NCBI GenBank assembly: GCA_948567375.1
Contig: OX419755.1
Location: forward strand, 76,034,931-76,098,930
DNA: 64,000 nucleotides
Direction: 5' to 3'
DNA from: Lunularia cruciata
Taxonomy: Eukaryota > Streptophyta > Marchantiopsida > Lunulariales > Lunulariaceae
The position numbers and the translations under genes are program-made. The notes below the pieces were generated by a model. That model saw nothing but the letters and a program-made list of their open reading frames with translations, ran no database searches and was not told where the DNA came from. Position 1 is the stretch's first letter. Each line of letters starts with the position of its first letter. This document shows, piece by piece, positions 1 to 64,000 of this stretch.

Positions 1-1640
1 GGCCCTCTTCTTCACGACTTGAATAGCTTAAATACTTATCGCTCAAACAGTATGCAGTAGATGTTGTGATCAGTTGAACATCCACTGCATACGGGTGGCG
101 TATTAAGGCATCAGGCACGAGTGTGATGCACACGTGTCTCTTTTCAAACTTGACCCGAGAGTTTCAAGTGGTACATGCTGCTGAAAATTGTCGAGGTGTA
201 GTTAGAAGGATCGGATGATCAGGCAGGTGCTTAATTTGTACTGGTGGACCCTAACCAAAGAGAGGATCTAACAATTCATACAGTCCCGATAGCAGGTTAG
301 GAATCCGCTCTCTCACTCCCTAGATGTTTCTATGAAGGTGTGATGATTCTTGTAAGCGAGCAGATAAAGTGAACAATGGGGCATTGACCTTAAGAAACTT
401 TCAAAACTTGGTTACCACCGTATCAAGCTGTTGCATCTAAATAGTTCACCGATGAACCTCCTTTCCATCCGGGGGCTGCGCGAACAGGCTATTATAGTTC
501 CTTTCATGCATATTGCAATATGCATGGACATAGTATTTGGCTGCAGAAGTGAAGGTTGCAAAGGGAAACTATACAGGATTATGTACATCAGTATTGAGGT
601 TTAGACAGAGACAAAAATCGACGGAGAGATGTTCATTTGTACTCCAGGGCATGTTATGGGTGTGCCCAATACAGAGAAGCGACGACGAGTCCAAAGGACT
701 CAGGATTCTCTCCCCTGATATCCTCATGTGTCACAGATTCTCATACAGCCAGCACGACAGCATCTCGAGGTCCTAAGTGTCCAGTTCAAATGAGGTTCGA
801 TGGTACCCCTTGGCCATCCTTCTCTTTTGTTTGTCCTGAAGATCGCTAGAATCTCATGCCATCCATGAAGATCGATACATTATCGGATCACAGAGGGACA
901 CATCGAGTTTCATCAACCTTCTGTTGTGTACAGAAGCTCGGTCCCTAGCTCGATGTGGAAATAACTAAGTGTACGTTTACAGTCAATAGATATATGTACC
1001 GAATTCCATCTCTTTCTTGCTTACTGTCGACTACAAGGAGGGGACAAAAAGATCTCAGTATTTGCAGTTCCGTATCCATCATTGATGTATCGATTTGCGT
1101 CTGTAGCGCGCGCCAGATTGCCCCACATGCTGAAGTGCTGTAATAATTCCTCCTCTATTTCACGTTTCACGTTATACTATACAGCGCACGCGCTCATACA
1201 CTATGTGGATGTCATCGACGTATTTCACTACCAATTACCACTCTTCCTAAACTTGTAATTGTTCATGTATATTGATGTGCTATCCATCGATTGGCAAATC
1301 TCGAGAACTTATTAACGAAACCGATAAGATCCTCGAGGACCCACTTCCAATTCCGAAATCTTGAGATGGTTCCATCAAGAACTACTTCTGATCTATTTTA
1401 ATGATTGTACCGCGTCACCAGGTACTTGAACAGGAAGGTCAGCGAGAGAATAATATGTTGGACTAGGTTTTCTAATATGTTGGACTTTTCTAATATGTTG
1501 GACTAGGTTTTAAAGGTTCTTCCAGAGTCTTCTGTTTAAAGTCTTTGAGTTTGACTTGTAAGATGGTTTTTTTTTTTGAGTATGGAGATACACTACATCT
1601 ATATATGTATCTATATTATACTATAGATGTTAAGGTTTGT
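1..1640. other. Left flank, no gene recognised
   Basis: I see no convincing gene here. Short open frames exist (for example 537-776 and 955-1143), but none resembles a known protein and none is long. Base composition is more balanced than in the retroelement block that follows and resembles the right-hand host region. A short poly-T tract lies near 1567. This is probably host intergenic sequence. Confidence 0.5.
1451..1510. repeat. Short tandem repeat, three copies
   Basis: The string taatatgttggactaggttt and shortened versions start near 1451, 1473 and 1491. Spacing is about 20 bp. This is a local tandem duplication at the edge of the retroelement block. Confidence 0.75.
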
Positions 1641-2394
1641 ACATAGCACCTAGTGTTGGGATCCCTTCTGATTTATCTCTTACTCTTACTTACAATCTTC
1701 AATTATTGAAATCAGTCCTGTAGGAAAGAAAGACATATAGGGAAAAAGAGAGAGGTAGAAAAATATACTCACAAACATAAATAGATGCACAAGAATTACC
1801 CTGGTTAATCGTCACTTGCTCCTCCGCCCAAGCAACATGGATAAAAGAATTTTACTCCCTCTCAATTCAGGTTATCAAAATCAATGGGAAGCTCCGTCTC
1901 AACCAACTCTTTCCCTATCCAATCTGTTCAAGAGTCTATCTTGATCCGCCCTTTTCTTGATTATCTCTTTCTCATATGATCTGATCATACCTCTCATGGT
2001 CAACGTCATGTGAATCAAAGTTACAAAGAGTCCCCTTGATTCTTTTTTCACAACTAGATGTTTATCGGACCCATCTAAATTCTCCCTTCAGGAGAACCCT
2101 CAAGAGAAACACCAAAGAAGAAACACAAAGCTTCACGCTCTGATGCACCAAAGGAACATCTTGTCCTTATTATATAGCAAAGTGGATTCTTTCAAAGGAA
2201 GCTACACCTTTGGATCAGATACATGGATTGGTGACATGTTAGTAAACTCTACTCTTAGATTAGTTGCATGCATGGGTGACATATCAATTTTGGTCCTATT
2301 TGATTGTCGAACAAGCTATGATCAGAAGGAATATTTAGAGAATATTTAGAGAATCTTCTTGTAAGAATCTCAGAATAGTATGGGTGAGGTACCA
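1640..2394 (-). mobile_element. Family D LTR fragment (D1)
   Basis: Read on the minus strand, this stretch aligns by eye with 24750-25080 on the plus strand. Shared blocks include cctcaccca, the tandem aaatattcc blocks, a 'ccaatc.atgtatctgatcc' block and 'agcttcctttgaa'. The second copy is followed by a primer-binding-site-like sequence, so both are read as LTR pieces of one element. The fragment is cut at 2394 by element C1. Its outer end near 1640 is not precise. Confidence 0.5.
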
Positions 2395-5300
2395 TGTGAC
2401 AACTCAACAAGTATCACTTTTGTGGTTATCAGCAAGCAACAATTTGTTCCCACTGAGATACGAGTCAAAAATTGTTAAATACAAAGTAAAATGTCATGAT
2501 TAGTTCTTCTTGAATTTGTCTTTAATCTCTTGGGTAGAAACCACACCCAGAAGAGAGTAACAAGCATTGATTCATAGTCTCGTCACAATAACAACACCCA
2601 TAATCACAATTCTTCAATCTCTTTCCAATTCAACTTAGATTGTGATGATTTAGTTCTCCCAAAGAAGGCTACTTCACTATGAAATGACTTTGCCTCGGAA
2701 TTGCATTCCACTCCTCCATTGAAGGCACAACTTCCTCAAATAGAGTTTTCTTGCATCAATCCAATGTTGCACTCACCAACTCAAAATACTACCAACACTA
2801 AAATTCCTCGTGGATCTATCAAGGCATTGCTTCAATTGCTATCCATTAAAGATCAAACACACAAAATGAAATAAGCATTGCAAAATACAACATCCAACAA
2901 GCTCACTGACTTGCACTTTTAATTTCTTCAAACACTCACAAACAAACCCACAAGATTGATGCTCAAAATTAAGCTAAAACAACAAGCATTGAGTTACAGC
3001 AATTCGCTTTACTCAACTTCAAAAATATGAATATTGAATAACAAAAACACTGCAAATGCATACTTTAAATAGGTAGAGCACAATAATTATCTAACTAAAA
3101 TACCATCCTATAACAACTTTACCAATGTACACATGCAAAATGACAAACCACCTCTTCATATCGGCATCTTCAAACCTCAAATCTATTACTACTCTGATTT
3201 GATGTCTACCTTGACTTTGGCTTCAAAACCCAAGGTTCCTTGAATCACTTCTCCTTCTTTGGGTCTATCTCATACTACTACTTCCCCCACTATTTTAATC
3301 ACTTCTTCAGTGTGAACTAAAATTGGAATCGTGGCTAATCCATCCACATTCTCATTCTCTAACCCAATCTCTTCTAATGTCTCGGGTAACTCACCCAAAG
3401 ACACCTACACTCCTACTTCTACAACTTTGCACTTAGCATTACTTTCATCTCACTACAAATTTTATCTAAGTTTGACCTAACAAGATCTAGTCTCAGACTT
3501 ACATTGTCTTCTATCTCCAACATCTTCCTATCTACACAATCTCTCAAGCAAATCAACAAATTGTTCAAGTTGACATCCTTTGCCTTCCTCGTCCTTGTCT
3601 CATTTACCAACAACTTCAATTTTTGCAGTCTAGCCTCCTCCAACTTACCTTTAACGTCAGTACTTAGCATTGCCTTAAGCTCCACAATGACTGTCTCCAC
3701 TGAATCCGACTCAATCCTCGGAACTAACTTCTCCTTACTTCTCTATGCTTCTAACTCATTCCGGTACATCTTCAACTTGTCCTCAAACTACACCTTTAGT
3801 GCTTCTTCCTCTTCTACATACTAGACTAGTTGAGCTTCAATGCTTTGATCAAACCTTGTAATATTTTGTCCTCTCGATGTCTAATAGTCAGCTCTTGTTG
3901 CCAGGCTTGATCCTTCTTCGCTGCACTTTTTCTCAGACTCTCAAGCTCTTACTCCAGCACTATAGCAATTGCCTTTGAGTGTATGATTTCTAACCTTGCA
4001 TCAACAAATTCACCCTTCATCTTTTTAAATGATGCCTTTGGCTCCTCTCTGCACTTCAAGAAATTCTCTTGCAAGGTATCAAAACTCTTCTTCCAAAGAA
4101 TTGCCTCAACCCAAAGTTCTTTGGCTTCTTTCTCTCCTCGGGTTAACTTGTTCCTGAACTCCGAGTTTCTTCACTCAAGTCCCTCATTCCTTGTAGCTCA
4201 TTCCTCACTTCAGGATGATCTTTCTTCAACTCTACTTTCTTTCTCTATAGTTGCACCAACAAAGGACAAATTATCTTATTAACAATCTTATTAATGATCT
4301 CAATAGATATTTGACCCTAGTGTATCCTCCTTCATGGTATTTTTTGTCTTCATGTTTGGTTGGCACTTCTTTGGCTAGAGCTTTACCTCAAAGACGTGAT
4401 CTTTGAACCTTGAAAGTTACTCCGTCCAAGCTTTCTCTCTCTTCTTCAACTTTGCTTGGCCAAGTAGCTACAACTTGCATGCTTCTCTTCAACCTTGCTG
4501 CCCTTGGGAAGGCCAAAGCAGTCTCTCTTGCTTGTTTTTCTTCTAAGTTGACTGCCAGTAGCTCTAGAAAAGGCTTGTCTCTTCTTTCCATGCAATCGAT
4601 CACCTCATGGAACTCTTGTTCTTCTTCTCCAGCCGCTTCATCCATCGATTGCTGAACTTTGAGTTCTTCTTCACTCTTGCTATTGGACTCCCCACTTTGT
4701 AGAGTGAACTCTTCTTCTTCTCCTTAGTCCTCACAGTTTGACTCAACTTCTCCTTCCAATTCCTCTTCCAAAGACTGGTCCTTTACTACCACCATCTTTG
4801 GCTTTGGATTCAACCTTCTTGTCTTATTTGGTTGTAGTGGCAAGATTCTCCCTTTAGGTCTACTCCTCTTTCTTGGCCTTGGGATGTCCATCAACACTAT
4901 CTTCTCCTTCCCACTCTAGATGTATTGGTCATCACCATCATGGACTCACTTGATGTAGTATTGCTTGTCTCCATCTGTGACTCTCTGTAAATTAGGTTGA
5001 AAGTGGGACATCATCCTTCCTCTCTCCTCCAAGCTTAGTAAGTTTAATCCAAAGTAGAAATGGGCTGCAAAGAGTATGAAGTAATAGGGTGGCATATCCA
5101 TTCTCCAACTAGTAATCATTTGACCTACATGTTGGTATAAACACTTTGTCCAATCTACCGCCTCTCTTGCAAACATATGGTGAAAGAACACTGCTTGTTG
5201 CTTCATTACATTGCTCTGGCTTAAACATGGCCATCATTGTGTTGACTATCTCCCTTTGTATTAGTTCTTTATAGCTATCCACCTTGTATCCATTCTTGGT

Positions 5301-5945
5301 GCGAGGTACATTGAAAGAATTCCTCACCTTGGCGATTTCTTCTAAAGAATCACACTTCCGATAAAAGGTGATTCCTCCTACTTCCCTTGCTTCTCTCCCC
5401 AAGACTTAAATCTCCAATCCGACTCCATCCAACAAGCTGGATTCCCTTCTATCTTGGAGTAGTCTTTGCAATTACTAGCAACAATTTCTGCCATGAACCC
5501 TAGAAAGCTCAAATTCCAATTCCATGCCAAAAAGGTGATGCAAAGTCTGCTCAAGACTTGAATCCTTGCTACTACATCTAAGCAACAAATTGCAAGACCT
5601 CTAACCACATTCTGCTTACTTCTCTTTGGTGGCATCATGTGCTTCCTCACTCTTGGTCTTTGAAAGACCAAACCCTTCCCAAAACCAAAGATCCTAACTC
5701 CTTTGGAACTATTGAGAGGCATGAGATATCATCATGACATTTCAAAAACTTCCTTGACAAAGTCTCAATCTTATAGTGTTTTGCTGAATGGTAATTCTTC
5801 AATCAATCTTCAATTGACATGCCAATTCCACATGCCTATTTTTTCTCACTCTCAATGTTATCTTGATCCCGAGGTAGTTTCTTTCTTTACATATACTTTC
5901 TTGATTGGCTAGACCCAAGGAAAAGTTATTATAGGTTCTTTGGAT
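2395..5945 (-). mobile_element. Family C element, copy 1 (truncated)
   Basis: This copy starts with tgtgacaac, as copy C2 does at 28018, and stays collinear with C2 through a noncoding part (2395-3200) and a long minus-strand coding part. It stops near 5945, where family B gag leader begins, so the far end (present in C2 as gggtaccaca) is missing. No LTR pair, transposase, RT or integrase was found. What it encodes is described in the next entry. It is best described as a non-autonomous or unclassified mobile element. Confidence 0.65.
3419..5633 (-). pseudogene. Family C protein, frameshifted copy
   Basis: I do not recognise this protein. Minus-strand open pieces at 5378-5633, 5109-5402, 4946-5206, 4388-4645 and 3419-3700 lie in order but in shifting frames. 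Copy C2 encodes matching pieces, so the reading is supported at protein level. The N-terminal part has aromatic-rich strings (LAWNWNLSFLGFM, NGYKVDSY, HFYFGLNLLSLEERGRM). The middle is charged and low complexity. The C-terminal part is a predicted coiled coil (KLEEARLQKLKLLVNETR, then DRKMLEIEDNVSLRLD). The likely start is the ATG near 5633, before PPKRSKQNVVRGLA. The intact length would be several hundred residues. It could be a gag-like structural protein, but there is no zinc knuckle. Confidence 0.55.
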
Positions 5946-6261
5946 CCGGTTGCTAAATAACATCTCCCTCACTTCACACTCAATTTTTAGGGGTAAATTG
6001 ATAATACCCATGAGTTCTAGCTCTAGTAGCATTGGTGGATCTAGTGGAGGTGCACTAGTTGGGAATGATGCTACTATGAGTGAGGATCCAACTACAAGAG
6101 ATGGTGCATTACTAGGGTTTAACCCCATGGTAGAGTTCTTCTAGTGCTTGAAGAAAAACTCCCAAGGAGTATGGATTGACAAGCTAAGAAGCTTGCATGA
6201 GTTCTAATGGAAGGCTAGAGAAAGCCCATATGAAGCATACACTTGAATGAGATGGCTGATC
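5946..6261 (+). pseudogene. Family B copy 1, start of gag
   Basis: This is the first coding part of element B1, before element A1 interrupts it. It aligns with 20817-21125 in copy B2, sharing the Ser/Gly-rich start (IGGSSGGALVG) and LGFNPMVEFF, followed by GVWIDKLRSL. Frame breaks are present. The gag continues at 13800 on the far side of A1. The left limit is set by the end of similarity to family C. Confidence 0.6.
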
Positions 6262-6941
6262 TGTGAGCCGGGTGGTCTCTCACTTAGGATGAAACTCTCA
6301 TGGCTATTATAGTAGCGCACCATGGACTAAGAAGGCAAGGCAACTCCATCATACTCCTCCAAGGCTAACACTCTAAGACTCAAGACATTGCTCACTAGAG
6401 AACTCAATGAGAGAGATAGTTGCAAATGAAAGGATGATGAGTATCTCCTCATCCTAGTTATATACTTGTGAAATAGTTATGTATCAAAGTTACTAATTAT
6501 TGGAGTAACTCAAGTTACTAGGCTAAAGTCAATTAAAGTTAAAAAGTAAAAAGGAATATCCATCCACATGGGCATATTCCACTAAGCATGTGATCTTCTC
6601 TTGACCCAACCACTAAGTCAAGGATTCCTTCACATAGGCTATCCTTGGACTATAAGAGAATCCAAAACAAAAAGGCTTGTGGGCCCAAGAGTTCTCAACT
6701 CTTTCCTCAAAGCCAAACACCTAATAATAATACCAAGTCAACACACTAGAATCCAAAATAGTGGTGCTCATCTTTTCCACTTCCTCTAAAGTAAGGTACC
6801 CTCTATCTTAGTTATAATAACTTAAGCTAATTATAACTAATGTAGAACATCCTTTATCTTTATATAAATAATTTCTCTTAAGTACAAATAATACCAAACT
6901 AAATATCACAATACTACATACATGCATAAATAGGTGTTACA
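6262..6941 (-). repeat. A1 3' LTR
   Basis: On the plus strand it reads tgtgagccggg ... ggtgttaca, i.e. TGTAACACC ... CTCACA on the element strand. It matches the LTRs at 13111, 25363, 29343 and 37145. The purine-rich tract next to its inner edge serves as the usual plus-strand primer position. Confidence 0.85.
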
Positions 6942-8400
6942 TTTACCCTCAGACTAAGTTTTCACTTTGTCCTCAAAGTGAAGGCCTCTCTACCTTCTAT
7001 GATACATCTTCAACTTATCATGGTTAATCTTATCAAAGTGTCTTCCTCCCAATTCCTTGAGACCATAGGTGTAATTGGCCCACAACTACTCCATTATGAA
7101 AGATCCAAAGTACTTAGGCAAAAACTTCTTTTGCACTCTCTTGAATTGAATGGAATCAAACAACATTACCCAATCACCTTGTTTGAAAGCCTCCACCTTC
7201 ATCTTGCCTTGCCTCTTGTCATGGCTCTCCTTTTGTTTCATTTGGGCTTGCTCCACTCAAACCATAGCAACTGCTCTTACCTCTTCTAAGTCCATGAGTT
7301 GATCCTTCCTTGACTTCTTTGCATCACCTCCTTGTGCTTTCTTCAATCTCTTATAAATGCTTTGGAAGGTAGGAGTATCAAAGTGAATAGGTAATGTAAA
7401 CTCAATACCATATAACAATTGAAATGGAGAATATCTAGTGGAAGTCTTCATGGTTGTCGTATAATCCCACAAAACAACATGAATCCTCTTGTCCCAATGA
7501 TGTTTAACTCCTTCCATTTTTTCATCTTTGGCCAACATCATGCACAAGGTCTGATTGGTTCTCTCTGCCAAGCCATTGGAATTGGCTTATAGGATGTAGT
7601 TACTCTATGTGTGATAGAGAAATGTCGTAGCAAGGTTGTAGTAATGCTTCCTTTAAACTCTCCTCCTCTATCAGAAACCAACTCCAAAGGGCATCCAAAC
7701 CTAGTGATAATGCGTTCATAAAGAAATCTACCAACTTCATCTTCATTCTTGTCCCTCAATGGTCTAGCCTCAACCCACTTGTTAAGGTTATCAATAACTA
7801 CCACAATGTATAGATTGTTCCTTGGGGTTCTATTGAGAGGATCTACAAATCAATTCCACAATTCTCAAAAGATCATAGCAATGGAATCTATCTAAGTGGT
7901 GGAGTGGAAGTAGATTTTCTAGCAAAAGCTTAACAAACATGAAAAGTTTTGCAATAATCAAGACAATCCTTGAAAATTCCTCTCCAATAGTAACCTACAT
8001 CTAGAACCTTGAAAGTAGTCACCTTTCATGCAAAGTGTCCTCCACACACTAAACCTTCATGAAATTCCTTTATGAGTAGGATAGACTCTTCCTTACCCAC
8101 TGCTCTTTGAAGTAGACCATATGCCCTTGGTGAAAAAGAATATCCTCCACCATTGTGTAAGGTCTAGATCTTGCTGCAAGGGCCTTCCTCTCCCTAGCAT
8201 GCATCCCTTCTAGATAGTTACCTCTTGTCACAAAATCCACAATCTCTTTGTTCTCCATTGGAACCTCTTGAGTATATGAGATTGTCATGAGCTACTCATT
8301 TGGGAAGGAATCATCCACTGGCTCAGCTCCATCTTGATCATATGCCCTAGATAACAAATAAACATTTGCATGTTTCTTTCCTAGCCTATCCTCAATGGTG
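6942..8400 (-). pseudogene. A1 integrase region
   Basis: Minus-strand pieces at 7538-7804 and 7257-7571 encode an integrase core (DNLNKWVEARPLRDKNEDEV, then SDRGGEF with the second acidic residue, then ERTNQTLCMMLAKD). The zinc-binding HHCC part lies near 7930-8110 but is broken. Stops and frameshifts separate the pieces. Copy A2 at 35990-37090 is the counterpart. The segment closest to the LTR encodes the basic C-terminal tail. Confidence 0.8.
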
Positions 8401-8426
8401 TAGTCATACTCAAACAAGAGTATCAT

Positions 8427-9610
8427 TCACCTTGCTAGTCTCCCATCAACATTAGGCTTGTTGAAGATGTACTTCAAGGCCTTGTGATCCATGACAATGG
8501 TGACTTTCCCTCCAATCAAGTAATGTCTAAACTTCTTGAGATCAAAGATCACTGCCAATCCTTCTCTCTCTGTGACAGAGTAGTTCTTTTTTGTTGAAAC
8601 CATTTGGCTACTAGCATAAGCTATTGGATGATCATGCACATCTTGGTCTAATTGACTAAGAGTGCATCCTATAGCAACATTGGAAGCATAAGTGTAGATG
8701 ATGAAAGGCTTACTCCAATCAGGTTTAGCAAGAATTGGAGCTACAACAAGGGATTGCTTGAGCTCCTCAAAAGCTTTGAGAACCTCCTTGTCCCCCAAAA
8801 TCACCATATAATCTACATCCTTCTTCATGCAGATGGTCAATGCATAAGCCTTGTTGGAAAATGAGAAGATGAACCTCCTATAGTACCCAACCATCCCCAA
8901 GAATTGGAGTAACTTTGTCAAGCTTGAAGGGAATGGAAGGTCTGAAATTTTCCTCACCTTCTCACTACTATTCCATCCTTGGAGATGATATGCTCTAAAC
9001 GTAGACCTTCTTCACATCTAAAAATGCACTTATTTGGGTTGAGTGATGCATTTGCTTCATCCAAGCATTGCAAGACCTTGATTAGGTGCTCAAAATGCTC
9101 CTCCTTGCTCCCATAGACACAAAAGTCATCAATGAAGTCTCTCACAAATTTCCCAATGAAAGATTCAAATACCTTGTTCATAAACCATTGGAATGTGGCT
9201 AGAGCATTGCAAAGCCCAAAAGACATGAACTTGAAAGCATAAGTTCTCCAAGGTGTGGTAAATATGGTGAGCTATTGATGCTATGGTGCAATCTTGATTT
9301 GGTTATATCCACTCTAACCATCTCCAAAACTGTACTTCTCACTTGCAACCTCCTCCAATATCTCATCAATGAATGGCAATGGGTAGTAGCCCTTCTTGGT
9401 AACACCATTGAGCTTCTTGTAATACACATATACCCAAAGCTTGCATTTATTTTTCTTCACAATGACAATTGGCGATACCCATTTTGAATTCTCCACCTTA
9501 AAGATAAATCCAACCTCCTTGAACTTATCTCTTCCTTCACAACCAAATATATTGGTGGGCTCATGTGATGTTGCTTTTGGCAAATTGGTTTTGCATGTGA
9601 CTCCACCCAT
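8427..9610 (-). pseudogene. A1 reverse transcriptase and RNase H
   Basis: RT pieces at 9314-9610 and 8954-9226 show KWVSPIVIVKK, PLPFIDEILEEVAS, MSFGLCNALATFQ and the catalytic box FIDDFCVYG. RNase H at 8427-8957 shows the start FLGMVGYYRRFI, a connection-domain stretch, and IIYTYASNVAIGCTLSQ, where the usual TDAS motif reads TYAS, then YSVTEREGLAVIF. Frames shift between the blocks. It corresponds to 34540-35650 in A2. Confidence 0.85.
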
Positions 9611-10588
9611 ATCTTGTGCTCCTCCAAGGTGACTTCTTCAAATCCTTATAACTAAAAGCAAACACATGGATGAACTTACAAAAAATCTCCTCAAATCTCA
9701 CCTTCTCTTCCTTGGTAACATTTGGGCCATACTTGAGGATAGATAAACTCCTCTCTATCTCCTCAAGTGTCAATGGTGATTTATTTAGGTCCTTCAAAAC
9801 CTTTGGCTTAGGTGCAAAATCCATAGCACAAAAAGGATACACATCTGAATTAGATTCAGATTCATCTTCCTCCATGGAAGTCTCCTCTTCCATGCTTGTG
9901 TCCACACCTAAAGCTCCTTCTTCAGAACTTGATTGCCAATAATCAAAAGATGGTATATTTGAATGTGAAGTATTGGTGGTGCTAATCACGAGAACTATGA
10001 CACTATGGTTTGATGGCCTAATCCTCAAGTACCCTTTGTGCCATCGATCAGTTGTGCTTGCTACTCTCAACCATAGCCTCCCAAGAAGTAAGTTATAGTT
10101 TGAATCCTTCAACACTTGGAAAGTCATGAGATTTTGAACTCCCATAATTAAAACTACCACTTTATCCATCACCCCTATTGGTCAAACTTGTTATTTTTTG
10201 CCATGCTCACCAAAAATGTTGAAGGTCTGGAGAGTATCATACCCAACTTCTTCATCAACCTTTTTGACATGGTATTCACTATTGATCCTCCATCAACCAA
10301 TGCATCCTTGATGTTGTGACCATTCACTCTCACATTAATCTTGGAGGCATATTTACAAGCCTCCCATAGTGCTGGCTTGGCATCCACCACCTCCATTGAT
10401 ATTGGATCTTTTACCTTCTTCTTCCTCTTGCTCCTTGTAGAACTCAAACCACCTCTAAGTTCCTTTCTCAAAGTAGGATTCAAAGCAATCAGTTGGCCCA
10501 TTGTGATGTTAACCTTGTGACTACCAACATCATCCAACACATTGTAGTTCCATTGTTGCTTTGAAATCAAGAAATCCTCCATCCCCAA
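9611..10588 (-). pseudogene. A1 protease and adjacent linker
   Basis: A retropepsin-like domain starts near 10400. The putative active site reads LVDGGSIVN instead of the common D-S/T-G. It is followed by a conserved strand (NLLLGRLWLRVA) and an acidic linker (SMEEETSMEEDESESNSDV) leading into the RT. A frame break near 10173 separates the active-site half from the downstream half. A2 keeps this region open (33674-35107). Confidence 0.7.
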
Positions 10589-11673
10589 CTTCTTCCTTGG
10601 AGTCTTTTTTGTTGATGGTGTTGAGGTGCGATGCTCCTAGTAGACATAGGAATATCCTTGCTTGGAGTAAATCTTTGAGAAGAGTGAACATGCTTTGCAA
10701 AACGAGCTTTCTTCTTCTCTTGTGCCAAAAGCTCCAAATTAAGACCCTTGGAGTTTGAGCACTCTCCCTTCTCATACTTGCTCTCAACCACATCTATGGA
10801 TGCTATCCCTTTATCTTTGTGTGGATTAGGAGCCACTTGGGTTTCACTACCTCCCTCTTTCTCTCTATTGGCTCCCTCATAACCCCTTCCTCCATGGTGA
10901 GTGGAATTTGGGCAATTCCTTTGGATATGGCCTCTTCCTCCACAACCAAAGTTGTTCCTCCTTTGCAAGTTGTTTTGTGATGGTTTGGAGTTATCTTTTG
11001 GTGGAGGTGCAAGAACTGGAGCAACTAATACTTGTGGTGAAACCCTTGCCACCAAAGTATCAGAAGTTCCACCATACATGTAGCCTTGAGAAAGATGCAC
11101 AATCTCCTTTACCACCAAATCATTCTCATCCCCTTCCAAACTCTCTTCCATACAAATTGTGATCTTGATAGCTTCAACTTTGGAAGAAGGTTTCTCATAT
11201 CTCATCTTGCTTCTAATTTGTGGTCTCAATCCTCCCACAAAATTCTTGGTGAGCATAGCTCCTATGCCAATCATAGTAGTTTCCACATCATCCCCACCCT
11301 TCCTCAACACTATGCAAAATCTAGACTCTAACTTTTCCACTCTTTCCACATAGACTCTCACTTTCTCTCCATCTCCTTGCTTGAGAAAGGTAACTTCACT
11401 CATAAATCTCTCATAAATCTTATCTGGAAGGAAGATCTCAATGAGTGTTGAAGTCAAACTTTCCCAATACTCTTCTTGCCTATCTTTCCTCTCTCTCTTT
11501 TGGTATTTTGACTCATACCATGTAAGTGCTATATCCTCAAAAAAATAAGATAATAATGAGACCCACTTATTCTTCCTCCTCTCATTGTTTCCTATTCAAG
11601 CTCTCTTGAAGTCTCTCGCAAAGGCCACCACATTTTCTCCATCCTTGCCAAAGAAAATTGGAAGTTTCCTCAT
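10567..11673 (-). pseudogene. A1 gag
   Basis: The likely start is the ATG at 11673 (followed by RKLPIFFGKDG), with an early frame break, then a long open stretch 10567-11457. That stretch covers a capsid-like domain (VRVYVERVEKLESRF) and a zinc knuckle near 10930. The knuckle reads NNFGCGGRGHIQRNCP, so its first cysteine is lost; A2 retains CFGC. The C-terminal part is basic (KKKARFAKHVHSS). It packages element RNA in active relatives. Confidence 0.75.
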
Positions 11674-11766
11674 CTAAACCCCTCATTATCTTTCTTTTAT
11701 CTCAATTTTTTTCTTTTTTCTTTTTTCTCACTCTATAACATGAAAGATTATCTCCATCACTAATCT

Positions 11767-12251
11767 TGAGAACTAGTTTATGAAGGTGGTAATATTTCTA
11801 TAGCGGTACTACGACTCTCTCCAAGATCCTTCACCAAAGTTTCCAAAAGTGATTTTACTCCACTATACTCATGTCCTTTTAGAAAGTCCTTCTACTCCAC
11901 AAACCTCACATAACTCCTTGGTCTTAGATCTTCTCCCTTCGAATCTTGGTGAAGAAGGTCCAACATGCAAGTCAAGTAATCCTCTCCTTCCCCTCAATCT
12001 CTTGCTCTCAAATATCAATGGACATGAAATTGCCTTATGTCCATTCTCTCCACATAGAAAGCACTTAGACTCACTCTTTCCTCCAAGTGGTGTAGGTTTT
12101 TGGATCCTCTCAACACTCTCTTCAAATTCTATTATAAACTCTCTTCAAATTCTATTGTAAACTCTCTTTTCCTCAAATCCACCCCTAAAATCATCTCAAA
12201 CCCTTGGGGAACCTTGCATACTCTAAATTTCCACTCTTGATGACCCTCCAT
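11767..12251 (-). pseudogene. A1 accessory zinc-knuckle ORF, broken
   Basis: This is the counterpart of the intact 157-residue ORF at 31575-32048 in A2, starting with MEGHQEWK. A 23-bp tandem duplication (units 12115-12137 and 12138-12160) shifts the frame and brings stops into register early. The downstream zinc-knuckle coding sequence and the following second cysteine cluster are still recognisable. It lies upstream of gag on the element strand. Confidence 0.65.
12115..12160. repeat. 23-bp tandem duplication
   Basis: Two units of actctcttcaaattctattRtaa lie side by side. A2 has a single unit at the same place, so the duplication arose in A1 or its lineage. It disrupts the accessory ORF. 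Confidence 0.85.
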
Positions 12252-13110
12252 GTTCCCAAGATGAATCTAAACACTCAAACATACTTTTTGTTGCTCTCAA
12301 ACTCCTCATGCATGAAATCTCAACTCTGCAGAATTGACCCTTCTTCACAATATCAATCAAATATCTCAACTGGTATGTTTCAATCCTCTGAAATTTTTCA
12401 CACTGAATCACAACTCTAGAGAATCACTCTCTGAAAAATTTCAGAGTTTTTCATCCAGCCATTTGGCCTAGACACCTTTCTATGCAGCACACATATATCA
12501 GATTTTGTTTGAAAACCACCCCCTCACTTAAAAAAACTCATAACTCTTTGCACAAGAATGACCTCTCTCTAATTTTTGTGTCAGTAGGTAGGATACAATG
12601 CAATAAATATTCTTAAATTTTTTTAAGGAAATCCATGAAAAATTGAAGAAATGGCAGGCTCTGTATAATTTTCTAGAGAGCATGCAATTACAAGAGCAAT
12701 TTACCCTATCAACTTTCAAAAATTCTAGCCCATTGTGCACAGTATTTCTCACAATAATTTCAGGTGTGCTAACTGAAAGAGAAAGCAAGCTATCATGTGT
12801 AGAAATTTCAAGTCCAGATCTTAAACTTGAGATTTTGCCCAAAATCACCTTAATCCCCAAAATCTACAATCCACCTCACACAATCTCTCCAAATCCTCCC
12901 AAGTGTACAAGATGTATAAAATCACCTCAAAGACATCATAATGAACTACAATGTATAAAAATGGGTTCAAGTTCTCTAACATAAGTTAAGCTTTCTCCTC
13001 CCCTAAAGTTTTCTCCAAGTGAGCTCTCATAGCCTCATTCTGTCTAATATAGAATTGTACGCGGAACATTATCTTGCCTTCTAGAGAGGTCCCAAAAATA
13101 GAACCAAAAA
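12252..13110 (-). other. A1 5' leader
   Basis: This untranslated leader lies between the 5' LTR and the accessory ORF. It aligns with 30034-30226 plus 30922-31574 in A2. Right after the LTR the element strand reads tttttggttc..., so a TGG lies a few bases in, as in tRNA-primed elements. I could not match the tRNA. Confidence 0.6.
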
Positions 13111-13799
13111 TGTGAGCTTGCTTGTCTCTCACTCAGGATGAACCTTTGATGGTTATTATGGTAGTGCACCATGGACTAAGAAGGCAAGGAACCCCAACTC
13201 CATCATACTCCTCCAAGGCTAACACTCCAAGACTCAAGACATTGCTCACTAAAGAACTCAATGAGAGAGATAGTTGTTAATGAAAGGATGATGAGTACTC
13301 CTCACCCCTAGTTTATATACTTATGAAATAGTTACGCACCAAAGTTACTAAATATTGGAGTAACTCAAGTTACTAGGCTAAAAGTCAAGTAAAGTCAAAA
13401 AGCATAAAGGAATATCCATCCACATGAGTATATTCCACTAAGCATGTGATCTTATCTTGACCCAACCACTAAGTCAAGGATTGCTTCACATAGGCTATCG
13501 TTGGACTATAAAAGAATCCAAAACAAAAAGGTGAGCGGGCCCAAAAGTTCTCAACTCTTTCCTCAAAACCAAACACCTAGGAATAATACCAAGTCAACAC
13601 ACTAGAATCCAAAATAATGGTGCTCATCTTTTCCACTTCCTCTAAAGTAAGGTACCCTCTATCTTAGCTATGACTAACTTTTTCTAATTATAACTAATGT
13701 AGAACCATCTTTTATCTCTTTATAAATAATATCTCTTAAGTACTAGTAATACCAAACTAAATATCACAATACTACATACATGCACAAATGGGTGTTATA
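13111..13799 (-). repeat. A1 5' LTR
   Basis: On the plus strand it reads tgtgagcttg ... ggtgttata, collinear with the LTR at 6262-6941. The terminal aca has become ata. It is followed at 13800 by the GATC target duplication. Confidence 0.85.
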
Positions 13800-14810
13800 G
13801 ATCAGTTTCACTCAATGAGTTACTAAGGCCCAAACAGCCTAGTTTTGGTTTGGGATCTTAGACAAGGACTTGCAACATAAAGTGCATGATGCTTTATTGT
13901 TATAGGCTACTTCATCTTCTTTGGTTGTGATCTTTAGTTTGGCTGAGTGCATTGAGCTCAACATGGTGGAGGAGAGAGTGGTAACATTTAGATTTATTAG
14001 GGAGACCTCATTCATAGCTATTACTTCTTCTAGAGTGCAACAAAGTGCACCATGCCATGTTGGCTTTCAAGGACAGAGTGGATAGCCTAGATCCTATGGA
14101 GCAAGTGGAAGGCCTAGTGTAGCTAGACCCTTACCTTCAATTTTAGGTCAATAATAGCTAGTGAGTGGTGTTGTTGCTTATTGGACTTGTGGTGGACCTC
14201 ACCACAATAGAGAGTGCACTCAGGGTAATGGATATGATACCTCTAGTGTATCTTAACAAGCATAGATTTGGTCACACTAGTGACCAATGCTTTGATCTTC
14301 ACCCGGAGTGGTAGGGTTGCTATGGCAAGTGGTAGAGGAGCTTTAGGTCATGGAAGACAAGATGGGGGAGGATCCACACTTGGTAGGGATGTAGTACTTA
14401 CCTTTGCTTTTGATTAAGCCATGGCTACTTGGATTGAGCAGTTGGGGCAAAGATTGGCTAGCACGACCATAGCTTAAAGGAGATCAGATTTTGGTGTTGA
14501 GTCTTCGACCTCTTATGCTAGTGATAGAGACATCTTGGACTTCATGTGTGGAGCAACATAGGTAGATGTATCCTCTATAGTGATTAGGAGTGTAGTACAT
14601 GCTCTAGAGCCTAGAAGAGCATCAATGGAGTTGGACCCACAAAGAGGAGAGGCTTGTAGACAAGTTAGACTCTCCTAGTCTTTCACACTCTTTGAAGTAA
14701 CTACAAAAAAACATCCATAGCTCCTAGACATCCTAGTGCATGTAGAGTAGGTAGTGAGGGACTGCATGATAGACTACATGTTTTTCAACCACCTATTACT
14801 ACACAGATTG
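13800..14810 (+). pseudogene. Family B copy 1, rest of gag
   Basis: This continues the gag interrupted by A1 and is collinear with 21122-22050 in B2. A zinc-knuckle relic near 14180-14215 reads YWTCGGPHHNREC, with the first cysteine mutated. B2 has kept that cysteine but lost the second. The frame is broken in many places. Confidence 0.65.
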
Positions 14811-15559
14811 AGTCTAGCACGATGTTGGAAGTGGCTCAATTGATTATGCCCTTCCCTTTGTTCTCAACCAATAACATGTTTATTTTCAGAGTTGACCCAA
14901 TTGTAGTGTTCTGGTCAGTTGCCACACTTTGTGAGAGAAGGGATGATGTAGTTCATATTTCTAAAGTAGAGGTGGTTGATAGTGGAGCTCACTTGGTTAA
15001 GGAGCGCGGGGATCCTCTCAACAACCAAAGGTTTATGGCAAGCAATAGTAGCAGTTAGGTTGGAGGAGTTACAAGCTAGACCTTCCTTTGAGCAAGCTTG
15101 GTTCACACTTGGAGTTGTCCTATTGGATAACCAAAGGAGGATTTTCCATTTGTGAGACCTTCAAGGAAGGTCTATACACCACATAGGGTTTTTACTCTCT
15201 TATGTTGGGAGGTTGCAATTGTCGATCTAGAGCTAGGGAAGATCAATGTAGTGAGGTGTCCATTTTAGATCTAAACATCTCTAAGAGGTAGTTCTACACA
15301 ATACATCATATATAGAGAGCTCATTGTCTTGATTTAGCTTGGTCATCTAATTGATAGCTCTATGGTGAGAGCTCAAGCCATTGTAACAATAGTAGAGTCA
15401 TATGATGTGCTAGTTGGTGGAGCAGTGTTATACCCTATGGGTTTTATTATTGACTATTGTGAGGAGACAACCTCCTATAGACCAAGTTGATAGTCAGGTG
15501 AAGGATGGGTATGTCACCTACTAATAAGCTTTAGTAGTGGTAGTCTTTGGTCACTATAA
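14811..15559 (+). pseudogene. Family B copy 1, protease region
   Basis: This is collinear with 22080-22860 in B2, where the retropepsin motif LLDSGAQPL is readable. In B1 the motif itself is damaged. The downstream conserved text (vrahaiv, esydvlvggavlypmgf) is recognisable near 15360-15440. Confidence 0.55.
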
Positions 15560-16830
15560 TCAGTGACCATGGTATTAGTTTCAGATTTCACTGGTTCCAT
15601 TACTTGGCCTAGTGACTTGTTGGAGTGGAATGCTCATGCAAAGGATACTCCAATACCAAAGGAGATCACTTGCATTTGGAGTATGCGTAGGATTGTTTCA
15701 TCCAGCTTGGATGTTCCTTTGTGGAATTTTGAGGAGGCATTGTAGCAACATGTAGATCAATTGGTGCAATAGGCTTGCAGAGGAGCCTTTGCATCACCAA
15801 GAGACCAGTATTAGGATGAGCCACTAGAGTCTATTACCTTCTCACCTTTGGATACCACACTCATTGCTTGGCAATACCAATAGAGGGATTATGTCTATTG
15901 GAGTTGTTTGGTAGGATTAGCTCTAGCTAGATGCGGTATTATAGGTAGGTACATGAGTATAAAGGTACTTGTATGTAGAGAGAGATGAGATTACTAAGCG
16001 AGTCACTCTACATTATCTGGCACACTTGGCCAATTGGTATCTTGAGTTATTACCAATGTTAGCAATCAAGGGTTACCAGAAGAACCTACCAACAAATATT
16101 TCCCTATTGGGGGCGTAGGATTTAGAGAGACATGGTCCCATTTGATTGGTGATTTTTGGATGGCAAAGTTAGAGACATAAATGTATTAGCTAAGGTTGAG
16201 GTCTCCAAGATCCACATTCTTGTGTATTTTGGGAGATGTTACATATACTACAACATCTCCAAGTTCATCTATTTGTTTCTCTAACCTACATTTTGGAGGA
16301 CGTCTCTTTGATGGATGATTCTTGTACCCATGGGTGATGGCAAGTACACATCACATCCATTCTTGGATAGGACCTGCCGTATTATTAGATGCAGCCAAAG
16401 TGGGATCATGGGCTAATCATCTTTGTCTTTGGTGGACAAACCTCTTACCTAGAGAGGTTCTACAATGTGCTTATGATGAGATTTAGCACCTAGACCACCT
16501 TACTATAGATGGCATTTTGGATGTTGGGTGCAAATATCAGATGGTGGTTGTGTCTGATAGGTCACTTATGGTAGTGGTGAACCTTGTTGGATAGCTTAGA
16601 GCCACTTTACCCATAATTATGAGTTTCCCAAACTCCCATGATTTTTGAGAAGAAGGTCTTGGACTTGTTTGAGACTCATAGTTATAATAGTTGGTGGAGC
16701 CCAATGTAGATGAGAAGGAGGAGGCAATGGGTGTTTGTACCGGTATTACCATTGTTATAGTAGTGTGAGAGGCATCCAAATGTCAAGTGTTAGGTCTTGG
16801 ATTGTGAGCCTTGGCTTGGTAGAGAAACAT
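15560..16830 (+). pseudogene. Family B copy 1, C5-cytosine DNA methyltransferase domain
   Basis: Conserved C5-methyltransferase motifs occur in order between protease and RT. Motif I (SAM binding) reads LCLLELFGRIS at about 15889-15921. The motif II/III area reads RYLYVERDE at about 15963. The motif IV area reads GPI.LVIFGW at 16134, but the catalytic Pro-Cys is lost. Motif VI reads YILEDV at 16287-16304. A target-recognition-like region follows (PAVLLDAAKVGSWANHL, about 16370-16430), then a C-terminal EEAMGVCTGIT and QVLG at about 16716-16800. The enzyme would transfer a methyl group from SAM to cytosine in DNA. Multiple stops make this copy inactive. An N-terminal extension (15563-15745, with DLLEWNAHAKDTPIPKE) precedes motif I and is shared with B2. 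A profile search is the deciding test. Confidence 0.7.
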
Positions 16831-17339
16831 AAGATTTGCTTAATAAGCATCACCACTCACACACTTGTGAGCTCTATGCTTATCAAGATGATTCAAGCAC
16901 ATGTTGGGGATGGTGGATCAAGTGGGTAGGGTATTCTTGGGACATAGCCAATGGCTACTAGTGAGAGTGGTCTGCTTGGATTACACCCTTGGTCTACTTG
17001 GGATGGAACTAGAGGAGGTATGGGTGTTGGAGCTAGAGTAAAGGGAGTTTTCCACATTGAGATTGGGAACTCTAGTGGTCAAGGGTATGATATTACTACT
17101 CCCAAGGGTAGAGTATATCAACCAGTCAATATGTCTTCCATTCCTACATCAATTATAGAGGATACTTGGTAGCCTAATATTAGACCCAAGCTTACATGAG
17201 GAGAAAGATAGAGAATTTGGAGGTGAGGAGCTACATGGGTTGCTTTGCCTTTACTATGAAGGATTTAGGTGCTCTAAAAGAACTTGGTATTTGGATTGAG
17301 CTTGCTAATGATACAACAATTTTTTGACGTCCCTATAGA
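16831..17339 (+). other. Family B linker between methyltransferase and RT
   Basis: Part is open (16951-17172, with GLHPWSTWDGTR and VKGVFHIEIGNS). It is collinear with 24120-24500 in B2. I do not recognise a domain. The segment probably belongs to the same polyprotein, because RT sequence resumes at 17340. Confidence 0.4.
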
Positions 17340-17986
17340 TATAATGACATAAAGAGAGTATTAATTCAAAGTTGGATTATGAACCTTTTTGAGGTTGGTT
17401 TGGTAGAGATTTCACATGGAGAATATGCTTCAGCTACAATGATGCTAGCCAAGATTGATATGCATGGCAACTACACAAATATGCAAATGTGTGGAAATCA
17501 TTATCCTATCAACCAACAAACTCGGGTGATTGGTATGCCTGCCTACACCAAAGGAGATTCTTGATGCAATTGGGCATGCAAAGATCTTTGAGTAGGATAT
17601 ATCATCAATTGTTCATCAAGGAAGAGGATAAGTCCAAAATAGCATTTTGAGCCATGAATCATCATTGTAAGGATGTGGTCTATTAGTGGAGGTTCTTACC
17701 ATTTGGGTTAGAGGATGCTCCTATCGAGTTCCAAAGGATCATGGACAAGATCTTAAGAGGATTGGATTTTGTTCATTGCTATATTGATGACATTTTGTCT
17801 TATAGCATTATGATGGAGGAGTATCAAAGACATTTCTTGGAGGTGTTTGAGAGATTAAGATCTCATGGACTCAAATTAGATCTTGGGAAGTCTAGATTCT
17901 TCCACAAGCAGGTTAAATATTTGGGTCACACTATCTATCTTGAAGGACTTTGTCATGACATTTGTAGCACCAAGGCTAGTTTACTA
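17340..17986 (+). pseudogene. Family B copy 1, reverse transcriptase
   Basis: A Ty3-type RT is recognisable. The downstream part (17741-17960) is open and includes MDKILRGLDFVHCYIDDI with the catalytic YIDD, followed by RSHGLKLDLGKSRFFHK and VKYLGHTIY. Upstream fingers and palm text is frameshifted. After LGHTIYLEGL the sequence jumps at a tgacatttgtagca junction straight into the B LTR, so RNase H, integrase and the PHD finger have been deleted. The last bases before 17987 are already LTR. Confidence 0.8.
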
Positions 17987-18648
17987 TGTTATACCCATTT
18001 ATGCATGTTTGTGTTATTGTGATATTTAGTTTGGTATTATAAGTACTTGAGAGATATTATTTATGTAAAGATAAATGATGGTTTTACATTAGCCATGATT
18101 AGCTAGTTAGTCATAATTAAGATAAAGGAGACCTTACTAAAGAAGAAGTGAAAGCACCACTATTTTAGATTCTAACATATTTACTTGGTATTATTCCTAG
18201 TTGTTTGGCTTTGAGGAAAGAGTTGAGAACTCTTGAACCCGTAAGCCTTTTTGTTTTAGATTCTTCTATGATCCAAGGAAAGCCTATATGAAGGAATCCT
18301 TGACTTAATGGTTGGGTCAAGATATGACCACATGCTTAAGAGAATATTACCATGAGTATGGATATTCCTTTAGAGTTTTGACTTTATTTGACTTTTAGCC
18401 TTATAAATTGAGTTACTATAATAATTAGTAACTTTGATATGTAACTATTTCACAAATATATAAACTAGGGGTGAGAAGGTACTCATTATTCTTTCATTTG
18501 CACCTATCTCTCTCTGATTGAGTTTTATAATGAGTGTTAGCCTTGGAGGAGTATGATGAAGTGGGTGCTCTTTGACTTCTTAGTCCATGGTACACTACCA
18601 TAATAACCATTAGAGGTTCATCTTGAGTGAGAGACAAACCAGCTCACA
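17987..18648 (+). repeat. Isolated family A LTR inside a B LTR
   Basis: It begins tgttataccc and ends ccagctcaca, collinear with the A LTRs elsewhere. No A coding sequence adjoins it, so it is a solo LTR. It interrupts the B LTR between aaggctagttt and acgttggag. The B LTR at 45628 shows the uninterrupted text. The flanks share act plus one changed base as a likely 4-bp duplication. Confidence 0.85.
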
Positions 18649-19040
18649 ACTCAAACGTTGGAGTGGTAGTGCTGGTAGTCATAAGTATTTTGGTAGCTAC
18701 ACATGGACTACTTGTTGGCGGTCTAATTTCATGTTAGGGCTATTGATCACATGGTGAAACCCATTGTCACTTGCATCATTTGCATAGTTGAATATGCCAT
18801 CAATGCCATTAGAATTGGAGACCTAAGTCAAATAGAGGGGTATATCTTTAAAGTGAAGCTCTAGAGAGCTCACTTCTTTGATGTTGAGCCTTCAAGTTCT
18901 TGGCTATGGTAGATAGAGGTCGGCAAGCATCACCTATAGTCTCTTAGCTAGAGTGGGTGTGGCTTGATCATAATCAGTGCCCAATTGTTGAATGAAGGAT
19001 TGAGTATCTATTTGATTTGAGTGTGATTCAACTTGAAGAA
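18649..19040 (+). repeat. Family B LTR, 3' part (B1/B2 boundary)
   Basis: This is collinear with 45765-46184 and 48880-49285. Together with 17955-17986 it forms a B LTR lacking its first 130 or so bases. It is followed not by an LTR start but by what appears to be the internal leader of B2. B1 and B2 therefore share a single LTR. Confidence 0.65.
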
Positions 19041-20785
19041 GAATTGATAACATCAAAGAAATCACAATCAAGGGGAAATTGGATGTAGGAATTAAGGGTG
19101 TTGGTGGTATCTCCAAGCTTAGCTGATCATTGGTACTTGGATTGTGGTTCAGATTTCCTTGAGAGAGATCCTGTGCAAAATCTCTATGTGATTTGATGCA
19201 AATTTTGTAGTGGGCATACAACGCTGACCAAATTTTCTGAGAATGAAGTCAATTTCAGTGGGTGTTTGATTTGAGCCCAAGAGCTGAAATCAGGTTGATC
19301 TGGTATGAATTTGGCTTGAAGTTCAAAATTGAAGGTGGAGTTTGAAACCCATCTATGTGAATTAGGGATTTGGAGATCCACATCCTTCCAATTTGGCTTA
19401 AGTGGAGATTTAGCAGACGATTTGGCAATCAACAAACTATAAAAGAGTTACACTAGAATTACATCAGATTTGGTGGAGGTTGCCCAGATTTAGAAGTCAC
19501 CCAAACTGCCCTAGATTTGGCTCAAGTTGGATGAAGGTTAGCTATATTTGGAGAGGGTTTGAATTGGCAAGAAGAAATGCCTTGTTTGGTTTGATTTGGA
19601 GAGGGTTTAAATTGGCAAGAAGAAAGGTCTCATTTGGGTGTTTAGAGGCTTTGAGGCACAGTGTTGTGGTCTCAATATTTAGAGGCTTTAAGGCATAGGG
19701 TTGTGGGCTATAAGAGGCTACAAAGGCCTTAGAGGGCTAGCAAGCCAACTTGTTGGCGTGAGACTAACTAGTTTGAATGAGTTTTGTTGTCATTATTTGG
19801 CAAAATCTGCCCACCCTTCTAGATTGTGTGCAATAGGGTTTGAACCCTAAATCTTTGGTTTCTAGACTGGTGCTCTAGCCAATTGGTCCGATTTCACTTG
19901 TTGTCTTGGTGATTGTTCCATTGATAATTATGCACATGTAAATTTTGTTAGGAGAGGCAATTTGATCCTATTCTTGGTGATGTTGGTAGCTTAGGAAGTA
20001 GATAGACACTTTTATCATATCAAATGCCAAATGGTAGTAGAGTCAGTCCAATGTTGATTTATGAGATAGAGAGTTTTGTTTAGACTTCTTGTGATTGGAC
20101 CCCCTCCATTCTCTACTTCCTAGTTGTGCACCATGTTTATATGAGTTGCCTTGAATTTAGAGTGTTAGTGCTTTGGTGTGCTCTTGGTTGTGAGACTGGA
20201 GTGATGACCAATAAGACTACTTGTGTTTCTCTCCAGTGAGGTAGGAAGTGATGATCTACAGACCATAAGAAAGCATGTTGTGATGATAGGTTACAAGTTG
20301 CACTTTCTCCTATTGTAATTTTTGCAATTAGAGCTACATTAGTGGGAAGTGTTCAATTGGTGGTGGTCCTTGGTGATGTACTAATTCTTTGGGAATTCTA
20401 GAGGATATATCACAATAACACACAATGGGTTTACCCAAAGTGGCACTTGATATCAACCTATATCTCAGGTCCCCATGAGGAAGGAGATTGACTTTGAGTT
20501 GGAGTTTGATATATGAGCTGATTCAATTAAGAGTACACTTGGTGTGTCCATACCATCATTGTGAGAAATGGACATGATTTATGGGGCATCCAAAGGCCCC
20601 AAGTGCTGCTTTGGTACAAAAGGTACCATTGAGTTGGACAACTTCATCCATGAGTTTGATAATTGGTATGATTTGCAAAAATGTGAAACCCAACTTTGTT
20701 CACACCCTTCATGGCATAGAAAGGGTTGTTTTAGCACTTAGAGTGTCTGCCAATAGATAATTATCATAAGTTCAAGAGAGCTCAC
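19041..20785 (+). other. Family B copy 2 leader, no gene recognised
   Basis: This is a long stretch between the B LTR and the gag start of B2. I see no protein-like frame. It contains a direct repeat of about 30 bp and a degenerate tRNA-like patch at 19830-19890; both are listed separately. Confidence 0.4.
19549..19628. repeat. Direct repeat of about 30 bp, 48-bp period
   Basis: The text tggagagggtttRaattg followed by gcaagaagaaa occurs at about 19549 and 19597. The copies differ by a base or two. Confidence 0.8.
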
Positions 20786-22059
20786 TTGGAGGAAATCAAG
20801 CTATGGAGACAATATTGGTTGTTGAACTATATCTCCATCATTTCAAGCTTGGTTGCTAGAGGTAGATTGGTACTACCCACAAGTTCTAACTCTAGTAGCA
20901 TTCGTGGATCTAGTGGAGGTGCACTAGTTGGAGATGGTGCAACTACAAGTGGAGGTATCACTATAGGAGGTTGCATAGTACTAGGGTTTAACCCTATGGT
21001 GGAATTCTTGCAATGCTTGAGGTAGAATTACCAAGGAGTGTGGATTGACAAGCTAAGGAGCTTGCAAGAGTTCCAAAGGTAGGTTGAAAGAGCCTATGCA
21101 AGGTATACACTTGCATGAGATGGTTGATCAGTTCACTTAGGGAGTTACTAAGGTTGAGGTAGTCTAGTTTTGGCATGAGATCCTAGATAGAGAGTTGCAA
21201 TATAAAGTGTGTGATGGTACTTTATTATAGGCTGCTTAACCTACTTTGGTAGTGGTCTTTAGTTTGGCTAAATGCATTGAGCTCAACATGGTAGAAGAGA
21301 GAGTGGTGACATCTGGATTTGGTAGGGAGACCTCATCCATAGTTGTTACTTCTTCTAATGTGCAGTAGATTGCACCTTGCCATGTTGGCTTTCAAGGATA
21401 GAGTAGACAGCCTAGATCCTACGGAGCGAGTAGAGAGCCTAGTGCAGCTAGACCCTTACCTTCATTTTTAGGTCAATAGTAGCGAGTGCAACGTGGTGTT
21501 GCTTGTTGGACTTATGGTGGACTAAAAAACAAAAGGAATGCACTCAATATAGAGACAATGTGACCATTGCCAAAATTTAATCATAGTAGTGACAAATGCT
21601 TTGACCTTCACTTAGAGTTACAAAGTGATAGGGCTATTATGGCAGGTGGTAGAGGTGGTGGTAGAGGATCCACATTAGGTAGGAGTGAAATACCTGCCCT
21701 TAATTTTGATTAAGCCATGGTTATTTGGAATGAGCATTTAGAGCAAAGATTGGCTAACATAACCATGTTAGCTAATCTAAGATTTGGGTGTTAAGGCTTC
21801 CATCTATTATGTTGGTGATAGAGACATCTTGGACTTTATGTGTGGAGCAGCTTAGGTAGATGTAATTTTTGTAATGACTAGGAGTGCAATAAGTGCTCAA
21901 AAGCCTAGAGGAGCATGAGTTGGATCCACAAAGAGGAGAGGCTATAGAAATGTCAAACTTCTCTAGTTTTTTATACTCTTTGAGGCACTACAAACAACAT
22001 CCATGGTTTTTAAATAGCCTAGTGCAAGTGTGGTAAGTGGTGATGGAATGCATGATAGA
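20786..22059 (+). pseudogene. Family B copy 2, gag
   Basis: Open from 20786 to 21025, with a Ser-rich stretch (SSNSSSIRGSSGGALVG) and VLGFNPMVEFL. It then decays but stays collinear with B1. A knuckle relic near 21500 reads ACWTYGG, with the second cysteine lost. The site at 21121-21140 is the unoccupied version of the A1 target. Gag would form the particle core. Confidence 0.65.
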
Positions 22060-22860
22060 CTAGATGCTAGTCAACCCTACCACTATCCAAATTGAGTATA
22101 GCACAATGTTGGGGGAGGCCCAATTGATTATATGCTTCTCTTTGTTCTCAACTAGTGACATGTTTACATTGGGAGTTGACCCAACTCTAGAGTTCCGGTT
22201 GGTTGCCACACTTTGTGAGAGTAGAGATGATGTGGTTCCTATTTCTAGAGCAGAGGCGGTTGATATTGGAGCTGACTTGGTTGAGGAGCATGGGAGCTGG
22301 TCAGCAACAAGTGGTTTATGGCAAGCAACGCCAACTAGATTGTGAGAGTTACTAGCTAGAGCTACTTTTAAGTGAGCATGATTCATACTTAGAGTTATAT
22401 TATTGGATAACTAGAGGGGGATTTTTCATTTGATGAAACGTTTAGGGGTCTATACACCATGGATGGTCTTATTAGACTCTGGTGCACAACCCCTTATGTT
22501 AGAGAAGGTTGTAGTTATCAATCTGGAGCTATGGAAGTCCAATGTAGAGAGGTATCCATTTCAAATCAAAATATCACTAGAAGGTGGTTCTATATAGTGC
22601 ATCATATGTGAGGAGCTCATTATTCGGATTCAATTTGGTCATCCTATTGATAGTTTTGTGGTGAGAGCTCATGCCATTGCAATAGTAATGGAATCATATG
22701 ATATACTAGTTTGTAGAGCAGTACTATACTCCATGGGTTTCAATATTGACTATTGGAAAGAGATAGCCTCTTATAGACTATGTTGTCTATCAAGTGAGGG
22801 ATGGGTATGTTGCTTACAAGTATGCTTTATTAGTGGTATTCTTGGCTCACTATAGTCAGG
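22060..22860 (+). pseudogene. Family B copy 2, protease region
   Basis: A retropepsin motif is readable near 22440-22500: YTPWMVLLDSGAQPLM (DSGA active site), after a frame break. Downstream text includes INLELWKSNVERYPFQIK, and RAHAIAIVMESYDIL within an open stretch at 22658-22855. The protease would process the polyprotein in an active element. Confidence 0.65.
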
Positions 22861-24130
22861 GACCATGACATAGTTTTAGCTTTTAGTGGTTTTGTTACTT
22901 GGCCCGGTGACTTATTGGAGTGGAATGCCCATGCAAAAGATACTTTAGTACCAAAGGAGGTCACTCAGATTTGGTGTACAAGTAGGATTGTTCCATCCAT
23001 CTTGGATGTTCCATTGTGGAGTTCTAAGGAGGCATTATAATAACATGCAAATCAATTGGTGCAAAAGGCTTGGAGTGGAGTCTTTGTACCACCAAGAAAC
23101 TAATGTGAGGATGAGCCTCTAGGGTCTCTCACATTGTTACCTTTAAATACCACACTCATTGCTTGGCAATATCAAATAGAGGGAGTATGTCTATTGGAGT
23201 TGTTTGGTAGGATTAGCACTAGACTAGTTATGGTATTACAAGCATGTACATGAGTATAGAGGTACTTGTATGTAGAGAGAGATGAGACTATTAGGCAAGT
23301 CTCTCTACATCATGTGGCACACTTGGCATATCAGTATCCTAAGTTATTACTAATGTTAATAGTCAAGGGTTACCAAAAGACCCTACTAGTACACATTTAC
23401 TTGTTGGGAGTATAAGATTTGGATAGAAAATGGTCCCATTCATTTGGTGATTTCTAGATGGGCATGTCAAGGACATAAACTTGTGTAGGCCAAAGTCAAG
23501 GTTTCCAAGATCCCCATTCTGGTGTGTTTTGAGAGATGTTACATATATTACAACAACTCCATGTTCATCAATCTATTTCTTTAGCCTACATTTTGGAGAA
23601 TGTCCCTTTGATGGGTGATTCTTGTACCTAGGTGGTGGTGAGTACACATCAGGTCTATTCTTGGATAGGACCTACTATGTTGTTAGATGCAGCTAGAGTG
23701 GGATCACGGGCTCATCATCTTTGTCTTTGGTAGACATACCTCTTAGCTAGAGAGGTTCTACAATGTTCTTATGATGGGATTCACCAACTAGACCACCTTA
23801 TTGTTGATAATATTCTGGATTTTAGGCACCAGTGTCATATGGTGGTAATGGCTGATAGTACACTTATAGCATTGGTGAACCTTGTTGGATAGCCCAAAGC
23901 CACTTTACCCACACTTATGAGTTTCCCAAGCTCCCATGCTTTTTGAGAGGGAGGTCCTAGACTTGTTTGGGACTCACAATTATAGCAATTGGTGGAGCTA
24001 ATGAGAGAGAGCAGGTGATAGGTTTTTGTACCACATTTATAGTAGTGTTAGAGGCATCTAAGCATCAAGTGTTAGATCAAGTTATGTACCTGAATTGTTT
24101 AATAGTTTAGGTCCACAATGAGCCTTAGCT
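22861..24130 (+). pseudogene. Family B copy 2, C5-cytosine DNA methyltransferase domain
   Basis: This is the better-preserved methyltransferase copy. Motif I reads VCLLELFGRISTRLVMVLQ (about 23188-23244). The acidic SAM-contact region reads RYLYVERDE (about 23260). Motif IV reads GPIHLVISRWACQGH (23432-23476), with the catalytic cysteine codon at 23465-23467 and alanine where proline is usual. Motif VI reads YILENV (23587-23604), the canonical ENV. A recognition-region-like block reads MLLDAARVGSRAHHLCLW (about 23678-23731). The C-terminal motifs read EREQVIGF (24003-24026) and HQVLDQVM (24063-24086), matching the E-G-F and the LGxAM end of the family. Frames shift several times, so it is not functional. 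The order protease-methyltransferase-RT agrees with B1. Confidence 0.75.
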
Positions 24131-24548
24131 TGGCAAAGCAACATAGATACGCTTGATAAGCATCACCACTCGAACACTTGCAAGCTTTGTGCCTATCAAG
24201 CAAATTTAAGCACATGTTGGGAGCTATGAACTAAGTGGGTAGGGTATCCTTGGGACACAGCTAGTGAGAGTGGTCTACTTGGGCTCTATCCCAGTGAGCG
24301 TGGTAAACTTGGATTACTCCTTTGGTCTACTTGGGATGTAGTACATATGGAGCTTGTAATCACATCAAAGGGAGTTTTCCACACTAAGGTTGGGAACTGT
24401 AGTGGTTGGGGACATGAGACTTTTGCTTCCAAGGGCCTAGTGTAGCAACTAGTTAGTACATCTTCCACTTCTACATCAGTATAGAGGATACTTGTGTAAT
24501 ACCAATAGCCAGACATATTATCTAGAGGTGAAAATTGGCTTGGTAACA
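24131..24548 (+). other. Family B copy 2, tail of linker
   Basis: This is collinear with 16840-17170 in B1 (cgcttgataagcatcaccact..., then ctacttgggatg). B2 ends here before reaching the RT. The junction with the family D LTR is placed at about 24548 and is imprecise. Confidence 0.45.
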
Positions 24549-25362
24549 TCTAGAAGGATGTTGTGTACAATGGGCTATGTAGAACAGATAGAGGTCTCAC
24601 CAAAAGAGTACTTCTACTAATAGTGCAAAAACCACAAATAGATTGAAAACTTTAGAGCTAATTTTGGAGGCCTAAATGGATGAATTAAGCCTTGAAAATG
24701 AAAAGATCTTTTCCCATTTGGGATTATAGGTTTGTCTTCTCTCCCCTTTGATTTGTCTCATTGATAGCTTTCCAAGAATACCTCACCCATGCAACTTTGA
24801 GCTCCCTATAAGAATATTCCTTAAATATTCCCTTTGGTTAAATCTATTTGACCAACTAGATAGGACAAGGACACACATATCACCCACCCAAGCAACTAAC
24901 CTAAGGGTGGAGCTTGCAGAAAAGTCACCAATCTATGTATCTGATCCAAGGGTAGAGCTTCCTTTGAAGGGATCCTCATTGTATAATAGAGAGAAGGTGC
25001 TCCTTTGAAGCATTGGAGTATTGAGTGTGAAATTGGTGTTTCCTCTCTTATCTCTTAAATAATTCTCTTGTCCTTGGAGTATTACAATGGTATCAAAATA
25101 GGTGTTTTAATCCAAGAGAGTGGATCACCCCTCTTGGAAGAACACAACCTACTATATCGAGGTAATTTTGAGGGGAGAAAACGTATTGCAATTGTTAGAC
25201 TTGTGAGGTGTCTAAGAGAGAGGATAGGATGGAGGAACTTGGAGGAAAATTTCTTGTAACTAGCTTTCCATTCTTGAATCTATTCCACATTAATATTATG
25301 TACATCTAGCATGAGCAATGAGAGTATCTCTTGTTCATCATTTTGGAGCAAAATTCATGGAC
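24549..25362 (+). mobile_element. Family D LTR and start of internal region (D2)
   Basis: LTR-like sequence matching D1 ends near 25086. A primer-binding-like sequence follows, then a short leader and an ATG near 25312 with MSNESISCSSFWSKIHG, a plausible gag start. The A3 LTR cuts it at 25363. The family is not assigned; the primer site is compatible with many plant LTR elements. Confidence 0.5.
25088..25099 (+). promoter_or_regulatory. Primer-binding-site-like sequence
   Basis: tggtatcaaaat directly follows an LTR-like end (ttaca). It resembles tggtatcagagc, the common plant site complementary to the 3' end of initiator tRNA-Met. Confidence 0.5.
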
Positions 25363-27233
25363 TATGAGCCAGCCTTGTCTCTCACTCAAGATGAACTTAT
25401 GATGGCTATTATAGTAGCGCACCATGGACTAAGAAGACAAAGAACTCCAACTCCATCATACTCCTCTAAGACTAACACTCCAAGACTCAAGACATTGCTC
25501 ACTAGAGAACTCAATGAGAGAGAGATAGTTGCAAATGAAAGGATGCTGAGTACCACCTCACCCCTAGTTTATATACTTGTGAAATATTTATGCACCAAAA
25601 TTACTAATTACTGGAGTAACTCAAATTACTAGGCTAAAAGTCAAATAAAGTCAAAAAGCTAAAGGAATATCCATAACTCATGGGAATATTCTCCTAAGCA
25701 TGTGGTCTTATCTTGATCCAACCACTAAGTCAAAGATACCTTCACATGGGCAATCCTTGGACTATAGAAGAATTTGAAACAAAAAGACTTGTGGGTCCAA
25801 GAGCTCTCAACTCTTTTTTCAAAGCTAAACATCTAGGAATAATACCAAGTCAACACAGTAGAATCCAAAATAGTGGTGCTCATCTTTTCCACTTCCTCTA
25901 AAGTAAGATCCTTTATGTCTTAGCTATGACTAACTTTAGCTAATCATGACTAATGTAGAACCATCTTTTATCTCTCTATAAATAATATCTCTCAAGTAGT
26001 TGTAATTCTAAACTAATATCCCAAAACCACACACATGCACAAATGGATGTTACATTTACCCCGGACTAAGTTTTCACTTTGTTTTCAAAGTGAAGGTCGC
26101 TCTACCTTTTTTGATACATCTTCAACTTATCATGGTTAATCCTATCAATGTGTGTTCCTCCCAACTCCTTGAGATCATATGTGTAATTGCCCCACACCTT
26201 CTCCACTATGAAAGGTCCAAATTACTTAAGCAAAAACTTCTTTTGCACTCTCTTGAATCAAATGGAATCAAACAACATTACCTAATCACCTTCTTTGAAA
26301 GCCTTCACATTTTTCTTGCCTTGCCTCTTGTCATAACTCTCTTTTTGTTTCTTTTGGGCTTTCTCCACTCAAACCATATCAATTGCTCTTGCCTCTTCCA
26401 ATTCTATGAGTTGATCCTTCCTTGACTTCTTTGCATCACCTCCTTGTGCTTTCTTCAATCTCCTATGAATGCTTTGGAAGGTTGGAAGATCAAAGTGAAC
26501 AGGTCAGTAAGGTAGACTCAATACCATATACCAATTGAAATGGAGAATATCTAGTAGAAGTTTTCATGGTTGTCCTATACTCCCATAAAATTCCATGAAT
26601 CCTCTTATCCCATTGATGTTTAGCCCCCTTCATTTTTACATCTTTGGCCAACATCATGCACAAGGTCTGATTGGTTCTCTCTACTAAGCCATTGGAATTT
26701 GGCTTATAGGATTTAGTTTCTATGTGTGATAGAGAAATGTCATAGCATGTTTGTAGTGATGCTTCTTGTAAACCCTCCTCCTCTATCAGAAATCAACTCC
26801 AAAGGGCATCCAAACCTAATGATAATATGTTCATAAGGAAATCTACCCACTTCATTTTCATTCTTGTCCCTCAATGGTCTAGCCTCAACCCACTTGATAA
26901 GGTAATCAGTAACTACCGCAATCTATCAATTATTCCTTGGAGTTCTATTGAGAGGACCTACAAAATCAATTTCCCACTTCTCAAAAGGTCCTAGTGATGG
27001 AAATGATCTAAGTGGTGGAGTGGAAGTAGACCATGTAGCAAAAGCTTGACAAACATGATAAGTTTTGCAATAATCAAGACAATCCTTGAAAATCTTTCTC
27101 CAATAGTAACCTGCATCTAGAATCTTGAAAGTAGTCACCTTTCCTGCAAAGTGTCTTCCACACACTAAACCTTCATGAAACTCCTTTATGAGTAGGATAG
27201 ACTCTTCCTTACCCACTGCTCTTTGAAGTAGAA
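25363..27233 (-). mobile_element. Family A copy 3, partial (3' LTR plus integrase)
   Basis: The LTR lies at 25363-26054. It continues into minus-strand integrase sequence up to about 27233. The piece 26926-27279 encodes the HHCC zinc domain (FHEGLVCGRHFAGKVTTF, then YCKTYHVCQAFA) and ends with FEKWEIDFVGPLNRTPR, which carries the first catalytic aspartate; A2 has damage at that place. The rest of the element is missing: at about 27233 the sequence changes to an unrelated RT. Confidence 0.8.
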
Positions 27234-27643
27234 CGGAACAATGCGTATATGCATTGACTATCAAGGACTTAATCAACAAATGGCAAAGAATAAATATCCA
27301 TAACCTTGCATAGATAACTTATTTGATCAACTTAATGGAGCAAGGCACTTGACCAAGCTTGACTTGCAGAGCGGTTACAACCAAATCAGGATTGCAGAGG
27401 AAGACATACACAAAATAGCCTTTCAAACAAGGTATAATCACTTTGAGTACTTAGTGATGCCATTTGGCCTCACCAACGCTCCAACCACTTTCATGAATGA
27501 CATATTTAAGTTTAATGAATGACATATTTTGCCCATACTTGGATAAATCTATTCTCATTTTTCTTGATGACATCTTAGTCTACAATACAACAATGATAGA
27601 GCACAAGCAACATCTACGGGAAGTCCTCCAGATTCTATGACAA
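27234..27643 (+). pseudogene. Ty3-type RT scrap of another family (E)
   Basis: The translation gives [41 protein letters not shown] and ILIFLDDILVY (catalytic FLDD). These motifs differ from those of families A and B. A short duplication of tttaatgaatgacatat interrupts it near 27500-27530. It joins B3 RNase H at about 27643, possibly by template switching or patchwise deletion. Confidence 0.75.
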
Positions 27644-28017
27644 AATTAGTTCATATGCGGGAGAGTGCTTAGCAGAAATTTGGGTGGTAGCACATTTTTT
27701 ATGTTACTTATTTGATAACCTCTTTACTCTCATCACTAATCATCAGCCATTGAAGTGGTTGATGGATTCAGACAAGCTTTCAAGGAAGCTTGCACAATGG
27801 GCTCTGATTTTACAAGAGTATGATTTCATGATTATTCATAGACTTGGAGTGGTGAATCGTGATGCAGATGGGTTGAGTAGAAACCCATGTCCTAGCAGGA
27901 TCAGACCGGAGTATGTTGGCATGGGGAGACAGATGAGGAGATGGTACTAGGTTGGCATGCATCTGCCTTTCTTTGTATATTTTTTGAGTCTTTGATGGTA
28001 TCTCTCTCAATGCATAT
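27644..28017 (+). pseudogene. Family B copy 3, RNase H part
   Basis: This encodes FTLITNHQPLKWLMDSDKL, ALILQEYDFMIIHRLG and DADGLSRNPCPS, typical of the end of Ty3 RNase H. It is collinear with 43580-43925 in B4. At 28017 family C copy 2 breaks in; the element resumes at 40203. Confidence 0.85.
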
Positions 28018-28759
28018 TGTGACAACCCAACAAGTATTACTTTTGCGGTAATTAGGTAAATAAAGTTTATTCCCATAGAGATACAAGTCAGAAATGGTCA
28101 AATACAAAGCAAATAATAACAATGTAGTCCTTCTTGAGTTCATATTTAGTCTCTTAGGTAGAAACTACACCTAAAAGAGAGTAACAAGCATTGATCATAG
28201 TCTCGTCATGAATTACTCACTCATAATCACAATACTATCCAATCTTTCCAAACCAACTTTGATTGTGATGATTCAGATTCTCCCAAAGATGGCTACTTCA
28301 TTGCAAAATGACTTCACCTCAAAATTGCATTCCACCCTCCATTAAAGGCAGAACTTCCTTGATCAAAATTCATTCACATCAAACTCACGCCCCCTCACAA
28401 ATGCAAAATACTACCAACACTACAATTCCTCTCAGATCTGTCAAGGCATTGCTTTGATTGTGCTTTACTTAGGATCAAACACACATAATGAAGATCAAGG
28501 CTACAGAATCCAACATCCTACAAGCACACTAACTTGCACTTCAAAATTCTCCAAACACTCACAAACACAAACACAAACTTGATACTTGGAATTAAGCTCA
28601 AGCAACGAGCAATACAATACAACACTTGGCTTTATCTATCTTCAGAAATTGTGAATACTAAATAACATTTTGCTACAAATACCTCCTTTAAATAGGCAGA
28701 GCATTGATAGTTAACTAACAATATCATTTTACAACAACTTTACCAACCTGTAGATCTGA

Positions 28760-29342
28760 AATGACAATGCATCTCTTCATATCTACCTCTTCAAATCTCA
28801 AATTTATTACTACTCCAATCCAATGTCAACCTCAACCTCGACTTCCAAACCAAATGTTACTTCACAAATTTCTCCTTCTTTGTGTCTCTTTAATACTACT
28901 CCTAGATCCTCTATTTTTACTATCTTCACTACAAACTACAATTGCATTCCTATCTACTCTATCTATATTGTTATCTTTTGACCCACTCTTCTCTAATGTC
29001 TCGGGTAACTCACCAAAAGGACACTTGCACTCCTACTATTAATCCACACTTTGCACTTAACTTCATATCATTACAAATTTTATCCAAGTCTGATCTAACA
29101 AGATCCAATCAAAGACTCACATTATCTTCTACCTCAATCATCTTCCTATCTACACGATCTCTCAAACGAATCAAAAGATTGTTCAATTCTATATCCTTTG
29201 CCTTCCTCTTCCTTGTCTCCTGCACCAACAACTTCAACTTGTGCAATCTCGCTTCCTCCAACTTTATTTTGACTTCAGTATTGAGCATTGCTTTGAATTC
29301 TTTTACCACTATTCCTACTACATCCAACTCCATCCTTGGAAC
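28760..29342 (-). pseudogene. Family C protein, C-terminal coiled coil (copy 2)
   Basis: The open piece 29109-29342 encodes FKAMLNTEVKIKLEEARL, then KAKDIELNNLLIRLRD and KMIEVEDNVSL. It matches 3419-3700 in C1 residue by residue with conservative changes. The heptad-like spacing of Leu and charged residues suggests a coiled coil. A2 splits the gene here; the N-terminal part is at 38574-39670. Confidence 0.55.
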
Positions 29343-30033
29343 TATAACACCCATTTGTGCATGTGTGTGGTATTGTGATATTTAGCTTGGTATTACAATT
29401 ACTTGAGAGATATTATTTATATTGAGATAAAAGATGGTTCTACATTAGTCATGATTAGCTAAATTTAGTAATAGCTAAGATAGAGTGGACCTTACTTTAG
29501 AGGAAGTGGAAAAGATGAGCACCACTATTTTGGATTCTAGTGTGTTGACTTGGTATTATTCCTAGGTGTTTGGCTTTGAGGAAAGAGTTGAGAACTCTTT
29601 GGCCTACAAGCCTTTTTGTTTTGGATTCTTCTATAGTCCAAGGAAAGCCCATGTGAAGGAATCCTTGACTTAGTGGTTGGGTCAAGATAAGATCACATGC
29701 TAGTGGAATATGCCCATGTGAATGGATATTCCTTTCTACTTTTTGACTTGACTTGAATTTAAGTCTAGTAACTTGAGTAACTACGGTAACTAGTAACTTT
29801 GGTACGTAACTATTTCATGAGTATATAAACAAGGGGTGAGGAGGTACTCATCATCCTTTCATTTGCAACTATCTCTCTCTCATTGAGTTCTCTAGTGAGT
29901 AATGTATTGAGTCTTGGAGTGTTAGCCTTGGAGGAGTATGTTGGAGTTGGGGTTCCTTGTCTTCTAAGTCCATGGTGCGCTACCATAATAACCATCAAAG
30001 GTTCATCTTGAGTGAGAGACAGGCCGGCTCACA
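29343..30033 (+). repeat. A2 5' LTR
   Basis: It starts tataacaccc (consensus tgtaacaccc) and ends ggccggctcaca. The leader beginning tttttggttttg follows at once. Confidence 0.88.
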
Positions 30034-31574
30034 TTTTTGGTTTTGTTACCGGGACCTCTCTAGAAGGTAAGATAATGTTCTGCGTTCAATTTTACATTAA
30101 GCAGAAGGAGACTATGAGAGCTCACTTGGAGAGGAGAGAGCTGACCTTATGTTAGAGAACCAAGATCTATTCAAATACCCTGTAGTTCATTATGATGTCT
30201 TTGAAGTGATTTTGTATATCTTGTACTGTGAGCCGGCCTGTCTCTCACTCAAGATGAACCTCTGATGGCTATTATGCTAGCGCACCATGGACTAAGAAGG
30301 CAAGGAACCCCAACTCCATCATACTCCTCCAAGGCTAACACTCCAAGACTCAAGACATTGCTCACTAGAGAACTCAATGAGAGAGAGATAATTGTAAATG
30401 AAAGGATGATGAGTACCTCCTCACCCCTTGTTTATATACTTGTGAAATAGTTACGTACCAAACTTAGTAATTACCGTAGTAACTCAAGTTACTAGACTAA
30501 AAGTCAAGTAAAGTCAAAAAGTAGAAAGGAATATCTATTCATATGGGCATATTCCCCTAAGCATGTGGTCTTATCTTGACCCAACCACTAAGTCAAGGAT
30601 TCCTTCACATGCATGGGCTATCCTTGGACTAAAGAAGAATCCAAAACAAAAAGGCTTGTAGGCCCAAGAGTTCTCAACTCTTTCCTCAAAGCCAAACACC
30701 TAGGAATAACACCAAGTCAACACACTAAAGTCCAAAATAATGGTGCTCATCTTTTCTACTTCCTCTAAAGTAAGGTCCCCTCTATCTTAGCTATGACTAA
30801 CTTTAGCTAGCCATGACTAATATAGAACCATCCTTTATCTCTATATAAATAATATCTCTTAAGTACCTGTAATACCAAGCTAAATATCATAGTACCACTC
30901 ACATGTACAAATGGGTGTTTGGTACACATGAGAGAATTTGGAGAGATTGTGTGAGGTGGATTGCAAATTTTGGGGATTAAGGTGATTTTGGGTAAAATCT
31001 CAAGTTTGAGATCTGAACTTGAAATTTCTACACATGATAGTTTGGGTTGTTCTTCAGTTAGCACACTTAGAATTATTGTGACAGTTATTATGCGCATTGG
31101 GCTAGAATTTTTGAAAGTTGATAGGGTAAACTGCTCCTGCAATTGCATGCTCTCTGGAGAATTGTACATATTATGCCATTTCTTCAATTTTCAATGGATT
31201 GTTGTGAAACTTCTCAAGAACATTAAGTACATTATATCCTACCTGCTGACACAAAAATTAGACATGAATCATTCTTAAGCAGGAAGGTTATGAGTTTTTG
31301 AGTGAGGGGGGTGGTTTTCAGACCAAATATGAAATATGTGTGTTGAATAAAAAGGTGTCTAGGCCAAATGACTCTATGGAAAGATTTGAAATTTTGCAAG
31401 GAGGGACGCCTTGGAGTTGTGATCAGTTGTGCATAACTTCAAAGGACTGCCACATACTAGTTGAGATATTTGAGTGAAATTGTGAGGATCAATTTTGTAG
31501 AGTTGAGATCTCATGCATGAGGAGTTTGAGAGCAACAAAAAGCATGTTTGAGTGTTTAAAATCATCTTGGGAAC
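30034..31574 (+). other. A2 5' leader
   Basis: Untranslated leader collinear with the A1 leader, interrupted by a solo LTR at 30227-30921. Apart from that insertion I see no gene. Confidence 0.7.
30227..30921 (-). repeat. Isolated family A LTR in A2 leader, opposite strand
   Basis: Plus-strand ends are tgtgagccggc and gggtgtttg. It is flanked on both sides by gtac, a 4-bp target duplication. A1 shows the uninterrupted leader text (cttgtacacttggg on the minus strand near 12905). It is the innermost layer of the nest. Confidence 0.9.
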
Positions 31575-32048
31575 ATGGAGGGTCATCAAGAGTGGAAATC
31601 AAGACTATGCAAGATTCCCAAAGGGTTTGAGGTGATTGTAGGGGTGGATTTGAGAAAAAGAGAGTTTACAATAGAATTTGAAGAGAGTGTTGAGAGGATC
31701 CAAAAACCTATGCCACTTGGAGGAAAGAGTGAGTCTGAGTGCTTTCTATGTGGAGAGAAGGGACATAAGGCAAGTTCATGTCCGTTGACCTTTGAGAGCA
31801 AAAGATTAAGGGAAAAGAGAGGCTTACTTGACTTGGGTTTGCATGTTGGACCTTCTTCACCAAGATTGAGAGGGAGAAGATCTAAGACCAAGGAAATGTG
31901 TGAGGTTTGTGGAGTGGAAGGACTTCCAAAAGGAAATGAGTGTAGTGGAGTAAAAGCACTTTTGGAGACTTTGGTGAAGGATCTTGGAGAGAGTCTTAGT
32001 ACGGCTACAGAAATACTACCACCTTCATCAGCTAGTTCTCAAGATTAG
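31575..32048 (+). CDS. Accessory zinc-knuckle protein upstream of gag in A2
   Basis: A 157-residue open frame with an ATG start (MEGHQEWK) lies between leader and gag on the same strand. Residues about 56-69 form a CCHC zinc knuckle (CFLCGEKGHKASSC). A second cysteine cluster near residues 108-122 (CEVCGVEGLPKGNEC) could bind zinc too. The middle is basic (RGRRSKTKE). The end is Ser-rich. The knuckle suggests nucleic-acid binding; no catalytic motif is visible. A1 has the same gene broken by a duplication. Gag has its own separate knuckle, so this is an additional protein rather than displaced gag. A spliced N-terminal gag exon is an alternative. Confidence 0.6.
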   Translation: MEGHQEWKSRLCKIPKGFEVIVGVDLRKREFTIEFEESVERIQKPMPLGGKSESECFLCGEKGHKASSCPLTFESKRLREKRGLLDLGLHVGPSSPRLRGRRSKTKEMCEVCGVEGLPKGNECSGVKALLETLVKDLGESLSTATEILPPSSASSQD

Positions 32049-32286
32049 TGATGGAGATAATCTTTCAACTTATGGATAAACTATCCATGAGAGTTAGATT
32101 AATATGCACTCTAGGATTTGATGTTGCTATAGAAATCTTCAAGCAACCTGAACCTTTTATGTTCCCTAGGGTGGATTATTCTCAAATGGTGTTAGTCATG
32201 TATATACTCTATTAGTTTTAGAGTGAGAGAAAGAAAAGAGAAAAGACAAAAAAATTTGAGAGAAAAGAAAGATAGTGAGGGTTAAG

Positions 32287-33483
32287 ATGGGGAAACTTCC
32301 TGTTTTCTTTGGCAAGGATGGAGAAGATGTGGAGACTTCAAGAGAGCTTGCATAGGAAACAATGAGAGGAAGAAGAATGAGTGGGCCTCATTATTACCAG
32401 ATTTCTTTGAGGATGCAGCACTTACATGGTATGAGTTAGAATACCAAAAGAGAGAAGAGAGATGGGGAAGAAGAGTCTTGGGAGAGTTTGACTTCAACAC
32501 TCATTGGGAACTTTCTCCCAGATGAGAGTTATGAGAGATTGATGAGTGAGGTTACCTTCCTAAGACAAGGAGATGGAGAGAAAGTAAGAGTCTATGTGGA
32601 AAGAGTGGAAAAGTTAGAGTCCATATTTCACATAGTGTTGAGGAAGAGTGGAGATGATGTGGAGACTAGTATGATTGGCATAGGGGCCATAATCACCAAG
32701 GATTTTATGGGAGGGTTGAGACCACATATTAGAAGCAAGGTGAGATATGGGAAACCTTCTTCCAAGGTTGAAACTATCAAGATCACAATTTGTATGGAAG
32801 AGAGTTTGGAAGGGGATGAGAGTGATTTGGTGGTGAAGGAGGTTGTGCATCCTCCTCAAGGCTACAAGTATGGTAGAACTTCTAATAATTTGGTGGTAAG
32901 GGTTGCACCACAAATAGTAGTTGCTCCAGTTCTTGCACCTCCACCAAAGGATCCACTTCAAACCATCACAAAACAACTTGTAGATCTCAAAATCAATGTG
33001 GTGCAACTATGGGAGAAGAGAAAGGTGATCAGAATGAAGGGAGAGGGCCTAGGAGTTATGGAAACTATCCATATAGAGGAGGCCAACCAGCCAATAATTT
33101 CAATGATAGAAATTGTTTTGGTTGTGGAGGAAGATGCCATATCCAAAGGAATTGCCCAAATTCCACTTACCATGGAGGAAAGGGTTATGAGTGAGCCAAT
33201 AGAGGGAAAGAAGGAGGTAATGAAACCCTAGTGGCTTCTAATCCAAAAAAAGGTGAGGAGATAGCATCCATAGATGTGGTTGAGAGCAAGTATGAGAAGG
33301 GAGAGTGCTCAAACTCCAAGGGTCTTAATTTGGAGCTTTTGGCACAAGAGAAGAAGAGAGCTCGTTTTGCAAAGCATGTTCACTCTTCTCAAGGATTAAC
33401 TCCAAGCAAGGATACTCCTATGTCTACTAGGAGCACTTGCACCTCAACACCATTAACAACAAAGACTCCAAAGAAGAAGTAGG
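32287..33483 (+). pseudogene. A2 gag, frame broken near the start
   Basis: ATG at 32287 (MGKLPVFFGKDG). A short deletion relative to A1 near 32330 breaks the frame, and a later frame is open from 32488 (LIGNFLPDESYERLMSEV). The capsid-like domain is followed by a proline-rich stretch (VAPVLAPPPKD) and an intact CCHC knuckle (CFGCGGRCHIQRNC, near 33117) in a third frame. The basic C-terminus is at 33231-33482. Confidence 0.75.
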
Positions 33484-35107
33484 GGATAGAGGATTTCTTG
33501 ATTTCAAAGCAACAATGGAACTACAATGTGTTGGATGATGTTGGTAGTCACAAGGCTAATATCATAGTGGACTAATTGATTGCTTTGAACCCTACCTTGA
33601 GAACGGAGCTTAGAGGTGGTTTGATTTCTACAAGGAGCAAGAGGAAGAAGAAGGCAAAAAAGCTCCAACATCAATGGGGGTGGTAGATGCCAAGCCAGCA
33701 CCATGGGAGGCTTGTGAATATGCCTCCAAGATTGATGTGAGAGTGAATGGTCACAAAATCAAGGATGCATTGGTTGATGGAGGATCAGCAGTGAATGCCA
33801 TATCAGAAAGGTTGATGAAGAATTTTGGTATGACACCCTCAAGACCTTCAACATTTGTGGTGAGCCTGGCAAACAAGCAACAAGTTCGACCAGTAGGGGT
33901 GATGGATAAAGTGGTAGTTTCAGTTATGGGAGTTCAAAATCTCATGAATTTCCAAGTCTTGAAGGATTCAAGCTATGACTTACTTTTTGGGATGCCATGG
34001 TTGAGAGCAGCACGCACAACTGATTGGTGGCAAAAAGGGTACTTGAGGATTGGGCCATCAAACCATAGAGTCACAGCTCTTATAACTAACACCACCAACA
34101 CTTCACATTTAGATACACCATCTTCTGATTATTGGGAATTAGATTCTGAAGAAGGAGCTTCAAGTGTGGACATAAGCATGGAGGAGGAGACTTACACGAA
34201 GGAGGATGAATCTGAATCTGATTCAGATGTGTATCCTTTGTGTGCTATGGATTTTGCACCTAAGTCAAAGGTTTTGGAGGACCCAAATAAATCACCATTG
34301 ACACTTGAGGAGATAGAGAGAAGGTTAGCTACCCTCAAGTATTGGCCAAATGTTACCAAGGAGGAGAAGGTGAGATTTGAGGAGATTTTCCACAAGTTCA
34401 TCCATGTGTTTGCTTTTAGTTACAAGGATTTGAAGGAAGTTACCTTAGAGGAGCACAAGATAGAGGTGGATTCACATGCAAGACCAATCCACCAAAAGCA
34501 ACATTGTATTAGCCCACCAATATTTTTGGTTGTGAAGGAGGAGATTGATAAGCTCAAGGAGGCTGGATTTATCTTTGAGGTGAAGAATTCAAAATGGGTG
34601 TCTCCAATTGTCATTGTGAAGAAAAAGAATGGTAAGCTTTGGGTATGTGTGGATTACAAGGAGGTCAATGTTGTTACCAAGAAGGACTACTACACATTGC
34701 CATTTATTGATGAGATCTTGGAAGAGGTTGCAAGTCATGAGAGGTTCAGTTTTGGAGATGGTTATAGTGGATATAACCAAATCAAGATTGCACCAGAGCA
34801 TCAACAACTCACCACACTCACCACACCTTGGGGAACTTATGCTTTCAAGGTCATGCCTTTTAGGCTTTGCAATGCTCCAGCCACATTCCAACGGTCCATG
34901 AATAAGGTATTTGAACCTTTCATTGGGAAATCAGTAAGAGACTTTATTGATGACTTTTGTGTCTATGGGAGCAAGGAGGAGCACTTTGAGCACCTAATCA
35001 AGGTCTTGCAATACTTGGATGAGGAAAATGCATCACTCAACCCAAAGAAATGCATTTTTGGATGTGAAGAAGGTCTACTTTTGGGGCACATCATCTCCAA
35101 AGATTGA
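33484..35107 (+). pseudogene. A2 protease and reverse transcriptase
   Basis: A continuous frame of 477 codons runs from 33674. The protease has LVDGGSAVN as putative active site, then YDLLFGMPWLRAA. An acidic linker follows. RT motifs are KWVSPIVIVKKKNGKLWV, DGYSGYNQIKIAPEHQ, LCNAPATFQRSMNKVF and the catalytic FIDDFCVYG. The frame ends after LLLGHIISKD at a stop that splits RT from RNase H. The counterpart region in A1 (9611-10588 and 8954-9610) is more broken. Upstream 33484-33673 belongs to the same polyprotein but has stops. Confidence 0.85.
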
Positions 35108-35980
35108 ATAGTAGTTGATCCTAAGAAGGTGAGGAAAATCTCAGACCTTCCATTCCCTTCAAGCTTGACAAAGTTACGCCAATTCTTGGGGATGGTTGGA
35201 AACTATAGGAGGTTCATCTTCTCATTTTCCAACAAGGCTTATGCAGTGACCATCTACATGAAGAAGGGTGTAGATTACATGGTGATTTTGGAGGACCAGG
35301 AGGCTCTCAAAGCTTTTAAGGAGCTCAAGCAATCCCTTGTTGTAGCTCCAATTCTTGCTAAACCTGATTGGAGTAAGTCTTTCATCCTCTACACTGATGC
35401 TTCTAATGTAGCTATACGATGCACTCTTAGTCAATAAGACCAAGATGGGCATGATCATCCAATAGCTTATGCTAGTAGGTAGATGGTTTCAGCAGAAAAG
35501 AACTACTCTGTCATGGAGAGAGAAGGGTTGGCATTGATCTTTGGTCTCAAGAAGTTAAGACACTACTTGATTGGAGGGAAAGTCACCATTGTCACCGATC
35601 ACAAGGCCTTGAAGTACATCTTCAACAAGCCTAATGTTGATGTGAGATTAGCAAGGTGAATGATACTCTTGTTTGAGTACAACTACACCATTGAAGATAG
35701 GCCAAGAAAGAAACATGCAAATGCTGATTTGTTATCTAGAGCGTATGATCATGATGGAGATGAGCCAATGGATGATTCCTTCCCAGATGAGAAGCTCATG
35801 ACAATCTCAGTCACTCAAGAGGTTCCAATGGAGTACAAGGAGATTGTGGATTTTATGACAAGAGGTAACTATCCAAAAAGGATGCATGCTAGGGAGAGGA
35901 AGGCCTTTGCAGCAAGATCTAGACCTTACACAATGGTGGAGGATATTCTTTTCAACCAAGGAGCAGATGGTCTACTTTGA
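35108..35980 (+). pseudogene. A2 RNase H
   Basis: 35129-35437 is open: FLGMVGNYRRFIFSFSNK, a connection stretch, and FILYTDASNVAIRC with the TDAS motif. In-frame stops follow at about 35436, 35481 and 35657. The end of the domain reads HYLIGGKVTIVTDHKALKY and KKHANADLLSRAYD (35660-35980). Confidence 0.82.
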
Positions 35981-37098
35981 AGAGCAGTAGGTAAGGAAGA
36001 GTCTATCCTACATATAAAGGAGTTTCATGAAAGTTTAATGTGTGGAGGACACTTTGCAGGAAAGGTGACTACTTTCAAGATTCTAGATGCAGCTTACCAT
36101 TGGAGAGGGATTTTCAAGGATTATCTTGATTATTGCAAAACTTGTCATGTCTGTAAAGCTTTTGCTAGAAAGTCTACATCCACTCCACCACTTAGATCAA
36201 TTCCATTGCTATGACCTTCTGAGAAGTGTGGAATTTATTTGTAGATCCTCTTAATAGAACCCCAAGGAAAAATCTGTACATTGTGGTGGTTATGGATAAC
36301 CTTACCAAGTGGGTTGAGGTTAGACCATTGAGGGACAAGAATGAAGATGAAGTTGGTAGATTTCTTTATGAATGCATTATCACTAGGTTTGGATGCCTTT
36401 TAGAGTTGGTTTCTGATAGAGGAGGAGAGTTTACAGGAAGCATTACTACAACCATGCTATGACATTTCTCTATCACACATAGAGTAACTACATCCTATAA
36501 GCCAATTCCAATGGCTAGGCAGAGAGAACCAATCAGACCTTGTGCATGATGTTGGCCAAAGATGCAGAAATGGAGGGGGCTAAACATCATTGGGACAAGA
36601 GGTTCATGCAGTTTTGTGGGAGTATAGGACAACCATGAAGACTTCCACCGGGTATTTTCCATTTCAATTGGTATATGGTATTGATTCTACCTTACCTATT
36701 CACGTTGATCTTCCTACCTTCCAAAGCATTCATAGGAGATTGAAGAAAGCACAAGGAGGTAATGCACAGAAGTCAAGGAAGGAACAACTCATGGAGTTGG
36801 AAGAGGCAAGAGCAGTTGCTATGGTTTGAGTGGAGCAAGCCCAAAGGAAACAAAAGGAGAACTATAAAAAGAGGCAAGGCAAGAAGAAGGTGAAGCGTTT
36901 CAAAGAAGGTGATTGGGTAATGTTTTTTAATTCTATTTGATTCAAGAGAGTGCAAAAGAAGTTTTTGCCTAATTACTTTGGACCTTTCATAGTAGAGAAG
37001 GTGTGGGGCAATTACACCTATGATCTAAAGGAGTTGGGAGGAAGACACTTTGATAGTATTAACCATGATAAGTTAAAGATATATCATAGAAGGTAGAG
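35981..37098 (+). pseudogene. A2 integrase
   Basis: The HHCC domain is near 36020-36170 (FHESLMCGGHFAG, then YCKTCHVCKAFA). The core at 36226-36462 has VVVMDNLTKWVEVRPLRD and LVSDRGGEFTG with the second catalytic aspartate. The first catalytic aspartate is damaged: the A3 text WEIDFVG is frameshifted here. The tail at 36590-36829 and 36840-37098 is basic and ends with a stop shortly before the purine-rich tract. No chromodomain is apparent. Confidence 0.8.
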
Positions 37099-37123
37099 AG
37101 ACCTTCACTTTGAGGACAAAGTG

Positions 37124-37144
37124 AAAACTTAGTCCGGGGGTAAA
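37124..37144 (+). promoter_or_regulatory. Purine-rich tract at A2 3' LTR
   Basis: cttagtccgggggtaaa lies directly before the LTR start. The ggggg run is the likely plus-strand primer. Confidence 0.5.
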
Positions 37145-37834
37145 TGTAACACCCATTTGTGCATGCATGTGGTATTGTGATATTTAGCTTGGTATTACAA
37201 GTACTTGAGAGATATTTTTTATATAGAGATAAAGGATAGTTCTACATTAATCATGACTAGCTAAAGTTAGTCATAGCTAAGGTAGAGGGGACTTTACTTT
37301 AGAGGAAGTGGAAAAGATGAGCACCACTATTTTGGATTCTAGTGTGTTGACTTGGTATTATTCCTAGGTGTTTGGCTTTGAGGAAAGAGTTGAGAACTCT
37401 TGGGCCCGCAAGTCTTTTTGTTTTAGATTCTTCTATAGTCCAAGGATAGCACATGTGAAGGAATCCTTGACTTAGTGGTTGGGTCAAGATAAGATCAAAT
37501 GCTAGTGGAATATACCCATGTGAATAGATATTCCTTTCTACTTTCTGACTTGACTTGACTTTTAGTCTAGTAACTTGAGTAATTGTGGTAATAAGTAACT
37601 TTGGTACGTAACTATTTCATGAATATATAAACAAGGGGTGAGGAGGTACTCATCATCCTTCATTTGCAACTATCTCTCTCATATTGAGTCCTCTAGTGAG
37701 CAATGTCTTGAGTCTTGGAGTGTTAGCCTTGGAGTAGTATGATGGAGTTGGGGTTCCTTGCCTTCTTAGTCCATGGTGCACTACCATAAGAGCCATCAGA
37801 GGTTCATCTTGAGTGAGAGAGAGGCCAGCTCATA
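37145..37834 (+). repeat. A2 3' LTR
   Basis: It starts tgtaacaccc and ends ccagctcata, followed by ggaat (target duplication, one mismatch) and then C2 sequence. Confidence 0.9.
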
Positions 37835-38573
37835 GGAATATTTTCTCCTTACTTCTCTCCTCCTCTAGCTCATTCTGATACATCATCAATTCATCCTTGA
37901 ACTCAGCCTTCCTTCTTTTGTTTATTCAAAACTAGTTGATCCTACGCTCCTCTTAACAATCCTTGCAATCATTCTTCCTCTTGACTATGCTCTGTTAACT
38001 TGCATTGCCAAGCTTGGTCCTTCTTGGCCATGCTCTCCTTCATACACTCCAACTCTTACTCCATTATTGCTGCACTTTCCTTTGAATGTATCACCTCCAC
38101 TCATGCATTAGCAATTTCTCTTTTCATTACCTCAACCAATGCCAACTTCTCCTTCAATTCCTCCCTGCAGTTCACCAAGTCTTCCTTCACATCTTTCGAG
38201 CTTTGACTCCAAAGAACTGCCTCCTTCTAAAGTTCTTCAGCTTTTGTCCCTACTCGAGTTAACTTGCTCCTCAACATCAAAGTCTCCTCACTCCATTTTT
38301 TCATGATTGCTAGCTCATCCTTCACTTCTAGATGAGAACTTGTCATCTCCACTTTCTTCTACTGTAGAAAGATCAATAGAGGACATATGATCTTTGATAG
38401 ATTCTCCACTCCATCACATTTTCCTTCATTGGCTCTAACATCTTTGCCTTCAGCAAGTAGTTCTTCAACAAGAGCCTTACTCCAAAGACATGATATTTGT
38501 ATCTTCAATGTTTCTCCATCTGAACTTTCTTCCTCCACGATACCTTTGCTTGGTCCAACAATGACAACTTGAG

Positions 38574-39670
38574 TTATTCTCTTCCCTTGGCAACTCTTGG
38601 AAATAACAAGGCCTCCTCTTCTTCTTTCTTATACTCACACTCAGTTTTTGTCAACTCTAGACTCAGATTCTCTACCTCTTCAATCCTTTCTCTGAATTGT
38701 TGAACTTCAGTTTCCCCTTTGTTGCCACTACTTGACTCTTTGCTCCATAGGGTGAACTCTTCTTCTTCTCTCAAGGCTTCTCCCTTTGATTCCTCCTCCG
38801 GAGTTGATTCTTTCACTTCCATGGTGTGAGTACAGGTTCAGCTTTTGTAGCTTTTGCGGCTTCATCAACATAATTTGTCCTTCAAGTCTACTTTGCTTCT
38901 GGGGCATGAGTATATCCATTGCTACTATCTTCTCCATTCTTTTCTTCATGTAGTAATCATCACCTTCACGAACCTGCTCAATGTAGTATCGTTCATCCAC
39001 ATTGGCTTCCTTGCATAAATACGGGTGAAAGTGGGACCGCATTCTACTCCTTTGAGCTTAGCAGATTCAGCCCAAAGTAGAATAAGCCACAAAGGGTGAA
39101 AAATAATGGGGCTTTATATCCATTCTCCAACTAGTGATCATTTTCCCCATGTGCTAGTGCAAACATTTTGCCTAGTCCACCGCCTAACCTACAAACATTT
39201 GATGGAAGAATACTGCCTACTACATTTGCGACATAGGTGGTTCACTCTGGCCTGAACATAGCCATCATTGCGGTCACGATCCCTCTTTGCATTGGATATC
39301 TATAACTATCCACCTTGTACCCATTCTTGGTGCATGGTCTATTGAACAAATTCCTCACCTTGGCAGTTTCTTCCAATACATCACAATTTTGATAGAAGGT
39401 GACCCTCCTACCTCTCCTACTTCTCTCCCCATGACTAATCTCCAATCCAAATCAGTCCATTGAGCTGGATTTTTTCTCTTCCTATCATGCTTAGGCCCAT
39501 CCTTGCAATCACTAGCGGTCATTTCTACCATGAATCCTAAAAAGCTCAAATTCCAATTCCAAGCCAAGAATGTGATAGCCTTGATAAGACTTTGATCCTC
39601 ACCACTACATCTAATCAACATATTGCAAGACCGATCACCACACTTTGCGTATTCACTTTTGGGGCCATTG
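38574..39670 (-). pseudogene. Family C protein, N-terminal and middle parts (copy 2)
   Basis: Minus-strand pieces 39355-39621 (AITFLAWNWNLSFLGFMVEM), 39242-39445 (FNRPCTKNGYKVDSYRY and QRGIVTAMMAMFRPE), 38728-39042 and 38574-38822 (EEEEFTLWSKESS, Glu/Lys-rich) parallel C1. The ATG near 39670 (MAPK) corresponds to the MPPK start in C1. 37835-38573 continues the charged middle part in broken frames. Function unknown. Confidence 0.55.
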
Positions 39671-40202
39671 TGTGCTTCCTTACTCTTTATTTGTGAAATA
39701 TCAAAGCCAAGACTCTAACCCACTCTTTTTGTGTGCTTGCAATTTCCATTCCTTTGGGTGAACTTTGATTAAGGATAGGATAGTGTCTAGACATTGCAAT
39801 GTTTCCTCTTTGAAATTTCAATTTTAGAAGTCCTTTATTGATTGGTCATTCTTTAATCACTTCTCCGTGTTACTCACCAATTCTATGAGTTTATTTCCTG
39901 TCACTTTCAAGAACATCTTGGTCCCAAGGTAGTCAATTTCTTCTCTTACCCTTTCTTGATTGGAGGACCCCAAGGATGGTTTTTATTGGTTCTTTGGATC
40001 AAGGGACGCTCCCCAATACAACATCCATTGTCCTCGTCTTCATACTTCTTTCTATCCGACCCGAGCCCTTCTAACTTCGACCCAAGGTTGACTTTGGATT
40101 GACTATAACACAAGATCCTTTGCTTTCTTCCCTGTTTAGCCCCCCTTTGGCTTTTCCAATGCACTTCTTCTCTAAAACTCATAAAAAAATGTGGGTACCA
40201 CA
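39671..40202 (-). other. Family C, 5' noncoding end (copy 2)
   Basis: This is noncoding sequence between the element's outer end and the protein start. It is absent from C1 beyond about 5945. The end reads tgtggtacccac on the element strand. Confidence 0.5.
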
Positions 40203-41869
40203 CATACATGAGGAGTTATTGAGGTCATAAATTCAAAGAGTGGAGATAGTGGTATAGTTCAATGAGACATTCATGATGGTGTCTTAGTGATGGACTATCT
40301 TTGCACTATTGTTGTGGGTGACATAGTTGGTACCAAAGAGACCGTGTCCTTCAGCAAGCTAGGCAGTTCAGATTGGAGGGACTCCTTTTGCATGTATGGG
40401 AGGATGGTAGAGTGAGAGTAGTACTACTTTTAATCTCAAAGACCACAATTGGTCCGTCATGCTTATGAGAAGCTAGGACATTTTGGAGTAAAGCATACAT
40501 ATAGCTTACTCCAAAGTCATTATTGGTGGCACGGTATGCAGACTTATTTATAGCAATTTTTTGTGAGATGTGTGGTTTGTGACCAAGTTAAAGCATCATT
40601 TAATGCTTATATGCCATAGTTACACCCATTACCTATCTTGGGATTGGATTACTGCTGGAGTTTCAACTTTATTGGACCTTTACCATTGATTATGAGACAT
40701 CATCGGTACATTTTGGTGATAGTGGAGCACTTCTCCAAGTAGATTGAGTTGGTGGTACTTCCTGAAAAGTCTAGTGAAAGGACGGCTTACTCATTCTTGG
40801 ATCGGGTCCTCAATCATTTTGGTGCACCAACTAAGGTTTTGATTGATCAGGGTACAAAGTTCTTGGGAGAATTTCAGGTCTTGTATGACAAGGCTTTGAT
40901 TGAACATTGTACTACCTCTTGAGATCACCCTAAGGCATATGGCTTAGTAGAGAGAGTGGTTCAAATAATAAAGAGAGGATTGCAAAAGTATGATTTGTAG
41001 AGTGGCCACTTGGGAGATTGGGATCTCCAGTTACCTTGGTTGGCCATGGGCTATCGGTTCAGCTGGCAAGCCTCCTTAGCATCCTTCTCTCTTTACTTTC
41101 TACTCTATGAACAAAATCCAGATTTAACTGCAGCCATTCATCAAGATATTATTGTAGTGTTGGACTTGGATGATCCAAATGTATGGATGAGCGCATGTTC
41201 TCAATGAGCACAGATCTTTTGGAGAATGATGCCAATGGCCGTTGAGAAATTGGCAATTGCTCAGCATAGGGATAACTTACGCTATACTACCATTTAAGGA
41301 GGAGGTTATAGACCTTTGATCCGTGGATTTCATCTAGGTGATTATGTATATCTACAATAGACAACACCAATGATACTTGATGTTTCTATAGGCTGCACTA
41401 TCTTGAGAGTGCATGAGGTTTTGCCATATGAGGTCCTTGTGTTAGAAAGACATGATGGTGTTGATTGGAAGGATCATGTGTGCAATTGTGTGCCTTACTA
41501 ATTTCCAAACATTGATGGTATTATGGACCCAAGGTCGGCACTTGTACGTGTAGGCTTACGTTGTAAGTTACACGGCTCTTCTGGTAGAATTCTTACTATG
41601 TTAGTGTGTGACAGTTGAAAAGATGGCATATGGTATGTATGACTACTCCCCTCATGGTGGTTCTTCAAGGATAGTAGTTATGTCCTAGATGTACTTGACT
41701 TAAGCTAGTTCATCCTTTATATTGTATATATTGCAAGCATGCAACTAACAATGAGGCTCGATAGCACCCGTCCTCCTGATCTTTTGCCCACCATAAGGTA
41801 TACCATATACTTGGAGTAGATGGCTATATGGAGTTAGAGGGACCTAACCGCCAACTAGAGAGGCAACTA
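40203..41869 (+). pseudogene. Family B copy 3, integrase with C-terminal PHD finger
   Basis: The integrase zinc domain (HFGVKHTYSLLQSHYWW, then CVVCDQV) is near 40475-40600. The core has VLIDQGTKF (about 40833) and GLVERVVQIIKRG (about 40940). After a tail (RDGV-like W.DHVCNC), a PHD finger lies at 41562-41698. Its Cys/His pattern is partly mutated (CKLH for CxxC), but VCD, WHM and the final CPRCT are readable, followed directly by TGA. The sequence from 41699 to the LTR is noncoding. In relatives, integrase inserts the cDNA; a PHD finger reads histone tails. Confidence 0.8.
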
Positions 41870-42424
41870 TGGCACTTTAGAATCCATGTATGACTTATGT
41901 ATGAGTTCTGCTTCTATAGTTTGTGATGTTGACAACAATGTATGTTGTGTAGCAATGTATATATGCATGACAACTATCACGCCATTTGTAGCTTTGCATC
42001 TAAATTGCTCAGACACTGGAGTAGCAGTGATAGTAGTTTGAGATATTTTAGCATTTACTTATAGATTACTTTCTGACAGTCAGATTTGTGTTTGGAGAAC
42101 TGACTACATGGTGGGGCTCATTGTCACTTGCACCATTTTCACCATTGTATGTGCCATTAACGGGACCGTTGGGGTGAGACCTAGGTCAAAATCAAGAGTA
42201 TACCCTAGAACTATGGCTCTAGAGAGCTCACTTCTCTATTGTTGAGCCTTTGAGTTCTTGGCTAGAGTGGACAAAAAGCTAGCAAGGGTCACTTGGAGTC
42301 TCTTAGCTAGAGTGGGTGTGGCTTGATTGTAATTAGTGCACAACTGTTGGTAAATTATTGAGTGACAGATCAATATTGATCTAATTGAGTGTAATTCAAG
42401 TTGTGTAAACAAACTGATTAATTG
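41870..42424 (+). repeat. Family B LTR (B3)
   Basis: It starts tggcactttagaatcc. Its end, aaactgattaattg, abuts another LTR start (tggcac at 42425) with no internal sequence between. It is collinear with LTRs at 45628 and 48716. Confidence 0.75.
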
Positions 42425-42507
42425 TGGCACTTTAGAGTCCATGTATGACTTATATATGAGTTATACTTCTATGGTGTATGATTTTGACAATGATATATGT
42501 TGTATAG

Positions 42508-42578
<71 letters not shown>
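42425..42578 (+). repeat. Truncated B LTR start with (TA)n
   Basis: It repeats the first part of the B LTR (tggcactttagagtcc...) and stops at atatatgca, where RT sequence begins. It includes a TA microsatellite at about 42510-42573. Confidence 0.75.
42510..42573. repeat. (TA)n microsatellite, about 64 bp
   Basis: Uninterrupted alternating T and A. The other B LTRs have only a short tatatatg at this place. Confidence 0.95.
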
Positions 42579-43440
42579 AAAAGAGAGTATTGATTTAGAT
42601 TTAGAGTAGAGATCTTTTTAAATCTGGTTTGGTAGAGATTTCACATAGAGAGTATGCTTCAACAACAATGATGCCAACAAAGATGGATATGCATAGCAAC
42701 TACACTGATAGGTGGATGTGTGGAGATTACCATCCTATCAACCAATAGACTAAGGTTGATTGGTATGCTATGCCTACAATGAAGGAGATCTTTGATGCAA
42801 TTAGGCATGCAAAGGTCTTCAATACTTTGGATCTTCAAGCAAGATATCATTAGTTGCCAATTGGAAGGAGTATAAGTCTAAGATAATATTTTGGGCTATT
42901 GATCCTCACAGTAAGGATGTATGATATTAGTGGAAGTTCTTACTATTTGCGTTAAAGAACACCCTTTCCAAGTTCTTGAGGGTCATGGATAGGATCCTAA
43001 TAGGATTAGATTTTACTTGGTGCTATATTGATGATATTTTGGTCTATAGCATAACTATGGAGGTATTTGTTGGAAGTGTTTGAGAGATTGAGATCTCATG
43101 GACTCAAATACATCTTGGGAAGTCTAGATTCTTCCATGAGTAGGTTGAGTATTTAGGTTACACTATCTACCCTAGAGATCTTGGTGTTTAACAGACCAAG
43201 GTGGAGGGTATTGCGCATATTCCTTAGCTTATGGATGTTAGTAGAGTTCAAGCATTCCTTGGGTTGGTGAATTTCTATTGCTGATATATTAGAGGATTTA
43301 GTGACATTGCCAAGGCCTTGACAAAGTTGACCAAGCTTACATAGGAGTGGTGTTGGGGAGATGAGCATGAGAGAGCTTTTATAGAGCTCATAGAGAGGTT
43401 GACTCTGCCTCAATTCTTTGGAGATTGATCAAAGGATGAC
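42579..43440 (+). pseudogene. Family B copy 4, reverse transcriptase
   Basis: This Ty3-type RT is collinear with 17350 onward in B1. The catalytic box reads CYIDDILVYS near 43020-43050, followed by a region like RSHGLKYILGKSRFFH and VEYLGYTIY, then the connection domain (VQAFLGLVNFYC). Frameshifts and stops are frequent. Gag, protease and methyltransferase are missing from this copy. Confidence 0.8.
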
Positions 43441-43915
43441 TATTCAAAGTTCATATTGATTGGAGTATGTTGGAGCTTGGAGTAGTCTCACCTAACATGA
43501 TGATGAGGAGAAGGAGTTTGTGGTGGCCTATGCTAGTTGCTCCAACAATTCAATGGAGCCAAAGTATAGTTCATATGAAGGAGAGTGCTTGGTAGCAATA
43601 TGGGCAATAGCATATTTTTTATGTTGCCTATTTGGTAACCCCTTCACTCTCATCATTTATCATCAACCATTGAAGTGGTTGATGGAGTCAAACAAGTTTT
43701 CAAGGAAGCTTGCACGAGAAGCTCTAATTTTACAAGAGTATGATTTCATATTTATTCACAAACCTAGAGTGGTGACCTATGATGAAGATGGGTTGAGTAA
43801 AAACCCATGTCCTAACCAATAGGATCAAACCGGAGCATGTTAGTATGGTGAGATAGATGAGGAGATGGTGCTAGGTTGACATGCATCTACCTTTTTATGT
43901 ATATTTTTTGAGGCT
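43441..43915 (+). pseudogene. Family B copy 4, RNase H
   Basis: 43520-43822 is open: VAYASCSNNSMEPKYSSYE, then FTLIIYHQPLKWLMESNK, ALILQEYDFIFIHKP and DGLSKNPCPNQ. It is the best-preserved RNase H end among the B copies. Confidence 0.85.
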
Positions 43916-45627
43916 TTGGTGATATCTCTCTCAATGGATACACAAGGAGTTATTGAGGTCATGGATCCAAAAGGTAGAGATATTAGTATGGTTCAACAAA
44001 ACATTCATGATGATGTCTTAGTGATGGATTATCTTCAAACTAGTGTGTTGGGTAGCATAATTGGTGCCAAGGAGAGAGATCATGTTCTTTACCAAGCTAA
44101 GTGGTTTAGATGAGAGAGAAAACACCTTCTTCATGTATGGGAGGATGGTAGAGTGTGAGTAGTACCACTTCCAACTCAAAGACCACAATTGGTTCATCAT
44201 GCGCATGAGGAGCTAGGACATTTTGGAGTAAAGCATACGTAGCTTACTCCAAAGTTATCATTGGAGGCACAATATGCAAACCAACATACAATAGTTTGTT
44301 GCCAAATGTGTGGTTTGTGATTGAGTTAGAGCATCATTTTAATGCTCCTATGCCACACTTACACCCATTACCTATCATGGGATTGGGTTACCATTGGAGT
44401 TTGGACTTTGTTGGACCTTTACCCCTGACTATGCAATATAATCAATATATTTTGGTTATGGTGGAGCACTTCTCCAAGAAGATTGAGTTGGTGGTACTTC
44501 TTGACAAGTCTAGTGAAGTCTAGTAGCTTACTCATTTTTGGATTGGGTTCTTAGTCATTTTGGTGCACCAATTGAGGTTTTGATTGATCAAGGTATAAAG
44601 TTCTTGGAGGAGTTTCAGGTCTTGTGTGACAAGGCCTTGATTGATCATCATACTACCTCCCAAGATCACCTTGAGACAAATGGCTTAGCAAAGAGAGTGG
44701 TTCAAATGGTGAAGAGAGGATTGCATAAGTATGGTCTATAGAGAGGTCACTTGGTAGATTGAGATCTCCAATTTTCTTGGTTGGCCATGGGCTATCAACT
44801 CAACCGGCAAGCCTTCTTAGCATACTCTCTCCTTACTTTCTGCTCTCTTCTCCAAATTTACTTACAACCAATTATCAAGATGTTATTGTAGTTTTGGGCT
44901 TGGATGATCTAGATTTATAGGTGAGCATATATTCTCAATGGGGAGAGATCTTTTGGAAAGTGATGCCAATGGCCTTTGAGATTTTGGTGATTTCTCAACA
45001 TAAGGATACCTTACTCTATGCTACTATTTGAGGAGGATGTTATAGATCCTCAATTTGTCAATTTCATCCAAGTGACTATATATCTACAACAAAGAGCACC
45101 AACAACACTTGATGTTACTACAAGCCACACTATCTTCAGAGTGCATGAGATTTTTCGTTTGGAGTACTTGTTTGGAAGGATGTGATGGTGTTGTTTGGAA
45201 GGATGTGATGGTGTTGTTTGGAAGGATCATGTGCACAATTGTGCACCATGCCACCTCTCAAACATTGATGGCACTATGGACCCAAGCTCGGCAATTGTAC
45301 GTGTAGGCTTGTGGTGTATGTTATGCGGTTCTTCTAGTGGAGCTACTACTATGTTAGTGTATGATAGTTGTTTGAAATGATAGCATATGACATGTTTGAC
45401 TCCTTCCCTCACAATGGCTCCTCAAGGATAGTGGTTTATGTCCTAGATGTACTTGACCTATAGCTAGTTCACCCTTTATATAGTGTATATTGTAGATATG
45501 TGCCTAATGATGGGGCTTGATAGCACTCGGCCTCTTAATTTTTGCCCACCATAAGGTATACCATATTCTTGGAGTAGATGGCTATCTAGAGTTAGAGAGA
45601 TCTAACTGCTAGCTAGGGAGGCAATTG
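43916..45627 (+). pseudogene. Family B copy 4, integrase with C-terminal PHD finger
   Basis: 43916-44113 covers the linker to integrase. The zinc domain at 44190-44340 is damaged. The core at 44296-44741 has LDFVGPLPLTMQYNQYILV (first Asp), VLIDQGIKFLEEF (second Asp) and GLAKRVVQMVKRGLH (Glu replaced by Lys). The PHD finger at 45315-45456 reads CMLCGSSSGATTMLVYDSC, then a damaged WHM..C (HMTCLTP), and finally CPRCT plus stop after a one-base shift. The order C2-C2-HC-C2 and spacing match PHD fingers. The noncoding rest leads to the LTR. Confidence 0.82.
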
Positions 45628-46184
45628 TCTCACTTTAGAGTTCATGTATGACTTATGTGTGAGTTGTGCTTCTATAATGTATAATGTTGACAGTGATGTA
45701 TGTTGTGTAGCAATGTATATACGCATGATAACTATCATGACATTTGTAGCATCAAGGCTAGTTTGCTTGGACATTGGAATGGTAGTGTTGGTAATCATAG
45801 GTATTTTGGTAGTTACTCATGGACTACTTGTTAGTGGTCCAACTTCATGTTAGGGCTACTCATCACGTGGTAGGACCCAATATCAATTGCACTGTTCACA
45901 TTGTTGAATGTGCCATTAGTAATGCTATTAGAGCTAGAGACCTAGGTTGAGTATAGAGGTATACCTTCAAAGTGCAGCTCTAGAGAGCTCACTTCTTTGA
46001 TGTTGAGCCTTCAAGTTCCTGATTATGGTAGATAGAGGTTGGCAAGCATCGCTTAGAAGCTCTTAGCTCAAGTGAGTGTGGCTTGATTGTAATCAATGCC
46101 CAATTGTTGGCAGATTGTTGAGTGAAGGATTGAGTACTTATCTGATTTGAATGTGATTTGAGTTGAAGAAGAAATGATTTATTA
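45628..46184 (+). repeat. Family B LTR (B4)
   Basis: Collinear with B3 and B5 LTRs. It contains the uninterrupted version (aaggctagtttgcttggac, near 45753) of the site hit by the solo LTR at 17987. Its end abuts a second LTR start at 46185. Confidence 0.75.
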
Positions 46185-46284
46185 TGGCACTTTAGAGTTC
46201 ATTTATGACTTATATGTGATTTGTGCTTTTGTAGTGTATGATATTGACAATGATATATGTTGTATAGTGATATATATATGCATG
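46185..46284 (+). repeat. Truncated B LTR start (B5)
   Basis: First 100 or so bases of the B LTR, broken at tatatatgca, then joined to the middle of RT/connection sequence (cttggtgttcaacaaacc). Confidence 0.75.
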
Positions 46285-46930
46285 AAAACTTGGTGTTCAA
46301 CAAACCAAGGTGGAGGCTATTGCATGTATTCCTCAACCTATGGATGTGAGCATAGTGCAAGCATTCTTTGGGATGACAAAATTCTATTGTTGTATATTAG
46401 AGGATCTAGTGCCATTGCCAAGGCCTTGACAAAGCTGACCAATGTTACACAAGAGTGGTGTTGGGAAGATGAACATGAGAGAGTTTTCATAGAGCCCAAG
46501 GAGAGGTTGACATGTAACCTTATTCTTAAGAGACCGATCAAAGGATGACCATTCCAAATTCATACTGATTGGAGTATGTTGGAGCTTGGAGCAATGCTCA
46601 CCTAACATGATGATGAGGGGAAGGAGTTTGTGGTGGCCTATGCTAGTTGCTCCAACAATTCAGCAAAGGTGAAGTATAGTTCATATGAGGGAGAGTGCTT
46701 GATAGTAATCTGGGCAATAACACATTTCTAATGTTACTTATTTGGTTACCACCTTCACTCTCATCATTGATCAACAACCTTTGAAGTGGTTGATGGAGTC
46801 CAACAAGCTTTCAAGGAAGCTTGCATGATGGGCTCTAATTTTACAAGAGTATTATTTCATGATTATTCATAGACCTAGAGTGGTGAACATTGATGTAGAT
46901 GGGTTGAGTAGAAACTCATATCTCAACCAA
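46285..46930 (+). pseudogene. Family B copy 5, RT end and RNase H
   Basis: Begins inside the connection domain (LGVQQTKVEAIACIPQPMD). RNase H text follows with many stops (for example FTLIIDQQPLKWLMESNKL, near 46757). Everything upstream is deleted. Confidence 0.75.
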
Positions 46931-48715
46931 TAGGATCAAACCATAGCATGCTAGCATGGTGAGATAGATGAGGAGATGGCATTAGGTTGGCATACATCTA
47001 TCTTTCTATGTATTTTCTAAGGTTTTGGTAGTATCTCTCTCAATGCATACAAGAGGAGTTAATGAGGTCACAGATGTAGAGGGTAGAGATATTGGTCCAA
47101 TTCAATGTGACATTAATGATAATGTCTTAGTGATGGATTATCTTCACATTTATGTTGTGGATGGCACAACTGGTGCTAAGAAAAAAGATCTTGTTCTTCA
47201 ACAAGCAAGGCAGTTTAGATTAGGAAGGCAGACATCTTCTTCTTTGGGAGGATGGTAGAGTGTGAGTAATACCACTTCTTCTCAAAGACCACAATTGGTT
47301 TGTCATGCTCATAAGGAGCTAGGACATTTTGGAGTAAAGCATACATATATCTTACTCCAAAGTCATTATTGGTGGTACAATATGCAAATTGATGTACAAT
47401 AGTTTGTTGCTAGATGTGTGGTTTGTGACCAAGTTAGAGCATCATTTAATGCTCCTATGCCACAATTACACCTGTTACCTATCATAGGATTGTGTTATTG
47501 CTAGATTTTAGACTTTGCTAGACCTTTACCATTGATTGTGAGATATCATTGATATTTTTTGGTTATGGTGGGGCACTTCTCTAAGTGGATTGAGTTGGTG
47601 GCACTTCTTGATAAGTCTAGTGAAGGAATGGCTCACTTGTTCTTGGATAGGGTTCTTAGTCATTTGGATGCACCAGTTGAGGTTTTGACTGATCAAGGTA
47701 CATAGTTGTTGGAAGAGTTTCAAGTCTTCTGTGACAAGGCCTTGATTGATCATCATACTATCTCCCAAGATCACCCTAAGGCAGATGGCTTAGTAGAGAG
47801 AGTGGTTCAAACAGTAAAGAGAGGATTGCATAAGTATAGTTTGCAAAAGGTCCACCTAGGAGATTGGGATCTCTAATTACCTTGGTTGGATATGGGCTAT
47901 TGGTTTAGCAAACAAGCCTCCTTAGCATACTTCTCTCCCTTCTTTCTACTCTATAGACAAGATCCAGATTTACCTAAATACATTTGTCAAGATGCTATTG
48001 TAGTTTTGGACTTAGATGATTCAGACATATGGGTGAGCACATGTTCTCAATGGGCAAAGGTCTTTTGGAGAGTGATGCTAATGGCCTTTGAGAACTTGGC
48101 AATTTCTTAGCATGGGGATACCTTACATTATGTTATCATTTGAAGAGGAGTTTATAAACCTTTGATCCATTGATTTCATCCAAGTGACTATGTATATCTA
48201 TCTATAACAGACAACACCTACAACAATTGATGTTACTATAAGCCATACTATCTTAAGAGTGTGTGAGGTCTTGCTTTTTGGAGTTATCATGTTAGAAGGA
48301 CGTGATGGTGTTGTTTGGAAGGATCATGTACAAAATTGTGCACCATGCTACCTCCCAAACATTGATGGCACAATGGATCCAAGCTTGGCACTTGTATGTG
48401 CAAGCTTGCAATGTATGTTATGCGGCTCTTCTAGTGAAGCTGCTACTATGTTGGTGTTTGATAATTGTTAAAGAGGATGGCATATGGCATGTTTGACTCC
48501 TCTTTTCACAATGGCTCCTCAAGGATAGTAGTTATATCCTAGATTTATAGCTAGTTCAACCTTTATAGTGGTATAGAGTGCAAACATGCAACTAACAATA
48601 AGGCTCAATAGCACCCAGCCTCTTGATCTTTGCCCACCATAAGGTATACCACATACTTGGAGTAGATGGCTATCTAGAGTTAGAGGGACCTAACCGCCAA
48701 CTAGGAGGGCAATTA
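46931..48715 (+). pseudogene. Family B copy 5, integrase with C-terminal PHD finger
   Basis: The zinc domain near 47320-47450 includes FARCVVCDQVRAS-like text. The core shows VLTDQGT near 47684 and GLVERVVQTVKRGLHK near 47790. The PHD finger at 48412-48547 reads CMLCGSSSEAATMLVFDNC, then a stop and RGWHMACLTP, then QG..LYPRF. Restricting to what is visible, four Cys/His ligand positions of the canonical set are intact in the first half and WHMAC is the best of the three copies. The remaining Cys codons show single-base changes (TTT, TAT). Confidence 0.8.
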
Positions 48716-49285
48716 TGGCAATTTAGAGTTCATGTATCACTTATGTGTGAGTTGTGCTTCTTTGTATGTTGTGTAGTGATATATGTTGTGTAACGATGTG
48801 TTGTGTAGCAATGTATATATGCACAACAACTATCACAAAATTTGTAATGCCAAAGCTAGGTTGCTTGGATGCTAGAGTGGTAGTGTTGATAGTCATAGGT
48901 ATTTTAGTAGTTACTAATGGACTACTTGTTGGCGGTCTGATTTCATGTTAGGATGACTGATCACATGGTGGGATCCACAATCACTTGCACCATTCATATT
49001 GTTGGATGTACCGTCAATAGTGCCATTAGAGCTTGAGACCTAGGTCAAGCATACGGAGGTATACCTTCAAAGTGCAGCTCTAGAGAGCTCACTTCTTTGA
49101 TGTTGAGTCTTTGAGTTCCTGCCTATGATGGACAAAGGCCGGCAAGCATCACCTAGAGTCTCTTAGCTAGAGTGGGTGTGGCTTGACTGTAATTAGTGCT
49201 TGATTGCTGGCAAAGTGTTGAGTGAAGGATAGAGTACTAATCTGATTTGAGTGTGATTTGAGTGGAAGAAAAAACTAATTAATTG
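48716..49285 (+). repeat. Family B LTR (B5)
   Basis: Starts tggcaatttagag. Its end abuts another truncated LTR start at 49286. Confidence 0.75.
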
Positions 49286-49366
49286 TGGCACTTTAGATTT
49301 CATGTATGACTTATATATGTGTTGTGCTTCTATAGTGTATAATGTTGACAATGATGTATATATGCA
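49286..49366 (+). repeat. Truncated B LTR start at end of array
   Basis: First part of the B LTR, broken at tatatgca and followed by an A run and unrelated sequence. It closes the B array. Confidence 0.7.
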
Positions 49367-49562
49367 AAAAAAAACACTTGTCTTGACCTTGGACAATTTA
49401 GCCCATGGATGATTTATGCCACAGATCTAAGCATCACACATGAGACAAATTGGACAGATCAGGCTCCTACATCCTAACACTTAGCACCAAGCAAGCGCCA
49501 TCAGTAAGGGTTAGAGCATTTAGGTCTTATTTCCAAGAAAGTAGATCATTCATTTATTTAGA
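49367..49562. other. Short spacer, nothing recognised
   Basis: Unique-looking sequence between the B array and element F. No frame or repeat recognised. Confidence 0.4.
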
Positions 49563-49815
49563 TGTTGACAGCCTAGTCAAGAAGCTTGAGAAGTATTCCA
49601 TGTGAGCAGAAATTTGGAGAAGCAATGCAAGACAACAAGACCAAATTCTTCATTAGCTTAGACCCACATACTAGCTTGCATGTATTCCATTCCTCATTTC
49701 ATAAGACTAGGTTTGCAATAAAAGGAAATTGAATGAAGTGCTTTATAATCTTTTTGTGTTCTTTGTATATTGTAAATGCCATGTAGATTTGCATCACTAT
49801 TTATGATGGTTTTCA
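49563..49815 (+). repeat. F 5' LTR
   Basis: Starts tgttgacagcctagtcaaga and ends ggttttca. Collinear with 53865-54117. Confidence 0.85.
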
Positions 49816-49818
49816 ATA

Positions 49819-49830
49819 GGTTATGGGCAG
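49819..49830 (+). promoter_or_regulatory. F primer-binding site, half-tRNA type
   Basis: ggttatgggcag lies three bases after the LTR. From memory, the site of Drosophila copia pairs with the anticodon region of initiator tRNA-Met (ggttatgggccc...). The match here breaks after ggttatgggc, with cc missing before ag. Confidence 0.5.
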
Positions 49831-49930
49831 ACATTTCCCATCACGTCAAAATTGATAGACGATTATTCTTGGTGTAGAATTTCAAAGAGCTAGAAGAGAT
49901 CTTTCATATCTAAGAGTAGATTAGGATGCA

Positions 49931-50870
49931 ATGGAAATAAGGAGCTATGCAAGTAATATAGCATGCATTAGTAGATTTAATGGGGAGAATTTCTTGATTT
50001 GGAAATTTCAAATAATGATTGTCTTCAAGTCAAAGAGACTTATAAGGATCATTAATGGCAAAGAGACCATAAAAAAATCCATAAAACAAGCCATAATAGA
50101 TAGAGGAGAGATCCAATGGTAGAGCAAGAATGATGTTGCAGAAATGTACATATGTGTAGCCATAGAAGAGAAGTATTTACATAGACTGACCAATTGTAGA
50201 ATCTCAAACCAGATGTGGTGTAGATTGATTGAGTTACATGAGCAATGTGCTTTAGGGAACAAGCATGTTCTCTAGTAGAGATTCTTTAATTTACACACAA
50301 AACCATGAGAAGAGATAGGAGATTTTATTAGTCAAGTAGAAACTCTTGCTAGTCAGTTGAGTAACATGGTGTTAGAATTGAAAATTCCTCAATCATCACC
50401 AAGATTATTTGTAGTTTGCAACAAGTTTATTGCCATATAATTATTGCATGGGATAATGATCATGAGGAGTACCAAACCATGAAGACACTCATTTCAACAC
50501 TACTCAAGGAAGAAACCTTGAACAAATGTGGAGAGGAGAAAGAAGACAGTTCAAGGGAGAAAGCCTTTCTTGTTGCCGATAAAAGAAGCATTAGAGGTAG
50601 CAATTATGGCAGGATTTTAAAGAAGATCGACATCTTTAAACTAAAGAAGAGAACAAGTTGCAACAAATGTGAATAGAAGGAGCATTGGGCAAGAGAATGC
50701 AGAGGTGAGCAGAATGTTCCAAGAAGAAAGCCATGCATTGTAGCTAATCCTAAAAGTCAAGCCAATGCTCTAACAACACACAATATTGTATTTGTTGCTA
50801 GTTCTAGCATGGCTACAAGTATTGATCATCTAGACAATGATGTTTGACACGTTGATGGAGGAGCTTTAGA
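49931..50870 (+). pseudogene. F gag
   Basis: The 49931-50122 piece (ISRFNGENFLIWKFQIMI) is the typical start of copia gag. Later text reads EIGDFISQVETLASQLSN. A CCHC knuckle near 50660-50700 reads CNKCE..EHWARECR, with a stop inside. Gag binds and packages element RNA in active copies. Confidence 0.8.
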
Positions 50871-52200
50871 GAAGATGACCAATAGACAAGAGTGGTTCCA
50901 AGATTTCAAGAAGACTGAAGAAGGAACCCGGCCCATGTATGTTTGCTGACAATCAAAAAGTTTTGGTTACTTGAGTGAGAGACATCTCAATTTCTTGTAA
51001 ACTTGGTGCAAGAAGACAAGGAGTCCTTAGATGAGTTCTCTATGTTTTGGAGTTGAAGTGCATTATGTTTAATATAAATCAATCAATGGACAAAGGCCCT
51101 CAAACCACCTACATCAAAGAGTGTTGCTTTATGGAGAAAGATGGAGCAATGGTGATGAAATGTATCCACTACTCATAGCTCTATAAACTTTAGATCAGAG
51201 TTACCACTATTGGTAACATTTCCCAAGCAAACTCTTTTGTTGCAAGTCTTAGGGAGAGTGAGAAGCTAGAAAAGCAACAATAGTATCATAAGTTAGATGT
51301 TGCATTTTGGTACCATAGACTTTGCCATCTCAATCTTGCCTACTTTAGGAAGATGGAACAAGAGAAGGACTATGTTTGAAACCAGAAGAGCTTGGTTGTC
51401 AAAAGTCTTTCTATTGTGATGGATTTGTTTTAGGAAAGCAGCATAGATTACCTTTTGCAAAATCCAACAATAATAGATGAAAGAAAAAGGTTGGAGAGTT
51501 CTTTCACAATGACATTTTGTAATTATGAGCAGACATTCAATAGGAGGATCAAGATATTATCTCCTTTTTTTAAGGATGATACTACTGGGTTCAGATTTAT
51601 ATTTTTCTTGAAGGAGAAGTTATAAACTCTTGCTTGCTTCAAACAACTAGACACATATGTAGAAAATCCATGTGGAGTGAAGATAAAGAAACTACAATCT
51701 GATAGAGGAGATGAATACACTAGAACAGAATTTGTGGTTTTTGAACAAAGAGTTGGATTAGTCCATGAACTTGTAGCACCTTACACTCTTCAGCAAAATG
51801 GTATCTCAAAGAGAGCATATAACAATTTTTAAAGCAACAAGAAGCATGTTTCTTACTAGCAAGTTTCCCAAAGGGTTGTGGTCAGAAGCAATACAAGCTA
51901 CTACACATGTTTTGAATAGAGTTTTCAAATGAGTTTAAGAGAAAACTCTTTATGAGCTCTGCCATGGAACAAAACTAACAATTGCAAATTTGAGGACTTT
52001 TGGTTGCTTAGACTTTGTGCACACACCAAAGAGTTTTCCCACAAAGAAAGAATTTTTATCCATAGGAATAAGAGATGTCTTTTTTTGGATATAGTTCAGA
52101 ATCCAAAGCCTTCAGATTGTGGGATCAGAAGAAGAACAAGATACGTGAAAGAAGGGACATTTTGTTCAAAGAGGAACTTGATCATTGATGGTTACAAATG
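50871..52200 (+). pseudogene. F protease and integrase region
   Basis: The protease is poorly readable near 50850-51000. The pre-integrase zinc segment is at 51310-51440 (FWYHRLCHLNLAYFRKM). The integrase core shows KKLQSDRGDEYTRTEF (about 51690-51735) and VAPYTLQQNGISKRA (about 51774-51818). Text at 52004-52204 belongs to the integrase C-terminal region. Stops throughout. Confidence 0.75.
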
Positions 52201-53140
52201 CTGAACTTATCTTCAAGAGAGATGATGCAAGACCTATTATCTTCAAGAGAGCTAGAGAACAAGCAAATGCTAGAATGAGCATTGATGAGATAGAAGTTGA
52301 TGGAGAGTTTTCACAAGCTTCTAAGGAGTCTACAGAGCAAGCTACAAAAGAATCAGCAAGTGAGACTAGTATCTATCCACTTCAAGAAGAAAGTGAGTGC
52401 ATTCATGAACCTGATTTTCAAATGAGCTCAACTTCAACCACTCAAGATGGAGAAAATCATAAAAGTGGTAGAATGAAAAGATCACCACAAAGACATGGTG
52501 AGTGAGATTACGGTAAGACATTGAGAAGCTATAGATTCAGATCCTGTTTGTTTCCAAGATAAAGTGTAATTGCCTGAGTGGATGAAGGCCATGGATGAGG
52601 AATTCAAGTCATTGAAGCATAACAAGACTTGGAAGCTAATATCATTGCCTGAAAGGAGAAAAGCAATCAAATGCAAGTGGGTTTATAGAACCAAGCTTGA
52701 CGTTAAGGACAACATCTCAAGGCACAAGGCTAGACTTATAGCCAAGAGATATTCACCTCTTGTTGGAATTGACTATGAGGAGACATTTGCTCCAATAGTT
52801 GAGTTTGACTCTACCATATCTGTTCTTTCACTAGTGGCAATGGAAGACATGGAGATAATACAATTTGACATCAAGACAACTTTCTTTATGGAGATTTGCA
52901 TGAGCAAATTTACATGGAGCAACTACAAGGATACATAAAAGTTGGAAAGGAGAAGAGGGTTTGCAGATTGTTGAAGAGTCTTTATGGCTTAAAGGAAGTC
53001 TTAAGGAATCGGAACTGAAAGTTTGATGACTTCCTAGTGAGGTATGTGTTGCAAGAGTTAGTTTTTGATGCTTGTATGTATAATAGATCTCAGGTAATCC
53101 TCACTATCTTTGTAGATGATGGACTCATTTGTGTGAGAAA
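52201..53140 (+). pseudogene. F reverse transcriptase
   Basis: An RVT_2-type domain starts at about 52570: PEWMKAMDEEFKSLKHN, KCKWVYRTKLD, then FAPIVEFDSTISVLSL and MEIIQFDIKTTF (first Asp). Further on, LLKSLYGLKE and, after frame shifts, TIFVDDGLICV with the catalytic VDD at about 53107-53140. The acidic/Ser linker at 52185-52505 lies between integrase and RT. Confidence 0.82.
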
Positions 53141-53864
53141 TAAATCCCATAGTCTACCATATTAGATCACCTTGGTAGAGAGTTTGAAGTTACACATGGA
53201 GAAATAGAATTCTATATAGGGCTTTAGGCTTTTGTGATAAAGAAAAACTTAAAATCAGATTGACTCAAGAAAGATATGTAGGGTCAATCATAAATAGGTT
53301 CAATCTTTGAGATGCATATCTAGTTGCTATTTTTATAGATCCAAATGCTAGATTAGAAGTGGAAGAAAGTGAATTGATTAGAGCACCCTACCATGAAGCA
53401 GTAGGATGTTTAATGCATGCTATGATAGATACAAGACCAGACATAGCTTATGTTGTTAGCATAGTAGAAAGTTCAATTCTAATTCTTCATCTCAACATTT
53501 TGAAGTAGTGAGGAGAATTTTTAAGTACACCAAAGGTACTTTGGATTATGTATTAAAATTTAGTGGAGGTTCAGATGCTTCTAATACACTAGTTGAATAG
53601 TTGATTCTTATTTTGTGGGTGACTTAGATAATAGAGAGTGACAAAGTGGTTTAATATCCATGATAAATGATGGACCATTAGCTTGGAGCAGCCAGCGACA
53701 GCAATGTGATGTCACTTCTACCATAGAGGCAGAGTACATAGGAGCATGTTCAGCTGCCAAAGAAGTAGTATGGCTCCGCAGGTCACTCAAGGAACTACAA
53801 TTTGGACAAGATGGTCCAACTCAGATATACAGAGACATAGAGCAGGTAGTTCATTCCATCAAGA
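53141..53864 (+). pseudogene. F RNase H
   Basis: The C-terminal RNase H is readable at 53660-53864: PLAWSSQRQQCDVTSTIEAE with the TIEAEY motif, then AAKEVVWLRRSLKEL. Upstream text (ARPDIAYVVS-like, about 53430) is typical of copia. Confidence 0.8.
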
Positions 53865-54117
53865 TGTTGGCGGCGTAGTCAAGAAGCTTGAGCAACTGGA
53901 AGTGTGAGTAGCAATTTGGGTAAACAAGGCCAGACAACAACAGCCAAGTTTTTCATTAGCTTAAACCCGCATACTAGCCTGCAAGTATTCCATTCCTCAC
54001 TTCATGAGATTAGGCTTGCAATAAGAGGAAATAGGCAGAAGTGCTTTGTATACCTTTTTGAGTTCCTTCAGTTGTAAATGCTGTACAGATTTGCACATGT
54101 ATTTTCGACAGTTTTCA
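53865..54117 (+). repeat. F 3' LTR
   Basis: Starts tgttggcggcgtagtcaaga and ends agttttca. Same length as the 5' LTR, with visible substitutions. Confidence 0.85.
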
Positions 54118-55201
54118 ACGAGAACAAAGAACAAACCATTAAGTAAAATATCAAGGGGTACATGCAGTTCGTAATTTGATACCTTTTCAGAGGGCACCTT
54201 GAAAGAAGTCCTATAACGTTACACTTTCTAGTAAAGTTTCTTTTCTAACATGATCATTTCATCTAATTCCGCTCTTAAATTAGGAGTATCTTTGCATTGA
54301 AAGTAGCTATCTTCGTCTTGTTCATTTTCTTCTCGCTCCTTCCCAACGTCAGTCACTACTCGACGTTCTTCTTGTCCATGTATTTCCAATTCTACCCAAG
54401 AATAAGTCACTATCAGATATCCGCGATGATCGATGCTTCGATACTGAACTCTACTGTGCAATTCAAAGGGTGTGCAAGAAGGTTCAAGAAGGTTCAAGAT
54501 CCAGCAGAATGCAGGAAGTGATTCCTGCATACCAATATCTTTAATGATGACCGGTACGTGTTTATTACGGACCAGTTTTTACTTGCGTGGCGTTTTCGCC
54601 ACGTTGTTGAGTTGAATGAATCATCCTTGGTAAAAGAAAGCTCTTGTTCAATTAAAGTATAAACGCTTAAGCTCTTGATTAAGCGCTCATGATTCCATGC
54701 GCATGATATCTAATGAGGTGAATGAATGCATTGCGATGCGAAAGAGAAAGAGAGTTTTATTACACGCTGCCGAGGCCTCGTGTTCACCTAACCTCCTCTT
54801 TAGAGGTGAACTGAAAGTATGCTAACAACCCCATGAATAAGCAATTTAGGCGAGTTCGGCATAGAGGTTATCGCCTTGTACGTGATGTGCTCTGACTTCA
54901 AGGATGAACTCAGTCACGGGTCACAAAAGATGGATCTTATGTTTACCTCAGGTAAAATCACCGATGAAATATATTGGTTAGTACATGTCTGATTGATTGC
55001 ACATCACAACCATGTCGGATAGCAGCGATCAGGTTGTTTTCCCACGGTCACCTCGAGAATGAGAAGATTGCTATGTCCTGGCGGTAAGAGAATGCAGAAA
55101 AGCTTTGGAGCATCTCTACTGTACATGATTTGCGAGGTTTCCTATGGATACAATGCACTGACAAGGTTGTTGAAGTGGGTGGTTTCTTGTGTCTGATATC
55201 T
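54118..55201. other. Intergenic region downstream of the DRC9-like gene
   Basis: A minus-strand open frame at 54228-54530 (LRAELDEMIMLEKKLY at its end) follows an acceptor-like tatgcag at about 54526 and could be a terminal exon, but no partner exon is seen. Small perfect hairpins lie at 54586-54603 (cgtggcg, tttt loop) and near 54672-54694. Otherwise nothing is recognised. Confidence 0.4.
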
Positions 55202-58200
55202 CTACTTCTTCTTTTTGCCTTTCTTTTTTGCTCCACCCTTCTTCGCTTTTTTCTTGGCAGCAAGTCTTTTCTTCTTGAGCTTCCTCAGCACTTTTCGGTA
55301 TATCTTCCTGACGAGAAAACCACGCCATATCCTTTGAATCCTCATGACTGCAACTGTCGCCAACTCGACTTTGCCCTGATTTGCGAAGAAGTATTCTTTC
55401 TGTCTGATAGTTTCTAACCTAGCTGCCTCCACCTCAGCCATCTCTGCAAGATACCTGCAAAGCAAGGATGAAAAACACGACATCACAGTAGTGCAACCAG
55501 AAATACCAGGTGCGTTGCATATCATTGGATGTCTCTCCAACCTGGCAGTGGAAACTTCTTGTACATCATTTAAACTATTTGTGCAATGGAACAGTGGTAT
55601 TCTGCAAAATATGTGCAGGGAAGGCAACTATTTATCAGCAGACACGTCGATTTAGGGTGTGAGGAGGTTCTTGATCTACTGGGCCGTCGATACATGAACA
55701 GGCGGATGCTGTTCTTTCTCAAAATCCGTTCCGCTACGTGCACCTGAAAAGTTGTCAAATTTTAAGCAGTATCTTCCTTTACGTGGACGAAAGGGAGTGC
55801 CCAGGTTAGTTCACAGACATTACCTAGGTTCAAGCTCTGCAAGAATTAGCTGCTTCTCCTTCTGTTGAAGTTTCATTTTCTCAAGCATATGATCCAAGTT
55901 ATGGGCATCTATTTCATATCCAGCTTGCAAAGCAACTGCCTCCTCCCTTAGATCCATATTCTGCTTTTTCAGAAACTCCACACTTGCGTCGTGAACTTTC
56001 TTCTCACCCTGGTAGAAGAAAGGGTGACACTTTGCGCTTTTAATATCAACTCAGTTGCCCCTACTTTCATTTTTGACCACAATATCTCCATTACCTGCCA
56101 GCAAAAGTGATAGCACGTGCTCTTTGTCTTCCTTCTTGAACAGCTGAAGTACATAGCATTTCAATCTAGATGTTACCGAGGACAACCAAATGCCCTTCTA
56201 CTCTGTATGGGGTTCAGGAGTTCAAAACTCATTACCTCAAGGTCGTTCTTCAATCGGACATTCTCTACCCTCAAATTGACAAGCCGCACCTCAAAGTCCC
56301 GCCTACACAAATCTCCAGTTCCTAGGGCAGTATCTGCCCTACAAAACCCGGGTTGAAAATGTAAATCATAACAGCTGTGCTGCTAACATCTATTGTTGTT
56401 TACGAGTTACGCTTTGAGCACCATATTTCAATCACTATTTTCTGTTACGTTACCTAGAGTCTTTTAGAGCATAACAATAACTCTTCTCTCAAATTCGCCA
56501 TTACTATACCCTTAGCAGTTTCAGTTGATCGAGTGCCCTTCATCAGCAGCATAATCAAAATACAGAAACTTGGAGGCAAGGGTAAGATATATCAAAGCGT
56601 CTAACTGAAAGGCAAACATAAGTACCACGAGTAAGACGTACATGACCATGTTCACTCACTTGTATCTGTATTGCACCATGTTATCGGCCCTCAATTCTTT
56701 GAGTTCCTGTCCATTCAGAGACCAATTTTGATAGGGAACTTTGGATATCGGAATAGGGTAAGAGGAAACTGTTCTACAGGACCAGCAAAGACCTCGGCAA
56801 ATGTTAGTAGGAACTGAGTACACCAGACAACAAGGCAGTCAGTGAAAGGACAGAAGATGACCTCATGCTTTGGCACATGGTGGTGACAGTAAGCATTACC
56901 CCGGATAGGGGAGGATTGAAACTTAACCTCTGACATTTGACTTGATGGTTTTACTAAACCCAAGCTGTTATCGAAACCTTGAAGATTAGATGTCGAACTC
57001 ATGGTAATGTTCATGCCCATGCAACATACACCTACGTCCCTTGACGATTGCGCACACTCGTTAAAAGGTGTTTTTAGGAGAAAGAACACACCCTTCTCCG
57101 CTCTATAATAGTTTTGGCCCACTCGCGCATGGCCTCTTTCTGAGTTTGTGCCTCTGCTTCAATTAAAACGTTCAGCATATTCATCTTCCCTTTTAACTCC
57201 TTCACGTGGTGGATACTCGCAGGCAGCCTTCTAACTTTCAACTCATCCGAGTCCATGATGTCCTGCAGCGCGCTAAAACTGCTGGACTCCATCACCTGCT
57301 TGGAGGACAGTGAGTGCGTCATATCTAGGCGCCTCCAAGCTCCTGCAACTTGAGGTCAGCACAAAAGTTCGAACTCTTCTCTATCCATGAAAGTATGTAA
57401 ACGGAGGTGACAGAGAAGACGGCTTGGTGATGATAATATGAAAGATGGTGTGTCTCTGATTACGCCAACTTTTATGACACACGAGAGGTAGAAACGTCTA
57501 GAACGCAAAAGCAAGTCATCCCTAACAGAAAAGACCTCTCATAACCTTTGAGAGAAAAGGTACACCACAATAACGAGGCCCAACCTCTTTTAAAGTTGTG
57601 TTAAACACATCGATAAGCCACGCAGTCTCTGTTGAGAATTTGGAGATTTTTGAAGGGATCCCCAAGCTGAAATGAATCAAATTGGCAGAGTCTAGTAACT
57701 CGGTCTTCTGCGCTAATACTGAAGCAGCGTCCGGAAATTCAACGAGCTTTATGCTCGTATCTATGATCTGCAAAGTATCCACGAGCCCAACTGTTCTAAG
57801 TTAGCACTTCCTGCTACGTACTGGCAAATGCTGTTGTCAAATCCATCGATGTCCTGAATCAATCCTAGTAATTGTACCAGTTAAAATGACATTGAAGGAC
57901 TGACATGTACAAAGTTCTCAGCTATATCATCTCTCCCGCCACTAAATGACCTCGTCAGCCCAACATCTCCGAAAGGCATGACGCTCACTCAAGTCCTCAT
58001 CTGTGGCTGCTTCACCTTCCTTTCTCTGTCGTACACCAGGTACCTTTTAAACAGTTATTGTTAAGAAGTTTTTCTTCACCCTCTTCCAAGTGTTCGGCAT
58101 ATCCACCGAACGTACAGGTGAATGCTGTGGTGCAGGCCTTAAGACATTTGACAAAATCTTTGTGCAGCCTGTACCGCGTAGTCCCTCGGCTTGACAACCG

Positions 58201-59956
58201 GTGATTGTCAAGCCTGACTCCGGGGAATTGGGAGTTACTATATCACTCACTGTTGTTGTTCCTCCCGATAAGAACTGTCATGTAATTTTCCTTAATCACT
58301 GAAAGAGTTAATCACCTGGCCAACTCCCCAGCTCGCACTACCTAAGCCTTTAACCTCCAGGAGTAATGATTAGTCATCACCATCATCCATCAATTCGAGC
58401 GCTCGTGAGGACTGCGAGCAGAAACAAGTTTGGCTTCGTAACGAGCGTCAAGGATTCTTCTGATTTATGTCAAAACAACTGTCTGAGGCCAACTAATCCA
58501 CACCATGCCAAGCATTGCCTTCCCAAGGGCAGACCCTTTTGCCGTATTGGTTTTCAATAGTCAACGTGTTATGGCGCTCCGTTACTGCCTCAGGTCGCTT
58601 CAGTTCTAAACAATCCTGTGGTTCGGTCGCTCTCATCCACATTCAACTTGTATACTATCGCGAACTTGCTATTCAGGATTGATCAAATTGACTTCAGGGC
58701 AGACATAAGTCTGCTCAGCGGATGCGCGGAACTGTAGAGGACACGGTACATACAGTGCACGATGGCCCGTAGATTGTTTTTGTCCAGAAGAAAGCTTCAT
58801 ATTTTAGAATGTTTGACACTTGATGTCAATGATGATGACGTTGAGCTTAGAGGAAGGTGTCCAATGATTGAGGAAGTCGGTCCGATTTCCACACTTACGT
58901 GATCCATACTGGAAGGTAGGGCCCCCTTAAGATGTACCTAGAGAGTGCGGTTCTTCGTGAGAAAGACAGAGTGCTCTGGGCAGACTTCGTGCGGCAATAC
59001 CTACAAGGTTCAAAAAATTCTGGAATCAACGATTCTTATACTTGGTGCCAACTCGATAAAACCAGTTTCCTGTAGTGATAGAACGTGAGAGGGTCTACGG
59101 AGATTGGAAGCTCCTGAATGTTCTCCTGGCTACCAACCAACTGACACAAGGAAAGGAGATTTTTAAACATTGTTTAACGTGATGTGGTGTGGTGGTTTGC
59201 CCAATTTGATATGTGCCAATATCGCATGCCACAAATTCTCCATACCAGACAAAATGTAATAGACTACTGATGACAATCGTGTTATGCAGCTTCCTGGCTG
59301 GGTAAGCAAGTCATCTGTTCGGGAAATGGCAGCTAGTGATTTCCCGGCACCATTACCATCAGCCTACTAAGCAGTAACTCGTTCCAACGACATTGATTTT
59401 CTAATCTCACCGCGAGGTCTATCTTGTAGGGTTTGTCTTAGGTCTTGGCTTTGCAGTGTTCGAGAAAAGCAACAAGTGGTTACGAGAGCATCACCGATGA
59501 AGCACCGGGGAGTGCTGACATCAGAGAAAGACGGTCCATCATGCCCTCCAAAAATCCAATTATATACACACGGAATTTGTTTGACAACAGCTCCTCATCA
59601 TCCGAATCCTCAACACTGCTGTGACCGTCGTCACCAAGGCCAGAACCGGCACCCGAACCCTCTGACCTTTCTGAGCCTTCTGTATCGGACTCCGAGCCCG
59701 ACATGGCCTCCAGGATAGAAATCCGAGGAGTAACGTCCCCATAAAAGGATCCGCGCCTAATTGCAGCTGTGATTGACGGTCGTGGAGTAACCGGGGGTAT
59801 CGGCGCTTCAAGGTCAGGGTCAGTCCCTGCTGAAGACTCCGAGTCCATGCCACCGGCATCTCCCACGAAAACAGAAGAATCATCCGCCCTCGTCGGCTCA
59901 TCCTCTTCCGCGGCAAATCTCACTCCGTCTTCCTTCCTACTCCCCTCGTCAGCCAT
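55202..59956 (-). CDS. DRC9: DRC9/IQCG-like axonemal protein, multi-exon gene
   Basis: The product would be a nexin-dynein regulatory complex subunit, which links outer doublets in motile cilia. Proposed exons: 59956-about 59485, 57767-57585, 57295-57092, 56706-56660, 56338-56236, 56143-56117, 56008-55824, 55454-55202. Phases agree from exon 2 on, giving about 490 residues (human IQCG is about 440). The order is an acidic N-terminus, then GFLEGMMDRLSLMSALPG (aligns with the conserved early IQCG helix), a helical centre (LKE/VMESSSFSALQDIMDSD across a junction), long coiled coil (ELKELRADNMVQYRY, ENVRLKNDLE, HDASVEFLKKQN), an IQ motif (VMRIQRIWRGFLVRK) and a Lys-rich tail. Introns have GT...AG ends. 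The weak points are the exon 1 donor and the 27-bp exon. The ATG at 59956 opens the GC-rich first exon. Assignment is from family knowledge, not a search. Confidence 0.75.
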
Positions 59957-60920
59957 ATGTCAAGCTTTCGACACCAACCTTCTTCTGCACAGTCACTGCT
60001 CCTGTCCTCCCTCCCAACCATCACCAATCACCACCATGCCTTCTTTTCCTTCTCGTCATCATCTATCAACTGCTGGTTTTCTCCCTTCTCCGATCCATGT
60101 CGCAACCTTCAAACTGCGATTGCATAAAAATGTACAGCAAAAGAAATTGAATCCCAATTTCCAGGTTGGAACTTTATTTGCTGCATTGACATACTAATTC
60201 TTTCCGTCTTCTCTGGCTCCAAGTTCGGGGACACGCTAATCAAAAGAATCTCCCATCTTACTCAAGCCTCCAGTACGGGAGAACCCACGGCAAATCAGCA
60301 CATGAATGAATCCTGATTTCCACGACCCGAGAGAACTGTATTTTTATTATGGCAATCAACAACCGTCGTTCCCTGACAGTAAGTACTCGCAGGACGACCC
60401 AGTGGCCGGCTGGGCCCGGCGAATACTGCTATTCACGCCGGCAGATTTGGGTACTCTCGGCAACCTGAGAGATTTAACGGGATAGGATTTTAGAAAATCG
60501 ACAGATTTCTGAAAATACGCCATATACTTTTATATTTCCCGATAGTTCATGTTTTAGCGGACCGACAAAATCTTCCATGTGAAGTTTACGTCCAGACCGA
60601 TCCACAAGTTCACAGAGTCTGAATTTACGTCTATGGAAGGGTGGATGGCAGTATGAACGCCGTCGTCGATATGGTCAGGCCCCGCAGATGTGAATCCGAC
60701 ACTTTGGCCCCTTGATGATCGTTATCTTGTCCCTAATGAGAATGAAATTCATGACTTAGAAAATTCATGACTTTTCCGGGAGCTACGGGTGCGGGAGAGT
60801 GTGGAGACGGGAAAGTAGAGGGAGAGACGTGAGAAGACATATGGAATTCCTGAAGTGCTCTCTAGCATACAGCACTCGAGTGTATAGTCGATTTGCTTTG
60901 TTTTTTAATTTCGGTTGCAT
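59957..60920. other. Upstream region of the DRC9-like gene
   Basis: Noncoding, relatively GC-rich. It probably holds the promoter and 5' UTR of the minus-strand gene, but no specific element is recognised. Confidence 0.4.
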
Positions 60921-60922
60921 TG

Positions 60923-61112
60923 GAAGATTATGGAAAATGGAGCAGTACCTAGATTGAAGATTATGGAAAATGGAGCAGAAAGTTAAGAGGATTTTTAGTT
61001 TCTTTTAGGGTTTAGAACTATCATTACACATTGAGAGTGATGGAGCATAAAGTTATGAGGATTTTTAGTTTCTTTTAGGGTTTGGAATTATCATTACACA
61101 TTGAGAGTGATG
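60923..61112. repeat. Local tandem duplications (33-bp and 70-bp periods)
   Basis: gaagattatggaaaatggag occurs at about 60923 and 60956. A 70-bp unit (tggagcaNaaagttaNgagg through ttgagagtga) occurs at about 60971 and 61041. Confidence 0.85.
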
Positions 61113-61286
61113 GGTCAGGAATTTAGTTTAAAAATTGTGGAGATAGAAATAGAAAGTTTATAGATTTTAGGGTATGGAGAGATTGTTTTCTTATGTGAGT
61201 TGGGATGTGAGGGGTTGTAGTTTTGCAAATATGGAGACATATGGAGACGAGTAGCATGTGTTATTATCATTATTCTTGTCCTAGCC

Positions 61287-63680
61287 ATGGCTACACCTTC
61301 CCATGTGGGGTCACCTAGGGCGGCTCGGGATACACCATGCCCAGTGTGTCACCGATCCTTTACCTTGCAAAGGGTAAAGATCTATGTGGGAAGGATGCAC
61401 AAGGACTATGATTGGACCACTTGGAATGTTCACATGAGACGAGTGACCACATCGACAACATTGACACTCAAGATTACACACGCTTCTTCTATCCCTTTAT
61501 TGATCGTTCTGGGGATATCAATCAAGTCACGGGAGTGGTTAGCTTCTCAAGAGGGTTGCATTTTGGGGTTATTTGAGACTAGTTTTCCATGTCCACGTCT
61601 ATTCCATAGGCTACCCCGCACACTCCATGATAAGACTAGACAAGCTTTTTGCCTACCACTTGATTGTTTGGCACGTGATCCCTTGGACAAGTTAGCATGG
61701 TTCCTATTCCTCTTACTCCTTCGATGGTGTCTTTGTTATGCTAGAAGGGGATGTGCGGGGCATAGAGAGGTGGCTGTTAGATTTCATCAATTCTGAGCGG
61801 GGGATTGGGCAGCCCTTCAGGAGGAGTTTGTTAGGGCTACACAATTTAAGAGACAGGCATTGCCATAGGATACCATAGAGTCCACTCGATTACGACGGTG
61901 TAGGACATTGGATCAGGCCGCAGAGTTTAGTAGAGCAGCACAAGCGCTACACCTTTTGTCTATGGCGAGTCCTACTGATGAGACTATCTCTTCCCTACGC
62001 TCATTACATCCTATAGCAATAGAGGACTACCACTAGAGGTCTTAGATTATCAGCCTGAGCAGCCTTTATGTCTTGATAGGTTGTTATTTGCACAAGCATT
62101 GTGCATTGTCCCTCGCCTTTCCTCGGGAGGCTTGTCAAGGATGGTTTATGAGCACATTAGAGATTGCTTCTAGGCAAATGATCCTTCTAGTGGTTTTACC
62201 GAGTTGTTTCAGGTGGCTGCAGTAGTAGCAAGAGGAGACATTCCTATGTCTATTAGTCGGGTGTTAGGTGCTAGTCAACTTCTCACAATGGAGAAGGACA
62301 CGGGGGGCATTAGACCGATTGCTATTAGAGAGATCTTTTTGCATTTAGTCAATTGTACCATTGTCCTTTAGTATCATTCTCACTTTCAACAACACCTCAA
62401 TCCACATCAGTTTTAGAGTAGCTACACCTGGAGGATGTGAGGCTATATCTCTAAGCATTAGAGCACTCCTAGATATTCATCCGGAGTGGGTTATCCTATA
62501 GGTGGATGTTGAGAATGCTTTTAATAACATCTCATGTGCATCCATCTTTAAAGAGCTTAGGGATGCTGGTGGATCCTTGGCGAGTCTCATTCCTTTTGTG
62601 CGGTCTTTTTATGGCTCTCTTGCTTCCCTTTACTACCAACATGGTGGTTCACAAGAGGGAGTCACCGTCTTGGAGTCAATTGTTGGTACACGTCAGGGAG
62701 ATCCTTTGGGGGAGCCCTTATTTGCCATGGCTCACTTTAGAGCTCTCCTATCTACTTCTTGGCCATGCCATGTTGTGTATTTCTCTCATTGGCAGATGAT
62801 ACACATATCGTAGGCCCTGTAGATCAGATTAGGCAAGCCTTTGACTACTTGACTACCAAGCTACATCTAGTAGGCTTGAGATTCAAGGTGTCAAATGTAG
62901 GGCATGGTCCCCTTTAGGTATCCCTCCTCACCTTGAGCTTCTAGAGGGTGTATCACATCAACATATGGACTTTGTGTTCTTGGAGTGCCAATAGGATTGG
63001 AGGATTTTGTCACACGCTTCTTAGACGTTGCCCTTGCAAAGGATGTTCTCCATGTGAATGACCTTTCATTACTAGTAAGGAGATCCGCAGGTGGCATTTG
63101 GTATACTCTCTTCCAGTATTGCTCGTCGACCATCCTACCTCATCCGTATAGTTCTCCTCTCACCGTCCTTCCTATCAAGTCTGAGAAAATTTGATAGGAG
63201 GATTATGGGAGTCTTTGGTGATATTATTGGACCATGGACTTTTGAGTGTGTGATAGGGGATTTGGCATGTAGACGTACTGCTCTGCCAATCTCATTTTGT
63301 GGGGTTGGCTTGCTATCTATGGAGGAGATGGCACCTATAGCATTTTTGGGTAGTTGGGCTCTCTTGGCACCCCTACTTCCTCTCATTTTGTGGTTGCTGA
63401 TAGGTCGGTTTTGGAGACTTATGTGATAGAGGTGGAGGGAGGATCTTTTTCTCTCCAGGTGTTATTGCGGCAGATGAGAGATAGTCTATCTCCACGAGCA
63501 CGAGAGGATTTCCACCTTTTGCTTCAATGTTGTCAGATTGGACTAGAGGTTTATTGTAAAAGACCAAGACTAAGGAGAGAAATAGGAGAATGGAAGTTCA
63601 CATTGGGACACTAGAATGAGGGAAAACTCCAAATGCCTAGCATGAGCTTTGGCTTTGGTATTTATAAGTAGTATACAAGG
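61287..63680 (+). pseudogene. Non-LTR-like reverse transcriptase element, broken
   Basis: The N-terminal open part (61287-61796) has a Cys pair followed by His residues (CPVCHRSF, then HKDYDWTTWNVHMRR), a possible zinc finger. After frame breaks, ALHLLSMASPTDETISSLR, then RT motifs: TGGIRPIAIREIFLHLV (about 62307), DVENAFNNIS with catalytic Asp (62505), GTRQGDPLGEPLFAM (62685), LADDTHI with the ADD catalytic pair (about 62790), and a thumb/connection-like GVGLLSMEEMAPIAFL (about 63301). Frames shift at least four times. No endonuclease and no integrase is seen. Similar RTs occur in bryophytes and algae, in my recollection. It could be a LINE-like or another retroelement class. Confidence 0.7.
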
Positions 63681-64000
63681 CCTTTGAGAAGCTTCCTCGA
63701 ACCGCTTTCTGTGGTTGCTGATAGGTCAGTTTTGGAGACTTATGTGATAGAGGTGGAGGGAGGATCTTTTTCTCTCCAGGTGTTATTGCGGCAGATGAGA
63801 GATAGTCTATCTCCACGAGCACGAGAGGATTTCCACCTTTTGCTTCAATGTTGTCAGATTGGACTAGAGGTTTATTGTAAAAGACCAAGACTAAGGAGAG
63901 AAATAGGAGAATGGAAGTTCACATTGGGACACTAGAATGAGTGAAACTCCAAATGCCTAGCATGAGCTTTGGCTTTGGTATTTATAAGTAGTATACAAGG
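63389..64000 (+). repeat. Near-identical direct duplication of about 291 bp
   Basis: Copy 1 is 63389-63680, copy 2 is 63710-64000 and is cut by the window edge. I count only about three differences: g/a near 63408/63729 and a small change at gagggaaaa/gagtgaaa. Spacer 63681-63709. Both encode the last part of the RT protein (SFSLQVLLRQMRDSLSPRA). Confidence 0.92.

Follow-up and report, generated by a model that had tools for sequence, protein, structure and literature searches.

Retrotransposons are main targets of DNA methylation, and an element that carries a methyltransferase, of the enzyme class that hosts use for silencing jumping genes, reverses the usual arms race. The closest described system is KnitGypsy-Dnmt3 of Klebsormidium nitens, a Gypsy element with a Dnmt3 in Pol and split repeats (de Mendoza 2018, PMC5890265); according to that paper, this retrotransposon-borne DNA methyltransferase (DNMT) showed no activity in yeast, a result that its authors consider inconclusive. 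The same paper describes SymbioDIRS-Dnmt3 and SymbioLINE-Dnmt as further retrotransposon-carried DNMTs, those of SymbioDIRS methylating CG in yeast, and PMC12344493, citing the 2018 paper, places some DNMT3s of streptophytes and dinoflagellates within LTR Copia and DIRS elements. The original prediction had considered an instance in the present lineage notable; DNMT-carrying Gypsy elements are not new as a kind, but the published cases found come from a charophyte and from dinoflagellates, and we found no report of DNMT retrotransposons in bryophytes (liverworts included) or chlorophytes, nor of a PHD finger in such an element, in searches of one open-access library.

The stretch of DNA analysed here (the window) comprises 64,000 nucleotides of the liverwort Lunularia cruciata and holds two decayed copies, B1 and B2, of a Ty3-type retrotransposon, roughly 9.9 kb long, in which a C5-cytosine methyltransferase separates protease from reverse transcriptase (RT). 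We searched the window by tblastn with L006, an open ORF of 623 aa of this family found through the profile PF00145, and obtained two sets of matches (E values of 5e-177 and 2e-172), so that the predicted methyltransferase is confirmed in both copies, as is its position between the protease and an RT of the Ty3 type. Motif I (LELFGRIS) and motif VI (YILEDV in B1, YILENV in B2) occur in both, whereas the catalytic motif IV, for which the prediction had given WACQGH at 23459-23476, survives in B2 only, the catalytic Cys of B1 being gone (GWQS*RH). A retropepsin-like region lies upstream of the DNMT in both copies and RT with YIDD downstream in B1, and both are disrupted by stops and frameshifts. 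The two copies that had been proposed are real but form a nest, in which B2 sits inside the RT of B1, flanked by a 4-bp target duplication; the RT half of B2 is consequently found at 42581-46287 and the 3' half of B1 at 46310-49359. The features are as follows.

5962-6261, + strand: gag fragment (Gag-segment residues 87-186; tblastn, 58%), probably of B1, the match at 13801 resuming at residue 186
13801-15010, + strand: remaining gag of B1 and gag-protease linker (tblastn, main pieces 54-69%)
15069-15877, + strand: retropepsin-like protease region of B1 (tblastn 63-65%, E 4e-85)
15877-16836, + strand: DNMT domain of B1, frameshifted and spread over three frames, catalytic Cys lost (tblastn E 5e-96; 62-67% identity in two long pieces)
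17116-17118, + strand: ORF1/ORF2 stop position of B1, TAT here against TAG in the family (sequence)
17119-17950, + strand: RT of B1 with YIDD, interrupted by B2 (tblastn)
17947-17950, + strand: target duplication ACTT left of B2, right copy at 46288-46291 (by eye)
17951-19048, + strand: 5' repeat A of B2, split by about 670 bp of foreign sequence at 17986-18654 (blastn against the 3' repeat: 33 bp at 94%, 408 columns at 81%)
19051-20320, + strand: 5' untranslated region of B2 (blastn 69% and 81%)
20577-22348, + strand: gag and linker of B2 (tblastn)
22349-23172, + strand: protease region of B2 (tblastn 61-72%)
23176-24101, + strand: DNMT of B2 with motifs IV and VI (tblastn E 4e-105; long piece 63%, short piece 55% identity)
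24443-24451, + strand: TAG CAA CTA of B2, the leaky-stop context UAG CAR YYA surviving in a decayed copy (sequence)
27642-28015, + strand: RNase H and linker of B3, a third relative nested inside (tblastn 75-94%)
40197-42518, + strand: linker, integrase, PHD finger and B-A-B end of B3, with the decayed palindrome GACAACTATC at 41969 (tblastn, sequence)
42581-45437, + strand: RT (from residue 80), RNase H, integrase, C-terminal region and PHD finger of B2 (tblastn)
45454-46287, + strand: 3' end of B2, repeats B-A-B, with A at 45733-46180 and terminal B at 46181-46287 (tblastn/blastn)
46310-48543, + strand: RNase H, integrase and PHD finger of B1, continuing the RT of 17119-17950, RNase H starting 7 residues past the RT break (tblastn)
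48546-49359, + strand: 3' end of B1, repeats B-A-B (similarity search)

A Ty3 family that carries no DNMT is also present in the window, at 33650-35100.

Judged from its sequence, a DNMT3-class C5-cytosine methyltransferase is a fixed polyprotein part of this Ty3-type LTR retrotransposon, and the identity of the domain as a DNMT3-class retro-methyltransferase is in our view practically certain. The PF00145 search proposed as a check gave 30.5 and 31.6 bits for two open copies (curated cut-off 22), with the alignment mostly restricted to profile positions of about 48-120, and 123 matches genome-wide, a few of which are host genes. Alignments of the element DNMTs contain the C5-methyltransferase motifs I, IV (with the catalytic Cys), VI (ENV), VIII and X in order, and the catalytic Cys is retained in all 147 rows having a residue at that position. 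Among solved structures the top match is DNMT3, by sequence and by model structure alike (structural alignments give about 19-26% identity to DNMT3A/DNMT3B), and there was no entry for DNMT1 or CMT among the 57 sequences listed in that comparison. In contrast to DNMT3A/DNMT3B, no fused ADD or PWWP was found, and the PHD finger of the element belongs to another part of the polyprotein. RT-RNase H has Ty3 as its best PDB match (E 2e-93) and ORF2 an rve integrase core (E 1e-12), in place of the tyrosine recombinase of DIRS elements; protease, RT, RNase H and integrase follow the Ty3/gypsy order, with the DNMT between protease and RT.

Motif searches of the 566 Mb genome returned 4,710 sites of the catalytic motif IV, as opposed to none in the reversed control, and 5,680 sites of the RT motif, which puts the element, by these counts, at thousands of copies per genome. 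All 122 protein matches scored are almost full-length with at least 95% identity, and these matches, taken with those to PF00145 and with the motif IV sites against their control, exclude chance. Relatives lacking the DNMT segment, the finding that would have spoken against the prediction, were sought among RT motif sites on C1 for which no exact DNMT-motif partner was listed: the DNMT still preceded RT in 4 of the 4 read, one of which (L107) showed no protease within the stretch read. From this small sample of 4 sites, we read the excess of RT sites as a quicker decay of the DNMT word, which contains a CHG site. Host DNMT3 and DRM-like exons were recognised by eye in the genome as well.

Relatives were found in the liverworts Marchantia, Riccia and Calypogeia and in Sphagnum, and in the chlorophytes Haematococcus, Monoraphidium and Chromochloris, where the DNMT lies between RNase H and integrase. 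Because they include named relatives in Marchantia polymorpha, among them Mp_4g09160, the question of whether the element's own enzyme sets the methylation of its new copies moves to a model with genetics and methylomes. The search of genome contigs also gave one contig, L067, that is filed under a cyanobacterium and is plainly a retroelement; identity to it rises from 53% in the DNMT through 63% in RT to 71% in integrase, and this weaker conservation of the DNMT counts against the reading favoured below. By sequence, DNMT and RT have descended together over a long period. Searches of viral contigs gave one locus and 37 loci, with 27-50% identity over short stretches, which we read collectively as putative phage C5 methyltransferases. 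An acquisition of the DNMT from bacteria or phage, rather than from a host DNMT3 gene, would accord with motif IV forms that look bacterial to us (WPCQGH/WPCQDL) and with phage enzymes reaching 59 bits against the profile of the retro-DNMTs; yet host DNMT3 reaches 69 bits, a narrow lead, the PDB profile scores DNMT3A at 80 and HaeIII at 37 bits, and we hold such an origin to be unlikely. In a tree of 29 rows (one host DNMT3, 15 phage enzymes) with midpoint root, retro and phage enzymes lie on opposite sides of a branch with host DNMT3 between them, a topology that favours neither origin.

In all 20 copies read, the gag-protease-DNMT ORF ends at UAG CAR YYA, and RT-RNase H-integrase-PHD finger continues in the same frame; this leaky-stop context predicts readthrough from ORF1 into ORF2. 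Tobacco mosaic virus and SIRE1 are among the known cases of leaky UAG CAR YYA stops, with an identical stop context between two in-frame ORFs; here the predicted leaky stop divides gag-protease-DNMT from RT-integrase. The PHD finger resembles the arrangement of chromoviruses, Ty3 elements in which a chromatin reader, the chromodomain, lies at the C-terminus of integrase and steers insertion, but it stands in place of the chromodomain and is accompanied by a DNMT.

Judged from PMC5890265, the element shares with KnitGypsy-Dnmt3 an LTR Gypsy polyprotein that includes a Dnmt3-type DNMT, DIRS-style split repeats combined with Gypsy domains, the lack of introns and conserved catalytic residues. The two differ in that the DNMT of KnitGypsy-Dnmt3 is in the Pol ORF, whereas here it follows gag and protease in ORF1 and precedes the UAG; the word PHD is absent from the text on KnitGypsy-Dnmt3, and K. 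nitens is described there as having fewer copies than Symbiodinium, against thousands here. The hosts are bryophyte-type and chlorophyte instead of charophyte, in a comparison made by description; the name Klebsormidium did not occur among the matches listed in our searches for relatives (the best 120 of 253 and of 190 in two of them). SymbioDIRS-Dnmt3, with its tyrosine recombinase, and SymbioLINE-Dnmt, carried by LINEs, differ from the present element, which has a DDE integrase and a Ty3-type RT.

The repeats follow the scheme A-coding-B-A-B, the one given for DIRS elements in PMC5890265, in place of a plain LTR-coding-LTR structure. Of 20 copies, 18 have B-A-B at their 3' end and 17 have A at their 5' end (in L010 only a 74-bp piece of it). 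The element ends in TGTC...GACA, and comparison by eye shows a 4-bp target duplication for 14 of 18 copies; L013 and L021 have no matching duplication, the 3' end of L020 enters another repeat A and that of L025 is unrecognisable. At the B|A junction stands a palindrome, GACA-GC-TGTC, which equals both outer termini joined plus 2 bp; 12 of 18 copies have it in exact form, as does L067, and the remaining 6 differ by C/T or G/A changes only. In the family copies and in L067 the purine-rich tract adjoins B and not A. As a candidate primer binding site, the bases following A (CATCAGAGAAGTG) are similar but not identical to the initiator-tRNA site, and L021 has additional bases at A|B whose sequence agrees with the beginning of the 5' leader. 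Reverse transcription could yield BA-coding-BA, whose ends would be joined into a circle with an A|B joint; integrase would then cut GACA-GC-TGTC at B|A inside one repeat and insert A-coding-B-A-B with a 4-bp duplication. If this model is true, a DDE integrase acting on a circle or joined ends explains the DIRS-like repeats of DNMT-Gypsy elements, template switching in reverse transcription being the alternative. Only tentatively do we extend this to an old green-plant Ty3 lineage with a chromatin kit (a DNMT3-class writer plus a PHD reader) and an unusual integration at the B|A palindrome. The PHD finger, the leaky stop and the internal palindrome are additional testable parts.

The likeliest role that we infer for the enzyme is methylation of the element's own cDNA or new copies; the original prediction had likewise proposed, as a possible role, that the element methylates its own copies to persist quietly. 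The DNMT would be made at the Gag level, packed into the particle, and act on the double-stranded cDNA or on the newly inserted copy, in CG and perhaps also CHG context; new copies would be born methylated, and maintenance methylation by the host would then keep them silent and tolerated. Insertion would meanwhile be directed to chromatin without H3K4 methylation by the PHD finger linked to integrase, much as chromodomains act in chromoviruses. Action in cis on own cDNA or copies is about evenly poised and, if anything, on the doubtful side; a retro-DNMT in the polyprotein together with self-methylation and PHD-steered insertion is, on balance, the explanation of the whole that we favour. C-to-T mutations have left a strong footprint on the CG and CHG sites of family copies; this is what host maintenance of the MET1/CMT type would give, and host enzymes alone could suffice. 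The footprint's strength in CG and CHG alike, as in silenced plant elements, speaks against the enzyme methylating the host genome in trans or competing with host silencing and thereby raising element expression (by CG methylation at places that the host would mark at CHG/CHH, for example, or by saturating readers), and even though synthesis with Gag would yield much enzyme and thousands of copies exist, we regard this as quite improbable. RNA methylation (for SymbioLINE) and cDNA protection are raised as possibilities in PMC5890265, and the DNMT adjoins RT in the polyprotein, so the enzyme might act on element RNA or RNA:DNA hybrids or shield cDNA from deaminases, with no epigenetic state set; its fold and sequence are, however, closer to DNMT3 than to DNMT2, and we give this little credence.

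Methylation of own copies presupposes an active enzyme, and intact copies probably do encode a DNMT active on DNA. Comparison of shared with singleton N/S in the young family revealed no significant purifying selection on the DNMT (ratio 0.65, p 0.28) and a similar value for RT (0.70, p 0.41), gag alone among 11 segments being significant (0.22, p 0.0002), and the case for selection rests in consequence on deep comparisons. There, motif IV reads EC in 91 of 149 rows, mostly of chlorophyte-type relatives, and PC in 48, so that activity across the whole clade is not certain, and a domain that no longer methylates, being retained for DNA binding or as a structural component of the particle, could account for the replacement of PC by EC. 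Across the same 149 rows, however, the catalytic Cys, the Glu-Asn of motif VI and the Arg of motif VIII are all but invariant, which is more conservation than a binding role would need and makes such a loss very improbable.

Because the Ty3-type family with a C5-cytosine methyltransferase (DNMT) between protease and reverse transcriptase (RT) has no intact copy in the window, we probed the window with open copies from elsewhere in the genome (566 Mb, 74 contigs). The probe L006, an open ORF of 623 amino acids comprising protease-region, DNMT and C-terminal parts, matched the decayed copies B1 (15288-17115) and B2 (22637-24442) with E values of 5e-177 and 2e-172. The DNMT motifs I and VI of the original prediction were found in both copies, whereas motif IV with its catalytic Cys stood in B2 (WACQGH, 23459-23476) and not in B1, where the Cys is gone. 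Searches using tblastn with family segments resolved a single nest of three related elements:

5962-6261, 13801-17950 and 46310-49359: B1
17951 (start) to 46287 (end): B2, within the RT of B1
27642-28015 and 40197-42518: B3, within B2

The pieces of B1 join up: gag resumes at the residue where it broke off, and RNase H begins seven residues after the RT break. B2 has ACTT on either side (compared by eye). The RT of B2 picks up at about residue 80, at 42581, and some of it is therefore absent. All three copies carry at their 3' ends the repeat segments B-A-B (tblastn), and decayed palindromes occur at the 3' end of B3 (GACAACTATC at 41969, by scan) and, as read from the sequence, near 45728 (GATAACTATC) and 48828 (AACAACTATC). 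The window also contains an uninterrupted frame of 497 aa belonging to a different Ty3 family (33614-35104, forward strand; protease and RT with FIDD), with 5,323 first-look candidates in the genome and 39 other scored places 94-95% identical to it, and a Ty1/copia-type RT fragment recognized by eye (52570-52935, forward strand).

The anatomy of the family was read from 20 copies of 10 kb, a non-random sample picked for long open frames from the list of matches to PF00145, the C5-methyltransferase profile. ORF1 runs from gag, with two CCHC-type knuckles of which one is short-spaced (by eye), through a protease region with LDSGAQ to DNMT; Pfam names only DNMT in this ORF, the protease region being recognized by eye. 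ORF2 encodes RT, RNase H, H2C2, the integrase core and, at its C-terminus, a PHD finger (E 2e-10). In 20/20 copies the boundary between the ORFs is TAG, then CAG, then CCA, CTA or TCA, which we take to match the leaky context UAG CAR YYA. The context is TAG CAA CTA in decayed B2 and TAG CAA TCA in the environmental contig L067 (CADCWO010000201.1); in B1 the stop has mutated to TAT.

The element starts with repeat A (about 449 bp) and finishes with B (106 bp), A and B; B-A-B is present in 18/20 copies and a 5' A, or a piece of it, as well in 17/20. The outer termini have the form TGTC...GACA, and in 14/18 copies, compared by eye, a 4-bp target duplication flanks them. The B|A junction is exactly GACAGCTGTC in 12/18 copies, the remaining 6 differing by C/T or G/A changes only, and is likewise GACAGCTGTCACG in L067, which has a purine-rich tract upstream of B. 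The two A repeats diverge by 0.3 to 3.6% in 15 copies (some over cut repeats) and by 10% in L013; in L010 the comparison covers an uninformative 74 bp. Copy L021 has an extra CATCA between A and B at the A2|B2 junction, identical to the bases directly behind the 5' A, and this may be left over from the steps that made and joined the ends.

Against L067 the amino-acid identity is 53% for DNMT (dN 0.44; dS about 3, saturated), 63% for RT and 71% for integrase; against Marchantia proteins it is 71-75% for DNMT, 68% for RT, 82% for RNase H, 58% for protease and 62% for gag. By these comparisons conservation of DNMT comes close to that of RT and exceeds that of gag and protease. The selection test inside the family gave no signal for DNMT. 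Single-copy C-to-T mutations per 1000 copy-sites amounted to 19.2 in CG, 17.0 in CHG and 3.05 in CHH, with A/T transitions at 0.87; because the rates are raised at CG and CHG sites, the insertions have been methylated there, the footprint being silent on which enzyme was responsible. The observed/expected CpG ratio was 0.39-0.42 in four young copies, 0.10 in B1 and B2 and 0.23 in the whole window.

The sequences establish the gene order, the stop context, the catalytic residues, the methylation footprint, the termini, the target duplications and the palindrome. Beyond these, we propose that the UAG between ORF1 and ORF2 may be read through, that DNMT would be made together with Gag and could act on element cDNA or new copies, and that integration may proceed by circle formation followed by cutting. 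The solved structures closest to the PHD finger include the fingers of CHD4, KDM5B, PHF21A and ATXR5, and going by the binding classes of such fingers the element's finger would read unmethylated H3K4. In yeast tests of related retro-DNMTs described in PMC5890265, that of SymbioDIRS gave CG methylation and that of K. nitens was negative, a result deemed inconclusive by the authors.

Relatives occur well beyond Lunularia. Among the matches listed in one search (best 120 of 253) were Marchantia polymorpha, M. paleacea, Riccia sorocarpa, Calypogeia fissa and Sphagnum species, most others being unnamed metagenome proteins; the named hosts in a second (49 matches, all listed) were Marchantia polymorpha and Sphagnum fallax. 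A third, queried with a relative belonging to the other branch, listed among its best 120 of 190 matches Haematococcus lacustris and Monoraphidium neglectum, along with a locus tag taken to be Chromochloris zofingiensis. Two listed proteins filed under bacterial names (P0024, P0195) are read as mis-binned contigs. L067, a 9.3-kb contig filed under Synechococcales cyanobacterium whose ends overlap by 127 bp like an assembly loop, contains a DNMT-bearing Ty3 element and is eukaryotic sequence binned as bacterial. Among 160 sequences longer than 900 aa, collected by searching with DNMT (plus the ORF2 proteins of the family and L067) and thus uninformative on DNMT-less relatives, the order was RT-RH-DNMT-INT-PHD in 83 and gag-PR-DNMT in 22. 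DNMT therefore precedes RT in elements of the bryophyte type, whereas it follows RNase H in the type found in named chlorophytes. In motif IV of many retro-DNMTs, mostly chlorophyte type, EC replaces PC with the Cys retained (e.g. P0149, P0150, P0157, P0167).

Trees were built of 41 elements plus outgroup (38 of 93 two-domain candidates, P0127 with a shorter RT, the Lunularia family and L067). In these trees, from a quick search with every outgroup a single long branch, the before-RT and after-RH groups fell on opposite sides of a branch, with SH-aLRT 95 for DNMT and weaker support (74) for RT. Path distances in the two trees correlated (r 0.80; 0/2000 permutations), as they did in the after-RH group alone (r 0.61, n=36; 0/2000). 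These results favor a single old association of DNMT and RT, followed by long shared descent, rather than capture on several occasions.

The published description of a K. nitens Gypsy element (de Mendoza et al. 2018, PMC5890265) reports a Dnmt3 inside Pol, DIRS-type repeats and purifying selection, and its authors called this capture independent of that in dinoflagellates. Set beside that description, the Lunularia family is alike in its DNMT3-type domain, Gypsy domains and split repeats. Compared by description rather than with Klebsormidium sequence, the family and its relatives vary the kind of element already known from K. nitens and extend it widely, but do not make up a new kind.

The PF00145 search of the genome gave 123 matches, the top two of which look by eye like host genes, L001 a DNMT3 and L002 DRM-like. 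With the DNMT domain as query, 122/122 scored places, the best-scoring and so a non-random sample of 13,449 first-look candidates, matched nearly end to end at identities of at least 95%, and 75/122 had a stop-free domain (counted from the table). ORF1 (1,428 aa) is still open in some copies. Word counts across the genome with up to 3 mismatches, each with a control, gave 3,833 sites for the ORF junction (control 0), 4,710 for DNMT motif IV (control 0) and 5,680 for RT (control 1). Assuming 3,800-5,700 full-length copies of about 9.9 kb, the family would occupy at most 38-56 Mb, about 7-10% of the genome, as an upper bound. Exact RT-motif sites on the contig containing the window are near-regularly spaced at about 12.6-13.1 Mb and 15.40-15.59 Mb, with intervals of about 76-83 kb in one run and of about 64-65 kb in another, a pattern resembling large tandem arrays with one element per unit.
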